A stretch of DNA of 64,000 nucleotides from Ovis canadensis (lineage: Eukaryota; Chordata; Mammalia; Artiodactyla; Bovidae). Both the position numbers and the translations under genes were made by a program. Shown here one piece after another: positions 1 through 64,000 of this stretch. The stretch spans positions 826,001-890,000 of the forward strand of contig NC_091262.1 in assembly GCF_042477335.2 (NCBI RefSeq), in the 5' to 3' direction. Numbering within the stretch: the first letter of the stretch is position 1; every line of letters begins with the position of its first letter. The notes beneath the pieces were generated by a model. It ran no database searches. It saw only the letters and a list, made by a program, of their open reading frames with translations, and was not told the origin of the DNA.

Positions 1-591
1 ACGGAGTGCACCAGGCTCCCAGGGCCCCTGGCTGGGGTCTGCAGCCCCGCACACCCGGAGGCTGACTCCCTGGGCGCCCAGCAGCTGCCTCACACACGTA
101 GCTTCCCTAGCGCTCTCCTCCCCAGCAGAGACGTGTGCAGCTGGTTGGGGCCTGCCCCTGCGTGCCTGGGCTCCCGCCCACAGCCCCAGCTCAGGGCAAG
201 CAGCCCCTGAGCCAAGACCTGCAGGATGCGCAGAGCGCCCCCACCTGGAAGTCGAGTGAACAGCTGGCGGGGAGGCGAGCCTCCTCGAGGGAAGAAGAGG
301 CAGCCCAGCCTCGTTTGGCTCAAGCCCTACTTGGCTGGAGCCGAGTGCGCCTCCAGGACGGCAGAGCTCCAGCTCTGCTCAGAGGCCCGATCTGGCAGAG
401 TTGCTGGCGCGAGGCTGCTCTGCCCTGGGCGAGCCTTGCCCAGACTTGCCTCGCTGCTAGGCTTCCTGCCCAGGAAGGAGCAGGCTGCGCGAGGCTGGGA
501 GATGCCACTGGCGCCTTCCTGGCCTCAGCTCCGCTCCTGACTTACCTTTGCACCTTGGCCCCAGGCGTCCTTGGGGAGGGCTTAGGGTCCG

Positions 592-1293
592 GTGGCTTGC
601 ACACTGCCAAGGGCTCCAGCAGGAAGAGCTCTGTGCGAGGGAAGGGACGGGCTAGTGCAGGGCTCCTCCAGCGGTTGCTTGGCCGCCCAGACTCAGCGCC
701 GCACGGAGTGCACCAGGCTCCCAGGGCCCCTGGCTGGGGTCTGCAGCCCCGCACACCCGGAGGCTGACTCCCTGGGCGCCCAGCAGCTGCCTCACACACG
801 TAGCTTCCTTAGCGCTCTCCTCTCCAGCAGAGACGTGTGAAGCTGGTTGGGGCCTGCCCCTGCGTGCCTGGGCTCCCGAGCACAGCCCCAGCTCAGGGCA
901 AGCAGCCCCTGAGCCAAGACCTGCAGGAGGCGCAGAGCGCCCCCACCTGGAAGCCGAGTGAACAGCTGGCGGGGAGGCGAGCCTCCTCGAGGGAAGAAGA
1001 GGCAGCCCAGCCTCGTTTGGCTCAAGCCCTACTTGGCTGGAGCCGAGTGCGCCTCCAGGATGGCAGAGCTCCAGCTCTGCTCAGAGGCCCGATCTGGCAG
1101 AGTTGCTGGCGCGAGGCTGCTCTGCCCTGGGCGAGCCTTGCCCAGACTTGCCTCGCTGCTAGGCTTCCTGCCCAGGAAGGAGCAGGCTGCGCGAGGCTGG
1201 GAGACGCCACTGGCGCCTTCCTGGCCTCAGCTCCGCTCCTTCCTTGCCTTTGCACCTAGGCCCCAGGCTTCCTTGGGGAGGGCTTAGGGGCCG
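592..1293. repeat. Representative satellite monomer (arbitrary phase)
   Basis: One unit of 702 bp. In order it contains the segment beginning 'ggtggcttgcacactg', 'ggttgcttggccgccc', a CTGCAG at about 741, a 'cctcacacacgtagcttcc' segment at about 790, 'gcagagacgtgtgaagctgg' at about 826, the CTCGAG at about 987, 'cctcgtttggctcaag' at about 1011, and a pair of related 11-mers 'gcgcgaggctg' about 80 bp apart (about 1110 and 1190). The paired 11-mers hint at an older internal repeat. Because 702 is 3 x 234, every frame keeps its phase from copy to copy, which is why similar open frames recur. Confidence 0.9.
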
Positions 1294-4200
1294 GTGGCTT
1301 GCACACTGCCAAGGGCTCCAGCAGGAAGAGCTCTGTGCGAGGGAAGGGAAGGGCCAGTGCAGGGCTCCTCCAGCGGTTGCTTGGCCGCCCAGGCTCAGCG
1401 CCGCACGGAGTGCACCAGGCTCCCAGGGCCCCTGGCTGGGGTCTGCAGCCCCGCACACCCGGAGGCTGACTCCCTGGGCGCCCAGCAGCTGCCTCACACC
1501 CGTAGCTTCCCTAGCGCTCTCCTCCCCAGCAGAGACGTGTGCAGCTGGTTGGGGCCTGCCCCTGCGTGCCTGGGCTCCCGCCCACAGCCCCAGCTCAGGG
1601 CAAGCAGCCCCTGAGCCAAGACCTGCAGGAGGCGCAGAGCGCCCCCACCTGGAAGCCGAGTGAACAGCTGGCGGGGAGGCGAGCCTCCTCGAGTGAAGAA
1701 GAGTCAGCCCAGCCTCGTTTGGCTCAAGCCCTACTTGGCTGGAGCCGAGTACGCATCCAGGACGGCAGAACTCCAGCTCTGCTCAGAGGCCCGATCTGGC
1801 AGAGTTGCTGGCGCGAGGCTGCTCTGCCCTGGGCGAGCCTTGCCCAGACTTGCCTCGCTGCTAGGCTTCCTGCCCAGGAAGGAGCAGGCTGCGCGAGGCT
1901 GGGAGACGCCACTGGCGCCTTCCTGGCCTCAGCTCCGCTCCTGCCTTGCCTTTGCACCTAGGCCCAGGCTTCCTTGGGAAGGGCTTAGGGGCCGGTGGCT
2001 TGCACACTGCCAAGGGCTGCAGCAAGAAGAACTCTGTGCGAGGGAAGGGAAGGGCCAGTGCAGGGCTCCTCCAGCAGTTGCTTGGCCGCCCAGACTCAGC
2101 GCCAAACGGAGTGCACCAGGCTCCCAGGGCCCCTGGCTGGCGTCTACAGCCCCGCACACCCGGAGGCTGACTCCCTGGGCGCCCAGCAGCTGCCTCACAC
2201 ACGTAGCTTCCCTAGCGCTCTCCTCCCCAGCAGAGACGTGTGCAGCTGGTTGGGGCCTGCCCCTGCGTGCCTGGGCTCCCGCCCACAGCCCCAGCTCAGG
2301 GCAAGCAGCCCCTGAGCCAAGACCTGCAGGAGGCGCAGAGCGCCCCCACCTGGAAGCCGAGTGAACAGCTGGCGGGGAGGCGAGCCTCCTCGAGGGAAGA
2401 AGAGGCAGCCCAGCCTCGTTTGGCTCAATCCCTACTTGGCTGGAGCCGAGTGCGCCTCCAGGACGGCAGAGCTCCAGCTCTGCTCAGAGGCCCGATCTGG
2501 CAGAGTTGCTGGCGCGAGGCTGCTCTGCCCTGGGCGAGCCTTGCCCAGACTTGCCTCGCTGCTAGGCTTCCTGCCCAGGAAGGAGCCGGCTGCGCGAGGC
2601 TGGGAGACGCCACTGGCGCCTTCCTGGCCTCAGCTCCGCTCCTGCCTTGCCTTTGCACCTAGGCCCCAGGCGTCCTTGGGGAGGGCTTAGGGGGCGGTGG
2701 CTTGCACACTGCCAAGGGCTCCAGCAGGAAGAGCTCTGTGCGAGGGAATGGAAGGGCCAGTGCAGGGCTCCTCCAGCGGTTGCTTGGCCGCCCAGGCTCA
2801 GCGCCGCACGGAGTGCACCAGGCGCCCAGGGCCCCTGGCTGGGGTCTGCAGCCTCGCACACCCGGAGGCTGACTCCCTGGGCTCCCAGCAGCTGCCTCAC
2901 ACACGTAGCTTCCCTAGCGCTCTCCTCCCCAGCAGAGACGTGTGCAGCTGGTTGGGGCCTGCCCCTGCGTGCCTGGGCTCCCGCCCACAGCCCCAGCTCA
3001 GGGCAAGCAGCCCCTGAGCCAAGACCTGCAGGATGCGCAGAGCGCCGCCACCTGGAGGTCGAGTGAACAGCTGGCGGGGAGGCGAGCCTCCTCGAGGGAA
3101 GAAGAGGCAGCCCAGCCTCGTTTGGCTCAAGCCCTACTTGGCTGGAGCCGAGTGCGCCTCCAGGACGGCAGAGCTCCAGCTCTGCTCAGAGGCCCGATCT
3201 GGCAGAGTTGCTGGCGCGAGGCTACTCTGCCCTTGGCGAGCCTTGCCCAGACTTGCCTCGCTGCTAGGCTTCCTGCCCAGGAAGGAGCAGGCTGCGCGAG
3301 GCTGGGAGACGCCACTGGCGCCTTCCTGGCCTCAGCTCCGCTCCTGCCTTGCCTTTGGACCTAGGCCCCAGGCGTCCTTGGGGAGGGCTTAGGGACCGGT
3401 GGCTTGCACACTGCCCAGGGCTCCAGCAGGAAGAGCTCTGTGCGAGGGAAGGGAAGGGCTAGTGCAGGGCTCCTCCAGCGGTTGCTTGGCCGCCCAGACT
3501 CAGCGCCGCACGGAGTGCACCAGGCTCCCAGGGCCCCTGGCTGGGGTCTGCAGCCCCGCACACCCGGAGGCTGACTCCCTGGGCGCCCAGCAGCTGCCTC
3601 ACACACGTAGTCTCCCTAGCGCTCTCCTCCCCAGCAGAGACGTGTGCAGCTGGTTGGGGCCTGCCCCTGCGTGCCTGGGCTCCCGCGCACAGCCCCAGCT
3701 CAGGGCAAGCAGGCCTTGAGCCAAGACCTACAGGAGGCGCAGAGCGCCCCCACCTGGAAGCCGAGTGAACAGCTGGCGGGAAGGCGAGCCTCCTCGAGGG
3801 AAGAAGAGGCAGCCCAGCCTCGTTTGGCTCAAGCCCTACTTGGCTGGAGCCGAGTGCTCCTCCAGGACGGCAGAGCTCCAGCTCTGCTCAGAGGCCCGAT
3901 CTGGCAGAGTTGCTGGCGCGAGGCTGCTGTGCCCTGGGCGAGCCTTGCCCAGACTTGCCTCGCTGCTAGGCTTCCTGCCCAGGAAGGAGCAGGCTGCGCA
4001 AAGCTGGGAGACGCCACTGGCGCCTTCCTGGCCTCAGCCCGCTCCTGCCTTGCCGTTGCACCTAGGCCCCAGGCGTCCTTGGGGAGGGCTTAGGGGCCGG
4101 TGGCTTGCACACTGCCAAGGGCTCCAGCAGGAAGAGCTCTGTGCGAGGGAATGGAAGGGCCAGTGCAGGGCTCCTCCAGCGGTTGCTTGGCCGCCCAGAC

Positions 4201-6289
4201 TCAGCGCCGCACGGAGTGCACCAGGCTCCCAGGGCCCCTGGCTGGGGTCTGCAGCCCCGCACACCCGGAGGCTGACTCCCTGGGCGCCCAGCAGCTGCCT
4301 CACACACGTAGCTTTCCTAGCGCTCTCCTCCCCAGCAGAGACGTGTGCAGCTGGTTGGGGCCTCCCCCTGCGTGCCTGGGCTCCCGTCCACAGCCCCAGC
4401 TCAGGGCAAGCAGCCCCTGAGCCAAGACCTGCAGGAGGCGCAGAGCGCCCCCACCTGGAAGCCGAGTGAACAGCTGGCGGGGAGGCGAGCCTCCTCGAGG
4501 GAAGAAGAGGCAGCCCAGCCTCGTTTGGCTCAAGCCCTACTTGGCTGGAGCCGAGTGCGCCTCCAGGACGGCAGATCTCCAGCTCTGCTCAGAGGCCCGT
4601 TCTGGCAGAGTTGCTGGCGCGATGCTGCTCTGCCCTGGGCGAGCCTTGCCCAGACTTGCCTCGCTGCTAGGCTTCCTGCCCAGGAGGGAGCTGGCTGCGC
4701 GAGGCTGGGAGTCACCACTGGCGCCTTCCTGGCCTCAGCTCCGCTCCTGCCTTGCCTTTGCACCTAGGCCCCAGGCGTCCTTGGGGAGTGCTTAGGGGCC
4801 GGTGGCTTGCACACTGCCAAGGGCTCCAGCAGGAAGAGCTCTGTGCGAGGGAAGGGAAGGGCCAGTGCAGGGCTCCTCCAGCGGTTGCTTGGCCGCCCAG
4901 GCTCAGCGCTGCTCGGAGTGCACCAGGCTCCCAGGCCCCTGGCTGGGGTCTGCAGCCCCGCACACCCGGAGGCTGACTCCCTGGGCGCCCAGCAGCTGCC
5001 TCACACACGTAGCTTCCCTAGCGCTCTCCTCCCCAGCAGAGACGTGTGCAGCTGGTTGGGGCCTGCCCCTGCGTGCCTGGGCTCCCGTCCACAGCCCCAG
5101 CTCAGGGCAAGCAGCCCCTGAGCCAAGACCTGCAGGAGGCGCAGAGCGCCCCCACCTGGAAGCCGAGTGAACAGCTGGCGGGGAGGCGAGCCTCCTCGAG
5201 GGAAGAAGAGGCAGCCCAGCCTCGTTTGGCTCAAGCCCTACTTGGCTGGAGCCGAGTGCGCCTCCAGGACGGCAGATCTCCAGCTCTGCTCAGAGGCCCG
5301 TTCTGGCAGAGTTGCTGGCGCGAGGCTGCTCTGCCCTGGGCGAGCCTTGCCCAGACTTGCCTCGCTGCTAGGCTTCCTGCCCAGGAGGGAGCTGGCTGCG
5401 CGAGGCTGGGAGTCACCACTGGCGCCTTCCTGGCCTCAGATCCGCTCCTGCCTTGCCTTTGCACCTAGGCTCCAGGCGTCCTTGGGGAGTGCTTAGGGGC
5501 CGGTGGCTTGCACACTGCCAAGGGCTCCAGCAGGAAGAGCTCTGTGCGAGGGAAGGGAAGGGCCAGTGCAGGGCTCCTCCAGCGGTTGCTTGGCCGCCCA
5601 GGCTCAGCGCTGCTCGGAGTGCACCAGGCTCCCAGGCCCCTGGCTGGGGTCTGCAGCCCCGCACACCCGGAGGCTGACTCCCTGGGCGCCCAGCAGCTGC
5701 CTCACACACGTAGCTTCCCTAGCGCTCTCCTCCCCAGCAGAGACGTGTGCAGCTGGTTATGGCCTGCCCCTGCGTGCCTGGGCTCCCGCGCACAGCCCCA
5801 GCTCAGGGCAAGCAGCCCCTGAGCCAAGACCTGCAGGAGGCGCAGAGCGCCCCCACCTGGAAGCCGAGTGAACAGCTGGCGGGGAGGCGAGCCTCCTCGA
5901 GGGAAGAAGAGGCAGCCCAGCCTCGTTTGGCTCAATCCCTACTTGGCTGGAGCCGAGTGCGCCTCCAGGACGGCAGAGCTCCAGCTCTGCTCAGAGGCCC
6001 GATCTGGCAGAGTTGCTGGCGCGAGGCTGCTCTGCCCTGGGCGAGCCTTGCCCAGACTTGCCTCGCTGCTAGGCTTCCTGCCCAGGAAGGAGCAGGCTGC
6101 GCGAGGCTGGGAGACGATACTGGCGCCTTCCTGGCCTCAGCTCCGCTCCTGCCTTGCCTTTGCACATAGGCCCCAGGCGTCCTTGGGGAGGGCTTAGGGT
6201 CCGATGGCTTGCACACTGCCAAGGGCTCCAGCAGGAAGAGCTCTGTGCGAGGGAAGGGAAGGGCCAGTGCCGGGCTCCTCCAGCGGTTG

Positions 6290-9200
6290 CTTGGCCGCCC
6301 AGACTCAGCGCCGCACGGAGTGCACCAGGCTCCCAGGGCCCCTGGCTGGGGTCTGCAGCCCCGCACACCCGGAGGCTGACTCCCTGGGCGCCCAGCAGCT
6401 GCCTCACACACGTAGCTTCCCAAGCGCTCTCCTCCCCAGCAGAGACGTGTGCAGCTGGTTGGGGCCTGCCCCTGCGTGCCTGGGCTCCCGCCCACAGCCC
6501 CAGCTCAGGGTAAGCAGCCCCTGAGCCAAGACCTGCAGGAGGCGCAGAGCGCCCCCACCTGGAAGCCGAGTGAACAGCTGGCGGGGAGGCGAGCCTCCTC
6601 GAGGGAAGAAGAGGCAGCTCAGCCTCGTTTGGCTCAAGCCCTACTTGGCTGGAGCCGAGTGCGCCTCCAGGACGGCAGAGCTCCAGCTCTGCTCAGAGGC
6701 CCGATCTGCCAGAGTTGCTGGCGCGTGGCTGCTGTGCCCTGGGCGAGCCTTGCCCAGACTTGCCTCGCTGCTAGGCTTCCTGCCCAGGAAGGAGCAGGCT
6801 GCGCGAGGCTGGGAGACGCCACTGGCGCCTTCCTGGCCTCAGCTCCGCTCCTGCCTTGCCTTTGCACCTAGGCCCCAGGCGTCCTTGGGGAGGGCTTAGG
6901 GGCCGGTGGCTTGCACACTGCCAAGGGCTCCAGCAGGAAGAGCTCTGTGCGAGGGAAGGGAAGGGCCAGTGCAGGGCTCCTCCAGCGGTTGCTTGGCCGC
7001 CCAGGCTCAGCGCCGAACGGAGTGCACCAGGCTCCCAGGGCCCCTGGCTGGGGTCTGCAGCCCCGCACACCCGGAGGCTGTCTCCCTGGGCGCCCAGCAT
7101 TTGCCTCACACACGTAGCTTCCCTAGCGCTCTCCTCCCCAGCAGAGACGTGTGCAGCTGGTTGGGGCCTGCCCCTGCGTGCCTGGGCTCCCGCCCACAGC
7201 CCCAGCTCAGGGCAAGCAGCCCCTGAGCCAAGACCTGCAGGAGGCGCAGAGCGCCCCCACCTGGAAGCCGAGTGAACAGCTGGCGGGGAGGCGAGCCTCC
7301 TCGAGGGAAGAAGAGGCAGCCCAGCCTCGTTTGGCTCAAGCCCTACTTGGCTGGAGCCGAGTGCGCCTCCAGGACGGCAGAGCTCCAGCTCTGCTCAGAG
7401 GCCCGATCTGGCAGAGTTGCTGGCGCGAGGCTGCTGTGCCCTGGGCGAGCCTTGCCCAGACTTGCCTCGCTGCAAGGCTTCCAGACCAGGAAGGAGCAGG
7501 TTGCGCGAGGCTGTGAGACGCCACTGGCGCCTTCCTGGCCTCAGCTCTGCAACTGCCTTGCCTTTGCACCTAGGCCCCAGGCTTCCATTGGGAAGGGCTT
7601 AGGGGCCGGTGGCTTGCACACTGCCAAGGGCTGCAGCAGGAAGAACTCTGTGCGAGGGAAGGGAAGGGCCAGTGCAGGGCTCCTCCAGCAGTTGCTTGGC
7701 CGCCCAGACTCAGCGCCGCCCGGAGTGCACCAGGCTCCCAGGGCCCCTGGCTGGGGTCTGCAGCCCCGCACACCCGGAGGCTGACTCCCTGGGCGCCCAG
7801 CAGCTGCCTCACACACGTAGCTTCCGTAGCGCTCTCCTCCCCAGCAGAGACGTGTGCAGCTGGTTGGGGCCAGCCCGTGCGTGCCTGGGCTCCCGCCCAC
7901 AGCCCCAGCTCAGGGCAAGCAGCCCCTGAGCCAAGACCTGCAGTAGGCGCAGAGCGCCCCCACCTGGAAGCCGAGTGAACAGCTGGCGGGGAGGCGAGCC
8001 TCCTCGAGGGAAGAAGAGGCAGCCCAGCCTCGTTTGGCTCAAGCCCTACTTGGCTGGAGCCGAGTGCGCCTCCAGGACGGCAGAGCTCCAGCTCTGCTCA
8101 GAGGCCCGATCTGGCAGAGTTGCTGGCGCGAGGCTGCTCTGCCCTGGGCGAGCCTTGCCCAGACTTGCCTCGCTGCTAGGCTTCCTGCCCAGGAAGGAGC
8201 AGGCTGCGCGAGGCTGGGAGACGCCACTGGCGCCTTCCTGGCCTCAGCTCCGCTCCTGCCTTGCCTTTGCACCTAGGCCCCAGGCGTCCTTGGGCAGGGC
8301 TTAGGGGCCGGTGCCTTGCACACTGCCAAGGGCTCCAGAAGGAAGAGCTCTGTGCGAGGGAAGGGAAGGGCCAGTGCAGGGCTCCTCCAGCGGTTGCTTG
8401 GCCGCCCAGGCTCAGCGCCGCACGGAGTGCACCAGGCTCCCAGGGCCCCTGGCTGGGGTCTGCAGCCCCGCACACCCGGAGGCTGACTCCCTGGGCGCCC
8501 AGCAGCTGCCTCACACACGTAGATTCCCTAGCGCTCTACTGCCCAGCAGAGACGTGTGCAGCTGGTTGGGGCCTGCCCCTGCGTGCCTGGGCTCCCGCCC
8601 ACAGCCTCAGCTCAGGGCAAGCAGCCCCTGAGCCAAGACCTGCAGGATGCGCAGAGCACCCCCACCTGGAAGTCGAGTGAACAGCTGGCGGGGAGGCGAG
8701 CCTCCTCGAGGGAAGAAGAGGCAGCCCAGCCTCGTTTGGCTCAAGCCCTACTTGGCTGGAGCTGAGTGCGCCTCCAGGACGGCAGAGCTCCAGCTCTGCT
8801 CAGAGGCCCAATCTGGCAGAGTTGCTGGCGCGAGGCTGCTCTGCCCTGGGAGAGCCTTGCCCAGACTTGCCTCGCTGCTAGGCTTCCTGCCCAGGAAGGA
8901 GCAGGCTGCGCGAGGCTGGGAGACGCCACTGGCGCCTTCCTGGCCTCAGCTCCGCTCCTGCCTTGCCTTTGGACCTAGGCCCCAGGCGTCCTTGGGGAGG
9001 GCTTAGGGGCCGGTGGCTTGCACACTGCCAAGGGCTCCAGCAGGAAGAGCTCTGTGCGAGGGAATGGAAGGGCCAGTGCAGGGCTCCTCTAGCGGTTGCT
9101 TGGCCGCCCAGGATCAGCACCGAACGGGGTGCACCAGGCTCCCAGGGCCCCTGGCTGGGTTCTGCAGCCCCGCACACCCGGAGGCTGACTCCCTGGGCGC

Positions 9201-12200
9201 CCAGCAGCTGCCTCACACACGTAGCTTCCCTAACGCTCTCCTCCACAGCAGAGACGTGTGCAGCTGGTTGGGGCCTGCCCCTGCGTGACTGGGCTCCCGC
9301 CCGCAGCCACAGTTCAGGGCAAGCAGCCCCTGAGCCAAGACCTGCAGGAGGCGCAGAGCACCCCCACCTGGAAGGCGAGTGAACAGCTGGCGGGGAGGCG
9401 AGCCTCCTCGAGGGAAGAAGAGGCAGCCCAGCCCCGTTTGGCTCAAGCCCTACGTGGCTGGAGCCGAGTGCGCCTCCAGGACGGCAGAGCTCCAGCTCTG
9501 CTCAGAGGCCCGATCTGGCAGAGTTGCTGGCGCGAGGCTGCTCTGCCCTGGGCGAGCCTTGCCCAGACTTGCCTCGCTGCTAGGCTTCCTGCCCAGGAAG
9601 GAGCAGGCTGCGCGAGGCTGGGAGACGCCACTGGCGTCTTCCTGGCCTCAGCTCCGCTCCTGCCTTGCCTTTGCACCTAGGCCCCAGGCGTCTTTGGGGA
9701 TGGCTTAGGGGCCGGTGGCTTGCACACTTCCAAGAGCTCCAGCAGGAAGAGCTCTGTGCGAGGGAAGGGAAGGAACAGTGCAGGGCTCCTCCAGCGGTTG
9801 CTTGGCCGCCCAGACTCAGCGCCGCACGGAGTGCACCAGGCTCCCAGGGCCCCTGGCTGGGGTCTGCAGCCCCGCACACCCGGAGGCTGACTCCCTGGGC
9901 GCCCAGCAGCTGCCTCACACACGTAGCTTCCCAAGCGCTCTCCTCCCCAGCAGAGACGTGTGCAGCTGGTTGGGGCCTGCCCCTGCGTGCCTGGGCTCCC
10001 GCCCACAGCCCCAGCTCAGTGTAAGCAGCCCCTGAGCCAAGACCTGCAGGAGGCGCAGAGCGCCCCCACCTGGAAGTCGAGTGAACAGCTGGCGGGGAGG
10101 CGAGCCTCCTCGAGGGAAGAAGAGGCAGCCCAGCCTCGTTTGGCTCAAGCCCTACTTGGCTGGAGCCGAGTGCGCCTCCAGGACGGCAGAGCTCCAGCTC
10201 TGCTCAGAGGCCCGATCTGCCAGAGTTGCTGGCGCGTGGCTGCTGTGCCCTGGGCGAGCCTTGCCCAGACTTGCCTCGCTGCTAGGCTTCCTGCCCAGGA
10301 AGGAGCAGGCTGCGCGAGGCTGGGAGACGCCACTGGCGCCTTCCTGGCCTCAGCTCCGCTCCTGCCTTGCCTTTGCACCTAGGCCCCAGGCGTCCTTGGG
10401 GAGGGCTTAGGGGCCGGTGGCTTGCACACTGCCAAGGGCTCCAGCAGGAAGAGCTCTGTGCGAGGGAAGGGAAGGGCCAGTGCAGGGCTCCTCCAGCGGT
10501 TGCTTGGCCGCCCAGGCTCAGCGCCGAACGGAGTGCACCAGGCTCCCAGGGCCCCTGGCTGGGGTCTGCAGCCCCGCACACCCGGAGGCTGTCTCCCTGG
10601 GCGCCCAGCATTTGCCTCACACACGTAGCTTCCCTAGCGCTCTCCTCCCCAGCAGAGACGTGTGCAGCTGGTTGGGGCCTGCCCCTGCGTGCCTGGGCTC
10701 CCGCCCACAGCCCCAGCTCAGGGCAAGCAGCCCCTGAGCCAAGACCTGCAGGAGGCGCAGAGCGCCCCCACCTGGAAGCCGAGTGAACAGCTGGCGGGGA
10801 GGCGAGCCTCCTCGAGGGAAGAAGAGGCAGCCCAGCCTCGTTTGGCTCAAGCCCTACTTGGCTGGAGCCGAGTGCGCCTCCAGGACGGCAGAGCTCCAGC
10901 TCTGCTCAGAGGCCCGATCTGGCAGAGTTGCTGGCGCGAGGCTGCTCTGCCCTGGGCGAGCCTTGCCCAGACTTGCCTCGCTGCAAGGCTTCCAGACCAG
11001 GAAGGAGCAGGTTGCGCGAGGCTGTGAGACGCCACTGGCGCCTTCCTGGCCTCAGCTCCGCAACTGCCTTGCCTTTGCACCTAGGCCCCAGGCTTCCTTG
11101 GGAAGGGCTTAGGGGCCGGTGGCTTGCACACTGCCAAGGGCTGCAGCAGGAAGAACTCTGTGCGAGGGAAGGGAAGGGCCAGTGCAGGGCTCCTCCAGCA
11201 GTTGCTTGGCCGCCCAGACTCAGCGCCGCCCGGAGTGCACCAGGCTCCCAGGGCCCCTGGCTGGGGTCTGCAGCCCCGCACACCCGGAGGCTGACTCCCT
11301 GGGCGCCCAGCAGCTGCCTCACACACGTAGCTTCCCTAGCGCTCTCCTCCCCAGCAGAGACGTGTGCAGCTGGTTGGGGCCAGCCCGTGCGTGCCTGGGC
11401 TCCCGCCCACAGCCCCAGCTCAGGGCAAGCAGCCCCTGAGCCAAGACCTGCAGTAGGCGCAGAGCGCCCCCACCTGGAAGCCGAGTGAACAGCTGGCGGG
11501 GAGGCGAGCCTCCTCGAGGGAAGAAGAGGCAGCCCAGCCTCGTTTGGCTCAAGCCCTACTTGGCTGGAGCCGAGTGCGCCTCCAGGACGGCAGAGCTCCA
11601 GCTCTGCTCAGAGGCCCGATCTGCCAGAGTTGCTGGCGCGAGGCTGCTCTGCCCTGGGCGAGCCTTGCCCAGACTTGCCTCGCTGCTAGGCTTCCTGCCC
11701 AGGACGGAGCAGGCTGCGCGAGGCTGGGAGACGCCACTGGCGCCTTCCTGGCCTCAGCTCCGCTCCTGCCTTGCCTTTGCACCTAGGCCCCAGGCGTCCT
11801 TGGGCAGGGCTTAGGGGCCGGTGCCTTGCACACTGCCAAGGGCTCCAGAAGGAAGAGCTCTGTGCGAGGGAAGGGAAGGGCCAGTGCAGGGCTCCTCCAG
11901 CGGTTGCTTGGCCGCCCAGGCTCAGCGCCGCACGGAGTGCACCAGGCTCCCAGGGCCCCTGGCTGGGGTCTGCAGCCCCGCACACCCGGAGGCTGACTCC
12001 CTGGGCGCCCAGCAGCTGCCTCACACACGTAGCTTCCCTAGCGCTCTACTGCCCAGCAGAGACGTGTGCAGCTGGTTGGGGCCTGCCCCTGCGTGCCTGG
12101 GCTCCCGCCCACAGCCTCAGCTCAGGGCAAGCAGCCCCTGAGCCAAGACCTGCAGGATGCGCAGAGCACCCCCACCTGGAAGTCGAGTGAACAGCTGGCG

Positions 12201-13311
12201 GGGAGGCGAGCCTCCTCGAGGGAAGAAGAGGCAGCCCAGCCCCGTTTGGCTCAAGCCCTACTTGGCTGGACCTGAGTGCGCCTCCAGGACGGCAGAGCTC
12301 CAGCTCTGCTCAGAGGCCCGATCTGGCAGAGTTGCTGGCGCGAGGCTGCTCTGCCCTGGGAGAGCCTTGCCCAGACTTGCCTCGCTGCTAGGCTTCCTGC
12401 CCAGGAAGGAGCAGGCTGCGCGAGGCTGGGAGACGCCACTGGCGCCTTCCTGGCCTCAGCTCCGCTCCTGCCTTGCCTTTGGACCTAGGCCCCAGGCGTC
12501 CTTGGGGAGGGCTTAGGGGCCGGTGGCTTGCACACTGCCAAGGGCTCCAGCAGGAAGAGCTCTGTGCGAGGGAATGGAAGGGCCAGTGCAGGGCTCCTCT
12601 AGCGGTTGCTTGGCCGCCCAGGATCAGCACCGTACGGGGTGCACCAGGCTCCCAGGGCCCCTGGCTGGGTTCTGCAGCCCCGCACACCCGGAGGCTGACT
12701 CCCTGGGCGCCCAGCAGCTGCCTCACACACGTAGCTTCCCTAACGCTCTCCTCCACAGCAGAGACGTGTGCAGCTGGTTGGGGCCTGCCCCTGCGTGACT
12801 GGGCTCCCGCCCGCAGCCACAGTTCAGGGCAAGCAGCCCCTGAGCCAAGACCTGCAGGAGGCGCAGAGCACCCCCACCTGGAAGGCGAGTGAACAGCTGG
12901 CGGGGAGGCGAGCCTCCTCGAGGGAAGAAGAGGCAGCCCAGCCCCGTTTGGCTCAAGCCCTACGTGGCTGGAGCCGAGTGCGCCTCCAGGACGGCAGAGC
13001 TCCAGCTCTGCTCAGAGGCCCGATCTGGCAGAGTTGCTGGCGCGAGGCTGCTCTGCCCTGGGCGAGCCTTGCCCAGACTTGCCTCGCTGCTAGGCTTCCT
13101 GCCCAGGAAGGAGCAGGCTGCGCGAGGCTGGGAGACGCCACTGGCGTCTTCCTGGCCTCAGCTCCGCTCCTGCCTTGCCTTTGCACCTAGGCCCCAGGCG
13201 TCTTTGGGGATGGCTTAGGGGCCGGTGGCTTGCACACTTCCAAGAGCTCCAGCAGGAAGAGCTCTGTGCGAGGGAAGGGAAGGAACAGTGCAGGGCTCCT
13301 CCAGCGGTTGC
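6290..13311. repeat. Five-monomer higher-order repeat, two tandem copies (~3,510 bp each)
   Basis: The block from about 6290 to 9800 is repeated at about 9801 to 13311, offset 3510-3511 bp (five monomers). Private variants recur at that offset: 'cttcccaagcgctctcc' at 6416 and 9927, 'cagcatttgcctcacac' near 7097 and 10608, 'gcagtaggcgcagagc' near 7942 and 11452, and 'cttccaagagctcc' near 9727 and 13237. Just left of 6290 and right of 13320 the similarity falls to that between ordinary monomers. Only a few single-base differences separate the copies, so this looks like a recent unequal exchange. Boundaries were judged by eye. Confidence 0.88.
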
Positions 13312-16300
13312 TTGGCCGCCCAGGCTCAGGGCCGCACGGAGTGCACCAGGCTCCCAGGGCCCCTGGCTGGGGTCTGCCGCCCCGCACACACGGAGGCTGA
13401 CTCCCTGGGCGCCCAGCAGCTGCCTCACACTCGTAGCTTCCCTAGCGCTCTCCTCCCCAGCAGAGACGTGTGCAGCTGGTTGGGGCCAGCCCCTGCGTGT
13501 CTGGGCTCCCGCCCACAGCCCCAGCTCAGGGCAAGCAGCCCCTGAGCCAAGACCTGCAGGAGGCGCAGAGCGCCCCCACCTGGAAGCCGAGTGAACAGCT
13601 GGCGGGGAGGCGAGCCTCCTCGAGGAAAAAAGAGGCCGCCCAGCCTCGTTTGGCTCAAGCCCTACTTGGCTGGAGCCGAGTGCGCCTCTAGGACGGCAGA
13701 GCTCCAGCTCTGCTCAGAGGCCCGATCTGGCAGAGTTGCTGGCGCGAGGCTGCTGTGCCCTGGGCGATCCTTGCCCAGACTTGCCTCGCTGCTAGGCTTC
13801 CTGCCCAGGAAGGAGCAGGCTGCGCGAGGCTGGGAGACGCCACTGGCGCCTTCCTGGCCTCAGCTCCGCTCCTGCCTTGCCTTTGCACCTAGGCCTCAGG
13901 CGTCCTTGGGCAGGGCTTAGGGGCCGGTGCCTTGCACACTGCCAAGGGCTCCAGCAGGAAGAGCTCTGTGCGAGGGAAGGGAAGGGCCAGTGCAGGGCTC
14001 CTCCAGCAGTTGCTTGGCCGCCCAGGCTCAGCGCCGCACGGAGTGCACCAGGCTCCCAGGGCCCCTGGCTGGGGTCTGCAGCCCCGCACACCCGGAGGCT
14101 GACTCCCTGGGCGTCCAGCAGCTGCCTCACACACGTAGCTTCCCTCACGCTCTCCTCTCCAGCTGAGACGTGTGCAGCTGGTTGGGGCCTGCCCCTGCGT
14201 GCCTGGGCTCCCGCCCACAGCCTCAGCTCTGGGCAAGCAGCCCCTGATCCAAGACCTGCAGGATGCGCAGAGCGCCCCCACCTGGAAGTCGAGTGAACAG
14301 CTGGCGGGGAGGCGAGACTCCTCGAGGGAAGAAGAGGCAGCCCAGCCTCGTTTGGCTCAAGCCCTACTTGGCTGGACCTGAGTGCGCCTCCAGGACGGCA
14401 GAGCTCCAGCTCTGCTCAGAGGCCCGATCTGGCAGAGTTGCTGGCGCGAGGCTGCTCTGCCCTGGGCGAGCCTTGCCCAGACTTGCCTCGCTGCTAGGCT
14501 TCCTGCCCAGGAAGGAGCAGGCTGCGCGAGGCTGGGAGACGCCACTGGCGCCTTCCTGGCCTCAGCTCCGCTCCTGCCTTGCCTTTGCACCTAGGCCCCA
14601 GGCGTCCTTGGGCAGGGCTTAGGGGCCGGTGGCTTGCACACTGCCAAGGGCTCCAGCAGGAAGAGCTCTGTGCGAGGGAATGGAAGGGCCAGTGCAGGGC
14701 TCCTCTAGCGGTTGCTTGGCCGCCCAGGATCAGCGCCGCACGGAGTGCTCCAGGCTCCCAGGGCCCCTGGCTGGGGTCTGCAGCCCCGCACACCCGGAGG
14801 CTGACTCCCTGGGCGCCCAGCAGCTGCCTCACACACGTAGCTTCCCTAGCGCTCTCCTCCACAGCAGAGACGTGTGCAGCTGGTTGGGGCCTGCCCCTGC
14901 GTGCCTGGGCTCCCGCCCACAGCCCCAGCTCAGGGCAAGCAGCCCCTGAGCCAGGACCTGCAGGAGGCGCAGAGCGCCCCCACCTGGAAGCCGAGTGAAC
15001 AGCTGGCGGGGAGGCGAGCCTCCTCGAGGGAAGAAGAGGCAGCCCAGCCTCGTTTGGCTCAAGCCCTACTTGGCTGGAGCCGAGTGCGCCTCCAGGACGG
15101 CAGAGCTCCAGCTCTGCTCAGAGGCCCGATCTGGCAGAGTTGCTGGTGCGAGGCTGCTCTGCCCTGGGTGAGCCTTGCCCAGACTTTCCTCGCTGCTAGG
15201 CTTCCTGCCCAGGAAGAAGCAGGCTGCGCGAGGCTGGGAGACGCCACTGGCGTCTTCCTGGCCTCAGCTCCGCTCCTGCCTTGCCTTTGCACCTAGGCCC
15301 CAGGCGTCCTTGGGGAGGGCTTAGGGGCCGGTGGCTTGCACACTGCCAAGGGCTCCAGCAGGAAGAGCTCTGTGCGAGGGAAGGGAAGGTCCAGTGCAGG
15401 GCTCCTCCAGCAGTTGCTTGGCCGCCCAGACTCAGCGCCGCACGGAGTGCACCAGGCTCCCAGGGCCCCTGGCTGGGGTCTGCAGCCCCGCACACCCGGA
15501 GGCTGACTCCCTGGGCGCCCAGCAGCTGCCTCACGCACGTAGCTTCCCTAGCGCTCTCCTCCCCAGCAGAGACGTGTGCAGCTGCTTGGGGCCTGCCCCT
15601 GCGTGCCTGGGCTCCCGCCCGCAGCCGCAGTTCAGGGCAAGCAGCCCCTGAGCCAAGACCTGCAGGAGGCGCAGAGCACCCCCACCTGGAAGGCGAGTGA
15701 ACAGCTGGCGGGGAGGCGAGCCTCCTCGAGGGAAGAAGAGGCAGCCCAGCCCCGTTTGGCTCAAGCCCTACTTGGCTGGAGCCGAGTGCGCCTCCAGGAC
15801 GGCAGAGCTCCAGCTCTGCTCAGAGGCCCGATCTGGCAGAGTTGCTGGCGCGAGGCTGCTCTGCCCTGGGCGAGCCTTGCCCAGACTTGCCTCGCTGCTA
15901 GGCTTCCTGCCCAGGAAGGAGCAGGCTGCGCGAGGCTGGGAGACGCCACTGGCGCCTTCCTGGCCTCAGCTCCGCTCCTGCCTTGCCTTTGCACCTAGGC
16001 CCCAGGCGTCCTTGGGGAGGGCTTAGGGGCCGGTGGCTTGCACACTGCCAAGGGCTCCAGCAGGAAGAGCTCTGTGCGAGGGAAGGGAAGGGACAGTGCA
16101 GGGCTCCTCCAGCGGTTGCTTGGCCGCCCAGGCTCAGGAGCGCACGGAGTGCACCAGGCTCCCAGTGCCCCTGGCTGGGGTCTGCAGCCCCGCACACCCG
16201 GAGGCTGACTCCCTGGGCGCCCAGCAGCTGCCTCACACACGTAGCTTCCCTAGCACTCTCCTGCCCAGCAGAGACGTGTTCAGCTGGTTGGGGCCAACCC

Positions 16301-19300
16301 CTGCGTGTCTGGGCTCCCGCCCACAGCCCCAGCTCAGGGCAAGCAGCCCCTGAGCCAAGACCTGCAGGATGCGCAGAGCGCCCCCACCTGGAAGTCGAGT
16401 GAACAGCTGGCGGGGAGGCGAGCCTCCTCGAGGGAAGAAGAGGCAGCCCAGCCTCGTTTGGCTCAAGCCCTACTTGGCTGGAGCTGAGTGCGCCTCCAGG
16501 ACGGCAGAGCTCCAGCTCTGCTCAGAGGCCCGATCTGGCAGAGTTGCTGGCGCCAGGCTGCTCTGCCCTGGGCGAGCCTTGCCCAGACTTGCCTCGCTGC
16601 TAGGCTTCCTGCCCAGGAAGGAGCAGGCTGCGCGAGGCTGGGAGACGCCACTGGCGCCTTCCTGGCCTCAGCTCCGCTCCTGCCTTGCCTTTGGACCTAG
16701 GCCCCAGGCGTCCTTGGGGAGGGCTTAGGGGCCGGTGGCTTGCACACTGCCAAGGGCTCCAGCAGGAAGAGCTCTGTGCGAATGAAGGGAAGGGCCAGTG
16801 CAGGGCTCCTCCAGCGGTTGCTTGGCCGCCCAGGCTCAGTGCCGCACGGAGTGCACCAGGCTCCCAGGGCCCCTGGCTGGGGTCTGCAGCCCCGCACACC
16901 CGGAGGCTGACTCCCTGGGCGCCCAGCAGCTGCCTCACACACGTAGCTTCCCTAGCGCTCTACTCCCCAGCAGAGACGTGTGCAGCTGCTTGGGGCCTGC
17001 CCCTGCGTGCCAGGGCTCCCGCCCACAGCCTCAGCTCAGGGCAAGCAGCCCCTGAGCCAAGACCTGCAGGATGCGCAGAGCGCCCCCACCTGGAAGTCGA
17101 GTGAACAGCTGGCGGGGAGGCGAGCCTCCTCGAGGGAAGAAGAGGCAGCCCAGCCTCGTTTGGCTCAAGCCCTACTTGGCTGGAGCCGAGTGCGCCTCCA
17201 GGACGGCAGAGCTCCAGCTCTGCTCAGAGGCCCGATCTGGCAGAGTTGCTGGTGCGAGGCTGCTCTGCCCTGGGTGAGCCTTGCCCAGACTTTCCTCGCT
17301 GCTAGGCTTCCTGCCCAGGAAGAAGCAGGCTGCGCGAGGCTGGGAGACGCCACTGGCGTCTTCCTGGCCTCAGCTCCGCTCCTGCCTTGCCTTTGCACCT
17401 AGGCCCCAGGCGTCCTTGGGGAGGGCTTAGGGGCCGGTGGCTTGCACACTGCCATGGGCTGCTGCAGGAAGAACTCTGTGCGAGGGAAGGGAAGGTCCAG
17501 TGCAGGGCTCCTCCAGCAGTTGCTTGGCCGCCCAGACTCAGCGCCGCACGGAGTGCACCAGGCTCCCAGGGCCCCTGGCTGGGGTCTGCAGCCCCGCACA
17601 CCCGGAGGCTGACTCCCTGGGCGCCCAGCAGGTGCCTCACACACGTAGCTTCCCTTGCGCTCTCCTCCCCAGCAGAGATGTGTGCAGGTGGTTCGGGCCT
17701 GCCCCTGCGTGCCTGGGCTCCCGCCCACAGCCCCAGCTCAGGGCAAGCAGCCCCTGAGCCAAGACCTGCAGGAGGCGCAGAGCGCCCCCACCTGGAAGCC
17801 GAGTGAACAGCTGGCGGGGAGGCGAGCCTCCTCGAGGGAAGAAGAGGCAGCCCAGCCTCGTCTGGCTCAAGCCCTACTTGGCTGGAGCCGAGTGCGCCTC
17901 CAGGACGGCAGAGCTCCAGCTCTACTCAGAGGCCCGATCTGGCAGAGTTGCTGGCGCGAGGCTGCTCTGCCCTGGGCGAGCCTTGCCCAGACTTGCCTCG
18001 CTGCTAGGCTTCCTGCCCAGGAAGGAGCAGGCTGTGCAAGGCTGGGAGACGCCACTGGCGCCTTCCTGGCCTCAGCTCCGCTCCTGCCTTGCCTTTGCAC
18101 CTAGGCCCCAGGCGTCCTTGGGGAGGGCTTAGGGGCCGGTGGCTTGCACACTGCCAAGGGCTCCAGCAGGAAGAGCTCTGTGCGAGGGAAGGGAAGGGAC
18201 AGTGCAGGGCTCCTCCAGCGGTTGTTTGGCCGCCCAGACTCAGCGCCGCACGGAGTGCACCAGGCTCCCAGGGCCCCTGGCTGGGGTCTGCAGCCCCGCA
18301 CACCCGGAGGCTGACTCCCTGGGCGCCCAGCAGGTGCCTCACACACGTAGCTTCCCTAGCGCTCTCCTCCCCAGCAGAGACGTGTGCAGCTGGTTGGGGC
18401 CTGCCCCTGCGTGCCTGGGCTCCCGCCCACAGCCCCAGCTCAGGGCAAGCAGCCCCTGAGCCAAGACCTGCAGGAGGCGCAGAGCGCCCCCACCTGGAAG
18501 GCGAGTGAACAGCTGGCGGGGAGGCGAGCCTCCTTGAGGGAATAAGAGGCAGCCCAGCCTCGTTTGGCTCAAGCCCTACTTGGCTGGAGCCGAGTGCGCC
18601 TCCAGGACGGCAGAGCTCCAGCTCTGCTCAGAGGCCCGATCTGGCAGAGTTGCTGGCGCGAGGCTGCTCTGCCCTTGGCGAGCCTTGCCCAGACTTGCCT
18701 CGCTGCTAGGCTTCCTGCCCAGGAAGGAGCAGGCTGCGCGAGGCTGGGAGACACCACTGGCGCCTTCCTGGCCTCAGCTCCGCTCCTGCCTTGCCTTTGC
18801 ACCTAGGCCCCAGGCGTCCTTGGGGAGGGCTTAGGGGCCGGTGGCTTGCACACTGCCAAGGGCTCCAGCAGGAAGAGCTCTGTGCGAGGGAAGGGAAGGG
18901 CCAGTGCAGGGCTCCTCCAGCGGTTGTTTGGCCGCCCAGGCTCAGGGCCGCATGGAGTGCACCAGGCTCCCAGGGCCCCTGGCTGTGGTCTGCAGCCCCG
19001 CACACCCGAAGGGTGACTCCCTGGGCGCCCAGCAGCTGCCTCACACACGTAGCTTCCCTAGCACTCTCCTCCCCAGCAGAGACGTGTTCAGCTGGTTGGG
19101 GCCAGCCCCTGCGTGTCTGGGCTCCCGCCCACAGCCCCAGCTCAGGGCAAGCAGCCCCTGAGCCAAGACCTGCAGGAGGCGCAGAGCGCACCCACCAGGA
19201 AGCCCAGTGAACAGCTGGCGGGGAGGCGAGCCTCCTCGAGGGAAGAAGAGGCAGCCCAGCCTCGTTTGGCTCAAGCCCTACTTGCCTGGATCCGAGTGCG

Positions 19301-20249
19301 CCTCCAGGAGGGCAGAGCTCCTGCTCTGCTCAGAGGCCTGATCTGGCAGAGTTGCTGGCACGAGGCTGCTCTGCCCTGGGCGAGCCTTGCCCAGACTTGC
19401 CTCGCTGCTAGGCTTCCTGCCCAGGAAGGAGCAGGCTGCGCGAGGCTGGGAGACGCCACTGGCGCCTTCCTGGCCTCAGCTCCGCTCCTGCCTTGCCTTT
19501 GCACCTAGGCCCCAGGCGTCCTTGGGGAGGGCTTAGGGGCCGGTGGCTTGCACACTGCCAAGGGCTCCAGCAGGAAGAGCTCTGTGCGAGGGAAGGGAAG
19601 GGCTAGTGCAGGGCTCCTCCAGCGGTTGCTTGGCCGCCCAGACTCAGCGCCGCACGGAGAGCACCAGGCTCCCAGGGCCCCTGGCTGGGGTCTGCAGTCC
19701 CGCACACCCGGAGGCTGACTGCCTGGGCGCCCAGCAGCTGCCTCACACACGTAGCTTCCCTAGCGCTCTCCTCCGCAGCAGAGACGTGTGCAGCTGGTTG
19801 GGGCCTGCCCCTGCGTGCCTGGGTTCCCGCCCACAGCCGCAGCTCAGGGCAAGCAGCCCCTGAGCCAAGACCTGCAGGAGGCGCAGAGCGCCCCCACCTG
19901 GAAGCCGAGTGAAGAGCTGGCGGGGTGGCGAGCCTCCTCGAGGGAAGAAGAGGCAGCCCAGCCCCGTTTGGCTCAAGCCCTACTTGGCTGGAGCCGAGTG
20001 CTCCTCCAGGACAGCAGAGCTCCAGCTCTGCTCAGAGGCCCGATCTGGCAGAGTTGCTGGAGTGAGGCTGCTCTGCCCTGGGCGAGCCTTGCCCAGACTT
20101 GCCTCGCTGCTAGGCTTCCTGCCCAGGAAGGAGCAGGCTGCGCGAGGCTGGGAGACGCCACTGGCGCCTTCCTGGCCTCAGCTCCGCTCCTGCCTTGCCT
20201 TTGCACCTAGGCCCCAGGCGTCCTTGGGGAGGGCTTAGGGGCCGGTGGC

Positions 20250-23200
20250 TTGCACACTGCCAAGGGCTCCAGCAGGAAGAGCTCTGTGCGAAGGAAGGGA
20301 AGGGCTAGTGCAGGGCTCCTCCAGCGGTTGCTTGGCCGCCCAGACTCAGCCCCGCACGGAGAGCACGGGGCTCCCAGGGCCCCTGGCTAGGGTCTGCAGC
20401 CCCGCACACCCGGAGGCTGACTCCCTGGGCGCCCAGCATCTGCCTCACACACGTAGCTTTCCTAGCGCTCTCCTTGCCAGCAGAGACGTGTGCAGCTGGT
20501 TGGGGCCTGCCCCTGCGTGCCTGGGCTCCCGCCCGCAGCCCCAGCTCAGGGCAAGCAGCCCCTGAGCCAAGACCAGCAGGAAGCGCAGAGCGCCCCCACC
20601 TGGAAGCCGAGTGAAGAGCTGGAGGGGTGGCGAGCCTCCTCGAGGGAAGAAGAGGCAGCCCAGCCTCGTTTGGCTCAAGCCCTACTTGGCTGGAGTCGAG
20701 TGCGCCTCCAAGAGGGCAGAGCTCCAGCTCTGCTCAGAGGCCCGATCTGGCAGAGTTGCTGGCGGGAGTCTGCTCTGCCCTGGGCGAGCCTTGCCCAGAC
20801 TTGTCTCGCTGCTAGGCTTCCTGCCCAGGAAGGAGCATTCTGCGCGAGGCTGGGAGACGCCACTGGCGCCTTCCTGGCCTCAGCTCCGCTCCTGCCTTGC
20901 CTTTGCACCTAGGCCCCAGGCGTCCTTGGGGAGGGCTTAGGGGCCGGTGGCTTGCACACTGCCAAGGGCTCCAGCAGGAAAAGCTCTGTGCGAGGGAAGG
21001 GAAGGGCTAGTGCAGGGCTCCTCAAGCAGTTGCTTGGCCGCCCAGACTCAGCGCCGCACGGAGAGCACGGGGCTCCCAGGGCCCCTGGCTGGGGTCTGCA
21101 GCCCCGCACACCCGGAGGCTGACTCCCTGGGTGCCCAGCAGCTGCCTCAAACATGTAGCTTCCCTAGCGCTCTCCTCCCCAACAGAAACGTGTGCAGCAG
21201 GTTGGGGCCTGCCCCTGCGTGCCTGGGCTCCCGCCCACAGCCCCAGCTCAGGGCAAGCAGCCCCTGAGCCAAGACCTGCAGGAGGCGCAGAGCGCCCCCA
21301 CCAGGAAGCCGAGTGAACAGCTGGCGGGGAGGCGAGCCTCCTCGAGGGAAGAAGAGGCAGCCCAGCCCCGTTTGGCTCAAGCCCTACTTGGCTGGAGCCG
21401 AGTGCGCCTCCAGGAGGGCAGAGCTCCAGCTCTGCTCAGAGGCCTGATCTGGCAGAGTTGCTGGCACGAGGCTGCTCTGCCCTGGGCTGCCTTGCCCAGA
21501 CTTGCCTCGCTGCTAGGCTTCCTGCCCAGGAAGGAGCAGGCTGCGCGAGGCTGGGAGACGCCACTGGCGCCTTCCTGGCCTCAGCTCCGCTCCTGCCTTG
21601 CCTTTGCACCTAGGCCCCAGGCGTCCTTGGGGAGGGCTTAGGGGCCGGTGGTTTGCACACTGCCAATGGGCTCCAGCAGGAAGAGCTCTGTGCGAGGGAA
21701 GGGAAGGGCTAGTGCAGGGCTCCTCCAGCGGTTGCTTGGCCGCCCAGACTCAGCGCCGCACGGAGAGCACCAGGCTCCCAGGGCCCCTGGCTGGTGTCTG
21801 CAGCCCCGCACACCCGGAGGCTGACTCCCTGGGCGCCCAGCAGCTGCCTCACACACGTAGCTTTCCTAGCACTCTCCTTTCCAGCAGAGACGTGTGCAGC
21901 TGGTTGGGGCCTGCCCCTGCGTGCATGGGCTCCCGCCCGCAGCCCCAGCTCAGGGCAAGCAGCCCCTGAGCCAAGACCTGCAGGAGGCGCACAGCGCCCC
22001 CACCAGGAAGCCGAGTGAACAGCTGGCGGGGAGGCGAGCCTCCTCGAGGGAAGAAGAGGCAGCCCAGCCTCGTTTGGCTCAAGCCCTACTTGGCTGGATC
22101 CGAGTGCGCCTCCAGGAGGGCAGAGCTCCTGCTCTGCTCAGAGGCCTGATCTGGCAGAGTTGCTGGCACGAGGCTGCTCTGCCCTGGGCGAGCCTTGCCC
22201 AGACTTGCCTCGCTGCTAGGCTTCCTGCCCAGGAAGGAGCAGGCTGCGCGAGGCTTGGAGACGCCCCTGGCGCCTTCCTGGCCTCAGCTCCGCTCCTGCC
22301 TTGCCTTTGCACCTAGGCCCCAGGCGTCCTTGGGGAGGGCTTCGGGGCCGGTGGCTTGCACACTGCCAAGGGCTCCAGCAGGAAGAGCTCTGTGCGAGGG
22401 AAGGGAAGGGCTTGTGCAGGGCTCCTCCAGCGGTTGCTTGGCCGCCCAGACTCAGCGCCGCACGGAGAGCACCAGGCTCCCAGGGCCCCTGCCTGGGGTC
22501 TTCATCCCCACACACCTGGAGGTGACTCGCTGGGCGCCCAGCAGCTGCCTCACACACGTAGCTTCCCTAGCGCTCTCCTCCCCAGCAGAGACGTGTGCAG
22601 CTGTTTGGGGCCTGGTCCTGCGTGCCTGGGCTCCCGCCCGCAGCCCCAGCTCAGGGAAAGAAGCCCCTGAGCCAAGACCTGCAGGAGGCGCAGAGCACCC
22701 CCACCTGGAAGCCCAGTGAACAGCTGGCGGGGAGGCGAGCCTCCTCGAGGGAAGAAGAGGCAGCCCAGCCCCGTTTGGCTCAAGCCCTACTTGGCTGGAT
22801 TCGAGTGCGCCTCCAAGAGGGCAGAGCTCCAGCTCTGCTCAGAGGCCCGATATGGCAGAGTCGCTGGCGCGAGGCTGCTCTGCCCTGGGCGAGCCTTGCC
22901 CAGACTTGTCTCGCTGCTAGGCTTCCTGCCCAGGAAGGAGCAGGCTGCGCGAGGCTGGGAGACGCCACTGGCGCCTTCCTGGCCTCAGCTCCGCTCCTGC
23001 CTTGCCTTTGCACCTAGGCCCCAGGCGTCCTTGGGGAGGGCTTAGGGGCCGGTGGCTTGCACACTGCCAAGGGCTCCAGCAGGAAGAGCTCTGTGCGAGG
23101 GAAGGGAAGGGCTAGTGCAGGGCTCCTCCAGCGGTTGCTTGGCCGCCCAGACTCAGCCCCGCACGGAGAGCACGGGGCTCCCAGGGCCCCTGGCTAGGGT

Positions 23201-24760
23201 CTGCAGCCCCGCACACCCGGAGGCTGACTCCCTGGGCGCCCAGCATCTGCCTCACACACGTAGCTTTCCTAGCGCTCTCCTTGCCAGCAGAGACGTGTGC
23301 AGCTGTTTGGGGCCTGCCCCTGCGTGCCTGGGCTCCCGCCCGCAGCCCCAGCTCAGGGCAAGCAGCCCCTGAGCCAAGACCAGCAGGAAGCGCAGAGCGC
23401 CCCCACCTGGAAGCCGAGTGAAGAGCTGGAGGGGTGGCGAGCCTCCTCGAGGGAAGAAGAGGCAGCCCAGCCTCGTTTGGCTCAAGCCCTACTTGGCTGG
23501 AGTCGAGTGTGCCTCCAAGAGGGCAGAGCTCCAGCTCTGCTCAGAGGCCCGATCTGGCAGAGTTGCTGGCGCGAGGCTGCTCTGCCCTGGGCGAGCCTTG
23601 CCCAGACTTGCCTCGCTACTAGGCTTCCTGCCCAGGAAGGAGCAGGCTGCGCGAGGCTGGGAGACGCCACTGGCGCCTTCCTGGCCTCAGCTCCGCTCCT
23701 GCCTTGCCTTTGCACCTAGGCCCCAGGCGTCCTTGGGGAGGGCTTAGGGGCCGGTGGCTTGCACACTGCCAAGGGCTCCAGCAGGAAAAGCTCTGTGCGA
23801 GGGAAGGGAAGGGCTAGTGCAGGGCTCCTCAAGCAGTTGCTTGGCCGCCCAGACTCAGCGCCGCACGGAGAGCTCGGGGCTCCCAGGGCCCCTGGCTGGG
23901 GTCTGCAGCCCCGCACACCCGGAGGCTGACTCCCTGGGTGCCCAGCAGCTGCCTCACACATGTAGCTTCCCTAGGGCTCTCCTCCAAAACAGAGACGTGT
24001 GCAGCAGGTTGGGGCCTGCCGCTGCGTGCCTGGGCTCCCGCCCGCAGCCCCAGCTCAGGGCAAGCAGCCCCTGAGCCAAGACCTGCAGGAGGCGCAGAGC
24101 GCCCCCACCAGGAAGCCGAGTGAACAGCTGGCGGGGAGGCGAGCCTCCTCGAGGGAAGAAGAGGCAGCCCAGCCTCGTTTGGCTCAAGCCCTACTTGGCT
24201 GGAGCCGAGTGCGCCTCCAGGAGGGCAGAGCTCCTGCTCTGCTCAGAGGCCTGATCTGGCAGAGTTGCTGGCACGAGGCTGCTCTGCCCTGGGCGAGCCT
24301 TGCCCAGACTTGCCTCGCTGCTAGGCTTCCTGCCCAGGAAGGAGCAGGCTGCGCGAGGCTGGCAGACGTCACTGGCGCCTTCCTGGCCTCAGCTCCGCTC
24401 CTGCCTTGCCTTTGCACCTAGGCCCCAGGCGTCCTTGGGGAGGGCTTCGGGGCCGGTGGCTTGCACACTGCCAAGGGCTCCAGCAGGAAGAGCTCTGTGC
24501 GAGGGAAGGGAAGGGCTAGTGCAGGGCTCCTCCAGCGGTTGCTTGGCCGCCCAGACTCAGCGCCGCACGGAGAGCACCAGGCTCCCAGGGCCCCTGGCTG
24601 GTGTCTGCAGCCCCGCACACCCGGAGGCTGACTCCCTGGGCGCCCAGCAGCTGCCTCACACACGTAGCTTTCCTAGCGCTCTCCTTTCCAGCAGAGACGT
24701 GTGCAGCTGGTTGGGGCCTGCCCCTGCGTGCATGGGCTCCCGCTCGCAGCCCCAGCTCAG
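20250..24760. repeat. Four-monomer block duplication (offset ~2,807 bp)
   Basis: Sequence from about 20.25 to 21.95 kb recurs from about 23.05 to 24.76 kb. Shared private variants include 'gagagcacggggctcccag' (20360 and 23167), 'aagaccagcaggaagcgcag' (about 20570 and 23377), 'ctcctcaagcagttgc' (about 21020 and 23827) and 'gctggtgtctgcag' (about 21790 and 24597). Some intervening sites have changed since, for example a stretch near 21486 reading 'ctgggctgccttgcc' against 'ctgggcgagccttgcc' at the matching site. Boundaries are approximate. Confidence 0.75.
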
Positions 24761-26770
24761 GGCAAGCAGCCCCTGAGCCAAGACCTGCAGGAGGCGCAGA
24801 GCGCAGCCACCTGGAAGCCGAGTGAACAGCTGGCGGGGAGGCGCGCCTCCTTGAGGGAAGAAGAGGCAGCCCAGCCTCGTTTGGCTCAAGCCCTACTTGG
24901 ATGGAGCCGAGTGCGCCTCCAGGACGGCAGAGCTCCAGCTCTGCTCAGATGCCCGATCTGGCAGAGTTGCTGGCACGAGGCTGCTCTGCCCTGGGCTGCC
25001 TTGCCCAGACTTGCCTCGCTGCTAGGCTTCCTGCCCAGGAAGGAGCAGGCTGCGCGAGGCTGGGAGACGCCACTGGCGCCTTCCTGGCCTCAGCTCCGAT
25101 CCTGCCTTGCCTTTGCACCTAGGCCCCAGGCGTCCTTGGGGAGGGCTTAGGGGCCGGTGGCTTGCACACTGCCAAGGGCTCCAGCAGGAAGAGCTCTGTG
25201 CGAGGGAAGGGAAGGGCTAGTGCAGGGCTCCTCAAGCAGTTGCTTGGCCGCCCAGACTCAGCGCCGCACGGAGAGCACGGGGCTCCCAGGGCCCCTGGCT
25301 GGGGTCTGCAGCCCCGCACACCCGGAGGCTGACTCCCTGGGTGCCCAGCAGCTGCCTCACACATGTAGCTTCCCTAGCGCTCTCCTCCCCAACAGAGACG
25401 TGTGCAGCTGGTTGGGGCCTGCCCCTGCGTGCCTGGGCTCCCGCCCGCAGCCCCAGCTCAGGGCAAGCAGCCCCTGATCCAAGACCTGCAGGAGGCGCAG
25501 AGCGCCCCCACCTGGAAGCCGAGTGAAGAGCTGGCGGGGTGGCGAGCCTCCTCGAGGGAAGAAGAGGCAGCCCAGCCCCGTTTGGCTCAAGCCCTACTTG
25601 GCTGGAGCCGAGTGCTCCTCCAGGACAGCAGAGCTCCAGCTCTGCTCAGAGGCCCGATCTGGCAGAGTTGCTGGCACGAGGCTGCTCTGCCCTGGGCTGC
25701 CTTGCCCAGACTTGCCTCGCTGCTAGGCTTCCTGCCCAGGAAGGAGCAGGCTGCGCGAGGCTGGGAGACGCCACTGGCGCCTTCCTGGCCTCAGCTCCGC
25801 TCCTGCCTTGCCTTTGCACCTAGGCCCCAGGCGTCCTTGGGGAGGGCTTAGGGGCCGGTGGCTTGCACACTGCCAATGGGCTCCAGCAGGAAGAGCTCTG
25901 TGCGAGGGAAGGGAAGGGCTAGTGCAGGGCTCCTCCAGCGGTTGCTTGGCCGCCCAGACTCAGCGCCGCACGGAGAGCACCAGGCTCCCAGGGCCCCTGG
26001 CTGGGGTCTGCAGCCCCGCACACCCGGAGGCTGACTCCCTGGGCGCCCAGCAGCTGCCTCACACACGTAGCTTTCCTAGCACTCTCCTTTCCAGCAGAGA
26101 CGTGTGCAGCTGGTTGGGGCCTGCCCCTGCGTGCATGGGCTCCCGCCCGCAGCCCCAGCTCAGGGCAAGCAGCCCCTGAGCCAAGACCTGCAGGAGGCGC
26201 ACAGCGCCCCCACCAGGAAGCCGAGTGAACAGCTGGCGGGGAGGCGAGCCTGCTCGAGGGAAGAAGAGGCAGCCCAGCCTCGTTTGGCTCAAGCCCTACT
26301 TGGCTGGAGCCGAGTGCGCCTCCAGGAGGGCAGAGCTCCTGCTCTGCTCAGAGGCCTGATCTGGCAGAGTTGCTGGCACGAGGCTGCTCTGCCCTGGGCG
26401 AGCCTTGCCCAGACTTGCCTCGCTGCTAGGCTTCCTGCCCAGGAAGGAGCAGGCTGCGCGAGGCTGGGAGACGCCACTGGCGCCTTCCTGGCCTCAGCTC
26501 CGCTCCTGCCTTGCCTTTGCACCTAGGCCCCAGGCGTCCTTGGGGAGGGCTTCGGGGCCGGTGGCTTGCACACTGCCAAGGGCTCCAGCAGGAAGAGCTC
26601 TGTGCGAGGGAAGGGAAGGGCTTGTGCAGGGCTCCTCCAGCGGTTGCTTGGCCGCCCAGACTCAGCGCCGCACGGAGAGCACCAGGCTCCCAGGGCCCCT
26701 GCCTGGGGTCTTCATCCCCACACACCTGGAGGTGACTCGCTGGGCGCCCAGCAGCTGCCTCACACACGTA
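21600..26770. repeat. Six-monomer spaced duplication (offset ~4,210 bp)
   Basis: A segment from about 21.6 to 22.56 kb recurs from about 25.81 to 26.77 kb. Both copies have the unusual 'ctgccaatgggctccagc' (21660 and 25870), 'gcaggaggcgcacagcgccc', and a run around 22495-22530 and 26705-26740 containing 'gcctggggtcttcatcccc' and 'acacctggaggtgactcgc', which are seen nowhere else in the window. It overlaps the four-monomer duplication, so at least two exchange events of different register affected this part of the array. Confidence 0.75.
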
Positions 26771-29599
26771 GCTTTCCTAGCGCTCTCCTTCCCAGCAGAG
26801 ACGTGTGCAGCAGGTTGGGGCCTGCCCCTGCGTGCCTGGGCTCCCGCCCGCAGCCCCAGCTCAGGGCAAGCAGCCCCTGAGCCAAGACCTGCAGGAGGCG
26901 CAGAGCGCCCCCACCTGGAAGCCGAGTGAACAGCTGGCGGGGAGGCGAGCCTGCTCGAGGGAAGCAGAGGCAGCCCAGCCTCGTTTGGCTCAAGCCCTAC
27001 TTGGCTGGAGCCGAGTGCGCCTCCAGGACGGCAGAGCTCCAGCTCTGCTCAGAGGCCCGATCTGGCAGAGTTGCTGGCGCGAGGCTGCTCTGCCCTGGGC
27101 GAGCCTTGCCCAGACTTGCCTCGATGCTAGGCTTCCTGCCCAGGAAGGAGCAGGCTGCACGAGGCTGGGAGACGCCACTGGCGCCTTCCTGGCCTCAGCT
27201 CCGCTCCTGCCTTGCCTTTGCACCTAGGCCCCAGGCATCCTTGGGGAGGGCTTAGGGGCCGGTGGCTTGCACACTGCCAAGGGCTCCAGCAGGAAGAGCT
27301 CTGTGCGAGGGAAGGGAAGGGCTAGTGCAGGGCTCCTACAGCGGTTGCTTGGCCGCCCAGACTCAGCGCCGCACGGAGAGCACCAGGCTCCCAGGGCCCC
27401 TGGCTGGTGTCTGCAGCCCAGCACACCCGGAGGCTGACTCCCTGGGCGCCCAGCAGCTGCCTCACACACGTAGCTTTCCTGGCGCTCTCCTTTACAGCAG
27501 AGACGTGTGCAGCTGGTTGGGGCCTGCACCTGCGTGCATGGGCTCCCGCCCGCAGCCCCAGCTCAGGGCAAGCAGCCCCTGAGCCAAGACCTGCAGGAGG
27601 CGCAGAGCGCAGCCACCTGGAAGCCGAGTGAACAGCTGGCGGGGAGGCGCGCCTCCTCGAGGGAAGAAGAGGCAGCCCAGCCTCGTTTGGCTCAAGCCCT
27701 ACTTGGATGGAGCCGAGTGCGCCTCCAGGACGGCAGAGCTCCAGCTCTGCTCAGAGGCCCGATCTGGCAGAGTTGCTGGCGCGAGGCTGCTCTGCCCTGG
27801 GCGAGCCTTGCCCAGACTTGCCTCGCTGCTAGGCTTCCTGCCCAGGAAGGAGCAGGCTGCGCGAGGCTGGGAGATGCCACTGGCGCCTTCCTGGCCTCAG
27901 CTCCGCTCCTGCCTTGCCTTTGCACCTAGGCCCCCGGCGTCCTTGGGGACGGCTTAGGGGCCGGTGGCTTGCACAGTGCCAAGGGCTCCAGCAGGAAGAG
28001 CTCTGTGCGAGGGAAGGGAAGGGCTAGTGCAGGGCTCCTCCAGCGGTTGCTTGGCCGCCCAGACTCAGCGCCGCATGGAGAGCACCAGGCTCCCAGGGCC
28101 CCTGGCTGGGGTCTGCAGCCCCGCACACCCGGAGGCTGTCTCCCTGGGCGCCCAGCAGCTGCCTCACACACGTAGCTTTCCTAGCGCTCTCCTTCCCAGC
28201 AGAGACGTGTGCAGCTGGTTGGGGCCTGCCCCTGCGTGCCTGGGCTCCCGCCCGCAGCCCCAGCTCAGGGCAAGCAGCCCCTGAGCCAAGTCCTGCAGGA
28301 GGGGCAGAGCGCCCCCACCTGGAAGCCGAGTGACCATCTGGCGGGGAGGCGAGCCTGCTCGAGGGAAGAAGAGGCAGCCCAGCCCCGTTTGGCTCAAGCC
28401 CTACTTGGCTGGAGCCGAGTGAGCCTCCAGGACGGCAGAGCTCCAGCTCTGCTCGGAGGCCCGATCTGGCAGAGTTGCTCTCGCGAGGCTGCTCTGCCCT
28501 GGGCGAACCGTGCCCAGACTTGCCTCGCTGCTAGGCTTCCTGCCCAGGAAGGAGCAGGATGCGCGAGGCTGGGAGACGCCACTGGCGCCTTCCTGGCCTC
28601 AGCTCCGCTCCTGCCTTGCCTTTGCACCTAGGCCCCAGGCCTCCTTGGGGAGGGCTTAGGGGCCGGTGGCTTGCACACTGCCAAGGGCTCCAGCAGGAAG
28701 AGCTCTGTGCGAGGGAAGGGAAGGGCTAGTGCAGGGCTCCTCCAGCGGTTGCTTGGCCGCCCAGACTCAGCGCCGCACGGAGAGCACGGGGCTCCCAGGG
28801 CCCCTGGCTGGGGCCTGCAGCCCCGCACACCCGGAGGCTGACTCCCTGGGTGCCCAGTAGCTGCCTCACACATGTAGTTTCCCTAGCGCTCTCCTCCCCA
28901 GCAGAGACGTGTGCAGCTGGTTGGGGCCTGCCCCTGCGTGCCTGGGCTCCCGCCCACAGCCCCAGCTCAGGGCAAGCAGCCCCTGAGCCAGGACCTGCAG
29001 AAGGCGCAGAGCGCCCCCACCTGGAAGCCGAGTGAAGAGCTGGCGGGGAGGCGAGCCTCCTCGAGGGAAGAAGAGGCAGCCCAGCCCCGTTTGGCTCAAG
29101 CCCTACTTGGCTGGAGCCGAGTGCGCTTCCAGGACGGCAGAGCTCCAGCTCTGCTCAGAGGCCCGATCTGGCAGAGTTGCTGGCACGAGGCTGCTCTGCC
29201 CTGGGTGAGCCTTGCCCAGACTTGCCTCGCTGCTAGGCTTCCTGCCCAGGAAGGAGCAGGCTGCGCGAGGCTGGGAGACGCCACTGGCGCCTTCCTGGCC
29301 TCAGCTCCGCTCCTGCCTTGCCTTTGCACCTAGGCCCCAGGCGTCCTTGGGGAGGGCTTAGGGGCCGGTGGCTTGCACACTGCCAAGGGCTCCAGCAGGA
29401 AGAGCTCTGTGCGAGGGAAGGGAAGGGCTAGGGCAGGGCTCCTCCAGCGGTTGCTTGGCCGCCCAGACTCAGCGCCGGCCGGAGAGCACCAGGCTCCCAG
29501 GGCCCCTGGCTGGGGTCTGCAGCCCCGCACACCCGGAGGCTGACTCCCTGGGTGCCCAGCAGCTGCCTCACACACGTAGCTTCCCTAGCGCTCTCCTCC

Positions 29600-32500
29600 C
29601 CAGCAGAGACGTGTGCAGCTGCTTGGGGCCTGCCCCTGCGTGCCTGGGCTCCCGCCCACAGCCCCAGCTCAGGGCAAGCAGCCGCTGAGCCAAGACCTGC
29701 AGGAGGCGCAGAGCGCCCCCACCTGGAAGCCGAGTGAACAGCTGGCGGGGAGGCGAGCCTGCTCGAGGGAAGAAGAGGCAGCCCAGCCTCGTTTGGCTCA
29801 AGCCCTACTTGGCTGGAGTCGAGTGCTCTCCAAGAGTGCAGAGCTCCAGCTCTGCTCAGAGGCCCGATCTGGCAGAGTTCCTGGCGCGAGGCTGCTCTGC
29901 CCTGGGCGAGCCTTGCCCAGGCTTGTCTCGCTGCTAGGCTTCCTGCCCAGGAAGGAGCAGGCTGCGCGAGGCTGGGAGACGCCACTGGCGCTTTCCTGGC
30001 CTCAGCTCCGCTCCTGCCTTGCCTTTGCACCTAGGCCCCAGGCGTCCTTGGGGAGGGCTTAGGGGCCGGTGGCTTGCACACTGCCAAGGGCTCCAGCAGG
30101 AAGAGCTCTGTGCGAGGGAAGGGAAGGGCTAGTGCAGGCCTCCCCCAGCGGTTGCTTGGACGCCCAGACTCAGCGCCGCACGGAGTGCACCAGGCTCCCA
30201 GGGCCCCTGGTTGGGGTCTGCAGCCCCGCACACCCGGAGGCTGACTCCCTGGGCGCCCAGCAGCTGCCTCACACACGTAGCTTCCCTAGCGCTCTCCTCC
30301 CCAGCAGAGACGTGTGCAGCTGTTTGGGGCCTGCACCTGCGTGCCTGGGCTCCCGCCCGCAGCCCCAGCTCATGGCAAGCAGCCCCTGAGCCAAGACCTG
30401 CAGGAGGCGCAGAGCGCCCCCACCTGGAAGCCGAGTGAACAGCTGGCGGGGAGGCGAGCCTCCTCAAGGGAAGAAGAGGCAGCCCAGCGTCGTTTGGCTC
30501 AAGCCTTACATGGCTGGAGCCGAGTGCGCCTCCCGGAAGGCAGAGCTCCATCTCTGCTCAGAGGCCCGATCTGGCAGAGTTGCTGGCGCGAGGCTGCTCT
30601 GCCCTGGGCGACCCTTGCCCAGACTTGCCTCGCTGCTAGGCTTCCTGCCCAGGAAGGAGCAGGCTGCGCGAGGCTGGGAGACGCCACTGGCGCCTTCCTG
30701 GCCTCAGCTCCGCTCCTGCCTTGCCTTTGCACCTATGCCCCAGGCGTCCTTGGGGAGGGCTTAGGGGCCGGTGGCTGGCACACTGCCAAGGGCTCCAGCA
30801 GGAAGATTTCTGTGCAAGGGAAGGGAAGGGCTAGTGCAGGGCTCCTCCAGCGGTTGCTTGGCCGCCCAGACTCAGCGCCGCACGGAGAGCACCAGGCTCC
30901 CAGGGCCCCTGGCTGGGGTCTGCAGCCCCGCACACCTGGAGGCTGACTCCCTGGGCGCCCAGCAGCTGCCTCACACATGTAGCTTCCCTAGCGCTCTCCT
31001 CCCCAGCAGAGACGTGTGCAGCTGGTTGGGGCCTGCCCCTGCGTGCCTGGGCTCCCGCCCACAGCCCCAGCTCAGGGCAAGCAGCCCCTGAGCCAAGACC
31101 TGCAGGATGCGCAGAGCGCCCCCACCTGGAAGCCGAGTGAAGAGCTGGCGGGGTGGCGAGCCTCCTCGAGGGAAGAAGAGGCAGCCCAGCCTCGTTTGGC
31201 TCAAGCCCTACTTGGCTGGAGCCGAGTGCTCCTCCAGGACGGCAGAGCTCTAGCTCTGCTCAGAGTCCCGATCTGGCAGAGTTGCTGGAGTGAGGCTGCT
31301 CTGCCCTGGGCGAGCTTTGCCCAGACTGGCCTCGCTGCTAGGCTTCCTGCCCAGGAAGGAGCAGGCTGCGCGAGGCTGGGAGACGCCACTGGCGCCTTCC
31401 TGGCCTCAGCTCTGCTCCTGCCTTGCCTTTGCACCTAGGCCCCAGGCGTCCTTGGGGAGGGCTTAGGGGCCGGTGTCTTGCACACTGCCAAGGGCTCCAG
31501 CAGGAAGAGATCTGTGCGAGGGAAGGGAAGGGCTAGTGCAGGGCTCCTCCAGCGGTTGCTTGGCCGCCCAGACTCAGCGCCGCACGGAGAGCACCAGGCT
31601 CCCAGGGCCCCTGGCTGGGGTCTGCAGCCCCGCACACCCGGAGGCTGACTCCCTGGGCGCCCAGCAGCTGCCTCACACACGTAGCTTCCCTAGCGCTCTC
31701 CTCCCCAGCAGAGACGTGTGCAGCTGGTTGGGGCCTGCCCCTGCGTGCCTGGGCTCCCGCCCGCAGCCCCAGCTCAGGGCAAGCATCCGCTGAGCCAAGA
31801 CCTGCAGGAGGCGCCGAGCGCCCCCACCAGGAAGCCGAGTGAACAGCTGGCGGGGAGGCGAGCCTCCTCGAGGGAAGAAGAGGCAGCCCAGCCTCGTTTG
31901 GCTCAAGCCCTACTTGGCTGGAACCGAGTGCGCCTCCAGGACGGCAGAGCTCCACTCTGCTCAGAGGCCCGATCTGGCAGAGTTGCTCCGCAAGGCTGCT
32001 CTGCCCTGGGCGAGCCTTGCCCAGGCTTGTCTCGCTGCTAGGCTTCCTGCCCAGGAAGGAGCAGGCTGCGCGAGGCTGGGAGACGCCACTGGCGCCTTCC
32101 TGGCCTCAGCTCCGCTCCTGCCTTGCCTTTGCACCTAGGCCCCAGGCGTCCTTGGGGAGGGCTTATGGGCCGGTGGATGGCACACTGCCAAGGGCTCCAG
32201 CAGAAAGAGTTCTGTGCAAGGGAAGGGAAGGGCTAGTGCAGGGCTCCTCCAGCGGTTGCTTGGCCGCCCAGACTCAGCGCCGCACGGAGAGCACCAGGCT
32301 CCCAGGGCCCCTGGCTGGGGTCTGCAGCCCCGCACTCCTGGCGGCTGACTCGCTGGGCGCCCAGCAGCTGCCTCACACACGTAGCCTCCCTAGCGCTCTC
32401 TTCCCCAGCAGAGATGTGTGCAGCTGGTTGGGGCCTGCCCCTGCGTGCCTGGGCTCCCGCCCACAGCCCCAGCTCAGGGCAAGCAGCCCCTGAGCCAAGA

Positions 32501-35500
32501 CCTGCAGGAGGCGCAGAGCGCCCCCACCTGGAAGCCGAGTGAAGAGCTGGCGGGGTGGCGAGCCTCCTCGAGGGAAGAAGAGGCAGCCCAGCCTCGTTTG
32601 GCTCAAGCCCTACTTGGCTGGAGCCGAGTGCTCCTCCAGGACGGCAGAGCTCCAGCTCTGCTCAGAGTCCCGATCTGGCAGAGTTGCTGGAGTGAGGCTG
32701 CTCTGCCCTGGGCGAGCTTTGCCCAGACTGGCCTCGCTGCTAGGCTTCCTGCCCAGGAAGGAGCAGGCTGCGCGAGGCTGGGAGACGCCACTGGCGCCTT
32801 CCTGGCCTCAGCTCCGCTCCTGCCTTGCCTTTGCACCTAGGCCCCAGGCGTCCTTGGGGAGGGCTTAGGGGCCGGTGGCTTGCACACTGCCAAGGGCTCC
32901 AGCAGGAAGAGCTCTGTGCGAGGGAAGGGAAGGGCTAGTGCAGGGCTCCTCCAGCGGTTGCTTGGCCGCCCAGACTCAGCGCCGCACGGAGAGCACCAGG
33001 CTCCCAGGGCCCCTGGCTGGGGTCTGCAGCCCCGCACACCCGGAGGCTGACTCCCTGGGCGCCCAGCAGCTGCCTCACACACGTAGCTTCCCTAGCGCTC
33101 TCCTCCCCAGCAGAGACGTGTGCAGCTGTTTGGGGCCTGCCCCTGCGTGCCTGGGCTCCCGCCCACAGCCGCAGCTCAGGGCAAGCAGCCCCTGAGCCAA
33201 GACCTGCAGGAGGCCCAGAGCACCCCCACCTGGAAGCCGAGTGAACAGCTGGAGGGGAGGCGAGCCTCCTCGAGGGAAGAAGAGGCAGCCCAGCCCCGTT
33301 TGGCTCAAGCCCTACTTGGCTGGAGCCGAGTGTGCCTTCAGGACGGCAGAGCTCCAGCTCTGCTCGGAGGCCCGATCTGGCAGAGTTGCTGGCGCGAGGC
33401 TGCTCTGCCCTGGGCGAGCCTTGCCCAGACTTGCCTCGCTGCTAGGCTTCCTGCCCAGGAAGGAGCAGGCTGCGCGAGGCTGGGAGACGCCACTGGCGCC
33501 TTCCTGGCCTCAGCTCCGCTCCTGCCTTGCCTTTGCACCTAGGCCCCAGGCGTCCTTGGGGAGGGCTTAGGGGCCGGTGGCTGGCACACTGCCAAGGGCT
33601 CCAGCAGGAAGAGTTCTGTCCAAGGGAAGGGAAGGGCTAGTGCAGGGCTCCTCCAGCGGTTGCTTGGCCGCCCAGACTCAGCGCCGCACGGAGAGCACCA
33701 GGCTCCCAGGGCCCCTGGCTGGGGTCTGCAGCCCCGCACACCCGGAGGCTGACTCCCTGGGCGCCCAGCATCTGCCTCACACACGTAGCTTCCCTAGCGC
33801 TCTCCTCCCCAGCAGAGACGTGTGCAGCTGGTTGGGGCCTGCCCCTGCGTGCCTGGGCTCCCGCCCACAGCCCCAGCTCAGGGCAAGCAGCCCTTGAGCC
33901 AAGACCTGCAGGAGGCCAGAGCGCCCCCACCTGGAAGCCGAGTGAAGAGCTGGCGGGGTGGCGAGCCTCCTCGTGGGAAGAAGAGGCAGCCCAGCCTCGT
34001 TTGGCTCAAGCCCTACATGGCTGGAGCCGAGTGCTCCTCCAGGACGGCAGAGCTCCAGCTCTGCTCAGAGGCCCGATCTGGCAAAGTTGCTGGAGTGAGG
34101 CTGCTCTGCCCTGGGCGAGCTTTGCCCAGACGTGCCTCGCTGCTAGGCTTCCTGCCCAGGAAGGAGCAGGCTGCGCGAGGCGGGGAGACGCCACTGGCGC
34201 CTTCCTGGCCTCAGCTCCAATCCTGCCTTGCCTTTGCACCTAGGCCCCAGGCGTCCTTGGGGAGGGCTTAGGGGCCGGTGGCTTGCACACTGCCAAGGGC
34301 TCCAGCAGGAAGAGCTCTGTGCGAGGGAAGGGAAGGGCTAGTGCAGGGCTCCTCCAGCGGTTGCTTGGCCGCCCAGACTCAGCGACGCACGGAGAGCACC
34401 AGGCTCCCAGGGCCCCTGGCTGGGGTCTGCAGCCCCGCACACCCGGAGGCTGACTCCCTGGGCGCCCAGCAGCTGCCTCACACACGTAGCTTCCCTAGCG
34501 CTCTCCTCCCCAGCAGAGACGTGTGCAGCTGGTTGGGGCCTGCCCCTGCGTGCCTGGGCTCCCGCCCGCAGCCCCAGGTCAGGGCAAGCAGCCCCTGAGC
34601 CAAGACCTGCAGGAGGCGCCGAGCGCCCCCACCAGGAAGCCGAGTGAACAGCTGGCGGGGAGGCGAGCCTCCTCGAGGGAAGAAGAGGCAGCCCAGCCTC
34701 GTTTGGCTCAAGCCCTACTTGGCTGGAACCGAGTGCGCCTCCAGGACGGCAGAGCTCCACTCTGCTCAGAGGCCCGATCTGGCAGAGTTGCTCCGCAAGG
34801 CTGCTCTGCCCTGGGCGAGCCTTGCCCAGGCTTGTCTCGCTGCTAGGCTTCCTGCCCAGGAAGGAGCAGGCTGCGCGAGGCTGGGAGACGCCACTGGCGC
34901 CTTCCTGGCCTCAGCTCCGCTCCTGCCTTGCCTTTGCACCTAGGCCCCAGGCGTCCTTGGGGAGGGCTTATGGGCCGGTGGATGGCACACTGCCAAGGGC
35001 TCCAGCAGGAAGAGTTCTGTGCAAGGGAAGGGAAGGGCTAGTGCAGGGCTCCTCCAGCGGTTGCTTGGCCGCCCAGACTCAGCGCCGCACGGAGAGCACC
35101 AGGCTCCCAGGGCCCCTGGCTGGGGTCTGCAGCCCCGCACTCCTGGCGGCTGACTCCCTGGGCGCCCAGCAGCTGCCTCACACACGTAGCCTCCCTAGCG
35201 CTCTCTTCCCCAGCAGAGATGTGTGCAGCTGGTTGGGGCCTGCCCCTGCGTGCCTGGGCTCCCGCGCACAGCCCCAGCTCAGGGCAAGCAGCCCCTGAGC
35301 CAAGAACTGCAGGAGGCGCAGAGCGCCCCCACCTGGAAGCCGAGTGAAGAGCTGGCGGGGTGGCGAGCCTCCTCGAGGGAAGAAGAGGCAGCCCAGCCTC
35401 GTTTGGCTCAAGCCCTACTTGGCTGGAGCCGAGTGCTCCTCCAGGACGGCAGAGCTCCAGCTCTGCTCAGAGTCCCGATCTGGCAGAGTTGCTGGAGTGA

Positions 35501-37760
35501 GGCTGCTCTGCCCTGGGTTAGCTTTGCCCAGACTGGCCTCGCTGCTAGGCTTCCTGCCCAGGAAGGAGCAGGCTGCGCGAGGCTGGGAGACGCCACTGGC
35601 GCCTTCCTGGCCTCAGCTCCGCTCCTGCCTTGCCTTTGCACCTAGGCCCCAGGCGTCCTTGGGGAGGGCTTAGGGGCCGGTGGCTTGCACACTGCCAAGG
35701 GCTCCAGCAGGAAGAGCTCTGTGCGAGGGAAGGGAAGGGCTAGTGCAGGGCTCCTCCAGCGGTTGCTTGGCCGCCCAGACTCAGCGCCGCACGGAGAGCA
35801 CCAGGCTCCCAGGGCCCCTGGCTGGGGTCTGCAGCCCCGCACACCCGGAGGCTGACTCCCTGGGCGCCCAGCAGCTGCCTCACACACGTAGCTTCGTTCG
35901 CGCTCTCCTCCCCAGCAGAGACGTGTGCAGCTGGTTGGGGCCTGCCCCTGCGTGCCTGGGCTCCCGCCCGCAGCCCCAGCTCAGGGCAAGCAGCCGCTGA
36001 GCCAAGACCTGCAGGAGGCGCAGAGCGCCCCCACCTGGAACCCGAGTGAACATCTGGCGGGGAGGCGAGCCTCCTCGAGGGAAGAAGAGGCAGCCCAGCC
36101 TCGTTTGGCTCAAGCCCTACTTGGCTGGAGTCGAGTGCGCCTCCAAGAGGGCAGAGCTCCAGCTCTGCTCAGAGGCCCGATCTGGTAGAGTTCCTGGCGC
36201 GAGGCTGCTCTGCCCTGGGCGAGCCTTGCCCAGACTTGCCTGCTGCTAGGCTTCCAGCCCAGGAAGGAGCAGGCTGCGCGAGGCTGGGAGACGCCACTGG
36301 CGCCTTCCTGGCCTCAGCTCCGCTCCTGCCTTACCTTGCACCTAGGCCCCAGGCGTCCTTGGGGAGGGCTTAGGGGCCGGTGGCTTGCACACTGCCAAGG
36401 GCTCCAGCAGGAAGAGTTCTGTGCGAGGGAAGGGAAGGGCTAGTGCAGAGCTCCTCCAGCGGTTGCTTGGCCGCCCAGACTCAGAGCCGCACCGAGAGCA
36501 CCAGGCTCCCAGGCCCCTGGCTGGGTTCTGCAGCCCCGCACACCCGGAGGCTGACTCCCTGGGCGCCCAGCAGCTTCCTCACATACGTAGCTTCCCTAGC
36601 GCTCTCCTTCCCAGCAGAGACGTGTGCAGCTGGTTGGGGCCTGCCCCTGCGTGCCTTGGCTCCCGCCCACAGCCCCAGCTCAGGGCAAGCAGCCGCTGAG
36701 CCAAGACCTGCAGGAGGCGCAGAGCGCCCCCACCTGGAAGCCGAGTGAACAGGTGGCGGGGAGGCGAGCCTGCTCGAGGGAAGAAGAGGCAGCCCAGCCT
36801 CGTTTGGCTCAAGCCCTACTTGGCTGGAGTCGAGTGCTCTCCAAGAGTGCAGAGCTCCAGCTCTGCTCAGAGGCCCGATCTGGCAGAGTTGCTGGCGCGA
36901 GGCTGCTCTACCCTGGGCGAGCCGTGCCCAGGCTTGTCTCGCTGCTAGGCTTCCTGCCCAGGAAGGAGCAGGCTGCGCGAGGCTGGGAGACGCCACTGGC
37001 GCTTTCCTGGCCTCAGCTCCGCTCCTGCCTTGCCTTTGCACCTAGGCCCCAGGCGTCCTTGGGGAGGGCTTAGGGGCCGGTGGCTTGCACACTGCCAAGG
37101 GCTCCAGCAGGAAGAGCTCTGTGCGAGGGAAGGGAAGGGCTAGTGCAGGCCTCCCCCAGCGGTTGCTTGGACGCCCAGACTCAGCGCCGCACGGAGTGCA
37201 CCAGGCTCCCAGGGCCCCTGGTTGGGGTCTGCAGCCCCGCACACCCGGAGGCTGACTCCCTGGGCGCCCAGCAGCTGCCTCACACACGTAGCTTCCCTAG
37301 CGCTCTCCTCCCCAGCAGAGACGTGTGCAGCTGGTTGGGGCCTGCACCTGCGTGCCTGGGCTCCCGCCCGCAGCCCCAGCTCATGGCAAGCAGCCCCTGA
37401 GCCAAGACCTGCAGGAGGCGCAGAGCGCCCCCACCTGGAAGCCGAGTGAACAGCTGGCGGGGAGGCGAGCCTCCTCAAGGGAAGAAGAGGCAGCCCAGCG
37501 TCGTTTGGCTCAAGCCTTACATGGCTGGAGCCGAGTGCGCCTCCCGGAAGGCAGAGCTCCATCTCTGCTCAGAGGCCCGATCTGGCAGAGTTGCTGGCGC
37601 GAGGCTGCTCTGCCCTGGGCGAGCCTTGCCCAGACTTGCCTCGTTGCTAGGCTTCCTGCCCAGGAAGGAGCAGGCTGCGCGAGGCTGGGAGACGCCACTG
37701 GCGCCTTCCTGGCCTCAGCTCCGCTCCTGCCTTGCCTTTGCACCTAGGCCCCAGGCGTCC
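29600..37760. repeat. Ten-monomer spaced pair (offset 7,011 bp)
   Basis: About 1.1 kb at 29.6-30.75 kb closely matches 36.6-37.75 kb. Shared private variants include 'gagtcgagtgctctccaag' (29817 and 36828), 'gtgcaggcctcccccagcgg' (30132 and 37143), 'ggttgcttggacgccc' and 'tgcgcctcccggaaggc'. The sequence between the two copies does not repeat as a ten-monomer block; only the ends match. The spacing may therefore reflect a transposed or converted segment rather than a simple tandem block. Confidence 0.72.
31670..35890. repeat. Four-monomer block duplication (offset ~2,805 bp)
   Basis: About 1.4 kb at 31.7-33.1 kb matches 34.5-35.9 kb. Shared features include the deletion giving 'gagttgctccgcaaggctgc' (31980 and 34785), 'cttatgggccggtggatggc' (32162 and 34967), 'gcactcctggcggctgactc' (32333 and 35138) and 'gcagagatgtgtgcagctgg' (32408 and 35213). 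The copies differ at few positions. The deletion replacing 'gctggcgcgagg' is a useful marker for this subfamily. Confidence 0.78.
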
Positions 37761-38929
37761 TTGGGGAGGGCTTAGGGGCCGGTGGCTTGCACACTGCCAA
37801 GGGCTCCAGCAGGAAGAGCTCTGTGCGAGGGAAGGGAAGGGCTAGTGCAGGGCTCCTCCAGCGGTTGCTTGGCCGCCCAGACTCAGCGCCGCAAGGAGAG
37901 CACCAGGCTCCCAGGGCCCCTGGCTGGGGTCTGCAGCCCCGCACACCCTGAGGCTGACTCCCTGGGCGCCCAGCAGCTGCCTCACACACGTAGCTTCCCT
38001 AGCGCTCTCCTCCCCAGCAGAGACGTGTGCAGCTGTTTGGGGCCTGCCCCTGCGTGCCTGGGCTCCCGCCCGCTGCCGCAGCTCAGGGCAAGCAGCCCCT
38101 GAGCCAAGACCTGCAGGAGGCGCAGAGCACCCCCACCTGGAAGCCGAGTGAACAGCTGGAGGGGAGGCGAGCCTCCTCGAGGGAAGAAGAGGCAGCCCAG
38201 CCCCGTTTGGCTCAAGCCCTACTTGGCTGGAGCCGAGTGCGCCTTCAGGAAGGCAGAGCTCCAGCTCTGCTCGGAGGCCCGATCTGGTAAAGTTGCTGGC
38301 GCGAGGCTGCTCTGCCCTGGGCGAGCCTTGCCCAGACTTGCCTCGCTGCTAGGCTTCCTGCCCAGGAAGGAGCAGGCTGCGCGAGGCTGGGAGACGCCAC
38401 TGGCGCCTTCCTGGCCTCAGCTCCGCTCCTGCCTTGCCTTTGCACCTAGGCCCCAGGCGTCCTTGGGGAGGGCTTAGGGGTCGGTGTCTTGCACACTGCC
38501 AAGGGCTCCAGCAGGAAGAACTCTGTGCGAGGGAAGGGAAGGGCTAGTGCAGGGCTCCTCCAGCGGTTGCTTGGAGGCCCAGACTCAGCGCCGCACGGAG
38601 TGCACCAGGCTCCCAGGGCCCCTGGCTGGGGTCTGCAACCCCGCACAGCCGGAGGCTGACTCCCTGGGCGCCCAGCAGCTGCCTCACACACGTAGTTTCC
38701 CTAGCGCTCTCCTCCCCATCAGAGACGTGTGCAGCTGGTTGGGGCCTGCCCCTGCGTGCCTGGGCTCCCGCCCACAGCCCCACCTCAGCGCAAGCAGCCC
38801 CTGAGCCAAGATATGCAGGAGGCGCAGAGCGCCCCCACCTGGAAGCCGAGTGAACAGCTGGCGGGGAGGCGAGCCTGCTCGAGGGAAGAAGAGGCAGCCC
38901 AGCCTCGTTTGGCTCAAGCCTTACTTGGC

Positions 38930-41900
38930 TGGAGGCGAGTGAGCCTCCAGGACGGCAGAGCTCAAGCTCTGCTCAGAGGCCCGATCAGGCAGAGTTATTG
39001 GCGCGAGGCTGCTCTGCCTGGGCGAGCCTTGCCAGAGTTGCCTCGCTGCTAGGCTTCCTGCCCAGGAATGAGCAGGCTGTGCGAGGCTGGGAGACGCCAC
39101 TGGCGCCTTCCTGACCTCAGCTCCGCTCCTGCCTTACCTTTTCACCTAGGCCCCAGGCCTCCTTGGGGAGGGCTTAGGGGCCGGTGGCTTGCACACTGCC
39201 AAGGGCTCCAGCAGAAAGAGCTCTGTGTAAGCGAAGGAAAGGGCTAGTGCAGGGCTCCTCCATCGGTTGCTTGGCCGCCCAGACTCAACGCTGCACGGAG
39301 TGCACCAGGCTCCCAGGGTCCCTGGCTGGGGTCTGCAGCCCTGCACACCCGGAGGCTGACTCCCTGGGCGCCCAGCAGCTGCCTCACACACGTAGCTTCC
39401 CTAGCGCTCTCCTCCCCAGCAGAGACGTGTGCAGCTGGTTGGGGCCTGCCCCTGGGTGCCTGGGCTCCCGCCCACAGCCCCAGCTCAGGGCAAGCAGCCC
39501 CTGAGCCAAGACCTGCAGGAGGCGCAGAGCGCCCCCACCTGGAAGCCGAGTGAACAGCTGGCGGGGAAGCTAGCCTCCTCGAGGGAAGAAGAGGCAGCCC
39601 AGCCTCGTTTGGCTCAAGCCCTACTTGCCTGGAGCCGAGTGCGCCTCCAGGACGGCAGAGCTCCTGCTCTGCTCAGAGGCCCGATCTGGCAGAGTTGCTG
39701 GCGCGAGGCTACTCTGCCCTAGGCGAGCCTTGCCCAGACTTGCCTCACTGCTAGGCTTCCTTCCCAAGAAGGAGCAGGCTGCACGCTGGTAGGAGACGCC
39801 ACTGGCGCCTTCCTGATCACAGCTCCGCTCCTTCCTTGCCTTTGCACCTAGGCCCCAGGCGACCTTGTGGAGGGCTTAGGGGCCGGTAGCTTGCACACTG
39901 CCAAGGGCTCCAGCAGGAAGAGCTCTGTGTGAGCGAAGGAAAGGGCTAGTGCAGGGCTCCTCCAGCGGTTGCTTGGCACCCAGACTCAACACTGCACGGA
40001 GTGCACCAGGCTCCCAGGGTCCCTGGCTGGGGTCTGCAGCCCCGCACACCCGGAGGCTGACTCCCTGGGCGCCCAGCAGCTGCCTCACACACGTAGCTTC
40101 CCTAGCACGCTCCTCCCCAACAGAGACGTGTGCAGCTGGTTGGGGCCTGCCCCTGCGTGCCTGGGCTCCCGCCCACAGTCCCAGCTCAGGGCAACCAGCC
40201 CCTGAGCCAAGAACTGCAGGAGGCGCAGAGCGCCCCCACCTGGAAGCCGAGTGAACAGCTGGCGGGGAGGCGAGCCTGCTCGAGGGAAGAAGAGGCAGCC
40301 CAGCCTCGTTTGGCTCAAGCTCTACTTGGCTGGAGCCGAGTGCGCCTCCAGGATGGCAGAGCTCCAGCCCTGCTCAGAGGCCCGATCTGGCAGAGTTGCT
40401 TGAGCGAGGCTGCTCGTCCCTGAGCGAGCTTTGTCCAGACTTGCCTCGCTGCTAGGCTTCCTTCCCAGGAAGGAGCAGGCTGCACGCTGCTGGGAGACGC
40501 CACTGGCGCCTTCCTGGCCTCAGCTCCGCTCCTGCCTTGCCTTTGCACCTAGGCCCCAGGCGTCCTTGGGGAAGGCTTAGGGGCCGGTGGCTAGCACACT
40601 GCCAAGGGCTCCAGCAGGAAGAGCTCTGTGCGAGGGAAGGGAAGGGCTAGTGCAGGGCTCCTCCAGCGGTTGCTTGGCCGCCCAGACTCAGCGCCGAACG
40701 GAGTGCACCAGCCTCCCAGGGCCCGTGGCTCTTCTCTGCAGCCCCGCACACCCGGAGGCTGACTCCCTGGGCGCCCAGCAGCTGCCTCACACACGAAGCT
40801 TCCCTAGCGCTCTCCTCCCCAGCAGAGACGTGTGCAGCTGGTTGGGGCCTGCCCCTGCGTGCCTGGGCTCCCGCCCACAGCCCCAGCTCAGGGCAAGCAG
40901 CCCCTGAGCCAAGACCTGAAGGAGGCGCCTAGCACCCCCACCTGGATGCCGAGTGAACAGCTGGCGGGGAGGCGAGCCTGCTCGAGGGAAAAAGAGGCAG
41001 CCCAGCCTCGTTTGGTTCAAGCCCTACTTGGCTGGAGCCGAGTGCGCCTCCAGGACGGCAGAGCTCCAGCTCTGCTCAGAGGCCCGTTCTGGCAGAGTTG
41101 CTGGGGCGAGGCTGCTCTGCCCTCGGCGAGCCTTGCCAGACTTGCCTCGCTGCTAGACTTCCTGCCCAGGAAGGAGCAGGCTGCGCGCGGCTTGGAGATG
41201 CCACTGGCGCCTTCCTGGCCTCAGCTCCGCTCCTGCCTTGCCTTTGCACCTAGGCCCCAGGCCTCCTTGGGGAGGGTTTAGGGGACGGTGGCTAGCACAC
41301 TGCCAAGGGTCCAGCAGGAAGAGCTCTGTGTGAGCGAAGGAAAGGGCTAGTGCAGGGCTCCTCCAGCGGTTGCTTGGCCGCCCAGACTCAGCGCCGCACG
41401 GAGTGAACCAGGCTCCCAGGGCAACTGGCTGGAGTCTGCAGCCGCGCAAACCCGGAGGCTGACTCCCTGGGCGCCCAGCAGCTGCCTCACACACGTAGCT
41501 TCCCTAGCGCTCTCCTCCACAGCAGAGACGTGTGCAGCTGGTTGGGGCCTGCCCCTGCGTGCCTGGGCTCCCGCCCACAGCCCCACCTCAGCGCAAGCAG
41601 CCCCTGAGCCAATACCTGCAGGAGGCGCAGAGCGCCCCCACCTGGAAGCCGAGTGAACAGCTGGCGGGGAGGCGAGCCTCCTCGAGGGAACAAGAGGCAG
41701 CCCAGCCTCGTTTGGCTCAAGCCCTACTTGGCTGGAGCCGAGTGCGCCTCCAGGACGGCAGAGCTCCAGCTCTGCTCAGAGGCCCGATCTGGCAGAGTTG
41801 CTGGGGCGAGGCTGATCTGCCCTGGGCGAGCCTTACCAGACTTACCTCGCTGCTAGGCTTCCTGCCAGGAAGGAGCAGGCTGCGCGAGGCTAGGAGACGC

Positions 41901-44900
41901 CACTGGCGCTTCCTGACCTCAGCTCCGCTCCTGCCTTACCTTTTCATCTAGGCCCCAGGCCTCCTTGGGGAGGGCTTAGGGGCCGGTGGCTTGCACACTG
42001 CCAAGGGCTCCTGCAGAAAGAGCTCTGTGTAAGCGAAGGAAAGGGCTAGTGCAGGGCTGCTCCAGCGGTTGCTTGGCCGCCCAGACTCAACGCTGCACGG
42101 AGTGCACCAGGCTCCCAGGGTCCCTGGCTGGGGTCTGCAGCCCTGCACACCCGGAGGCTGACTCCCTGGGCTCCCAGCAGCTGCCTCACACACGTAGCTT
42201 CCCTAGCGCTCTCCTCCCCAGCAGAGACGTGTGCAGCTGGTTGGGGCCTGCCCTTGCGTGCCTGGGCTCCCGCCCACAGCCCCAGCTCAGGGCAAGCAGC
42301 CCCTGAGCCAAGACCTGCAGGAGGCGCAGAGCGCCCCCACCTGGAAGCCGAGTGAACAGCTGGCGGGGAGGCGAGCCTCCTCGAGGGAAGAAGAGGCAGC
42401 CCAGCCACGTTTGGCTCAAGCTCTACTTGGCTGGAGCCGAGTGCGCCTCCAGGACGGCAGAGCTCCAGCCCTGCTCAGAGGCCCGATCCGGCAGAGTTGC
42501 TGGCGCGAGGCTGCTCTGCCCTGGGCGAGCTTTGTCCAGACTTGCCTCGCTGCGAGGCTTCCTTCCCAGGAAGGAACAGGCTGCGCGAGGCTGGGAGACG
42601 CCACTGGCGCCTTCCTGGCCTCAGCTCCGCTCCTGCCTTGCCTTTGCACCTAGGCCCCAGGCGTCCTTGGGGAGGGCTTAGGGGCCGGTGGCTAGCACAC
42701 TGCCAAGGGCTCCAGCAGGAAGAGCTCTGTGCGAGGGAAGGGAAGGGACAGTGCAGGGCTCCTCCAGCGGTTGCTTGGCCTCCCAGACTCAGCGCCGCGC
42801 GGACTGCACCAGGCTCCCAGGGCCCCTGGCTGGGGTCTGCAGCCCCGCACACCCGGAGGCTGACTCCCTGGGCACCCAGCAGCTGCCTCACACACGTAGC
42901 TTCCCTAGCGCTCTCCTCCCCAGCAGAGACGTGTGCAGCTGGTTGGGGCCTGCCCCTGCGTGCCTGGTTTCCCGCCAACAGCCCCAGCTCAGGGCAAGCA
43001 GCCCCTGAGCCAAGACCTGCAGGACGCGCAGAGCGCCCCCACCTGGAAGCCGAGTGAACAGCTGGCGGGGAGGCGAGCCTCCTCGAGGGAAGAAGAGGCA
43101 GCCCAGCCTCGTTTGGCTCAAGCCCTACTTGGCTGGAGGCGAGTGAGCCTCCAGGACGGCAGAGCTCCTGCTCTGCTCAGAGGCCCGATCTGGCAGAGTT
43201 GCTGGCGCGAGGCTGCTCTGCCCTGGGCGAGCTTTGCCCAGACTTGCCTCGCTGCTAGGCTTCCTGCCCAGGAAGGAGCAGGCTGCGCGAGGCTGGGAGA
43301 CGCCACTGGCGCCTTCCTGGCCTCAGCTCCGCTCCTGCCTTGCCTTTGCACCTAGGCCCCAGGCGTCCTTGGGGAGGGCTTAGGGGCCGGTGGCTTGCAC
43401 ACTGCCAAGGGCTCCAGCAGGAAGAGCTCTGTGCGAGGGAAGGGAAGGGCTAGTGCAGGGCTCCTCCAGCGGTTGCTTGGCCGCCCAGACTCAGAGCCGC
43501 AGGGAGTGCACCAGGCTCCCAGGGCCCCTGGCTGGGGTCTGCAGCCCCGCACACCCAGAGGCTGACTCCCTGGGCGCCCAGCAGCTGCCTCACACACGTA
43601 GCTTCCCTAGCGCTCTCCTCCCCAGCAGAGACGTGTGCAGCTGGTTGGGGCATGCCCCTGCGTGCCTGGGCTCCCGCGCACAGCCCCAGCTCAGGGCAAG
43701 CAGCCCCTGAGCCAAGACCTGCAGGAGGCGCAAAGCGCCCCCAGATGGAAGCCGAGTGAACAGCTGGCGGGGAGGCGAGCCTCCTCGAGGGAAGAAGAGG
43801 CAGTCCAGCCTCGTTTGGCTCAAGCCCTACTTAGCTGGAGCCGAGTGCGCCTCCAGGACGGCAGAGCTCCTGCTCTGCTCAGAGGCCCGATCTGGCAGAG
43901 TTGCTGGCGCGAGGCTGATCTGCTCTAGGCGAGCCTTGCCCAGACTTGCCTCACTGCTAGGCTTCCTTCCCAGGAAGGAGCAGGCTGCGCGCGGCTGGGA
44001 GACGCCACTGGCGCCTTCCTGGCCTCAGCACTGCTCCTGACTTGCCTTTGCACCTAGGCCCCAGGCGTCCTTGGGGAGGGCTTAGGGGCCGGTGGCTTGC
44101 ACACTGCCAAGGGCTCCAGCAGAAAGAGCTCTGTGTAAGCGAAGGAAAGGTCTAGTGCAGGGCTCCTCCAGCGGTTGCTTGGCCGCCCAGACTCAACGCT
44201 GCACGGAGTGCACCAGGCTCCCAGGGTCCCTGGCTGGGGTCTGCAGCCCTGCACACCCGGAGGCTGACTCCCTGGGCGCCCAGCAGCTGCCTCACACACG
44301 TAGCTTCCCTAGCGCTCTCCTCCCCAGCAGAGACGTGTGCAGCTGGTTGGGGCCTGCCCGTGGGTGCCTGGGCTCCCGCCCACAGCCCCAGCTCAGGGCA
44401 AGCAGCCCCTGAGCCAAGACCTGCAGGAGGCGCAGAGCGCCCCCACCTGGAAGCCGAGTGAACAGCTGGCGGGGAGGCGAGCCTCCTCGAGGGAAGAAGA
44501 GGCAGCCCAGACTAGTTTGGCTCAAGCCCTACTTAGCTGGAGCCGAGTGCGCCTCCAGGACGGCAGAGCTCCTGCTCTGCTCAGAGGCCCGATCTGGCAG
44601 AGTTGCTGGCGCGAGGCTGCTCTGCCCTAGGCGAGCCTTGCCCAGACTTGCCTAACTGCTAGGCTTCCTTCCCAGGAAGGAGCAGGCTGCGCGCGGCTGG
44701 GAGACGCCACTGGAGCCTTCCTGGCCTCAGCTCCGCTCCTGCCTTGCCTTTGCACCTAGGCCCCAGGCGTCCTTGGGGAGGGCTTAGGGGCCGGTGGCTT
44801 GCACACTGCCAAGGGCTCCAGCAGGAAGAGCTCTGTGTGAGCGAAGGAATGGGCTAGTGCAGGGCTCCTCCATCGGTTGCTTGGCCGCCCAGACTCAACG

Positions 44901-47900
44901 CTGCACGGAGTGCACCAGGCTCCCAGGGTCCCTGGCTGGGGTCTGCAGCCTCGCACACCCGGAGGCTGACTCCCTGGGCGCCCAGCAGCTGCCTCACACA
45001 CGTAGCTTCCCTAGCGCTCTCCTCCCCAGCAGAGACGTGTGCAGCTGGTAGGGGCCTGCCCCTGCGTGCCTGGGCTCCCGCCCACAGCCCTAGCTCAGGG
45101 CAAGCAGCCCCTGAGCCAAGACCTGCAGGAGGCGCAGAGCACCCCCACCTGGAAGCCGAGTGAACAGCTGGCGGGGAGGCGAGCCTGCTCGAGGGAAGAA
45201 GAGGCAGCCCAGCCTCGTTTGGCTCAAGCCTTACTTGGCTGGAGGCGAGTGAGCCTCCAGGACGGCAGAGCTCCTGCTCTGCTCAGAGGCCCGATCAGGC
45301 AGAGTTGCTGGCGCGAGGCTGCTCTGCCCTGGGCGAGCCTTGCCCAGACTTGCCTCGCTGCTAGGCTTCCTGCCCAGGAAGGAGCAGGCTGCGCGAGGCT
45401 GGGAGACGCCACTCTCGCCTTCCTGGCCTCAGCTCCGCTCCTGCCTTGCCTTTGCACCTAGGCCCCAGGCGTCCTTGGGGAGGGCTTAGGGGCCGGTGGC
45501 TTGCACACTGCCAAGGGCTCCAGCAGGAAGAGCTCTGTGCGAGGGAAGGGAAGGGCTAGTGCAGGGCTCCTCCAGCGGTTGCTTGGCCGCCCAGACTCAG
45601 CGCCGCACGGAGTGCACCAGGCTCCCAGGGGCCCTGGCTGGGGTCTGCAGCCCTGCACACCCGGAGGCTGACTCCCTGGGCGCCCAGCAGCTGCCTCACA
45701 CACGTAGCCTCCCTAGCGCTCTCCTCCCCAGCAGAGACGTGTGCAGCTGGTTGGGGCCTGCCCCTGCGTGCCTGGGCTCCCGCCCACAGCCCCAGGTCAG
45801 GGCAAGCAGCCCCTGAGCCAAAACTTGCAGGAGGCGCCGAGTGCCCCCACCTGGAAGCCGAGTGAACAGCTGGCGGGGAGGCGAGCCTGCTCGAGGGAAG
45901 AAGAGGCAGCCCAGCCTCGTTTGGCTCAAGCCTTACTTGGCTGGAGGCGAGTGAGCCTCCAGGACGGCAGAGCTCCAGCTCTGCTCAGAGGCCCGATCAG
46001 GCAGAGTTGTTAGCGCGAGGCTGCTCTGCCCTGGCGAGCCTTGCCAGACTTGCCTCGCTGCTAGGCTTCCTGCCCAGGAATGAGCAGGCTGTGCGAGGCT
46101 GGGAGACGCCACTGGCGCCTTCCTGACCTCAGCTCCGCTCCTGCCTTGCCTTTGCACCTAGGCCCCAGGCGTCCTTGGGGAGGGCTTAGGGGCCGGTGGC
46201 TTGCACACTGCCAAGGACTCCAGCAGGAAGAGCTCTGTGTGAGCGAAGGAATGGGCTAGTGCAGGGCTCCTCCATCGGTTGCTTGGCCGCCCAGACTCAA
46301 CGCTGCACGGAGTGCACCAGGCTCCCAGGGTCCCTGGCTGGGGTCTGCAGCCTCGCACACCCGGAGGCTGACTCCCTGGGCGCCCAGCAGCTGCCTCACA
46401 CACGTAGCTTCCCTAGCGCTCTCCTCCCCAGCAGAGACGTGTGCAGCTGGTAGGGGCCTGCCCCTGCGTGCCTGGGCTCCCGCCCACAGCCCTAGCTCAG
46501 GGCAAGCAGCCCCTGAGCCAAGACCTGCAGGAGGCGCAGAGCACCCCCACCTGGAAGCCGAGTGATCAGCTGGCGGGGAGGCAAGCCTGCTCGAGGGAAG
46601 AAGAGGCAGCCCAGCCTCGTTTGGCTCAAGCCTTACTTGGCTGGAGGCGAGTGAGCCTCCAGGACGGCAGAGCTCCTGCTCTGCTCAGAGGACCGATCAG
46701 GCAGAGTTGCTGGCGCGAGGCTTCTCTGCCCTGGGCGAGCCTTGCCCAGACTTGCCTCGCTGCTAGGCTTCCTGCCCAGGAAGGAGCCGGCTGCGCGAGG
46801 CTGGGAGACGCCACTGGCGCCTTCCTGGCCTCAGCTCCGCTCCTGCCTTGCCTTTGCACCTAGGCCCCAGGCGTCCTTGGGGAGGGCTTAGGGGCCGGTG
46901 GCTTGCACACTGCCAAGGGCTCCAGCAGGAAGAGCTCTGTGCGAGGGAAGGGAAGGGCTAGTGCAGGGCTCCTCCAGCGGTTGCTTGGCCGCCCAGACTC
47001 AGCGCCGCACGGAGTGCACCAGGCTCCCAGGGCCCCTGGCTGGGGTCTGCAGCCCTGCACACCCGGAGGCTGACTCCCTGGGCGCCCAGCAGCTGCCTCA
47101 CACACGTAGCCTCCCTAGCGCTCTCCTCCCCAGCAGAGACGTGTGCAGCTGGTTGGGGCCTTCCCCTGCGTGCCTGGGCTCCCGCCCACAGCCCCAGGTC
47201 AGGGCAAGCAGCCCCTGAGCCAAAACTTGCAGGAGGCGCCGAGTGCCCCCACCTGGAAGCCGAGTGAACAGCTGGCGGGGAGGCGAGCCTGCTCGAGGGA
47301 AGAAGAGGCAGCCCAGCCTCGTTTGGCTCAAGCCTTACTTGGCTGGAGGCGAGTGAGCCTCCAGGACGGCAGAGCTCAAGCTCTGCTCAGAGGCCCGATC
47401 AGGCAGAGTTGTTGGCGCGAGGCTGCTCTGCCCTGGGCGAGCCTTGCCAGAGTTGCCTCGCTGCTAGGCTTCCTGCCCAGGAATGAGCAGGCTGAGCGAG
47501 GCTGGGAGACGCCACTGGCGCCTTCCTGACCTCAGCTCCGCTCCTGCCTTACCTTTTCACCTAGGCCCCAGGCCTCCTTGGGGAGGGCTTAGGGGCCGGT
47601 GGCTTGCACACTGCCAAGGGCTCCAGCAGAAAGAGCTCTGTGTAAGCGAAGGAAAGGGCTAGGGCAGGGCTCCTCCATCGGTTGCTTGGCCGCCCAGACT
47701 CAACGCTGCACGGAGTGCACCAGGCTCCCAGGGTCCCTGGCTGGGGTCTGCAGCCCTGCACACCCAGAGGCTAACTCCCTGGGCGCCCAGCAGCTGCCTC
47801 ACACACGTAGCTTCCCTAGCGCTCTCCTCCCCAGCAGAGACGTGTGCAGCTGGTTGGGGCCTGCCCCTGCGTGCCTGGGCTCCCGCCCACAGCCCCAGCT

Positions 47901-49210
47901 CAGGGCAAGCAGCCCCTGAGCCAAGACCTGCAGGAGGCGCAGAGCGCCCCCACCTGGAAGCCGAGTGAACAGCTGGCGGGGAAGCTAGCCTCCTCGAGGG
48001 AAGAAGAGGCAGCCCAGCCTCGTTTGGCTCAAGCCCTACTTGCCTGGAGCCGAGTGCGCCTCCAGGACGGCAGAGCTCCTGCTCTGCTCAGAGGCCCGAT
48101 CTGGCAGAGTTGCTGGCGCGAGGCTACTCTGCCCTAGGCGAGCCTTGCCCAGACTTGCCTCACTGCTAGGCTTCCTTCCCAGGAAGGAGCAGGCTGCACG
48201 CTGCTAGGAGACGCCACTGGCGCCTTCCTGATCACAGCTCCGCTCCTTCCTTGCCTTTGCACCTAGGCCCCAGGCGACCTTGTGGAGGGCTTAGGGGCCG
48301 GTGGCTTGCACACTGCCAAGGGCTCCAGCAGGAAGAGCTCTGTGTGAGCGAAGGAAAGGGCTAGTGCAGGGCTCCTCCAGCGGTTGCTTGGCACCCAGAC
48401 TCAACGCTGCACGGAGTGCACCAGGCTCCCCGGGTCCCTGGCTGGGGTCTGCAGCCCCGCACACCCGGAGGCTGACTCCCTGGGCGCCCAGCAGCTGCCT
48501 CACACACGTAGCTTCCCTAGCACGCTCCTCCCCAACAGAGACGTGTGCAGCTGGTTGGGGCCTGCCCCTGCGTGCCTGGGCTCCCGCCCACAGTCCCAGC
48601 TCAGGGCAACCAGCCCCTGAGCCAAGAACTGCAGGAGGCGCAGAGCGCCCCCACCTGGAAGCCGAGTGAACAGCTGGCGGGGAGGCGAGCCTGCTCGAGG
48701 GAAGAAGAGGCAGCCCAGCCTCGTTTGGCTCAAGCTCTACTTGGCTGGAGCCGAGTGAGCCTCCAGGATGGCAGAGCTCCAGCCCTGCTCAGAGGCCCGA
48801 TCTGGCAGAGTTGCTTGAGCGAGGCTGCTCTTCCCTGAGCGAGCTTTGTCCAGACTTGCCTCGCTGCTAGGCTTCCTTCCCAGGAAGGAGCAGGCTGCAC
48901 GCTGCTGGGAGACGCCACTGGCGCCTTCCTGGCCTCAGCTCCGCTCCTGCCTTGCCTTTGCACCTAGGCCCCAGGCGTCCTTGGGGAAGGCTTAGGGGCC
49001 GGTGGCTAGCACACTGCCAAGGGCTCCAGCAGGAAGAGCTCTGTGCGAGGGAAGGGAAGGGCTAGTGCAGGGCTCCTCCAGCGGTTGCTTGGCCGCCCAG
49101 ACTCAGCGCCGAACGGAGTGCACCAGCCTCCCAGGGCCCGTGGCTCTTCTCTGCAGCCCCGCACACCTGGAGGCTGACTCCCTGCGCGCCCAGCAGCTGC
49201 CTCACACACG
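38930..49210. repeat. Twelve-monomer spaced pair (offset ~8,415 bp)
   Basis: About 1.85 kb at 38.93-40.80 kb closely matches 47.35-49.21 kb. Shared private variants include 'ctctgtgtaagcgaaggaaa' (39223 and 47638), 'gcggggaagctagcctcc' (39560 and 47975), 'caggcgaccttgtggaggg' (39856 and 48271), 'ggttgcttggcacccagac' and 'ggcccgtggctcttctctgc' (40721 and 49136). The interval between contains other monomer types, including the dimeric block. Confidence 0.78.
44756..47560. repeat. Dimeric higher-order repeat, two copies (~1,402 bp each)
   Basis: The two-monomer unit at about 44756-46157 recurs at about 46158-47560. Markers at offset 1402 include 'gagcgaaggaatgggctag', 'gcagctggtaggggcctgc' (45041 and 46443), 'agccctagctcagggcaag' and 'ccaaaacttgcaggaggcg'. 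Each unit joins two clearly different monomer types, which makes this a true dimer rather than a doubled monomer. Confidence 0.82.
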
Positions 49211-49920
49211 TAGCTTCCCTAGCGCTCTCCTCCCCAGCAGAGACGTGTGCAGCTGGTTGGGGCCTGCCCCTGCGTGCCTGGGCTCCCGCCCACAGCCCCA
49301 CCTCAGCGCAAGCAGCCCCTGATCCAAGACCTGCAGGAAGCGCAGAGCGCCCCCACCTGGAAGCCGAGTGAACAGCTGGCGGGGAGGCGAGCCTCCTCGA
49401 GGGAAGAAGAGGCAGCCCAGCCTAGTTCGGCTCAAGCCCTACTTGGCTGGAGCCGAGTGAGCCTCCAGGACGGCAGAGCTCCAGCTCTGCTCAGAGGCCC
49501 GATCTGGCAGAGTTGCTGGCGCGAGGCTGCTCTGCCCTGGGCGAGCCTTGCCCAGACTTGCCTCGCTGCTAGGCTTCCTGCCAAGAAGGAGCAGGCTGCG
49601 CGAGGCTGGGAGACGCCACTGGCGCCTTCCTGGCCTCAGCTCCGCTCCTGCCTTGCCTTTGCACCTAGGCCCCAGGCGTCCTTGGGGAGGGCTTAGGGGC
49701 CGGTGGCTTGCACACTGCCAAGGTCTCCAGCAGGAAGAGCTCTGTGCAAGGGAAGGGAAGGGCTAGTGCAGGGCTCCTCCAGCGGTTGCTTGGCTGCCCA
49801 GACTCAGCGCTGCACGGAGTGCACCAAGCTCCCAGGGCCCCTGGCTGGGGTCTGCAGCCTCGCACACCCGGAGGCTGACTCCCTGGGCGCCCAGCAGCTG
49901 CCTCACACACGTAGCTTTCC

Positions 49921-52900
49921 TATCGCTCTCCTCTCCAGCAGAGACATCTGCAGGTGGTTGGGGCCTGATCCTAGCTGTCTGGGTTCTTGCCCACACCTCC
50001 AACTCAGGGGAGGCAGCCCCTGAGGCAGGACCTGCTGGAGGAGCCCAACGCTCCTGCCATCGGCGAGTGCACAGCCAGCAGGGAAGCGAGCCCCCTCGGG
50101 GGAAGAAGAGGCAGCCCAGCCCCGTCAAGCTGAAAGCCCTGCTTGCCCATGCCAAGTGCGCCTCCAGTACAGCAGAGCTCTAGCTCTGCTCAGAGGCCCG
50201 ATCTGACAGAGTTACTGGCACGATGCTTCTCTGCCAAGGGCCAGACTTGTCCAGTCTTTCCTTGCTTTCAGGCTCCCTCCCCAGGAAGGAGCAGGCTGCG
50301 AGAGGCTGGGAGAAGCCACTGGCGCCTTCCTGGGCTCCGCTCCGCTCCTTCCTTGCCTTTGAACCTAGCCCCCAGGGGTCCTTGGGGAGTGTTTAGCGGC
50401 TGGTGGATGGCACACTGCCAAGGGCTCCAGCACTGAGAGCTCTGTCAGACGGAAGGGAAGGGCACCTGCAGAGGTCCTCCAGCGGTTGCTTGGCCGCCCA
50501 AACTCAGCGCCGCACAGAGAGCACCAGGCTCCCAGGGACCCTGGCTGGGGTCTGCAGCCCCGCACACCCGGAGACTGACTCCGTGGGCGCCAAGCAAGTG
50601 CATGACAGACGTAGGTTCCCTAGCACTCTCCTCCCCAGCACAGACATGTGCCGGTTGTTGGGGCCTGATCCTGCGTGTCTGGGTTCCCGCCCACAGCCCC
50701 AACTCAGGGAAGCAGCCCCTGAGGCAAGACCTGCTGGAGAAGCCCTCCGCCCACACCTATTTGGCTACTGCCCAGCCAACAGAGAAGCGAGCCTCCTCGG
50801 GGGAAGAGGAAGCAGCCCTGCCCCGTCAAGCTGAAAGCCGTGCTTGCCCGAGCCAAGCGAGCCTCCAGTAAGGCAGATCTCTAGCTCTGCTCATAGGCCC
50901 CATATGGCAGAGTTCCTGGCGCGAGGCTGCACTGTCGTGGGCTAGGCTTCCCCAGACTTTCGTTCATTTTAGACTCCCTCCCCAGGAAGGAGCAGGCTGC
51001 CCGAGGCTGGGAGATGCCACTGGCGCCTTCCTGGTGTCAGCTCCGCTCCTGCCTTGCCTTTGCACCTAGGCACCAGGCTTCCTAGGGCAGGGCTTAGGGG
51101 CTGGTGTGTTGCGCACTGCCAAGGGCGCCGGCAGTGAGAGCTCTGTCAGAGGGAAGGGAAGGGCACCTTCATGGCTCCTCCAGTGGTTGCATGGCCGCCC
51201 AGACGCAGCGCCGCACGGAGAGCACCTGGCGCCCAGGGCCCCTGGCTGGGGTCTGCAGACCCGCACACACGGAGGCTGGTTCCTTTGGCGCCAAGCAAGT
51301 GCATGACAGACATAGGTTCCCTAGCACTATCCTCCCCAGCACAGACATGCACAGGTGGTTGCGGCCTGAACCTGCGTGTCTGGGTTCCCGCACACAGCCC
51401 CAACTCAGGGAAGCCACCGCCGAGGCAAGACCTGCTGGAGGAGCCCTGCTCCCCCGTCTGATTGGCGAGTGCACAGCCAGCAGGGAAGCGAGCCCCCACG
51501 GGGGAAGAGGAGGCAGCCCAGCCTCGTCAAGTGGAAAGCCCTGCTTGCCCGGAGCCTAGTGAGCCGCCAGTAAGGCAGAGCTCTAGCTCTGCTCAGAGGC
51601 CCGATCTGGCAGAGTTCCTGTCGCGAGGCTGCTCTGCCATGGGCGAGCCTTGCCCAGACTTGCCTTGATTTTAGACTCCCTCCCCAGGAAGGAGCAGGCT
51701 GCGCGTGGCTGGGAGATGCCAATGGAGCCTTCCTGGCCTCAGCTCTGCTCCTGCCTTGCCTTTGCACCTAGGCCCCAGGCGTCCTAGGGCAGGGCTTAGG
51801 GGCTGGTGGGTTGCACACTGCCAAGGGGGCCGGCAGTAAGAGCTCTGTCAGAGGGAAGGGAAGGGCACCTGCATGGCTCCTCCAGCGGTTGCTTGGCCGC
51901 GCAGACTCTACACCGCACGGAGAGCACCAGGCTCCCAGGGCCATGGCTGGGTTCTGCAGCCCCGAAAACAAGGAAGCTGACTCCCTGGGCGCCCAGCAAG
52001 TGCATGACAGACGTAGGTTCCCTAGCACTCTCCTCCCCAGGAGAGACATGTGCCGGTGGTTGGGGCCTGATCCTGCGTGTCTGGGTACCCGCCCACAGCC
52101 CCAACTCAGTGGAAACAGCTCCTGAGGCAAGACCTGCTGGAGGAGCCCTGTGCCCCCGCCTGATCGGCGAGTGCACAGCCAGCAGGGAAGTGAGGCTCCT
52201 CGGGGGAAGACGAGGCAGCACAGCCCCCTCAAGCTGAAAGCCCTGCTTGCCCGGAGCTAAGTGAGCCTCCAGTACAGCACAGCTATAGCACTTCTCAGAA
52301 GCCCGATCTGGCAGAGTTACTGGCGCGAGGCTTCTCTGCCATGGGCGAGCCTTGCCCAGACTTACCTTGCTTTTACACTCCCTCCCCAGGAAGGGGCAGG
52401 ATGCGTGCTCGAGGCTGGGAGAAGCCCCTGGCGCCTTCCTGGGCTCAGCTCAGCTCCTCCCTTGCCTTTGAACCTAGCCCCCAGGGGTCCTTGGGGAGTG
52501 CTTAGGGACTGGTGGATTGCACACTGCCAAGGGCTCCAGCAGTGAGAGCTCTGTCCGACGGAAGGGAAGGGCGGGTGCAGGGCTCCTCCAGCGGTTGCTT
52601 GGCCGCGCAGACTAAGCGCCACACGTAGAGCACCAGGCTCCCAGGGCCCCTGGCTTGAGTCTGCAGCCCTGCACACCCGGAGGCTGACTCCGTGGACGCC
52701 CAGCAAGTCCATGACAGACGTAGGTTCCCTAGCACTCTCCTCCCCAGCAGAGACATGTGCCGGTGGTTCGGGCCTGATCCTGCGTGTCTGGGTACCCGCC
52801 CACAGCCCCAACTCAGTGGAAATAGCTCCTGAGGCAAGACCTGCTGGAGGAGACCTGTGCCCCCACCTGATCGGGGAGTGCACAGCCAGCAGGGAAGTGA

Positions 52901-55900
52901 GGCTCCTCGGGGGAAGACGAGGCAGCACAGCCCCGTCAAGCTGAAAGCCCTGCTTGCCCGGAGCTAAGTGAGCCTCCAGTACAGCAGAGCTCTAGCTCTT
53001 CTCAGAAGCCCGATCTGGCAGAGTTCCTGTCGGAGGCTGCTCTGCCATGGGCGAGCCTTGCCCAGACTTGCCTTGCTTTTAGGCACCCTCCCCAGGAAGG
53101 AGCAGGCTGCGCGAGGTTGGGAGATGCCACTGGCGCCTTCCTGGCCTCCGCTCTGCTCCTGCCTTGCCTTTGCACCTAGGCCCCAGGCGTCCGAGAGCTG
53201 GGCTTAGGGGCTTGTGGGTTGCACAATGCCAAGGGCGCCGGCAGTGAGAGCTCTGTCAGAGGGAAGGGAAGGGCACCTGCAGGGCTCCTCCAGCGGTTCC
53301 TTGGCCGCCAAGACTCAGCGCCTCACGAAGAGCACCAGGCTCCCAGGGCCCCTGGCTGGGGTCTGCAGCCCCGCACAACTGGAGGCTGACTCCGTGGGTG
53401 CCCAGCAAGTGCATCACAGACGAAGGTTCCCTAGCACTCTCCTCCCCAGCACAGACATGTGCCGGTGGTTGGGGCCTGATCCTGCCTGTCTCGGTTGCCG
53501 CCCACAGACCCAACTCAGGGAAGAAGCCCCTGAGGCAAAACCTGCTGGAGGAGCCCTGCGCCCCCGCCTGATCGGCGAGTGCACAGCCAGCAGGGAAGCG
53601 AGCCTCCTCTCGGGAAGAGGAGGCAGCCCAGCGCCGTCAAGCTGAAAGACCTGCTTGCCCAGGCCAAGTGCGCCTCCAGTACAGCAGAGCTCTAGCTCTG
53701 CTCAGAGGCCCGATCTGGCAGAGTTACTGGCGCGAGGCTTCTCTGCCAAGGGCCAGCCTTGTCCAGACTTTCCTTGCTTTCAGGCTCCCTCCCCAGGAAG
53801 GAGCAGGCTGCGCGAGGCTGGGAGAAGCCACTGGCGCCTTCCTGGGCTCAGCTCCGCTCCTCCCGTGCCTTTGAACCTAGGCCCCAGGAGTCCTTGTGGA
53901 GTGCTTAGGGGCTGGTGCATTGCCCACTGCCAGGGGCTCCAGCAGTGAGAGCTCTGTCAGACGGAAGGGAAGGGCGGGTGCAGGGCTCCTCCAGCGGTTG
54001 CTTGGCGCCAAGACTCAGCGCCTCACGAAGAGCACCAGGCTCCCAGGGCCATGGCTGGGTTCTGCAGCCCCGAAAACCCGGAAGCTGACTCCGTGGGCGC
54101 CCAGCAAGTGCATGACAGACGTAGGTTCCCTAGCACTCTCCTCCCCAGGAGAGACATGTGCCGGTGGTTGGGGCCTGATCCTGCGTGTCTGGGTACCCGC
54201 CCACAGCCCCAACTCAGTGGAAACAGCTCCTGAGGCAAGACCTGCTGGAGGAGCCCTGTGCCCCCGCCTGATCGGCGAGTGCACAGCCAGCAGGGAAGTG
54301 AGGCTCCTCGGGGGAAGACGAGGCAGCACAGCCCCCTCAAGCTGAAAGCCCTGCTTGCCCGGAGCTAAGTGAGCCTCCAGTACAGCACAGCTATAGCACT
54401 TCTCAGAAGTCCGATCTGGCAGAGTTACTGGCGCGAGGCTTCTCTGCCATGGGAGAGCCTTGCCCAGACTTACCTTGCTTTTACACTCCCTCCCCAGGAA
54501 GGGGCAGGATGCGTGCTCGAGGCTGGGAGAAGCCACTGGCGCCTTCCTCTGCTCAGCTCCGCTCCTCCCTTGCCTTTGAACCTAGCCCCCAGGGGTCCTT
54601 GGGGAGTGCTTAGGGACTGGTGGATTGCACACTGCCAAGGGCTCCAGCAGTGAGAGCTCTGTCCGACGGAAGGGAAGGGCGGGTGCAGGGCTCCTCCAGC
54701 GGTTGCTTGGCCGCGCAGACTAAGCGCCACACGTAGAGCACCAGGCTCCCAGGGCCCCTGGCTTGAGTCTGCAGCCCTGCACACCCGGAGGCTGACTCCG
54801 TGGACGCCCAGCAAGTCCATGACAGACGTAGGTTCCCTAGCACTCTCCTCCCCAGCAGAGACATGTGCCGGTGGTTCGGGCCTGATCCTGCGTGTCTGGG
54901 TACCCGCCCACAGCCCCAACTCAGTGGAAATAGCTCCTGAGGCAAGACCTGCTGGAGGAGACCTGTGCCCCCACCTGATCGGGGAGTGCACAGCCAGCAG
55001 GGAAGTGAGGCTCCTCGGGGGAAGACGAGGCAGCACAGCCCCGTCAAGCTGAAAGCCCTGCAGCCCAGGCCAAGTGCCCCTCCAGTACTGCAGATCTCTA
55101 GCTCTGCTCAGAAGCCCGATCTGGCAGAGTTCCTAGCGCGAGGCTGCTCTGGTTAGGGCGATCGTTGCCCAGACTTTCCTTGCTTTTAGGCTCCCTCCCC
55201 AGGAAGGACAGGGTGCGCAAGGCTGGGAGACGCCACTGGCGCCTTCCTGGCCTCAGCTCCGCTCCTGCCTTGCCTTTGCACCTAGGCCCCAGGCGTCCTT
55301 GGGGAGGGCTTAGGGGCTGGTGGGTTGCACACTTCCAAGGGCTCCAGCAGTGAGAGCTCTGTCAGACGGAAGGGAAGGGCGGCTGCAGGGCTCCTCCAGC
55401 GGTTGCTTGGCCGCCCAGACTCAGGGCCACACGGAGAGCCCCAGGCTCCCAGGGCCCCTGGCTGGGGTCTGCAGCCCCGCACACCTGGAGGCTGACTCCG
55501 TGGGCGCCCAGCAAGTGCATGACAGACGTAGGTTCCCTAGCACTCTCCTCCCCAGCACAGACATGTGCTGGTGTTTGGGGCCTGATCCTGCGTGTCTGGG
55601 TTCCCGCCCACAGCCCCAACTCAGGGAAGCAGCCCCTGAGGCAAGACCTGCTGGAGGAGCCCTGCGCCCCCGCCTGATTGGCGAATGCACAGCCAGCAGG
55701 GAAGGGAGCCTCCTCGGGGGAAGAGAAGGCAGCCCAGCCCCGTCAAGCTGAAAGCCCTGCTTGCCCGAGCCAAGTGTGCCTCCAGTACAGCAGAGCTCGA
55801 GCTCTGCTCAGAGGCCCGATCTGGCAGAGTTGCTGGCGCGAGGCTGCTCTGCCGTGGGCGAACCTTGCCCAGACTTGCCTTGCTTTTACGCTCCCTCCTC

Positions 55901-55985
55901 AGGAAGGAGCAGGCTGCGCGAGGCTGGTAGACACCACAGGCGCCTTCCCGGCCTCAGCTCCGCTCCTGCCTTGCCTTTGCACCTA
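49921..55985. repeat. Diverged edge subfamily of the satellite (about 8.6 monomers)
   Basis: The 702-bp register continues, but the monomer type changes within one unit near 49,920. Distinctive states include 'gcacagacatgtgccgg' for 'gcagagacgtgtgcagc', 'gggcctgatcctgcgtgtc', 'ccaactcagggaagcagcc', 'gacctgctggaggagccc' and 'gtcaagctgaaagccctg' where the main type has 'cctcgtttggctcaagccc'. Many more substitutions and indels separate neighbouring copies here than in the main zone. Diverged monomers at an array margin are common in mammalian satellites because exchange is rarer there. Confidence 0.92.
51940..55061. repeat. ~1-kb near-identical duplication, three monomers apart, within the edge zone
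   Basis: About 51940-52953 recurs at about 54048-55061, offset 2108 bp (three monomers). Both copies carry 'ggttctgcagccccgaaaac', 'cagtggaaacagctcctgag', 'acagcacagctatagcac', 'aaggggcaggatgcgtgctc' and 'gcgccacacgtagagcacc'. Identity between the copies is far higher than between other edge monomers, so the duplication is younger than the edge divergence. The right copy ends abruptly at about 55062, where the sequence switches from 'gccctgcttgcccgg' to 'gccctgcagcccagg'. Confidence 0.85.
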
Positions 55986-57479
55986 GGCCCCCGGCGTCCT
56001 TGGGGAAGGCTTAGGGGCCTGTGGCTTGCACACTGCCAAGGACTCCAGCAGGGAGAGCTCTGCTAGAGCGAAGGGTAGGGCAAGTGCAGGGCTCCTCCAG
56101 TGGTTGCTTGGCCGACCAGACTCAGCGCCTCACAGAGTGCACTAGGCTCCCAGGGCCCCTGGCTGGGGTCTGCAGCCCTGCACACCTGGAGGCTGACTCC
56201 CTGGGCGCCCAGCAGCTGCCTCACACACGTAGCTTCCCTAGCGGTCTCCTCCCCAGTAGAGAGGTGTGCAGCAGGTTGTGGCCTGCCCCTGCGTGCCTGG
56301 GCTCCCGCCCACAGCCCCAGCTCAGGGCAAGCATCCCCTGAGCCAAGACCAGCCGGAGGCGCAGAGCTCCCAGCGTTGAAACCGAGTGATCAGCATGAGG
56401 GAGGCGAGCCTCCTCGAGGGAAGTAGAGGCAGCCCAGCCGAGTGCGGCTCAAGCCCTGCTTGGCTGGATCCGAGCGCGCCTCCAGTATGGCAGAGCTCCA
56501 GCTCTGCTCAGAGGCCTCATGTGGCAGAGTTGCTGGCGCGAGGCTGCTCTACCCTGGGCGAGCCTTGCCCAGACTTGCCTCACTGCTAGGCTTCCTGCCC
56601 AGGAAGGAGCAGGCTGCGTGAGCCTGGGAGACGCCACTGGCGCCTTCCTGACCTCAGCTCCGCATCTGCCTTGCCTTTGAACCTAGACCCCAGGCGTCCG
56701 TGGGTAGTGCTTAGGGGCCGGTGGCTTGCATACTGCCAAGGGCTCAGGCAGGGAGAGCTCTGTGAGAGGGAAGGGAAGGGCAAGTGCAGGGCTCCTTCAG
56801 CGGTTGCTTGGTCGCCCAGACTCAGCGCCGCACGAAGAACCGCACCTCCCAGGGCCACTGGCTGGGGTCTCCAGCCTGGCATACCTGGAGGCTGACTCCG
56901 TGGGTGCCCATCAGCTGCCTCTCACACGTCGTTCCCTTGCGGTCTCCTCTCCAGCAGAGACGTGTGCAGGTGGTTGGGTCCTGCACCTGTGTGTCTGGGC
57001 TCCCGCCCACAGCCCCAGCTCAGGGGAAGCAGCCCCTGATCCTAGACCAGAATGAGGGGCAGGGAGCCGGCGCCTGGAAGCCGAGTGAACAGCATGCGGG
57101 AATCGAGCTTCCTAGGGGGAAGACGAAGCAGCCCAGCCGCCTTAGGCTGCAAGCCCTTCTTCGGTGGAGTCGAGTGCGCCTCCAGGATGGCAGAGCTCCA
57201 GCTCTGCTCAGAGGCCCGATCTGGCAGAGTTCCTGGCGCGAGGCTACTCTGCCCTGGGCGAACCCTGCCCAGACTTGCCTCTCTGCTAGGCTTCCTACCC
57301 AGGAAGGAGCAGCCTTTGCGAAGTTGGGTGACGCTACTGGCGCCTTCCTGGCCTCAGCTCCACTCCTGCATTGCCTTTGCACCTAGGCCCCAGGCGTCCT
57401 TTGGGAGGCCTTAGGGGCCGGTGGGTTCCACACTGCCAAGGGCTCCCATAGTGAGAGGTCTGTTCAAGGGAAGGGATGG
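55986..57479. repeat. Last monomers of the array, ending in a truncated copy
   Basis: After the edge subfamily, the units starting near 56.0 and 56.7 kb are closer again to the main type ('cctcacacacgtagcttcc' at about 56220, 'gcaggttgtggcctgcccc', 'ccccagctcagggcaagc'), although diverged. The final copy runs through 'ggtgggttccacactgcc' and stops at about 57479, just after 'gaagggatggg', roughly 60 bp past the start of the representative monomer. From 57480 no satellite similarity is visible. Confidence 0.88.
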
Positions 57480-57513
57480 GTATATTTGGAGTACAATCCT
57501 GTATCAGATGTGA

Positions 57514-57775
57514 GGCCCACACCTTCACCCTGAATGCTCACTCTGAACCCTCACCCCGAAACCTTACCCTCACCCACACCCTCACCCTGAACCCTCACCC
57601 TCACCCTCTCCCTGAACCCTCACCCTCACCCTCTCCCTGAACCCTCACCCTCACCCTCTCCCTGAATCCTCACCCTCATCCTGAATCCTAACCCTCACCC
57701 TGAACCCTCACCCTTAATCCTTACCCTCACCCTCATCCTGAACCCTCACACCTCACCCCTCACCCTAACAAGTTT
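57514..57775. repeat. CCCTCA/CCCTGAA minisatellite next to the satellite edge
   Basis: A C-rich, G-poor strand made of short units CCCTCA, CCCTGAA, CCCTCTCCCTGAA and variants such as CCTTAA. At 57591-57615, 57616-57640 and 57641-57665 the same 25-bp unit occurs three times without a mismatch; it is built of three CCCTCA-like motifs and a CCCTCTCCCTGA end. The units are one or two changes from the telomeric CCCTAA motif, which suggests a degenerate telomere-derived tract. Simple expansion of a C-rich seed is the alternative. Confidence 0.9.
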
Positions 57776-57797
57776 GGAGGGCTGTTCCACGAACTCT

Positions 57798-57852
57798 AAC
57801 CTTTACCCTACCCTAACCCGACCCCCATCCACATCCTAACCCTAACCCACAT
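57798..57852. repeat. Short interstitial telomere-like (CCCTAA) tract
   Basis: Contains 'tttaccctaccctaaccc' and, after a short interruption, 'cctaaccctaaccc' ending near 57848, so two short runs match the vertebrate telomere repeat with few errors. The C-rich strand is on the plus strand. In a true left telomere that would place the chromosome interior to the right, yet satellite lies to the left, so this is interstitial relative to this sequence. Confidence 0.8.
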
Positions 57853-58979
57853 CGTAGTCACGCCCTCAGCCCTATACTTACCCTTGAAGTACCTACCCGC
57901 ATCTTCTTCATTTTTGACACTTCCCATGCATAACAAAAGACGAGGTTGTAAGGTTTCAAACATGGATCCAAGACCCATTATCCACATAAAAGGGATATAA
58001 ATACTATTTAAATCTCTTGCATCACCAAAATACCTCTCCACCACTTATCCAGTCGCCATTGATGGATCACATCTATCTCATACATTTTATAACTTAGCAA
58101 TCAAATACGCACCAGGACTCTGGGTAATTATAGAGACAAGATTTATTTATACCATAAATATTTCAACAAATTCCACTTTCTACGATGAGTTCAATCTTCA
58201 CAAAAGTAGGATGAACAGCACCTGTTTCCACTAGGATCCATAGAGCGTGAAAATCTTAATGATGACCACCAGAAAGGTCAGCACGGTTGATATCACAGAT
58301 TTTTCAGTGTTCCAATACAAGTTCTACCCAAATCCATAAAGAAAGACATACGCATAGGAAACTACAAATTGAAAGCAAGTCTATTGAGATAAATATTGGA
58401 CATCAATTGTATGAATCTTTAAGGCATAACTGCAGACATTCTTCAGACATTCTTCAAATTCATAGAATGACAACAAAGTATGGCTACGTACAATCCATTC
58501 GGTTTTATGAACCACTCATGAATAACCTCACAAGCCATTTGAAACCAGATGACAATTTCAAATAGCTTTGATCTACAAACAAGGCTGTAAGACAGAAAGT
58601 TAAAATCGAAATACATGAAGTAAATCCTCAATAGATATGAAAACATCCCATGGTAGTGAAGTCAATTAGCATTAGTTATTAGGGCTTTCATGCACAGACT
58701 CATCTCTGATCGATGTGATCCCAATTCATATTTGGCAAAAAATACGAAAGCTGATCTTAACAGTCATATTATTTTTCTTTGTACCCCTAAAAAGAAAAAT
58801 GAACATGAAAAACTAAATTAAGCTTGGAGGCTCACATTTCCCAATCGGTATACAAAGCAACAGCATGTCAAACTTTCTAATTCACATATGCATTTAAATG
58901 AAATTGGATGAAATACCCCTAAATAAACACATACTTCTATGCCCAATGTTTCACAAGGCAGAAAACGCTCAATGAATGA
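57853..58979. other. AT-rich interval with no gene or named repeat recognised
   Basis: Composition flips from GC-rich satellite to AT-rich. Open frames here reach at most about 92 codons and show no recognisable domain. A tandem 'cattcttcagacattcttca' sits near 58437-58456. Some of this interval could belong to the neighbouring LTR element or to a further, more decayed stretch of the mitochondrial insertion. By eye I could not align it to the expected ND4/ND5 continuation, so it stays unassigned. Confidence 0.5.
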
Positions 58980-59695
58980 AACTGAGAGGGTAACAGCCAG
59001 GAAGGCCAGGGGTCTCCAAAGGGAGGAAATGGGGTGCAAGTGTCAGACAGTTGTTATCTGTCACTTCCGAGGCAGGAGGAAACAAGCTGTTATCTTTTTT
59101 CCCCTTCTTGATACAAATTTAAACAGAGATTTTCTCTTACAATTCTGTGTTGCTATAATGACACCTGGTTCCGCCTGAACTTCACTTTTCTCATACTTTG
59201 AGCTGACCAAGGCATTTTTCTCATGGAAAGGTTTGCCTTAAGCTATGTGAATGTACTATGTATTTACCCTAGACTCTATCTTCAAGTAGGTTCTGCCTAA
59301 AGGCTCAGAACTGACTTGACAAACCAATATGCTTTACTCATACATGGCTCTCCTGATCTATGTGAATGAAGCTATCCATTTGCTCATATCAATCGTTTTA
59401 TGGCCCAGGATGACTCACCTGGTGCCACGGTCATCTCCATATATCTTGTGGGTGAGGGGTCTGCTGCCATTCCTTTCTCTAATGAGTAGACTGCTAGTAG
59501 CTAGATAACATCCAGCCAAAGATGAGTAGGGGGGCACTCTTTCTGCCCCCTTCTGATGTCTATGTCAGAAGCTTTCTCTCTTTTATACTTTAATAAAATG
59601 TTGGGACACAAAAGCTCTGACTGATCAAGCCTCATCACTGGCCCCGGGTTGAATTCTTCCTCTAAGGAGCCCAAGAATTCAAGCATCTTTCATGG
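58980..59695 (+). mobile_element. Probable solo LTR of a ruminant endogenous retrovirus
   Basis: The stretch begins near 'tgagagggtaacagcc' and contains segments I recognise from bovine LTRs of the BTLTR1 kind, such as 'gacacctggttccgcctgaa' and 'ggctctcctgatctatgtg'. Near the right end there is a TATA-like 'cttttatactttaataaaat' with an AATAAA signal at about 59591, followed by a C/T-rich stretch, as in an R-U5 region. No internal viral coding sequence adjoins it, so it appears to be a solo LTR. The family name is from memory and the ends are uncertain; the left end could lie up to 100 bp further left. Confidence 0.6.
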
Positions 59696-59749
59696 TTAGA
59701 CAACAACCTTTCCAAACAATGGTCTTTTCAAAAAAAAAATGATGATAAG

Positions 59750-60989
59750 TGATGAGTATGCATATGTCTACGAATGAAATGGGACCTATATGTCAAACCA
59801 CATAAAAATATATCTTCCCTCAACATACATATAACACAACCAGGCCTTCACATGCATCGATTCTCCAACTATCAAGTCATACAAATATGGATGTAAAATA
59901 TCACAATACATTCCAAAGTTTAAAAGTGATGGATATTGACTTTCGCCCGCTGGTGCTTCTTTTTATGTCATCTCCATTATATTAGCTATGACAACGAATC
60001 ATGTGCTGTGCGAAGTCACTTACATTGTGTCCAACTCCTTGGGATCATATGGACTAGGCCCCACCAGGCTCCTCTCTCCATGAGATTCTCTAGGCAAAGA
60101 TACTGGAGGGGGTTGCCATGCTCTCCCTCAGGAGATCTTCCTGCCCCAGGGATGGAATCCATACCTCCCATGTCTCCTGCATGGGTATGTTCTGCATGTT
60201 CTTTACCACTAGAACCACCTGGGAAGCCCCAAGACACATGAACATCAGTGGATTTGGGGATCCACGGGGCATATACAGAACCATTCCTCCAACAAAACTG
60301 AAGAATGACTTTAAAATCTCAAACAAAACATGAGTATATGTGTTCACAAACTTCATGGAGCAAGGGTTTCTTCGATCTGAAAACTGGCATCGATGAAGGA
60401 CTGTGTGAAGAATACTTCAAAGTCTATTTGGCAAACACAGCCTACGTTGGCTATATTTAGTCCTCAGTTGAATGGAATGTCATGAGTACTGGTCATTTCA
60501 AATAAGTAGCCTATGACGCTGTTTACACTTATTGGGACGCGTGGTATACCACATTCACACATTTCAGTAGCATTGGTGCAAAAACGATACATTTCTCAGG
60601 GGAAGCTTCTACATGGACTCCTGGGATCAGAGCTCTAACTCATACACACATACTTTTCCTTTTAAAATGATCCTGCATGATAAGCAAACAAAACACTGGA
60701 TGAACACCTAGACGGTGAGCTCTGTACTAAATGATTTTAAAGCCAGTAGATGGAATGAGCTGATGAGGAAGACTACAAACGAGTCATCTTCTTCAACTTG
60801 GTCAAACTGCTCATAGTCATACAAGTGAATGAAAAGTTGAGCCTGTTGTCATTAAATCTGTTTAAAAGAAATAGAATAATAAAACAAATTAGTAAATCTT
60901 ATTTTCTTAATAAACATTGTATTATTTCTGCACAGCTTTGTTACTGGCATGAATAGAATATCTACAATAATAACTTGTCACAGTGAAAT
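59750..60989 (-). pseudogene. MT-ND4 pseudogene: NUMT: ND4 5' portion (NADH dehydrogenase subunit 4), split by a SINE
   Basis: The clearest block is minus-strand 'gacaacaggctcaactttt' (plus 60832-60850), matching ND4's 'gacaacagcctcaactttt'. Further on, 'gcagaggaatgg'-type similarity gives a peptide 'LKSFFSFVGGMVLYMP' near 60290-60330, comparable to 'LLKLGGYGMMRIT'. Past the SINE (60003-60240), 'atggagatgacataaaaaga' and later 'cattcgtagacatatgcata' fit ND4's 'ctccatctgcctacgacaa' and 'gaacgcactcacagtcgca' in order. Similarity is patchy between blocks. The insertion appears to end near 59750, close to the LTR. Confidence 0.75.
60003..60240 (-). mobile_element. Bov-tA-type SINE inside the ND4 remnant
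   Basis: Read on the minus strand it begins 'ggggcttcccaggtggttct', passes through a box B-like 'ttccatccctggggcag', and has the Bov-A core 'ggcaaccccctccagtatc', 'ggagaggagcctggtgggg' and 'agtcacttcgcac'. A minus-strand translation runs 'GFPGGSSGKE', then 'NPLQYLCLENLMERGAWW', a signature very familiar from bovine SINEs. Bov-tA elements are pecoran-specific tRNA-Glu/Bov-A composites, so this fixes the host lineage. No clear target-site duplication was seen. It interrupts the mitochondrial sequence and so is younger than the NUMT. Confidence 0.9.
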
Positions 60990-61261
60990 GGATTCACATT
61001 CGATATCGATTCACATCTATAATTGATGCCATAGCTGTTTGATACTATTGCTTGAATGAATGCAACTTATGTGACTTCACAAACTACAAACACGACTAAC
61101 ATAATAGGTATTAAAAAACCTTGAGTGACATGAGCGTGAAGACTTAGTAGAGTTGCTCTCAAGAATAATGATACTATTATTCGCTCTAGCCATAGTACTG
61201 GAATCTGTACATTAACACCCCTGCAAAACAAAAGGAAAGGATAGAATAATAATAAAGGAAC
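60990..61261 (-). pseudogene. MT-ND4L pseudogene: NUMT: ND4L (NADH dehydrogenase subunit 4L)
   Basis: Minus-strand blocks in order: 'tatggctagagcgaataata', 'gtatcattattcttgagagc', 'aatacctattatgttagtcg', 'tgtttgtagtttgtgaag' and 'agtatcaaacagctatggc' (plus 61028-61046). ND4L has 'tatgtctagaaggaataata', 'ttatcactatttgtaatagc', 'atacccattatcctgctag', 'tatttgcagcctgtgaagc' and 'agtatcaaacacatatggc'. ND4L is a small membrane subunit of complex I and overlaps ND4 in mitochondria. Frameshifts and a region of poor similarity at the 5' end show decay. Confidence 0.88.
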
Positions 61262-61329
61262 TTCATAACTATATTCCTACTGTAAACATTCAACACTATG
61301 TTTTCTTTTAAACTGACTTTCATATTTGG
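61262..61329 (-). pseudogene. NUMT: tRNA-Arg remnant
   Basis: After the ND3 end the minus strand reads 'atatgaaagtcagtttaaaa' followed by 'gaaaacatagtgttgaatgt', comparable to tRNA-Arg 'tatggtatttagtttaaaa' and 'caaaataaatgatttcgact'. The plus-strand segment 'ttttcttttaaactgacttt' is at 61301-61320. The 3' half is decayed. Confidence 0.7.
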
Positions 61330-61652
61330 TCTACTGTAACCTCTTCTGTGTTCATTTTATGCTAAACTTATTGCTAACAGTAAAATTACCATACGAGCTC
61401 TAATTAATTTTTTTTTTTACTTGCAAAGCTACTGATAGAACCAAAGGCCAATATCTACATCAAACAGGAGAAACGGAATGGAAACTGTAAACAATTTTAT
61501 GGAAGAACATTTCCGTGCTCCTATTCAGTCAAATGGGCATTCAAAAGGATGTGATTTTTCTGAAAGTTTATTTCAGAAACTTGGAATTGGATGACTGCAA
61601 ACAATAAAACTAACAATATATTGATACATAATATTAATAATATACAGTGGGT
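61330..61652 (-). pseudogene. MT-ND3 pseudogene: NUMT: ND3 (NADH dehydrogenase subunit 3)
   Basis: Minus-strand matches in order: 'ttcagaaaaatcacatcc', 'ttttgaatgcccatttgact', 'ttcttccataaaattg' (plus 61492-61508), 'tttctcctgtttgatgtag' and 'ctgttagcaataagtttagc' at the 3' end. They correspond to ND3's 'tcagaaaaaacaagccc', 'tatgaatgtggatttgacc', 'ttctccataaaatt', 'tttctcctatttgacctag' and 'ctagccgtaagcctagcc'. The length of about 323 bp is slightly below the usual ~346. A poly-A/T tract at about 61410-61420 has distorted the middle. ND3 is a membrane subunit of complex I. Confidence 0.9.
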
Positions 61653-61721
61653 CATTCTTTTTTTATTCTGCCACAGCTAACAGACAGAAAGTCAGTTGTC
61701 ATAACTACTACTAACATAAGA
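61653..61721 (-). pseudogene. NUMT: tRNA-Gly remnant
   Basis: Directly after the COX3 end the minus strand reads 'gttagtagtagttatgacaa', 'ctgactttctgtctgttagc' and 'aaaaaagaatg'. Mammalian mitochondrial tRNA-Gly reads 'attcttttagtattaactag', 'tacagctgacttccaatcag' and ends 'aaaaagaata'. Order, length and anticodon arm position fit; the TCC anticodon region is altered. Confidence 0.82.
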
Positions 61722-62404
61722 CCCTCACCGATAAGTGAAGATATATAGGAAAATCCATAATAGCTCTAAAAACCATCAAAGATAAAATGGTAATTAAAAA
61801 ATACACTGACAGTTTAGCTGGTATAAGAAACAGGATGATTATGAAAGCAAAGCCAACAATCATGGATAGGCCATGGAAGCCCGTGGCTGTCACCAGTGTT
61901 GACTTATATCCTTCATCTGAGGTTGTTAAAAGCGCTTGGTAAAATCCAGAGGTTTGCAGCAGTGGTAACCTCCTGAACAGACTGAAATAAAAAGGGTTTC
62001 CAGAATATCCTGATGATTTCCATCTACTAGGCTGTGATGAGCTCAAGCAATGCATACTCCAGAGGACAGAAGACAGACAGGTTGGGAACACGTCTACTGC
62101 ACTTACGGAGAAAGGGAATGTTGCTGCTCAGCCTAGTACAAGTGTAGAAGCAACACCTTGGTGATTCGACCTTTAAAGACTCGATACATATGAGAACGAC
62201 TGGTATGAATAAACCTTCAGAAGTGCTTTCTCAGACCTCCTCCCATCATAAGCACAAGCATAATGAAAACGCTGAGTTTTCATGGTCTCACCCAAAATAA
62301 GACTCACTTATGGCTTTGCTTTGAGAATAGTTGAACTACTCATTGTTCAAGAGAAATGATCCTTTCTTCTCTGAAGATTTGTGAATCATTCACAGGGTGT
62401 GGTG
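61722..62404 (-). pseudogene. MT-CO3 pseudogene: NUMT: COX3 (cytochrome c oxidase subunit 3)
   Basis: The minus strand keeps an open stretch of 126 codons (61711-62091) that includes the COX3 signature ATGFHG and its flanks. 'SDEGYKSTLVTATGFHGL' corresponds to 'SDGVYGSTFFVATGFHGL' of mammalian COX3, with the preceding LLQAS-like and following I-I-G-like residues in register. Upstream DNA matches include 'gagctcatcacagcctagta' and 'atgatgg...gagaaagcac', the latter in COX3's N-terminal third. A small deletion lies near 62150. COX3 is a membrane subunit of complex IV. The frame is not complete, and TGA codons would need the mitochondrial code. Confidence 0.93.
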
Positions 62405-62480
62405 AATAAACTACTTAAGGGTCTAATACATAAAAATGCAATAGGCTAAGCACAGAGATGTTTTTCTCCCTTTCTCAAAG
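62405..62480 (-). pseudogene. MT-ATP6 pseudogene: NUMT: 3' end of ATP6 (ATP synthase subunit a)
   Basis: The minus strand has 'tgtgcttagcctattgc' followed by 'ttatgtattagacccttaag', comparable to the ATP6 end 'tttgcagtagctataatcc', 'gcctatgtatttaccctctt'. This is immediately upstream of COX3, as in mitochondria. The segment is short and the match modest; position supports it more than similarity does. Confidence 0.5.
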
Positions 62481-62519
62481 GATGGAACATTTTGTATTTG
62501 CACTGATTTTATGTCTTGA

Positions 62520-62800
62520 CTTCATGTACAATTATATACTGATTTTTTTAGTTGACATACAATAGGACTAAAAATATTGATATAATACTGATAACTCATG
62601 TTGGTATGTGTGGTTGTCACATAGGATTCACAGGAGATTTAAATTCACAGTTGTCAACGTAAAGGATGAATGCTATTTAGCTTCTTCGTGAATCTAGACC
62701 ACGAATGAAGAGTTTTCCTCAACATATTTCACTGAGAGAAATACAAGGATGATAGGCATAATACTATGCTTCGACTCATGGATATCTAAGCATTGCTCAC
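62520..62800 (-). pseudogene. MT-CO2 pseudogene: NUMT: COX2 partial (cytochrome c oxidase subunit 2)
   Basis: On the minus strand the order 'ttatgcctatcatcc', 'cttcattcgtggtctagatt', 'gcattcatcctttacgttg' and 'catgagttatcagtattat' follows the COX2 series that in mammals reads 'ctgcccgccatcatc', 'cttctttacgaattctata', 'aacccatctcttacagt' and 'tatgagtatacagattatg'. COX2 carries the CuA centre of complex IV. The match is weaker than for COX1 or COX3. The 5' end of COX2 and everything between here and the end of ATP6 (tRNA-Lys, ATP8) was not found, so an internal deletion is likely. Confidence 0.6.
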
Positions 62801-62924
62801 AATACAGATCTGATTTTCAACATCAGGGTTCTTTCAGTGTCCTTGAACAGCATTTGTTTTTCTGTATACAGAAGAAAAAACTCATGAGTATCAAACTGGT
62901 TCACATAAAACATGTGTATGAATT

Positions 62925-63020
62925 GTTATCTTCCTGAACCAGGGATCAAACCCACATCACTTCCCCCTCCTGCACTGGTAGGCAGATTTTTTATTTATCA
63001 ACTGTGCCACCTAGGAATCG
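62925..63020 (-). mobile_element. tRNA-derived ruminant SINE fragment inside the NUMT
   Basis: The plus strand reads 'gaaccagggatcaaaccca', 'ctgcactggtaggcagattt' and 'tgccacctaggaat'. This is the complement of the tRNA-Glu-like head shared by ruminant SINEs (box B 'gggttcgatccctgg' type and 'aatctgcctgcca'). It sits between the COX1 and COX2 remnants. It is too short and diverged to assign a subfamily (CHR/SINE2-like or Bov-tA-like). Confidence 0.7.
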
Positions 63021-63029
63021 ACATACATT

Positions 63030-63399
63030 TCAAGGACCACTGCCATCAGCTTCTACTGTTCATGACCAAAGTAGGAGAAACAACATTGGAAGAAGTACTC
63101 ATAAGGGTACTCATAGGAAGTACTCATAAGTCAAGGAACTGTTATACTGGGTACTCTCGTTGTTACTGGGACAAGTCAGTTCCTCCGATGATGATGGGTA
63201 TAACTGAAAAATTATTACAAATGCATGGGCTGCGATGTCTACGTGATAAATGTGTTCCTCTTATACTATTGCTTCAGGGATGCCTACTTCAGCATGAAGG
63301 AATGCACTTCAAGGGATGCCCGCTATTCCAGCTCAAGCAACAGATAGTGAAGTGCAGATCATTGTCCTTTGTTGAAAATAATCAGCACTTTGTCAACAT
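63030..63399 (-). pseudogene. MT-CO1 pseudogene: NUMT: COX1 5' portion (cytochrome c oxidase subunit 1)
   Basis: The COX1 start codon is the complement of CAT at 63397-63399. Near-identical blocks to mammalian COX1 include plus-strand 'gttgaaaataatcagc' (63371-63386), 'ttccagctcaagcaacagat' (63326-63345) and 'ttacaaatgcatgggctg' (63215-63232), in the right order and spacing, and then the region of 'gtagaagctgg' near 63050. COX1 is the catalytic, haem-copper-binding subunit of complex IV. Only about the first fifth to quarter is present, with frameshifts and a small local duplication of 'gaagtactcataag' near 63091-63131. The 226-codon plus-strand open frame over this region is antisense to COX1 and is not a gene. 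Confidence 0.9.
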
Positions 63400-63400
63400 A

Positions 63401-63464
63401 GGGAACATGCCAGAGGGACCCTTGGGATGGAACTCTAAAAACAGGTTGGGCCCTCTTTTTGCCA
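63401..63464 (+). pseudogene. NUMT: tRNA-Tyr remnant (light-strand gene)
   Basis: The plus strand runs 'ggaacatgccagagggac', then 'ggaactctaaaaacaggttg' and ends 'ggccctctttttgcca'. Mitochondrial tRNA-Tyr begins 'ggtaaaatggctgag', has 'gtaaatctaaagacagggg' through the anticodon arm, and ends 'ccctttttacca'. It starts two bases from the COX1 initiation codon, as in mammals. Confidence 0.8.
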
Positions 63465-63520
63465 AGCCCTGCGATAAAATACAAATCAGAAAAAGAAAAA
63501 TAGCATCGGTTTTGTCAGGA
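63465..63520 (+). pseudogene. NUMT: tRNA-Cys remnant (light-strand gene)
   Basis: It begins 'agccctgcgataaaat' directly after the end of the tRNA-Tyr remnant, which is the start and abutting arrangement of mitochondrial tRNA-Cys. The rest ('acaaatcagaaaaagaaaaa') is strongly decayed, so the right limit is set by the OL remnant. Confidence 0.65.
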
Positions 63521-63553
63521 CTTCCTCATCTTTTCTTTCTCGGTAGCAGGAAG
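63521..63553. pseudogene. NUMT: remnant of the light-strand replication origin (OL)
   Basis: Between the tRNA-Asn and tRNA-Cys remnants, where mammalian mtDNA has the OL stem-loop, lies an inverted repeat: 'cttcct' at 63521-63526 and 'aggaag' at 63548-63553, separated by a C/T-rich loop. The OL stem in mammals begins 'cttctcccgcc'. Only the outer stem survives. Confidence 0.6.
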
Positions 63554-63628
63554 CAGACATTGAGGCCAGAGGACTGCAGGATTTCATTGTGAACTAACGT
63601 TGGGTGGGGTGGAAGCTCATCACTCTAG
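63554..63628 (+). pseudogene. NUMT: tRNA-Asn remnant (light-strand gene)
   Basis: The plus strand has 'cagacattgaggccagagga', then 'ttgtgaactaacgttgggt' and ends 'catcactctag'. Mitochondrial tRNA-Asn has the same frame of landmarks: 'tagattgaagccagttgatt', 'gctgttaactaa' at the anticodon loop, and the closing 'ggtctag'. Match quality is among the best in the tRNA cluster. Confidence 0.78.
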
Positions 63629-63629
63629 T

Positions 63630-63694
63630 AAGAATGTGGTTCAATAAAATGGAATTTCATTCACTTCATGGACATAGAGTTCTATAATCCTTCA
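63630..63694 (+). pseudogene. NUMT: tRNA-Ala remnant (light-strand gene)
   Basis: The plus strand reads 'aagaatgtggttcaataaaa', then 'atttcattcacttcatggac' and ends in 'aatccttc'. This parallels mitochondrial tRNA-Ala, whose gene starts 'aaggat/ggcttagcttaa', has 'tgcattcaattgatgcaag' in the anticodon arm, and ends 'cagtcctt'. As expected for a light-strand gene it lies opposite to COX1 and ND2. Confidence 0.72.
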
Positions 63695-63695
63695 T

Positions 63696-63765
63696 TAAGG
63701 AATTCAATAAGCTATATTTCCTTACACCTTCACAATCTCTTGGTTTACGAGAACATCAATTGCTA
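63696..63765 (-). pseudogene. NUMT: tRNA-Trp remnant
   Basis: The plus strand reads 'aggaattcaataagctatat' and then 'aatctcttggtttacgag' between ND2 and the tRNA-Ala remnant. These correspond to the complement of mammalian mitochondrial tRNA-Trp, including the region of its 'accaagagcc' anticodon-arm neighbourhood. Length of about 70 bp and position are as expected. Several stem positions are changed, so no functional cloverleaf is expected. Confidence 0.7.
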
Positions 63766-64000
63766 GTCCAGCACTTATACAATGAGTGTTACAGGTAGTA
63801 TGAATGTATAAATGATGATGAGCAATGACAGGAAGTTTATTTAATCTCTGTTTGAATTCTTGATTTTTTATATAATTTTTTATAATATCCTTACAGATGT
63901 GAATATTTTACTGACATGTATAAATACACGTTGAGTAGTGCTATGATAACTCATAGTGTTGGCACAATAAATATCATGGTTACTATGTGCTTTTCATATA
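63766..64000 (-). pseudogene. MT-ND2 pseudogene: NUMT: ND2 3' portion (NADH dehydrogenase subunit 2), truncated by the window end
   Basis: On the minus strand this segment contains 'atagcactactcaacgtgta' near 63920-63940, which closely matches the ND2 stretch encoding Ala-Leu-Leu-Asn-Leu-Tyr. It continues through the Leu/Thr-rich C-terminal region to a 'ttgtataag' at the expected end of ND2 just before tRNA-Trp. In mitochondria ND2 is a membrane subunit of complex I. Here the frame is broken by indels and an AT-rich expansion ('attatataaaaaatc'). The 5' part lies beyond the right edge. Confidence 0.8.

Follow-up and report, generated by a model that had tools for sequence, protein, structure and literature searches.

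Amplification of mtDNA within the nucleus has been described in the domestic cat, in which a Numt was tandemly amplified (Lopez et al. 1994, as cited in PMC7897518, where the title refers to a recent transfer). The locus of Ovis canadensis analyzed here resembles the cat Numt, as cited there, in that an mtDNA fragment of several kb was amplified in tandem in the nucleus. Unlike that recent transfer, the sheep mtDNA is strongly decayed, is part of an 18.6-kb unit and is found on many chromosomes within satellite DNA. Mammalian NUMTs common to different orders have also been reported, with one candidate on the lineage to the eutherian ancestor (PMC10764098); the sheep NUMT, judged from its decay, appears to share their great age, and differs from them in being multicopy and satellite-embedded. 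The satellite itself is similar to caprine SatII, a GC-rich repeat near the centromeres with a unit of 702 bp in goat (PMC11579321), although no NUMT-bearing cassette is described in the passages on it, and the word "numt" is absent from the main text of that source. A further parallel is provided by the pseudo-homologous regions on the short arms of human acrocentric chromosomes (PMC10172130), which are near-identical on nonhomologous acrocentrics, carry recombinant mosaics and have a Robertsonian link. In contrast to them, the sheep case is deduced from one assembly, involves a NUMT and a 702-bp satellite and extends to more chromosomes.

The window, that is, the whole 64,000-nucleotide stretch analyzed, corresponds to positions 826001-890000 of contig C18 (83.86 Mb) in a genome of 2.97 Gb. 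Most of it (1..57480) is a GC-rich satellite array (GC ~0.63-0.69) with an autocorrelation peak at 702 bp, whose likeness to SatII rests on unit length. The array ends at 57480, where a cassette of 18,635 bp begins (18,678 bp on C22), flanked by satellite arrays on both sides. The left end of the cassette (57481..57870) is a C-rich degenerate repeat of telomere-like appearance, with 17 CCCTCA, 6 CCCTGA and only 3 exact CCCTAA motifs, whereas shuffled sequences reach 4 CCCTAA. The telomere-like character is clear at the right end of the cassette and weaker at the left one, for which a telomeric origin is likely, though not proven. Between the left end and the NUMT lie what we take, by eye, to be an LTR-like element (59000..59720), with an inverted relative (74.5%) at cassette positions 13998-14761, and what is presumably a Bov-tA-like SINE on the minus strand (60010..60241), both outside the NUMT and the latter directly so.

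When the cassette was compared with the mtDNA of the same genome (contig C42) by blastn with word size 7 and lenient scores, four collinear minus-strand segments of 58-62% identity were obtained (E-values 3e-77, 6e-65, 6e-40 and 3e-15). No significant match was produced by the controls, with a best E of 0.39 for reversed mtDNA and of 0.07 for five shuffles. Such a small-word alignment had been proposed in an earlier note on this DNA, and the matches were neither lacking nor confined to one short segment. Collinear matches clean of background, nuclear flanks with satellite on either side of the cassette, and loss of coding function (most genes frameshifted, with stops and three internal losses) together indicate that the element at the right end of the window is a real mtDNA-derived NUMT. 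It extends from 60392 to 64013, corresponding to mtDNA 11045 to 4688, and the vertebrate gene order from ND2 to ND4, the minus-strand orientation and the decay described in that note were thus borne out. The source fragment would have been about 6.4 kb long, from ND2 to ND4.

Individual genes were examined on the minus strand by frameshift-tolerant protein alignment against 12 shuffles (null maxima in parentheses). ND4, with a score of 206 (69), is split into a segment at 60392..60784 (mtDNA 11045-10661, 58.3% identity, E 3e-15, residues ~171-295) and a 5' part at 60819..60985 (mtDNA 10342-10173, inside HSP 60819-62213), between which ~0.3 kb of the gene is absent. ND4L follows at 60980..61289 (score 193, or 186 (58) in the other run; Pfam 17.4 bits, under the cut-off), then ND3 at 61325..61604 (194, or 187 (53); Pfam over the cut-off), tRNA-Gly at 61654..61719 (44/66 positions shared with the cattle gene; score 50, null maximum 40.5) and COX3 residues 57-261 at 61719..62251 (370, or 388 (58)), which was recovered by Pfam over the cut-off in two pieces and by PDB COX3 chains. 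The 5' part of ATP6, ATP8, tRNA-Lys and the 3' part of COX2 occupy 62306..62936 (mtDNA 8110-7451, 61.8%, E 6e-40), with scores of 158 (58) for COX2 and 73 (54) for ATP8, the latter not decisive by itself, as plus-strand noise reaches 75. At 62937..63004, the site of a 1.7-kb mtDNA deletion, lies a minus-strand fragment that we take by eye to be SINE-like, and blastn found no mtDNA match there between the flanking HSPs. COX1 residues 1-134 are found at 63005..63399, with a score of 336 (75), within HSP 63005-64013 (E 6e-65). The tRNA cluster W-A-N-OL-C-Y is retained in position at 63400..63764, with 238/357 sites identical to the human sequence (score 185.5 against a null maximum of 70.5 over 57830-64000) and 247/360 to the cattle sequence. 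The 3' part of ND2 (residues ~273-347) runs from 63766 to 64000, with a score of 114 (61). Overall, ~1.7, ~0.75 and ~0.3 kb of mtDNA were lost internally, including COX1 past residue 134, the 5' part of COX2 and most of ATP6. Of 6 pieces compared with Pfam, the 2 from COX1 and COX2 gave no match.

Other RNA searches were negative or weak. A tRNA-Arg scored 33, below its null maximum of 42, and its best place in the region lay outside the gap next to tRNA-Gly where it is expected; this site is covered solely within the longer HSP. Rfam gave three weak matches on 57000-64000, all under the gathering score, and none at that score on loci L009 and L010, where ARAGORN also found nothing; a 12S primer had no match on either the viral or the genome contigs.

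To the left, 57900-60009 gave a best E of 0.027 against mtDNA, on the opposite strand, and we place the left NUMT edge at about 60392, while 60250-60391 may or may not belong to it. This moves the edge ~640 bp to the right of the 59750 given in the earlier note, reduces the span within the window from at least 4.2 kb to ~3.6 kb and widens the gap to the satellite from ~2.3 to ~2.9 kb. The continuation of the NUMT beyond the window claimed there is correct, but by ~13 bp only, the HSP ending at 64013. A blastn search of 63900-68000 returned just this known end, and a far rightward extension was rejected. In three nested rightward stretches, ND2 residues 1-285 scored 39 (49), 59 (54) and 56 (42), the last within the ND2 part already identified; the corresponding ND1 values were 45 (43), 49 (55) and 45 (46). 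Both proteins are at or barely above shuffles there. ND5, CYTB and ND1 to the left of the NUMT were also discarded: ND1 (74, null maximum 78) and the better CYTB score, on the plus strand (67, null maximum 69), fell within the shuffle range, and ND5 (75, null maximum 67), like ATP6 (70, null maximum 64), showed a slight excess at places overlapping other genes. Plus-strand matches of 12/12 proteins at the C-rich left cassette edge (scores 63-151), and of several at the G-rich right edge, were dismissed as spurious effects of composition.

The NUMT sequence is old, judging from the alteration of 87/323 sites expected to be fixed; identity to the mtDNA of the same genome is 0.663, 0.734 and 0.502 by codon position. 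With 0.27 of these sites changed, the JC distance is ~0.33, and a mammalian rate of 2.2e-9 per year would translate it into ~150 My. We consider this older than believable, and therefore claim no more than a great age, probably of tens of millions of years. In a COX3 ranking of 29 sequences, ruminant and carnivore-like ones (a label assigned by eye from ND3 tails) were best and human was ~35 log units worse; however, a hedgehog, also of Laurasiatheria, was worst of all, and armadillo and mammoth stood ahead of two pangolins, so that this ranking singles out no source clade. Cattle was best and human worst among 12 ND3 sequences; such scores are disturbed by entries in the database that translate ATA as I, and I and M were merged in both rankings. 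At the sites that distinguish the cattle tRNA cluster from the human one, the NUMT has the cattle base in 33 cases, the human base in 12 and neither in 12. Rankings by COX1 and ND4 carried no information on the source; the top COX1 score was that of a bird.

An old NUMT beside a ruminant satellite had been correctly recognized in the earlier note, which took the decay as evidence that the pericentromeric position had long been stable. The decay of the sequence agrees with that view, but a 43-base NUMT tag occurs 165 times in the genome (control, 0), and among the 100 matches listed there are places on C2, C3 and every contig from C4 to C22; more copies lie on C23, C25 and C26. Moreover, 18 copies sampled on 13 contigs, partly from top-ranked matches and hence favoring identity, are 0-15 substitutions apart over 3,500 bases. 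A stable single site can thus hardly be upheld unless the copies are assembly artefacts, and because of the tag places and the near-identity across chromosomes the age of the sequence gives no date for its position. The best reading is that the sequence is old and its present positions young.

Such arrays are hard to assemble, and one or a few true loci might have been copied by the assembler into many satellite tangles. For what is likely the assembly used here, 3 remaining gaps and 8.69 Mbp of unplaced sequence are given in the accompanying paper. Spacing between copies is near-regular in places (27.9 kb on C22, 25.1 kb on C14), though not universally so, the satellite spacers between cassettes measuring 6.4, 9.2 and 38.6 kb. 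These differing lengths, together with contig-specific variants and indels, make a mainly artefactual multiplication quite improbable.

A less remote, still unlikely alternative is one short recent duplication burst without continuing exchange between chromosomes. Ten copies on C14, C18, C20, C22 and C23 are identical over the 3,500 bases, in line with a burst, whereas the C2 and C3 copies bear 4 and 7 private changes and the sampled acrocentrics few. In addition, 31 of 66 informative-site pairs among the 18 copies fail the four-gamete test (Rmin 4), variant combinations that imply recombination. This mosaicism between chromosomes and the near-identity across heterologous acrocentrics correspond to what defines acrocentric pseudo-homologous regions; the contigs are presumed acrocentric from the bighorn paper and contig numbering.

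We therefore favor, as the probable explanation, an old NUMT that is the passenger of a recently amplified block common to acrocentric short arms. About 6.4 kb of mtDNA was inserted into nuclear DNA in the distant past, presumably via double-strand break repair, and as nonfunctional sequence has since accumulated substitutions, frameshifts and deletions. All examined copies of the 18.6-kb cassette are flanked by 702-bp satellite arrays and have common junctions (cassettes were read at length on C14, C18 and C22); the same junction recurs at 92-96% in other copies, 4 for the left side and 2 for the right one. As the junctions are identical, the block with telomere-like ends was presumably joined to the satellite once. 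Satellite and block would then have been amplified together as tandem copies and have reached the ends of short arms on many chromosomes, in agreement with the copy number and places observed, copies being kept near-identical by unequal or ectopic recombination or gene conversion between nonhomologous chromosomes, an exchange deduced from one haploid assembly. Some of the identity might also be produced by repeated amplification of a single source. More speculatively, and with considerable doubt on our part, the cassette, with its outward telomere-like ends and old NUMT, might be a captured chromosome-end module, a recombination substrate shared by nearly all sheep acrocentric short arms and exchanged between nonhomologous chromosomes today, which marks or promoted the Robertsonian fusions behind the large metacentrics. 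We lowered our confidence in this idea slightly because of the few exact CCCTAA motifs at the left end relative to shuffles.

To our knowledge, known amplified NUMTs are young mtDNA copies, whereas in sheep mtDNA already short of about one-quarter of its conserved sites would have been multiplied as a passenger. Decayed copies evade ordinary searches, as the earlier note had anticipated: neither megablast nor dc-megablast found any match between the cassette and the mtDNA of the same genome, blastn with word size 11 gave three short matches, and none of the 32 matches listed in a genome search with the cattle tRNA cluster was this NUMT. The case also shows that the position of a NUMT cannot be dated from the age of its sequence. 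The tag of this NUMT may serve as a satellite-independent measure of exchange between nonhomologous sheep chromosomes, and may be used to ask about the fate of short arms in Robertsonian fusions.

At window 60392-64013, on the minus strand, mtDNA-derived sequence is present in the order ND2 to ND4, as the earlier note had claimed for a somewhat larger span (59750-64000 and beyond). The sensitive small-word alignment which that note had proposed, run as blastn with word size 7 against the animal's own mtDNA, gave four collinear minus-strand HSPs corresponding to mtDNA 11045-4688, while reversed mtDNA and shuffles reached a best E of only 0.07. Word size 11 returned three short matches only, and megablast and dc-megablast against the same mtDNA returned none. 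The mtDNA itself (contig C42, 16,463 bp), in which 12 of the 12 protein genes sought translate without stops, was reached by a genome search with the cattle tRNA cluster. This query also matched many other NUMTs (32 places among the matches listed, 75-98% identity to the query), such as three on contig C3 near 212 Mb, approximately 270 kb apart.

Motifs of ND4L, COX3 and COX1 are visible by eye in the mitochondrial-code translation. Protein alignment that tolerated frameshifts and modelled decay, set against 12 shuffles, placed COX1, COX2, COX3, ND2, ND3, ND4L and ND4 collinearly along the minus strand, with scores far over the null. ATP8 scored 73 against a null of 54, but this is near the plus-strand noise of 75, and the calls of ATP6, ND1, ND5 and CYTB were not credible. 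Pfam recovered four of six pieces (COX3 in two and ND3 in one over the cut-off, ND4L under it), a PDB search recovered COX3, and the space between ND2 and COX1 corresponds to the tRNA cluster W-A-N-OL-C-Y.

The decay that had been claimed is evident: the mtDNA lost amounts to approximately 1.7 kb between COX1 and COX2, 0.75 kb between ATP6 and the early part of COX3, and 0.3 kb in ND4, and 87 of 323 constrained sites are changed (236/323 kept). The sites counted are first and second codon positions determined by the encoded residue, at residues with 95% or more conservation among 120 COX1 and 120 COX3 database sequences. Simulated decay of 0.10-0.40 was recovered to within 0.02; because the observed alignment scores (323, 357) fall under those simulated at 0.25 (480, 704), the true decay may be higher. 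Identity to the own mtDNA was 625/942, 693/944 and 471/938 at first, second and third codon positions, the order expected if divergence went through coding mtDNA. The source lineage is closer to cattle and to carnivore-like sequences than to the human one, but the rankings of taxa, some of them contrary, do not single out a clade.

The NUMT lies in a cassette flanked by satellite arrays, of 18,635 bp on C18 (883481-902115) and 18,678 bp on C22 (902319-920996), which also carries what we take to be SINEs and two LTR-like stretches. The latter, at cassette 1504-2232 (window 58984-59712) and 13998-14761 (beyond the window), are mutually inverted and 74.5% alike. Satellite/cassette junctions are the same in four further left and two further right copies (92-96% identity over 700 bp), and complete satellite spacers measured 6.4 kb (C14), 9.2 kb (C22) and 38.6 kb (C18). 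Along the window's own array (1-57480), unit similarity is 0.83-0.96 to approximately 30 kb and 0.45-0.64 (best offset) from 40 kb toward the cassette. On the right the cassette ends in more than 2 kb of G-rich degenerate repeat containing 33 perfect TTAGGG; its left end is C-rich and contains three perfect CCCTAA, a number that shuffles can reach (maximum 4 in 200). If both were telomeric, they would point outwards, like the ends of a chromosome. TTAGGG alone is no telomere mark here, since most satellite units hold one. Amid TTAGGG variants lies a tandem unit of approximately 0.43 kb (C18:898881-900040, cassette ~15400-16560; 79.8% between copies) in which A and B boxes like those of tRNA genes can be made out by eye; ARAGORN and Rfam reported nothing on it.

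A single stable pericentromeric position, as had been claimed, is contradicted by many near-identical copies on many contigs of the assembly (2,974,185,958 bases, 42 contigs), in which the window is C18:826001-890000. PMC12747268 describes Bighorn-T2T as 2.97 Gbp with 26 autosomes, X and Y; contig numbers are here inferred to be chromosome numbers. Window 60000-63900 gave at least 38 matches, itself among them (38 of 7116 candidates scored), and a 1,221-base piece at least 40 (40 of 181 scored), all reported at 100%. A 43-base COX3 tag, allowing up to three mismatches, occurred 163 times forward and twice in reverse (control 0 and 0). Among the matches listed (100 of 165, all exact), 98 fall on C4-C22, all forward and 0.67-1.91 Mb from the contig start, and one each on C2 and C3; none is on C1, where a mismatched copy would be hidden if exact matches are listed first. 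Longer pieces located further copies on C22, C23, C25 and C26.

Ten copies from C18, C20, C22 and C23 (one shorter, eight chosen as top-ranked matches) are 0-6 substitutions apart over approximately 6.9 kb, and 18 copies from 13 contigs are 0-15 apart in 3,500 bases, with 10 of the 18 identical. The copies are mosaic: all four combinations occur in 31 of 66 informative-site pairs (Rmin 4), and those of C5, C9, C10 and C11 have a 10-base indel in common.

The history of these copies may have begun with mtDNA insertion through break repair, after which the cassette would have joined the satellite a single time, been amplified in tandem and been exchanged between non-homologous short arms. We propose no function for the NUMT. 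The nearest parallel to this mechanism is the human acrocentric short arm (PMC10172130). Among the papers listed by searches of the open PMC set, none announces in its title or the opening of its abstract a NUMT in caprine satellite or in acrocentric short arms; the main text of the bighorn paper (PMC12747268) contains neither "numt" nor "mitochondri", and "numt" does not occur in those of the goat T2T (PMC11579321) and cattle T2T X papers.

The single listed copies on the large contigs C2 (116258204, forward) and C3 (109529294, reverse) have the most private changes of the sample, four and seven in 3,500 bases. Their opposite orientations, in two copies only, could be explained if two acrocentrics had fused and such a copy had stayed on one arm or the other, and they are possibly relics of fused short arms.
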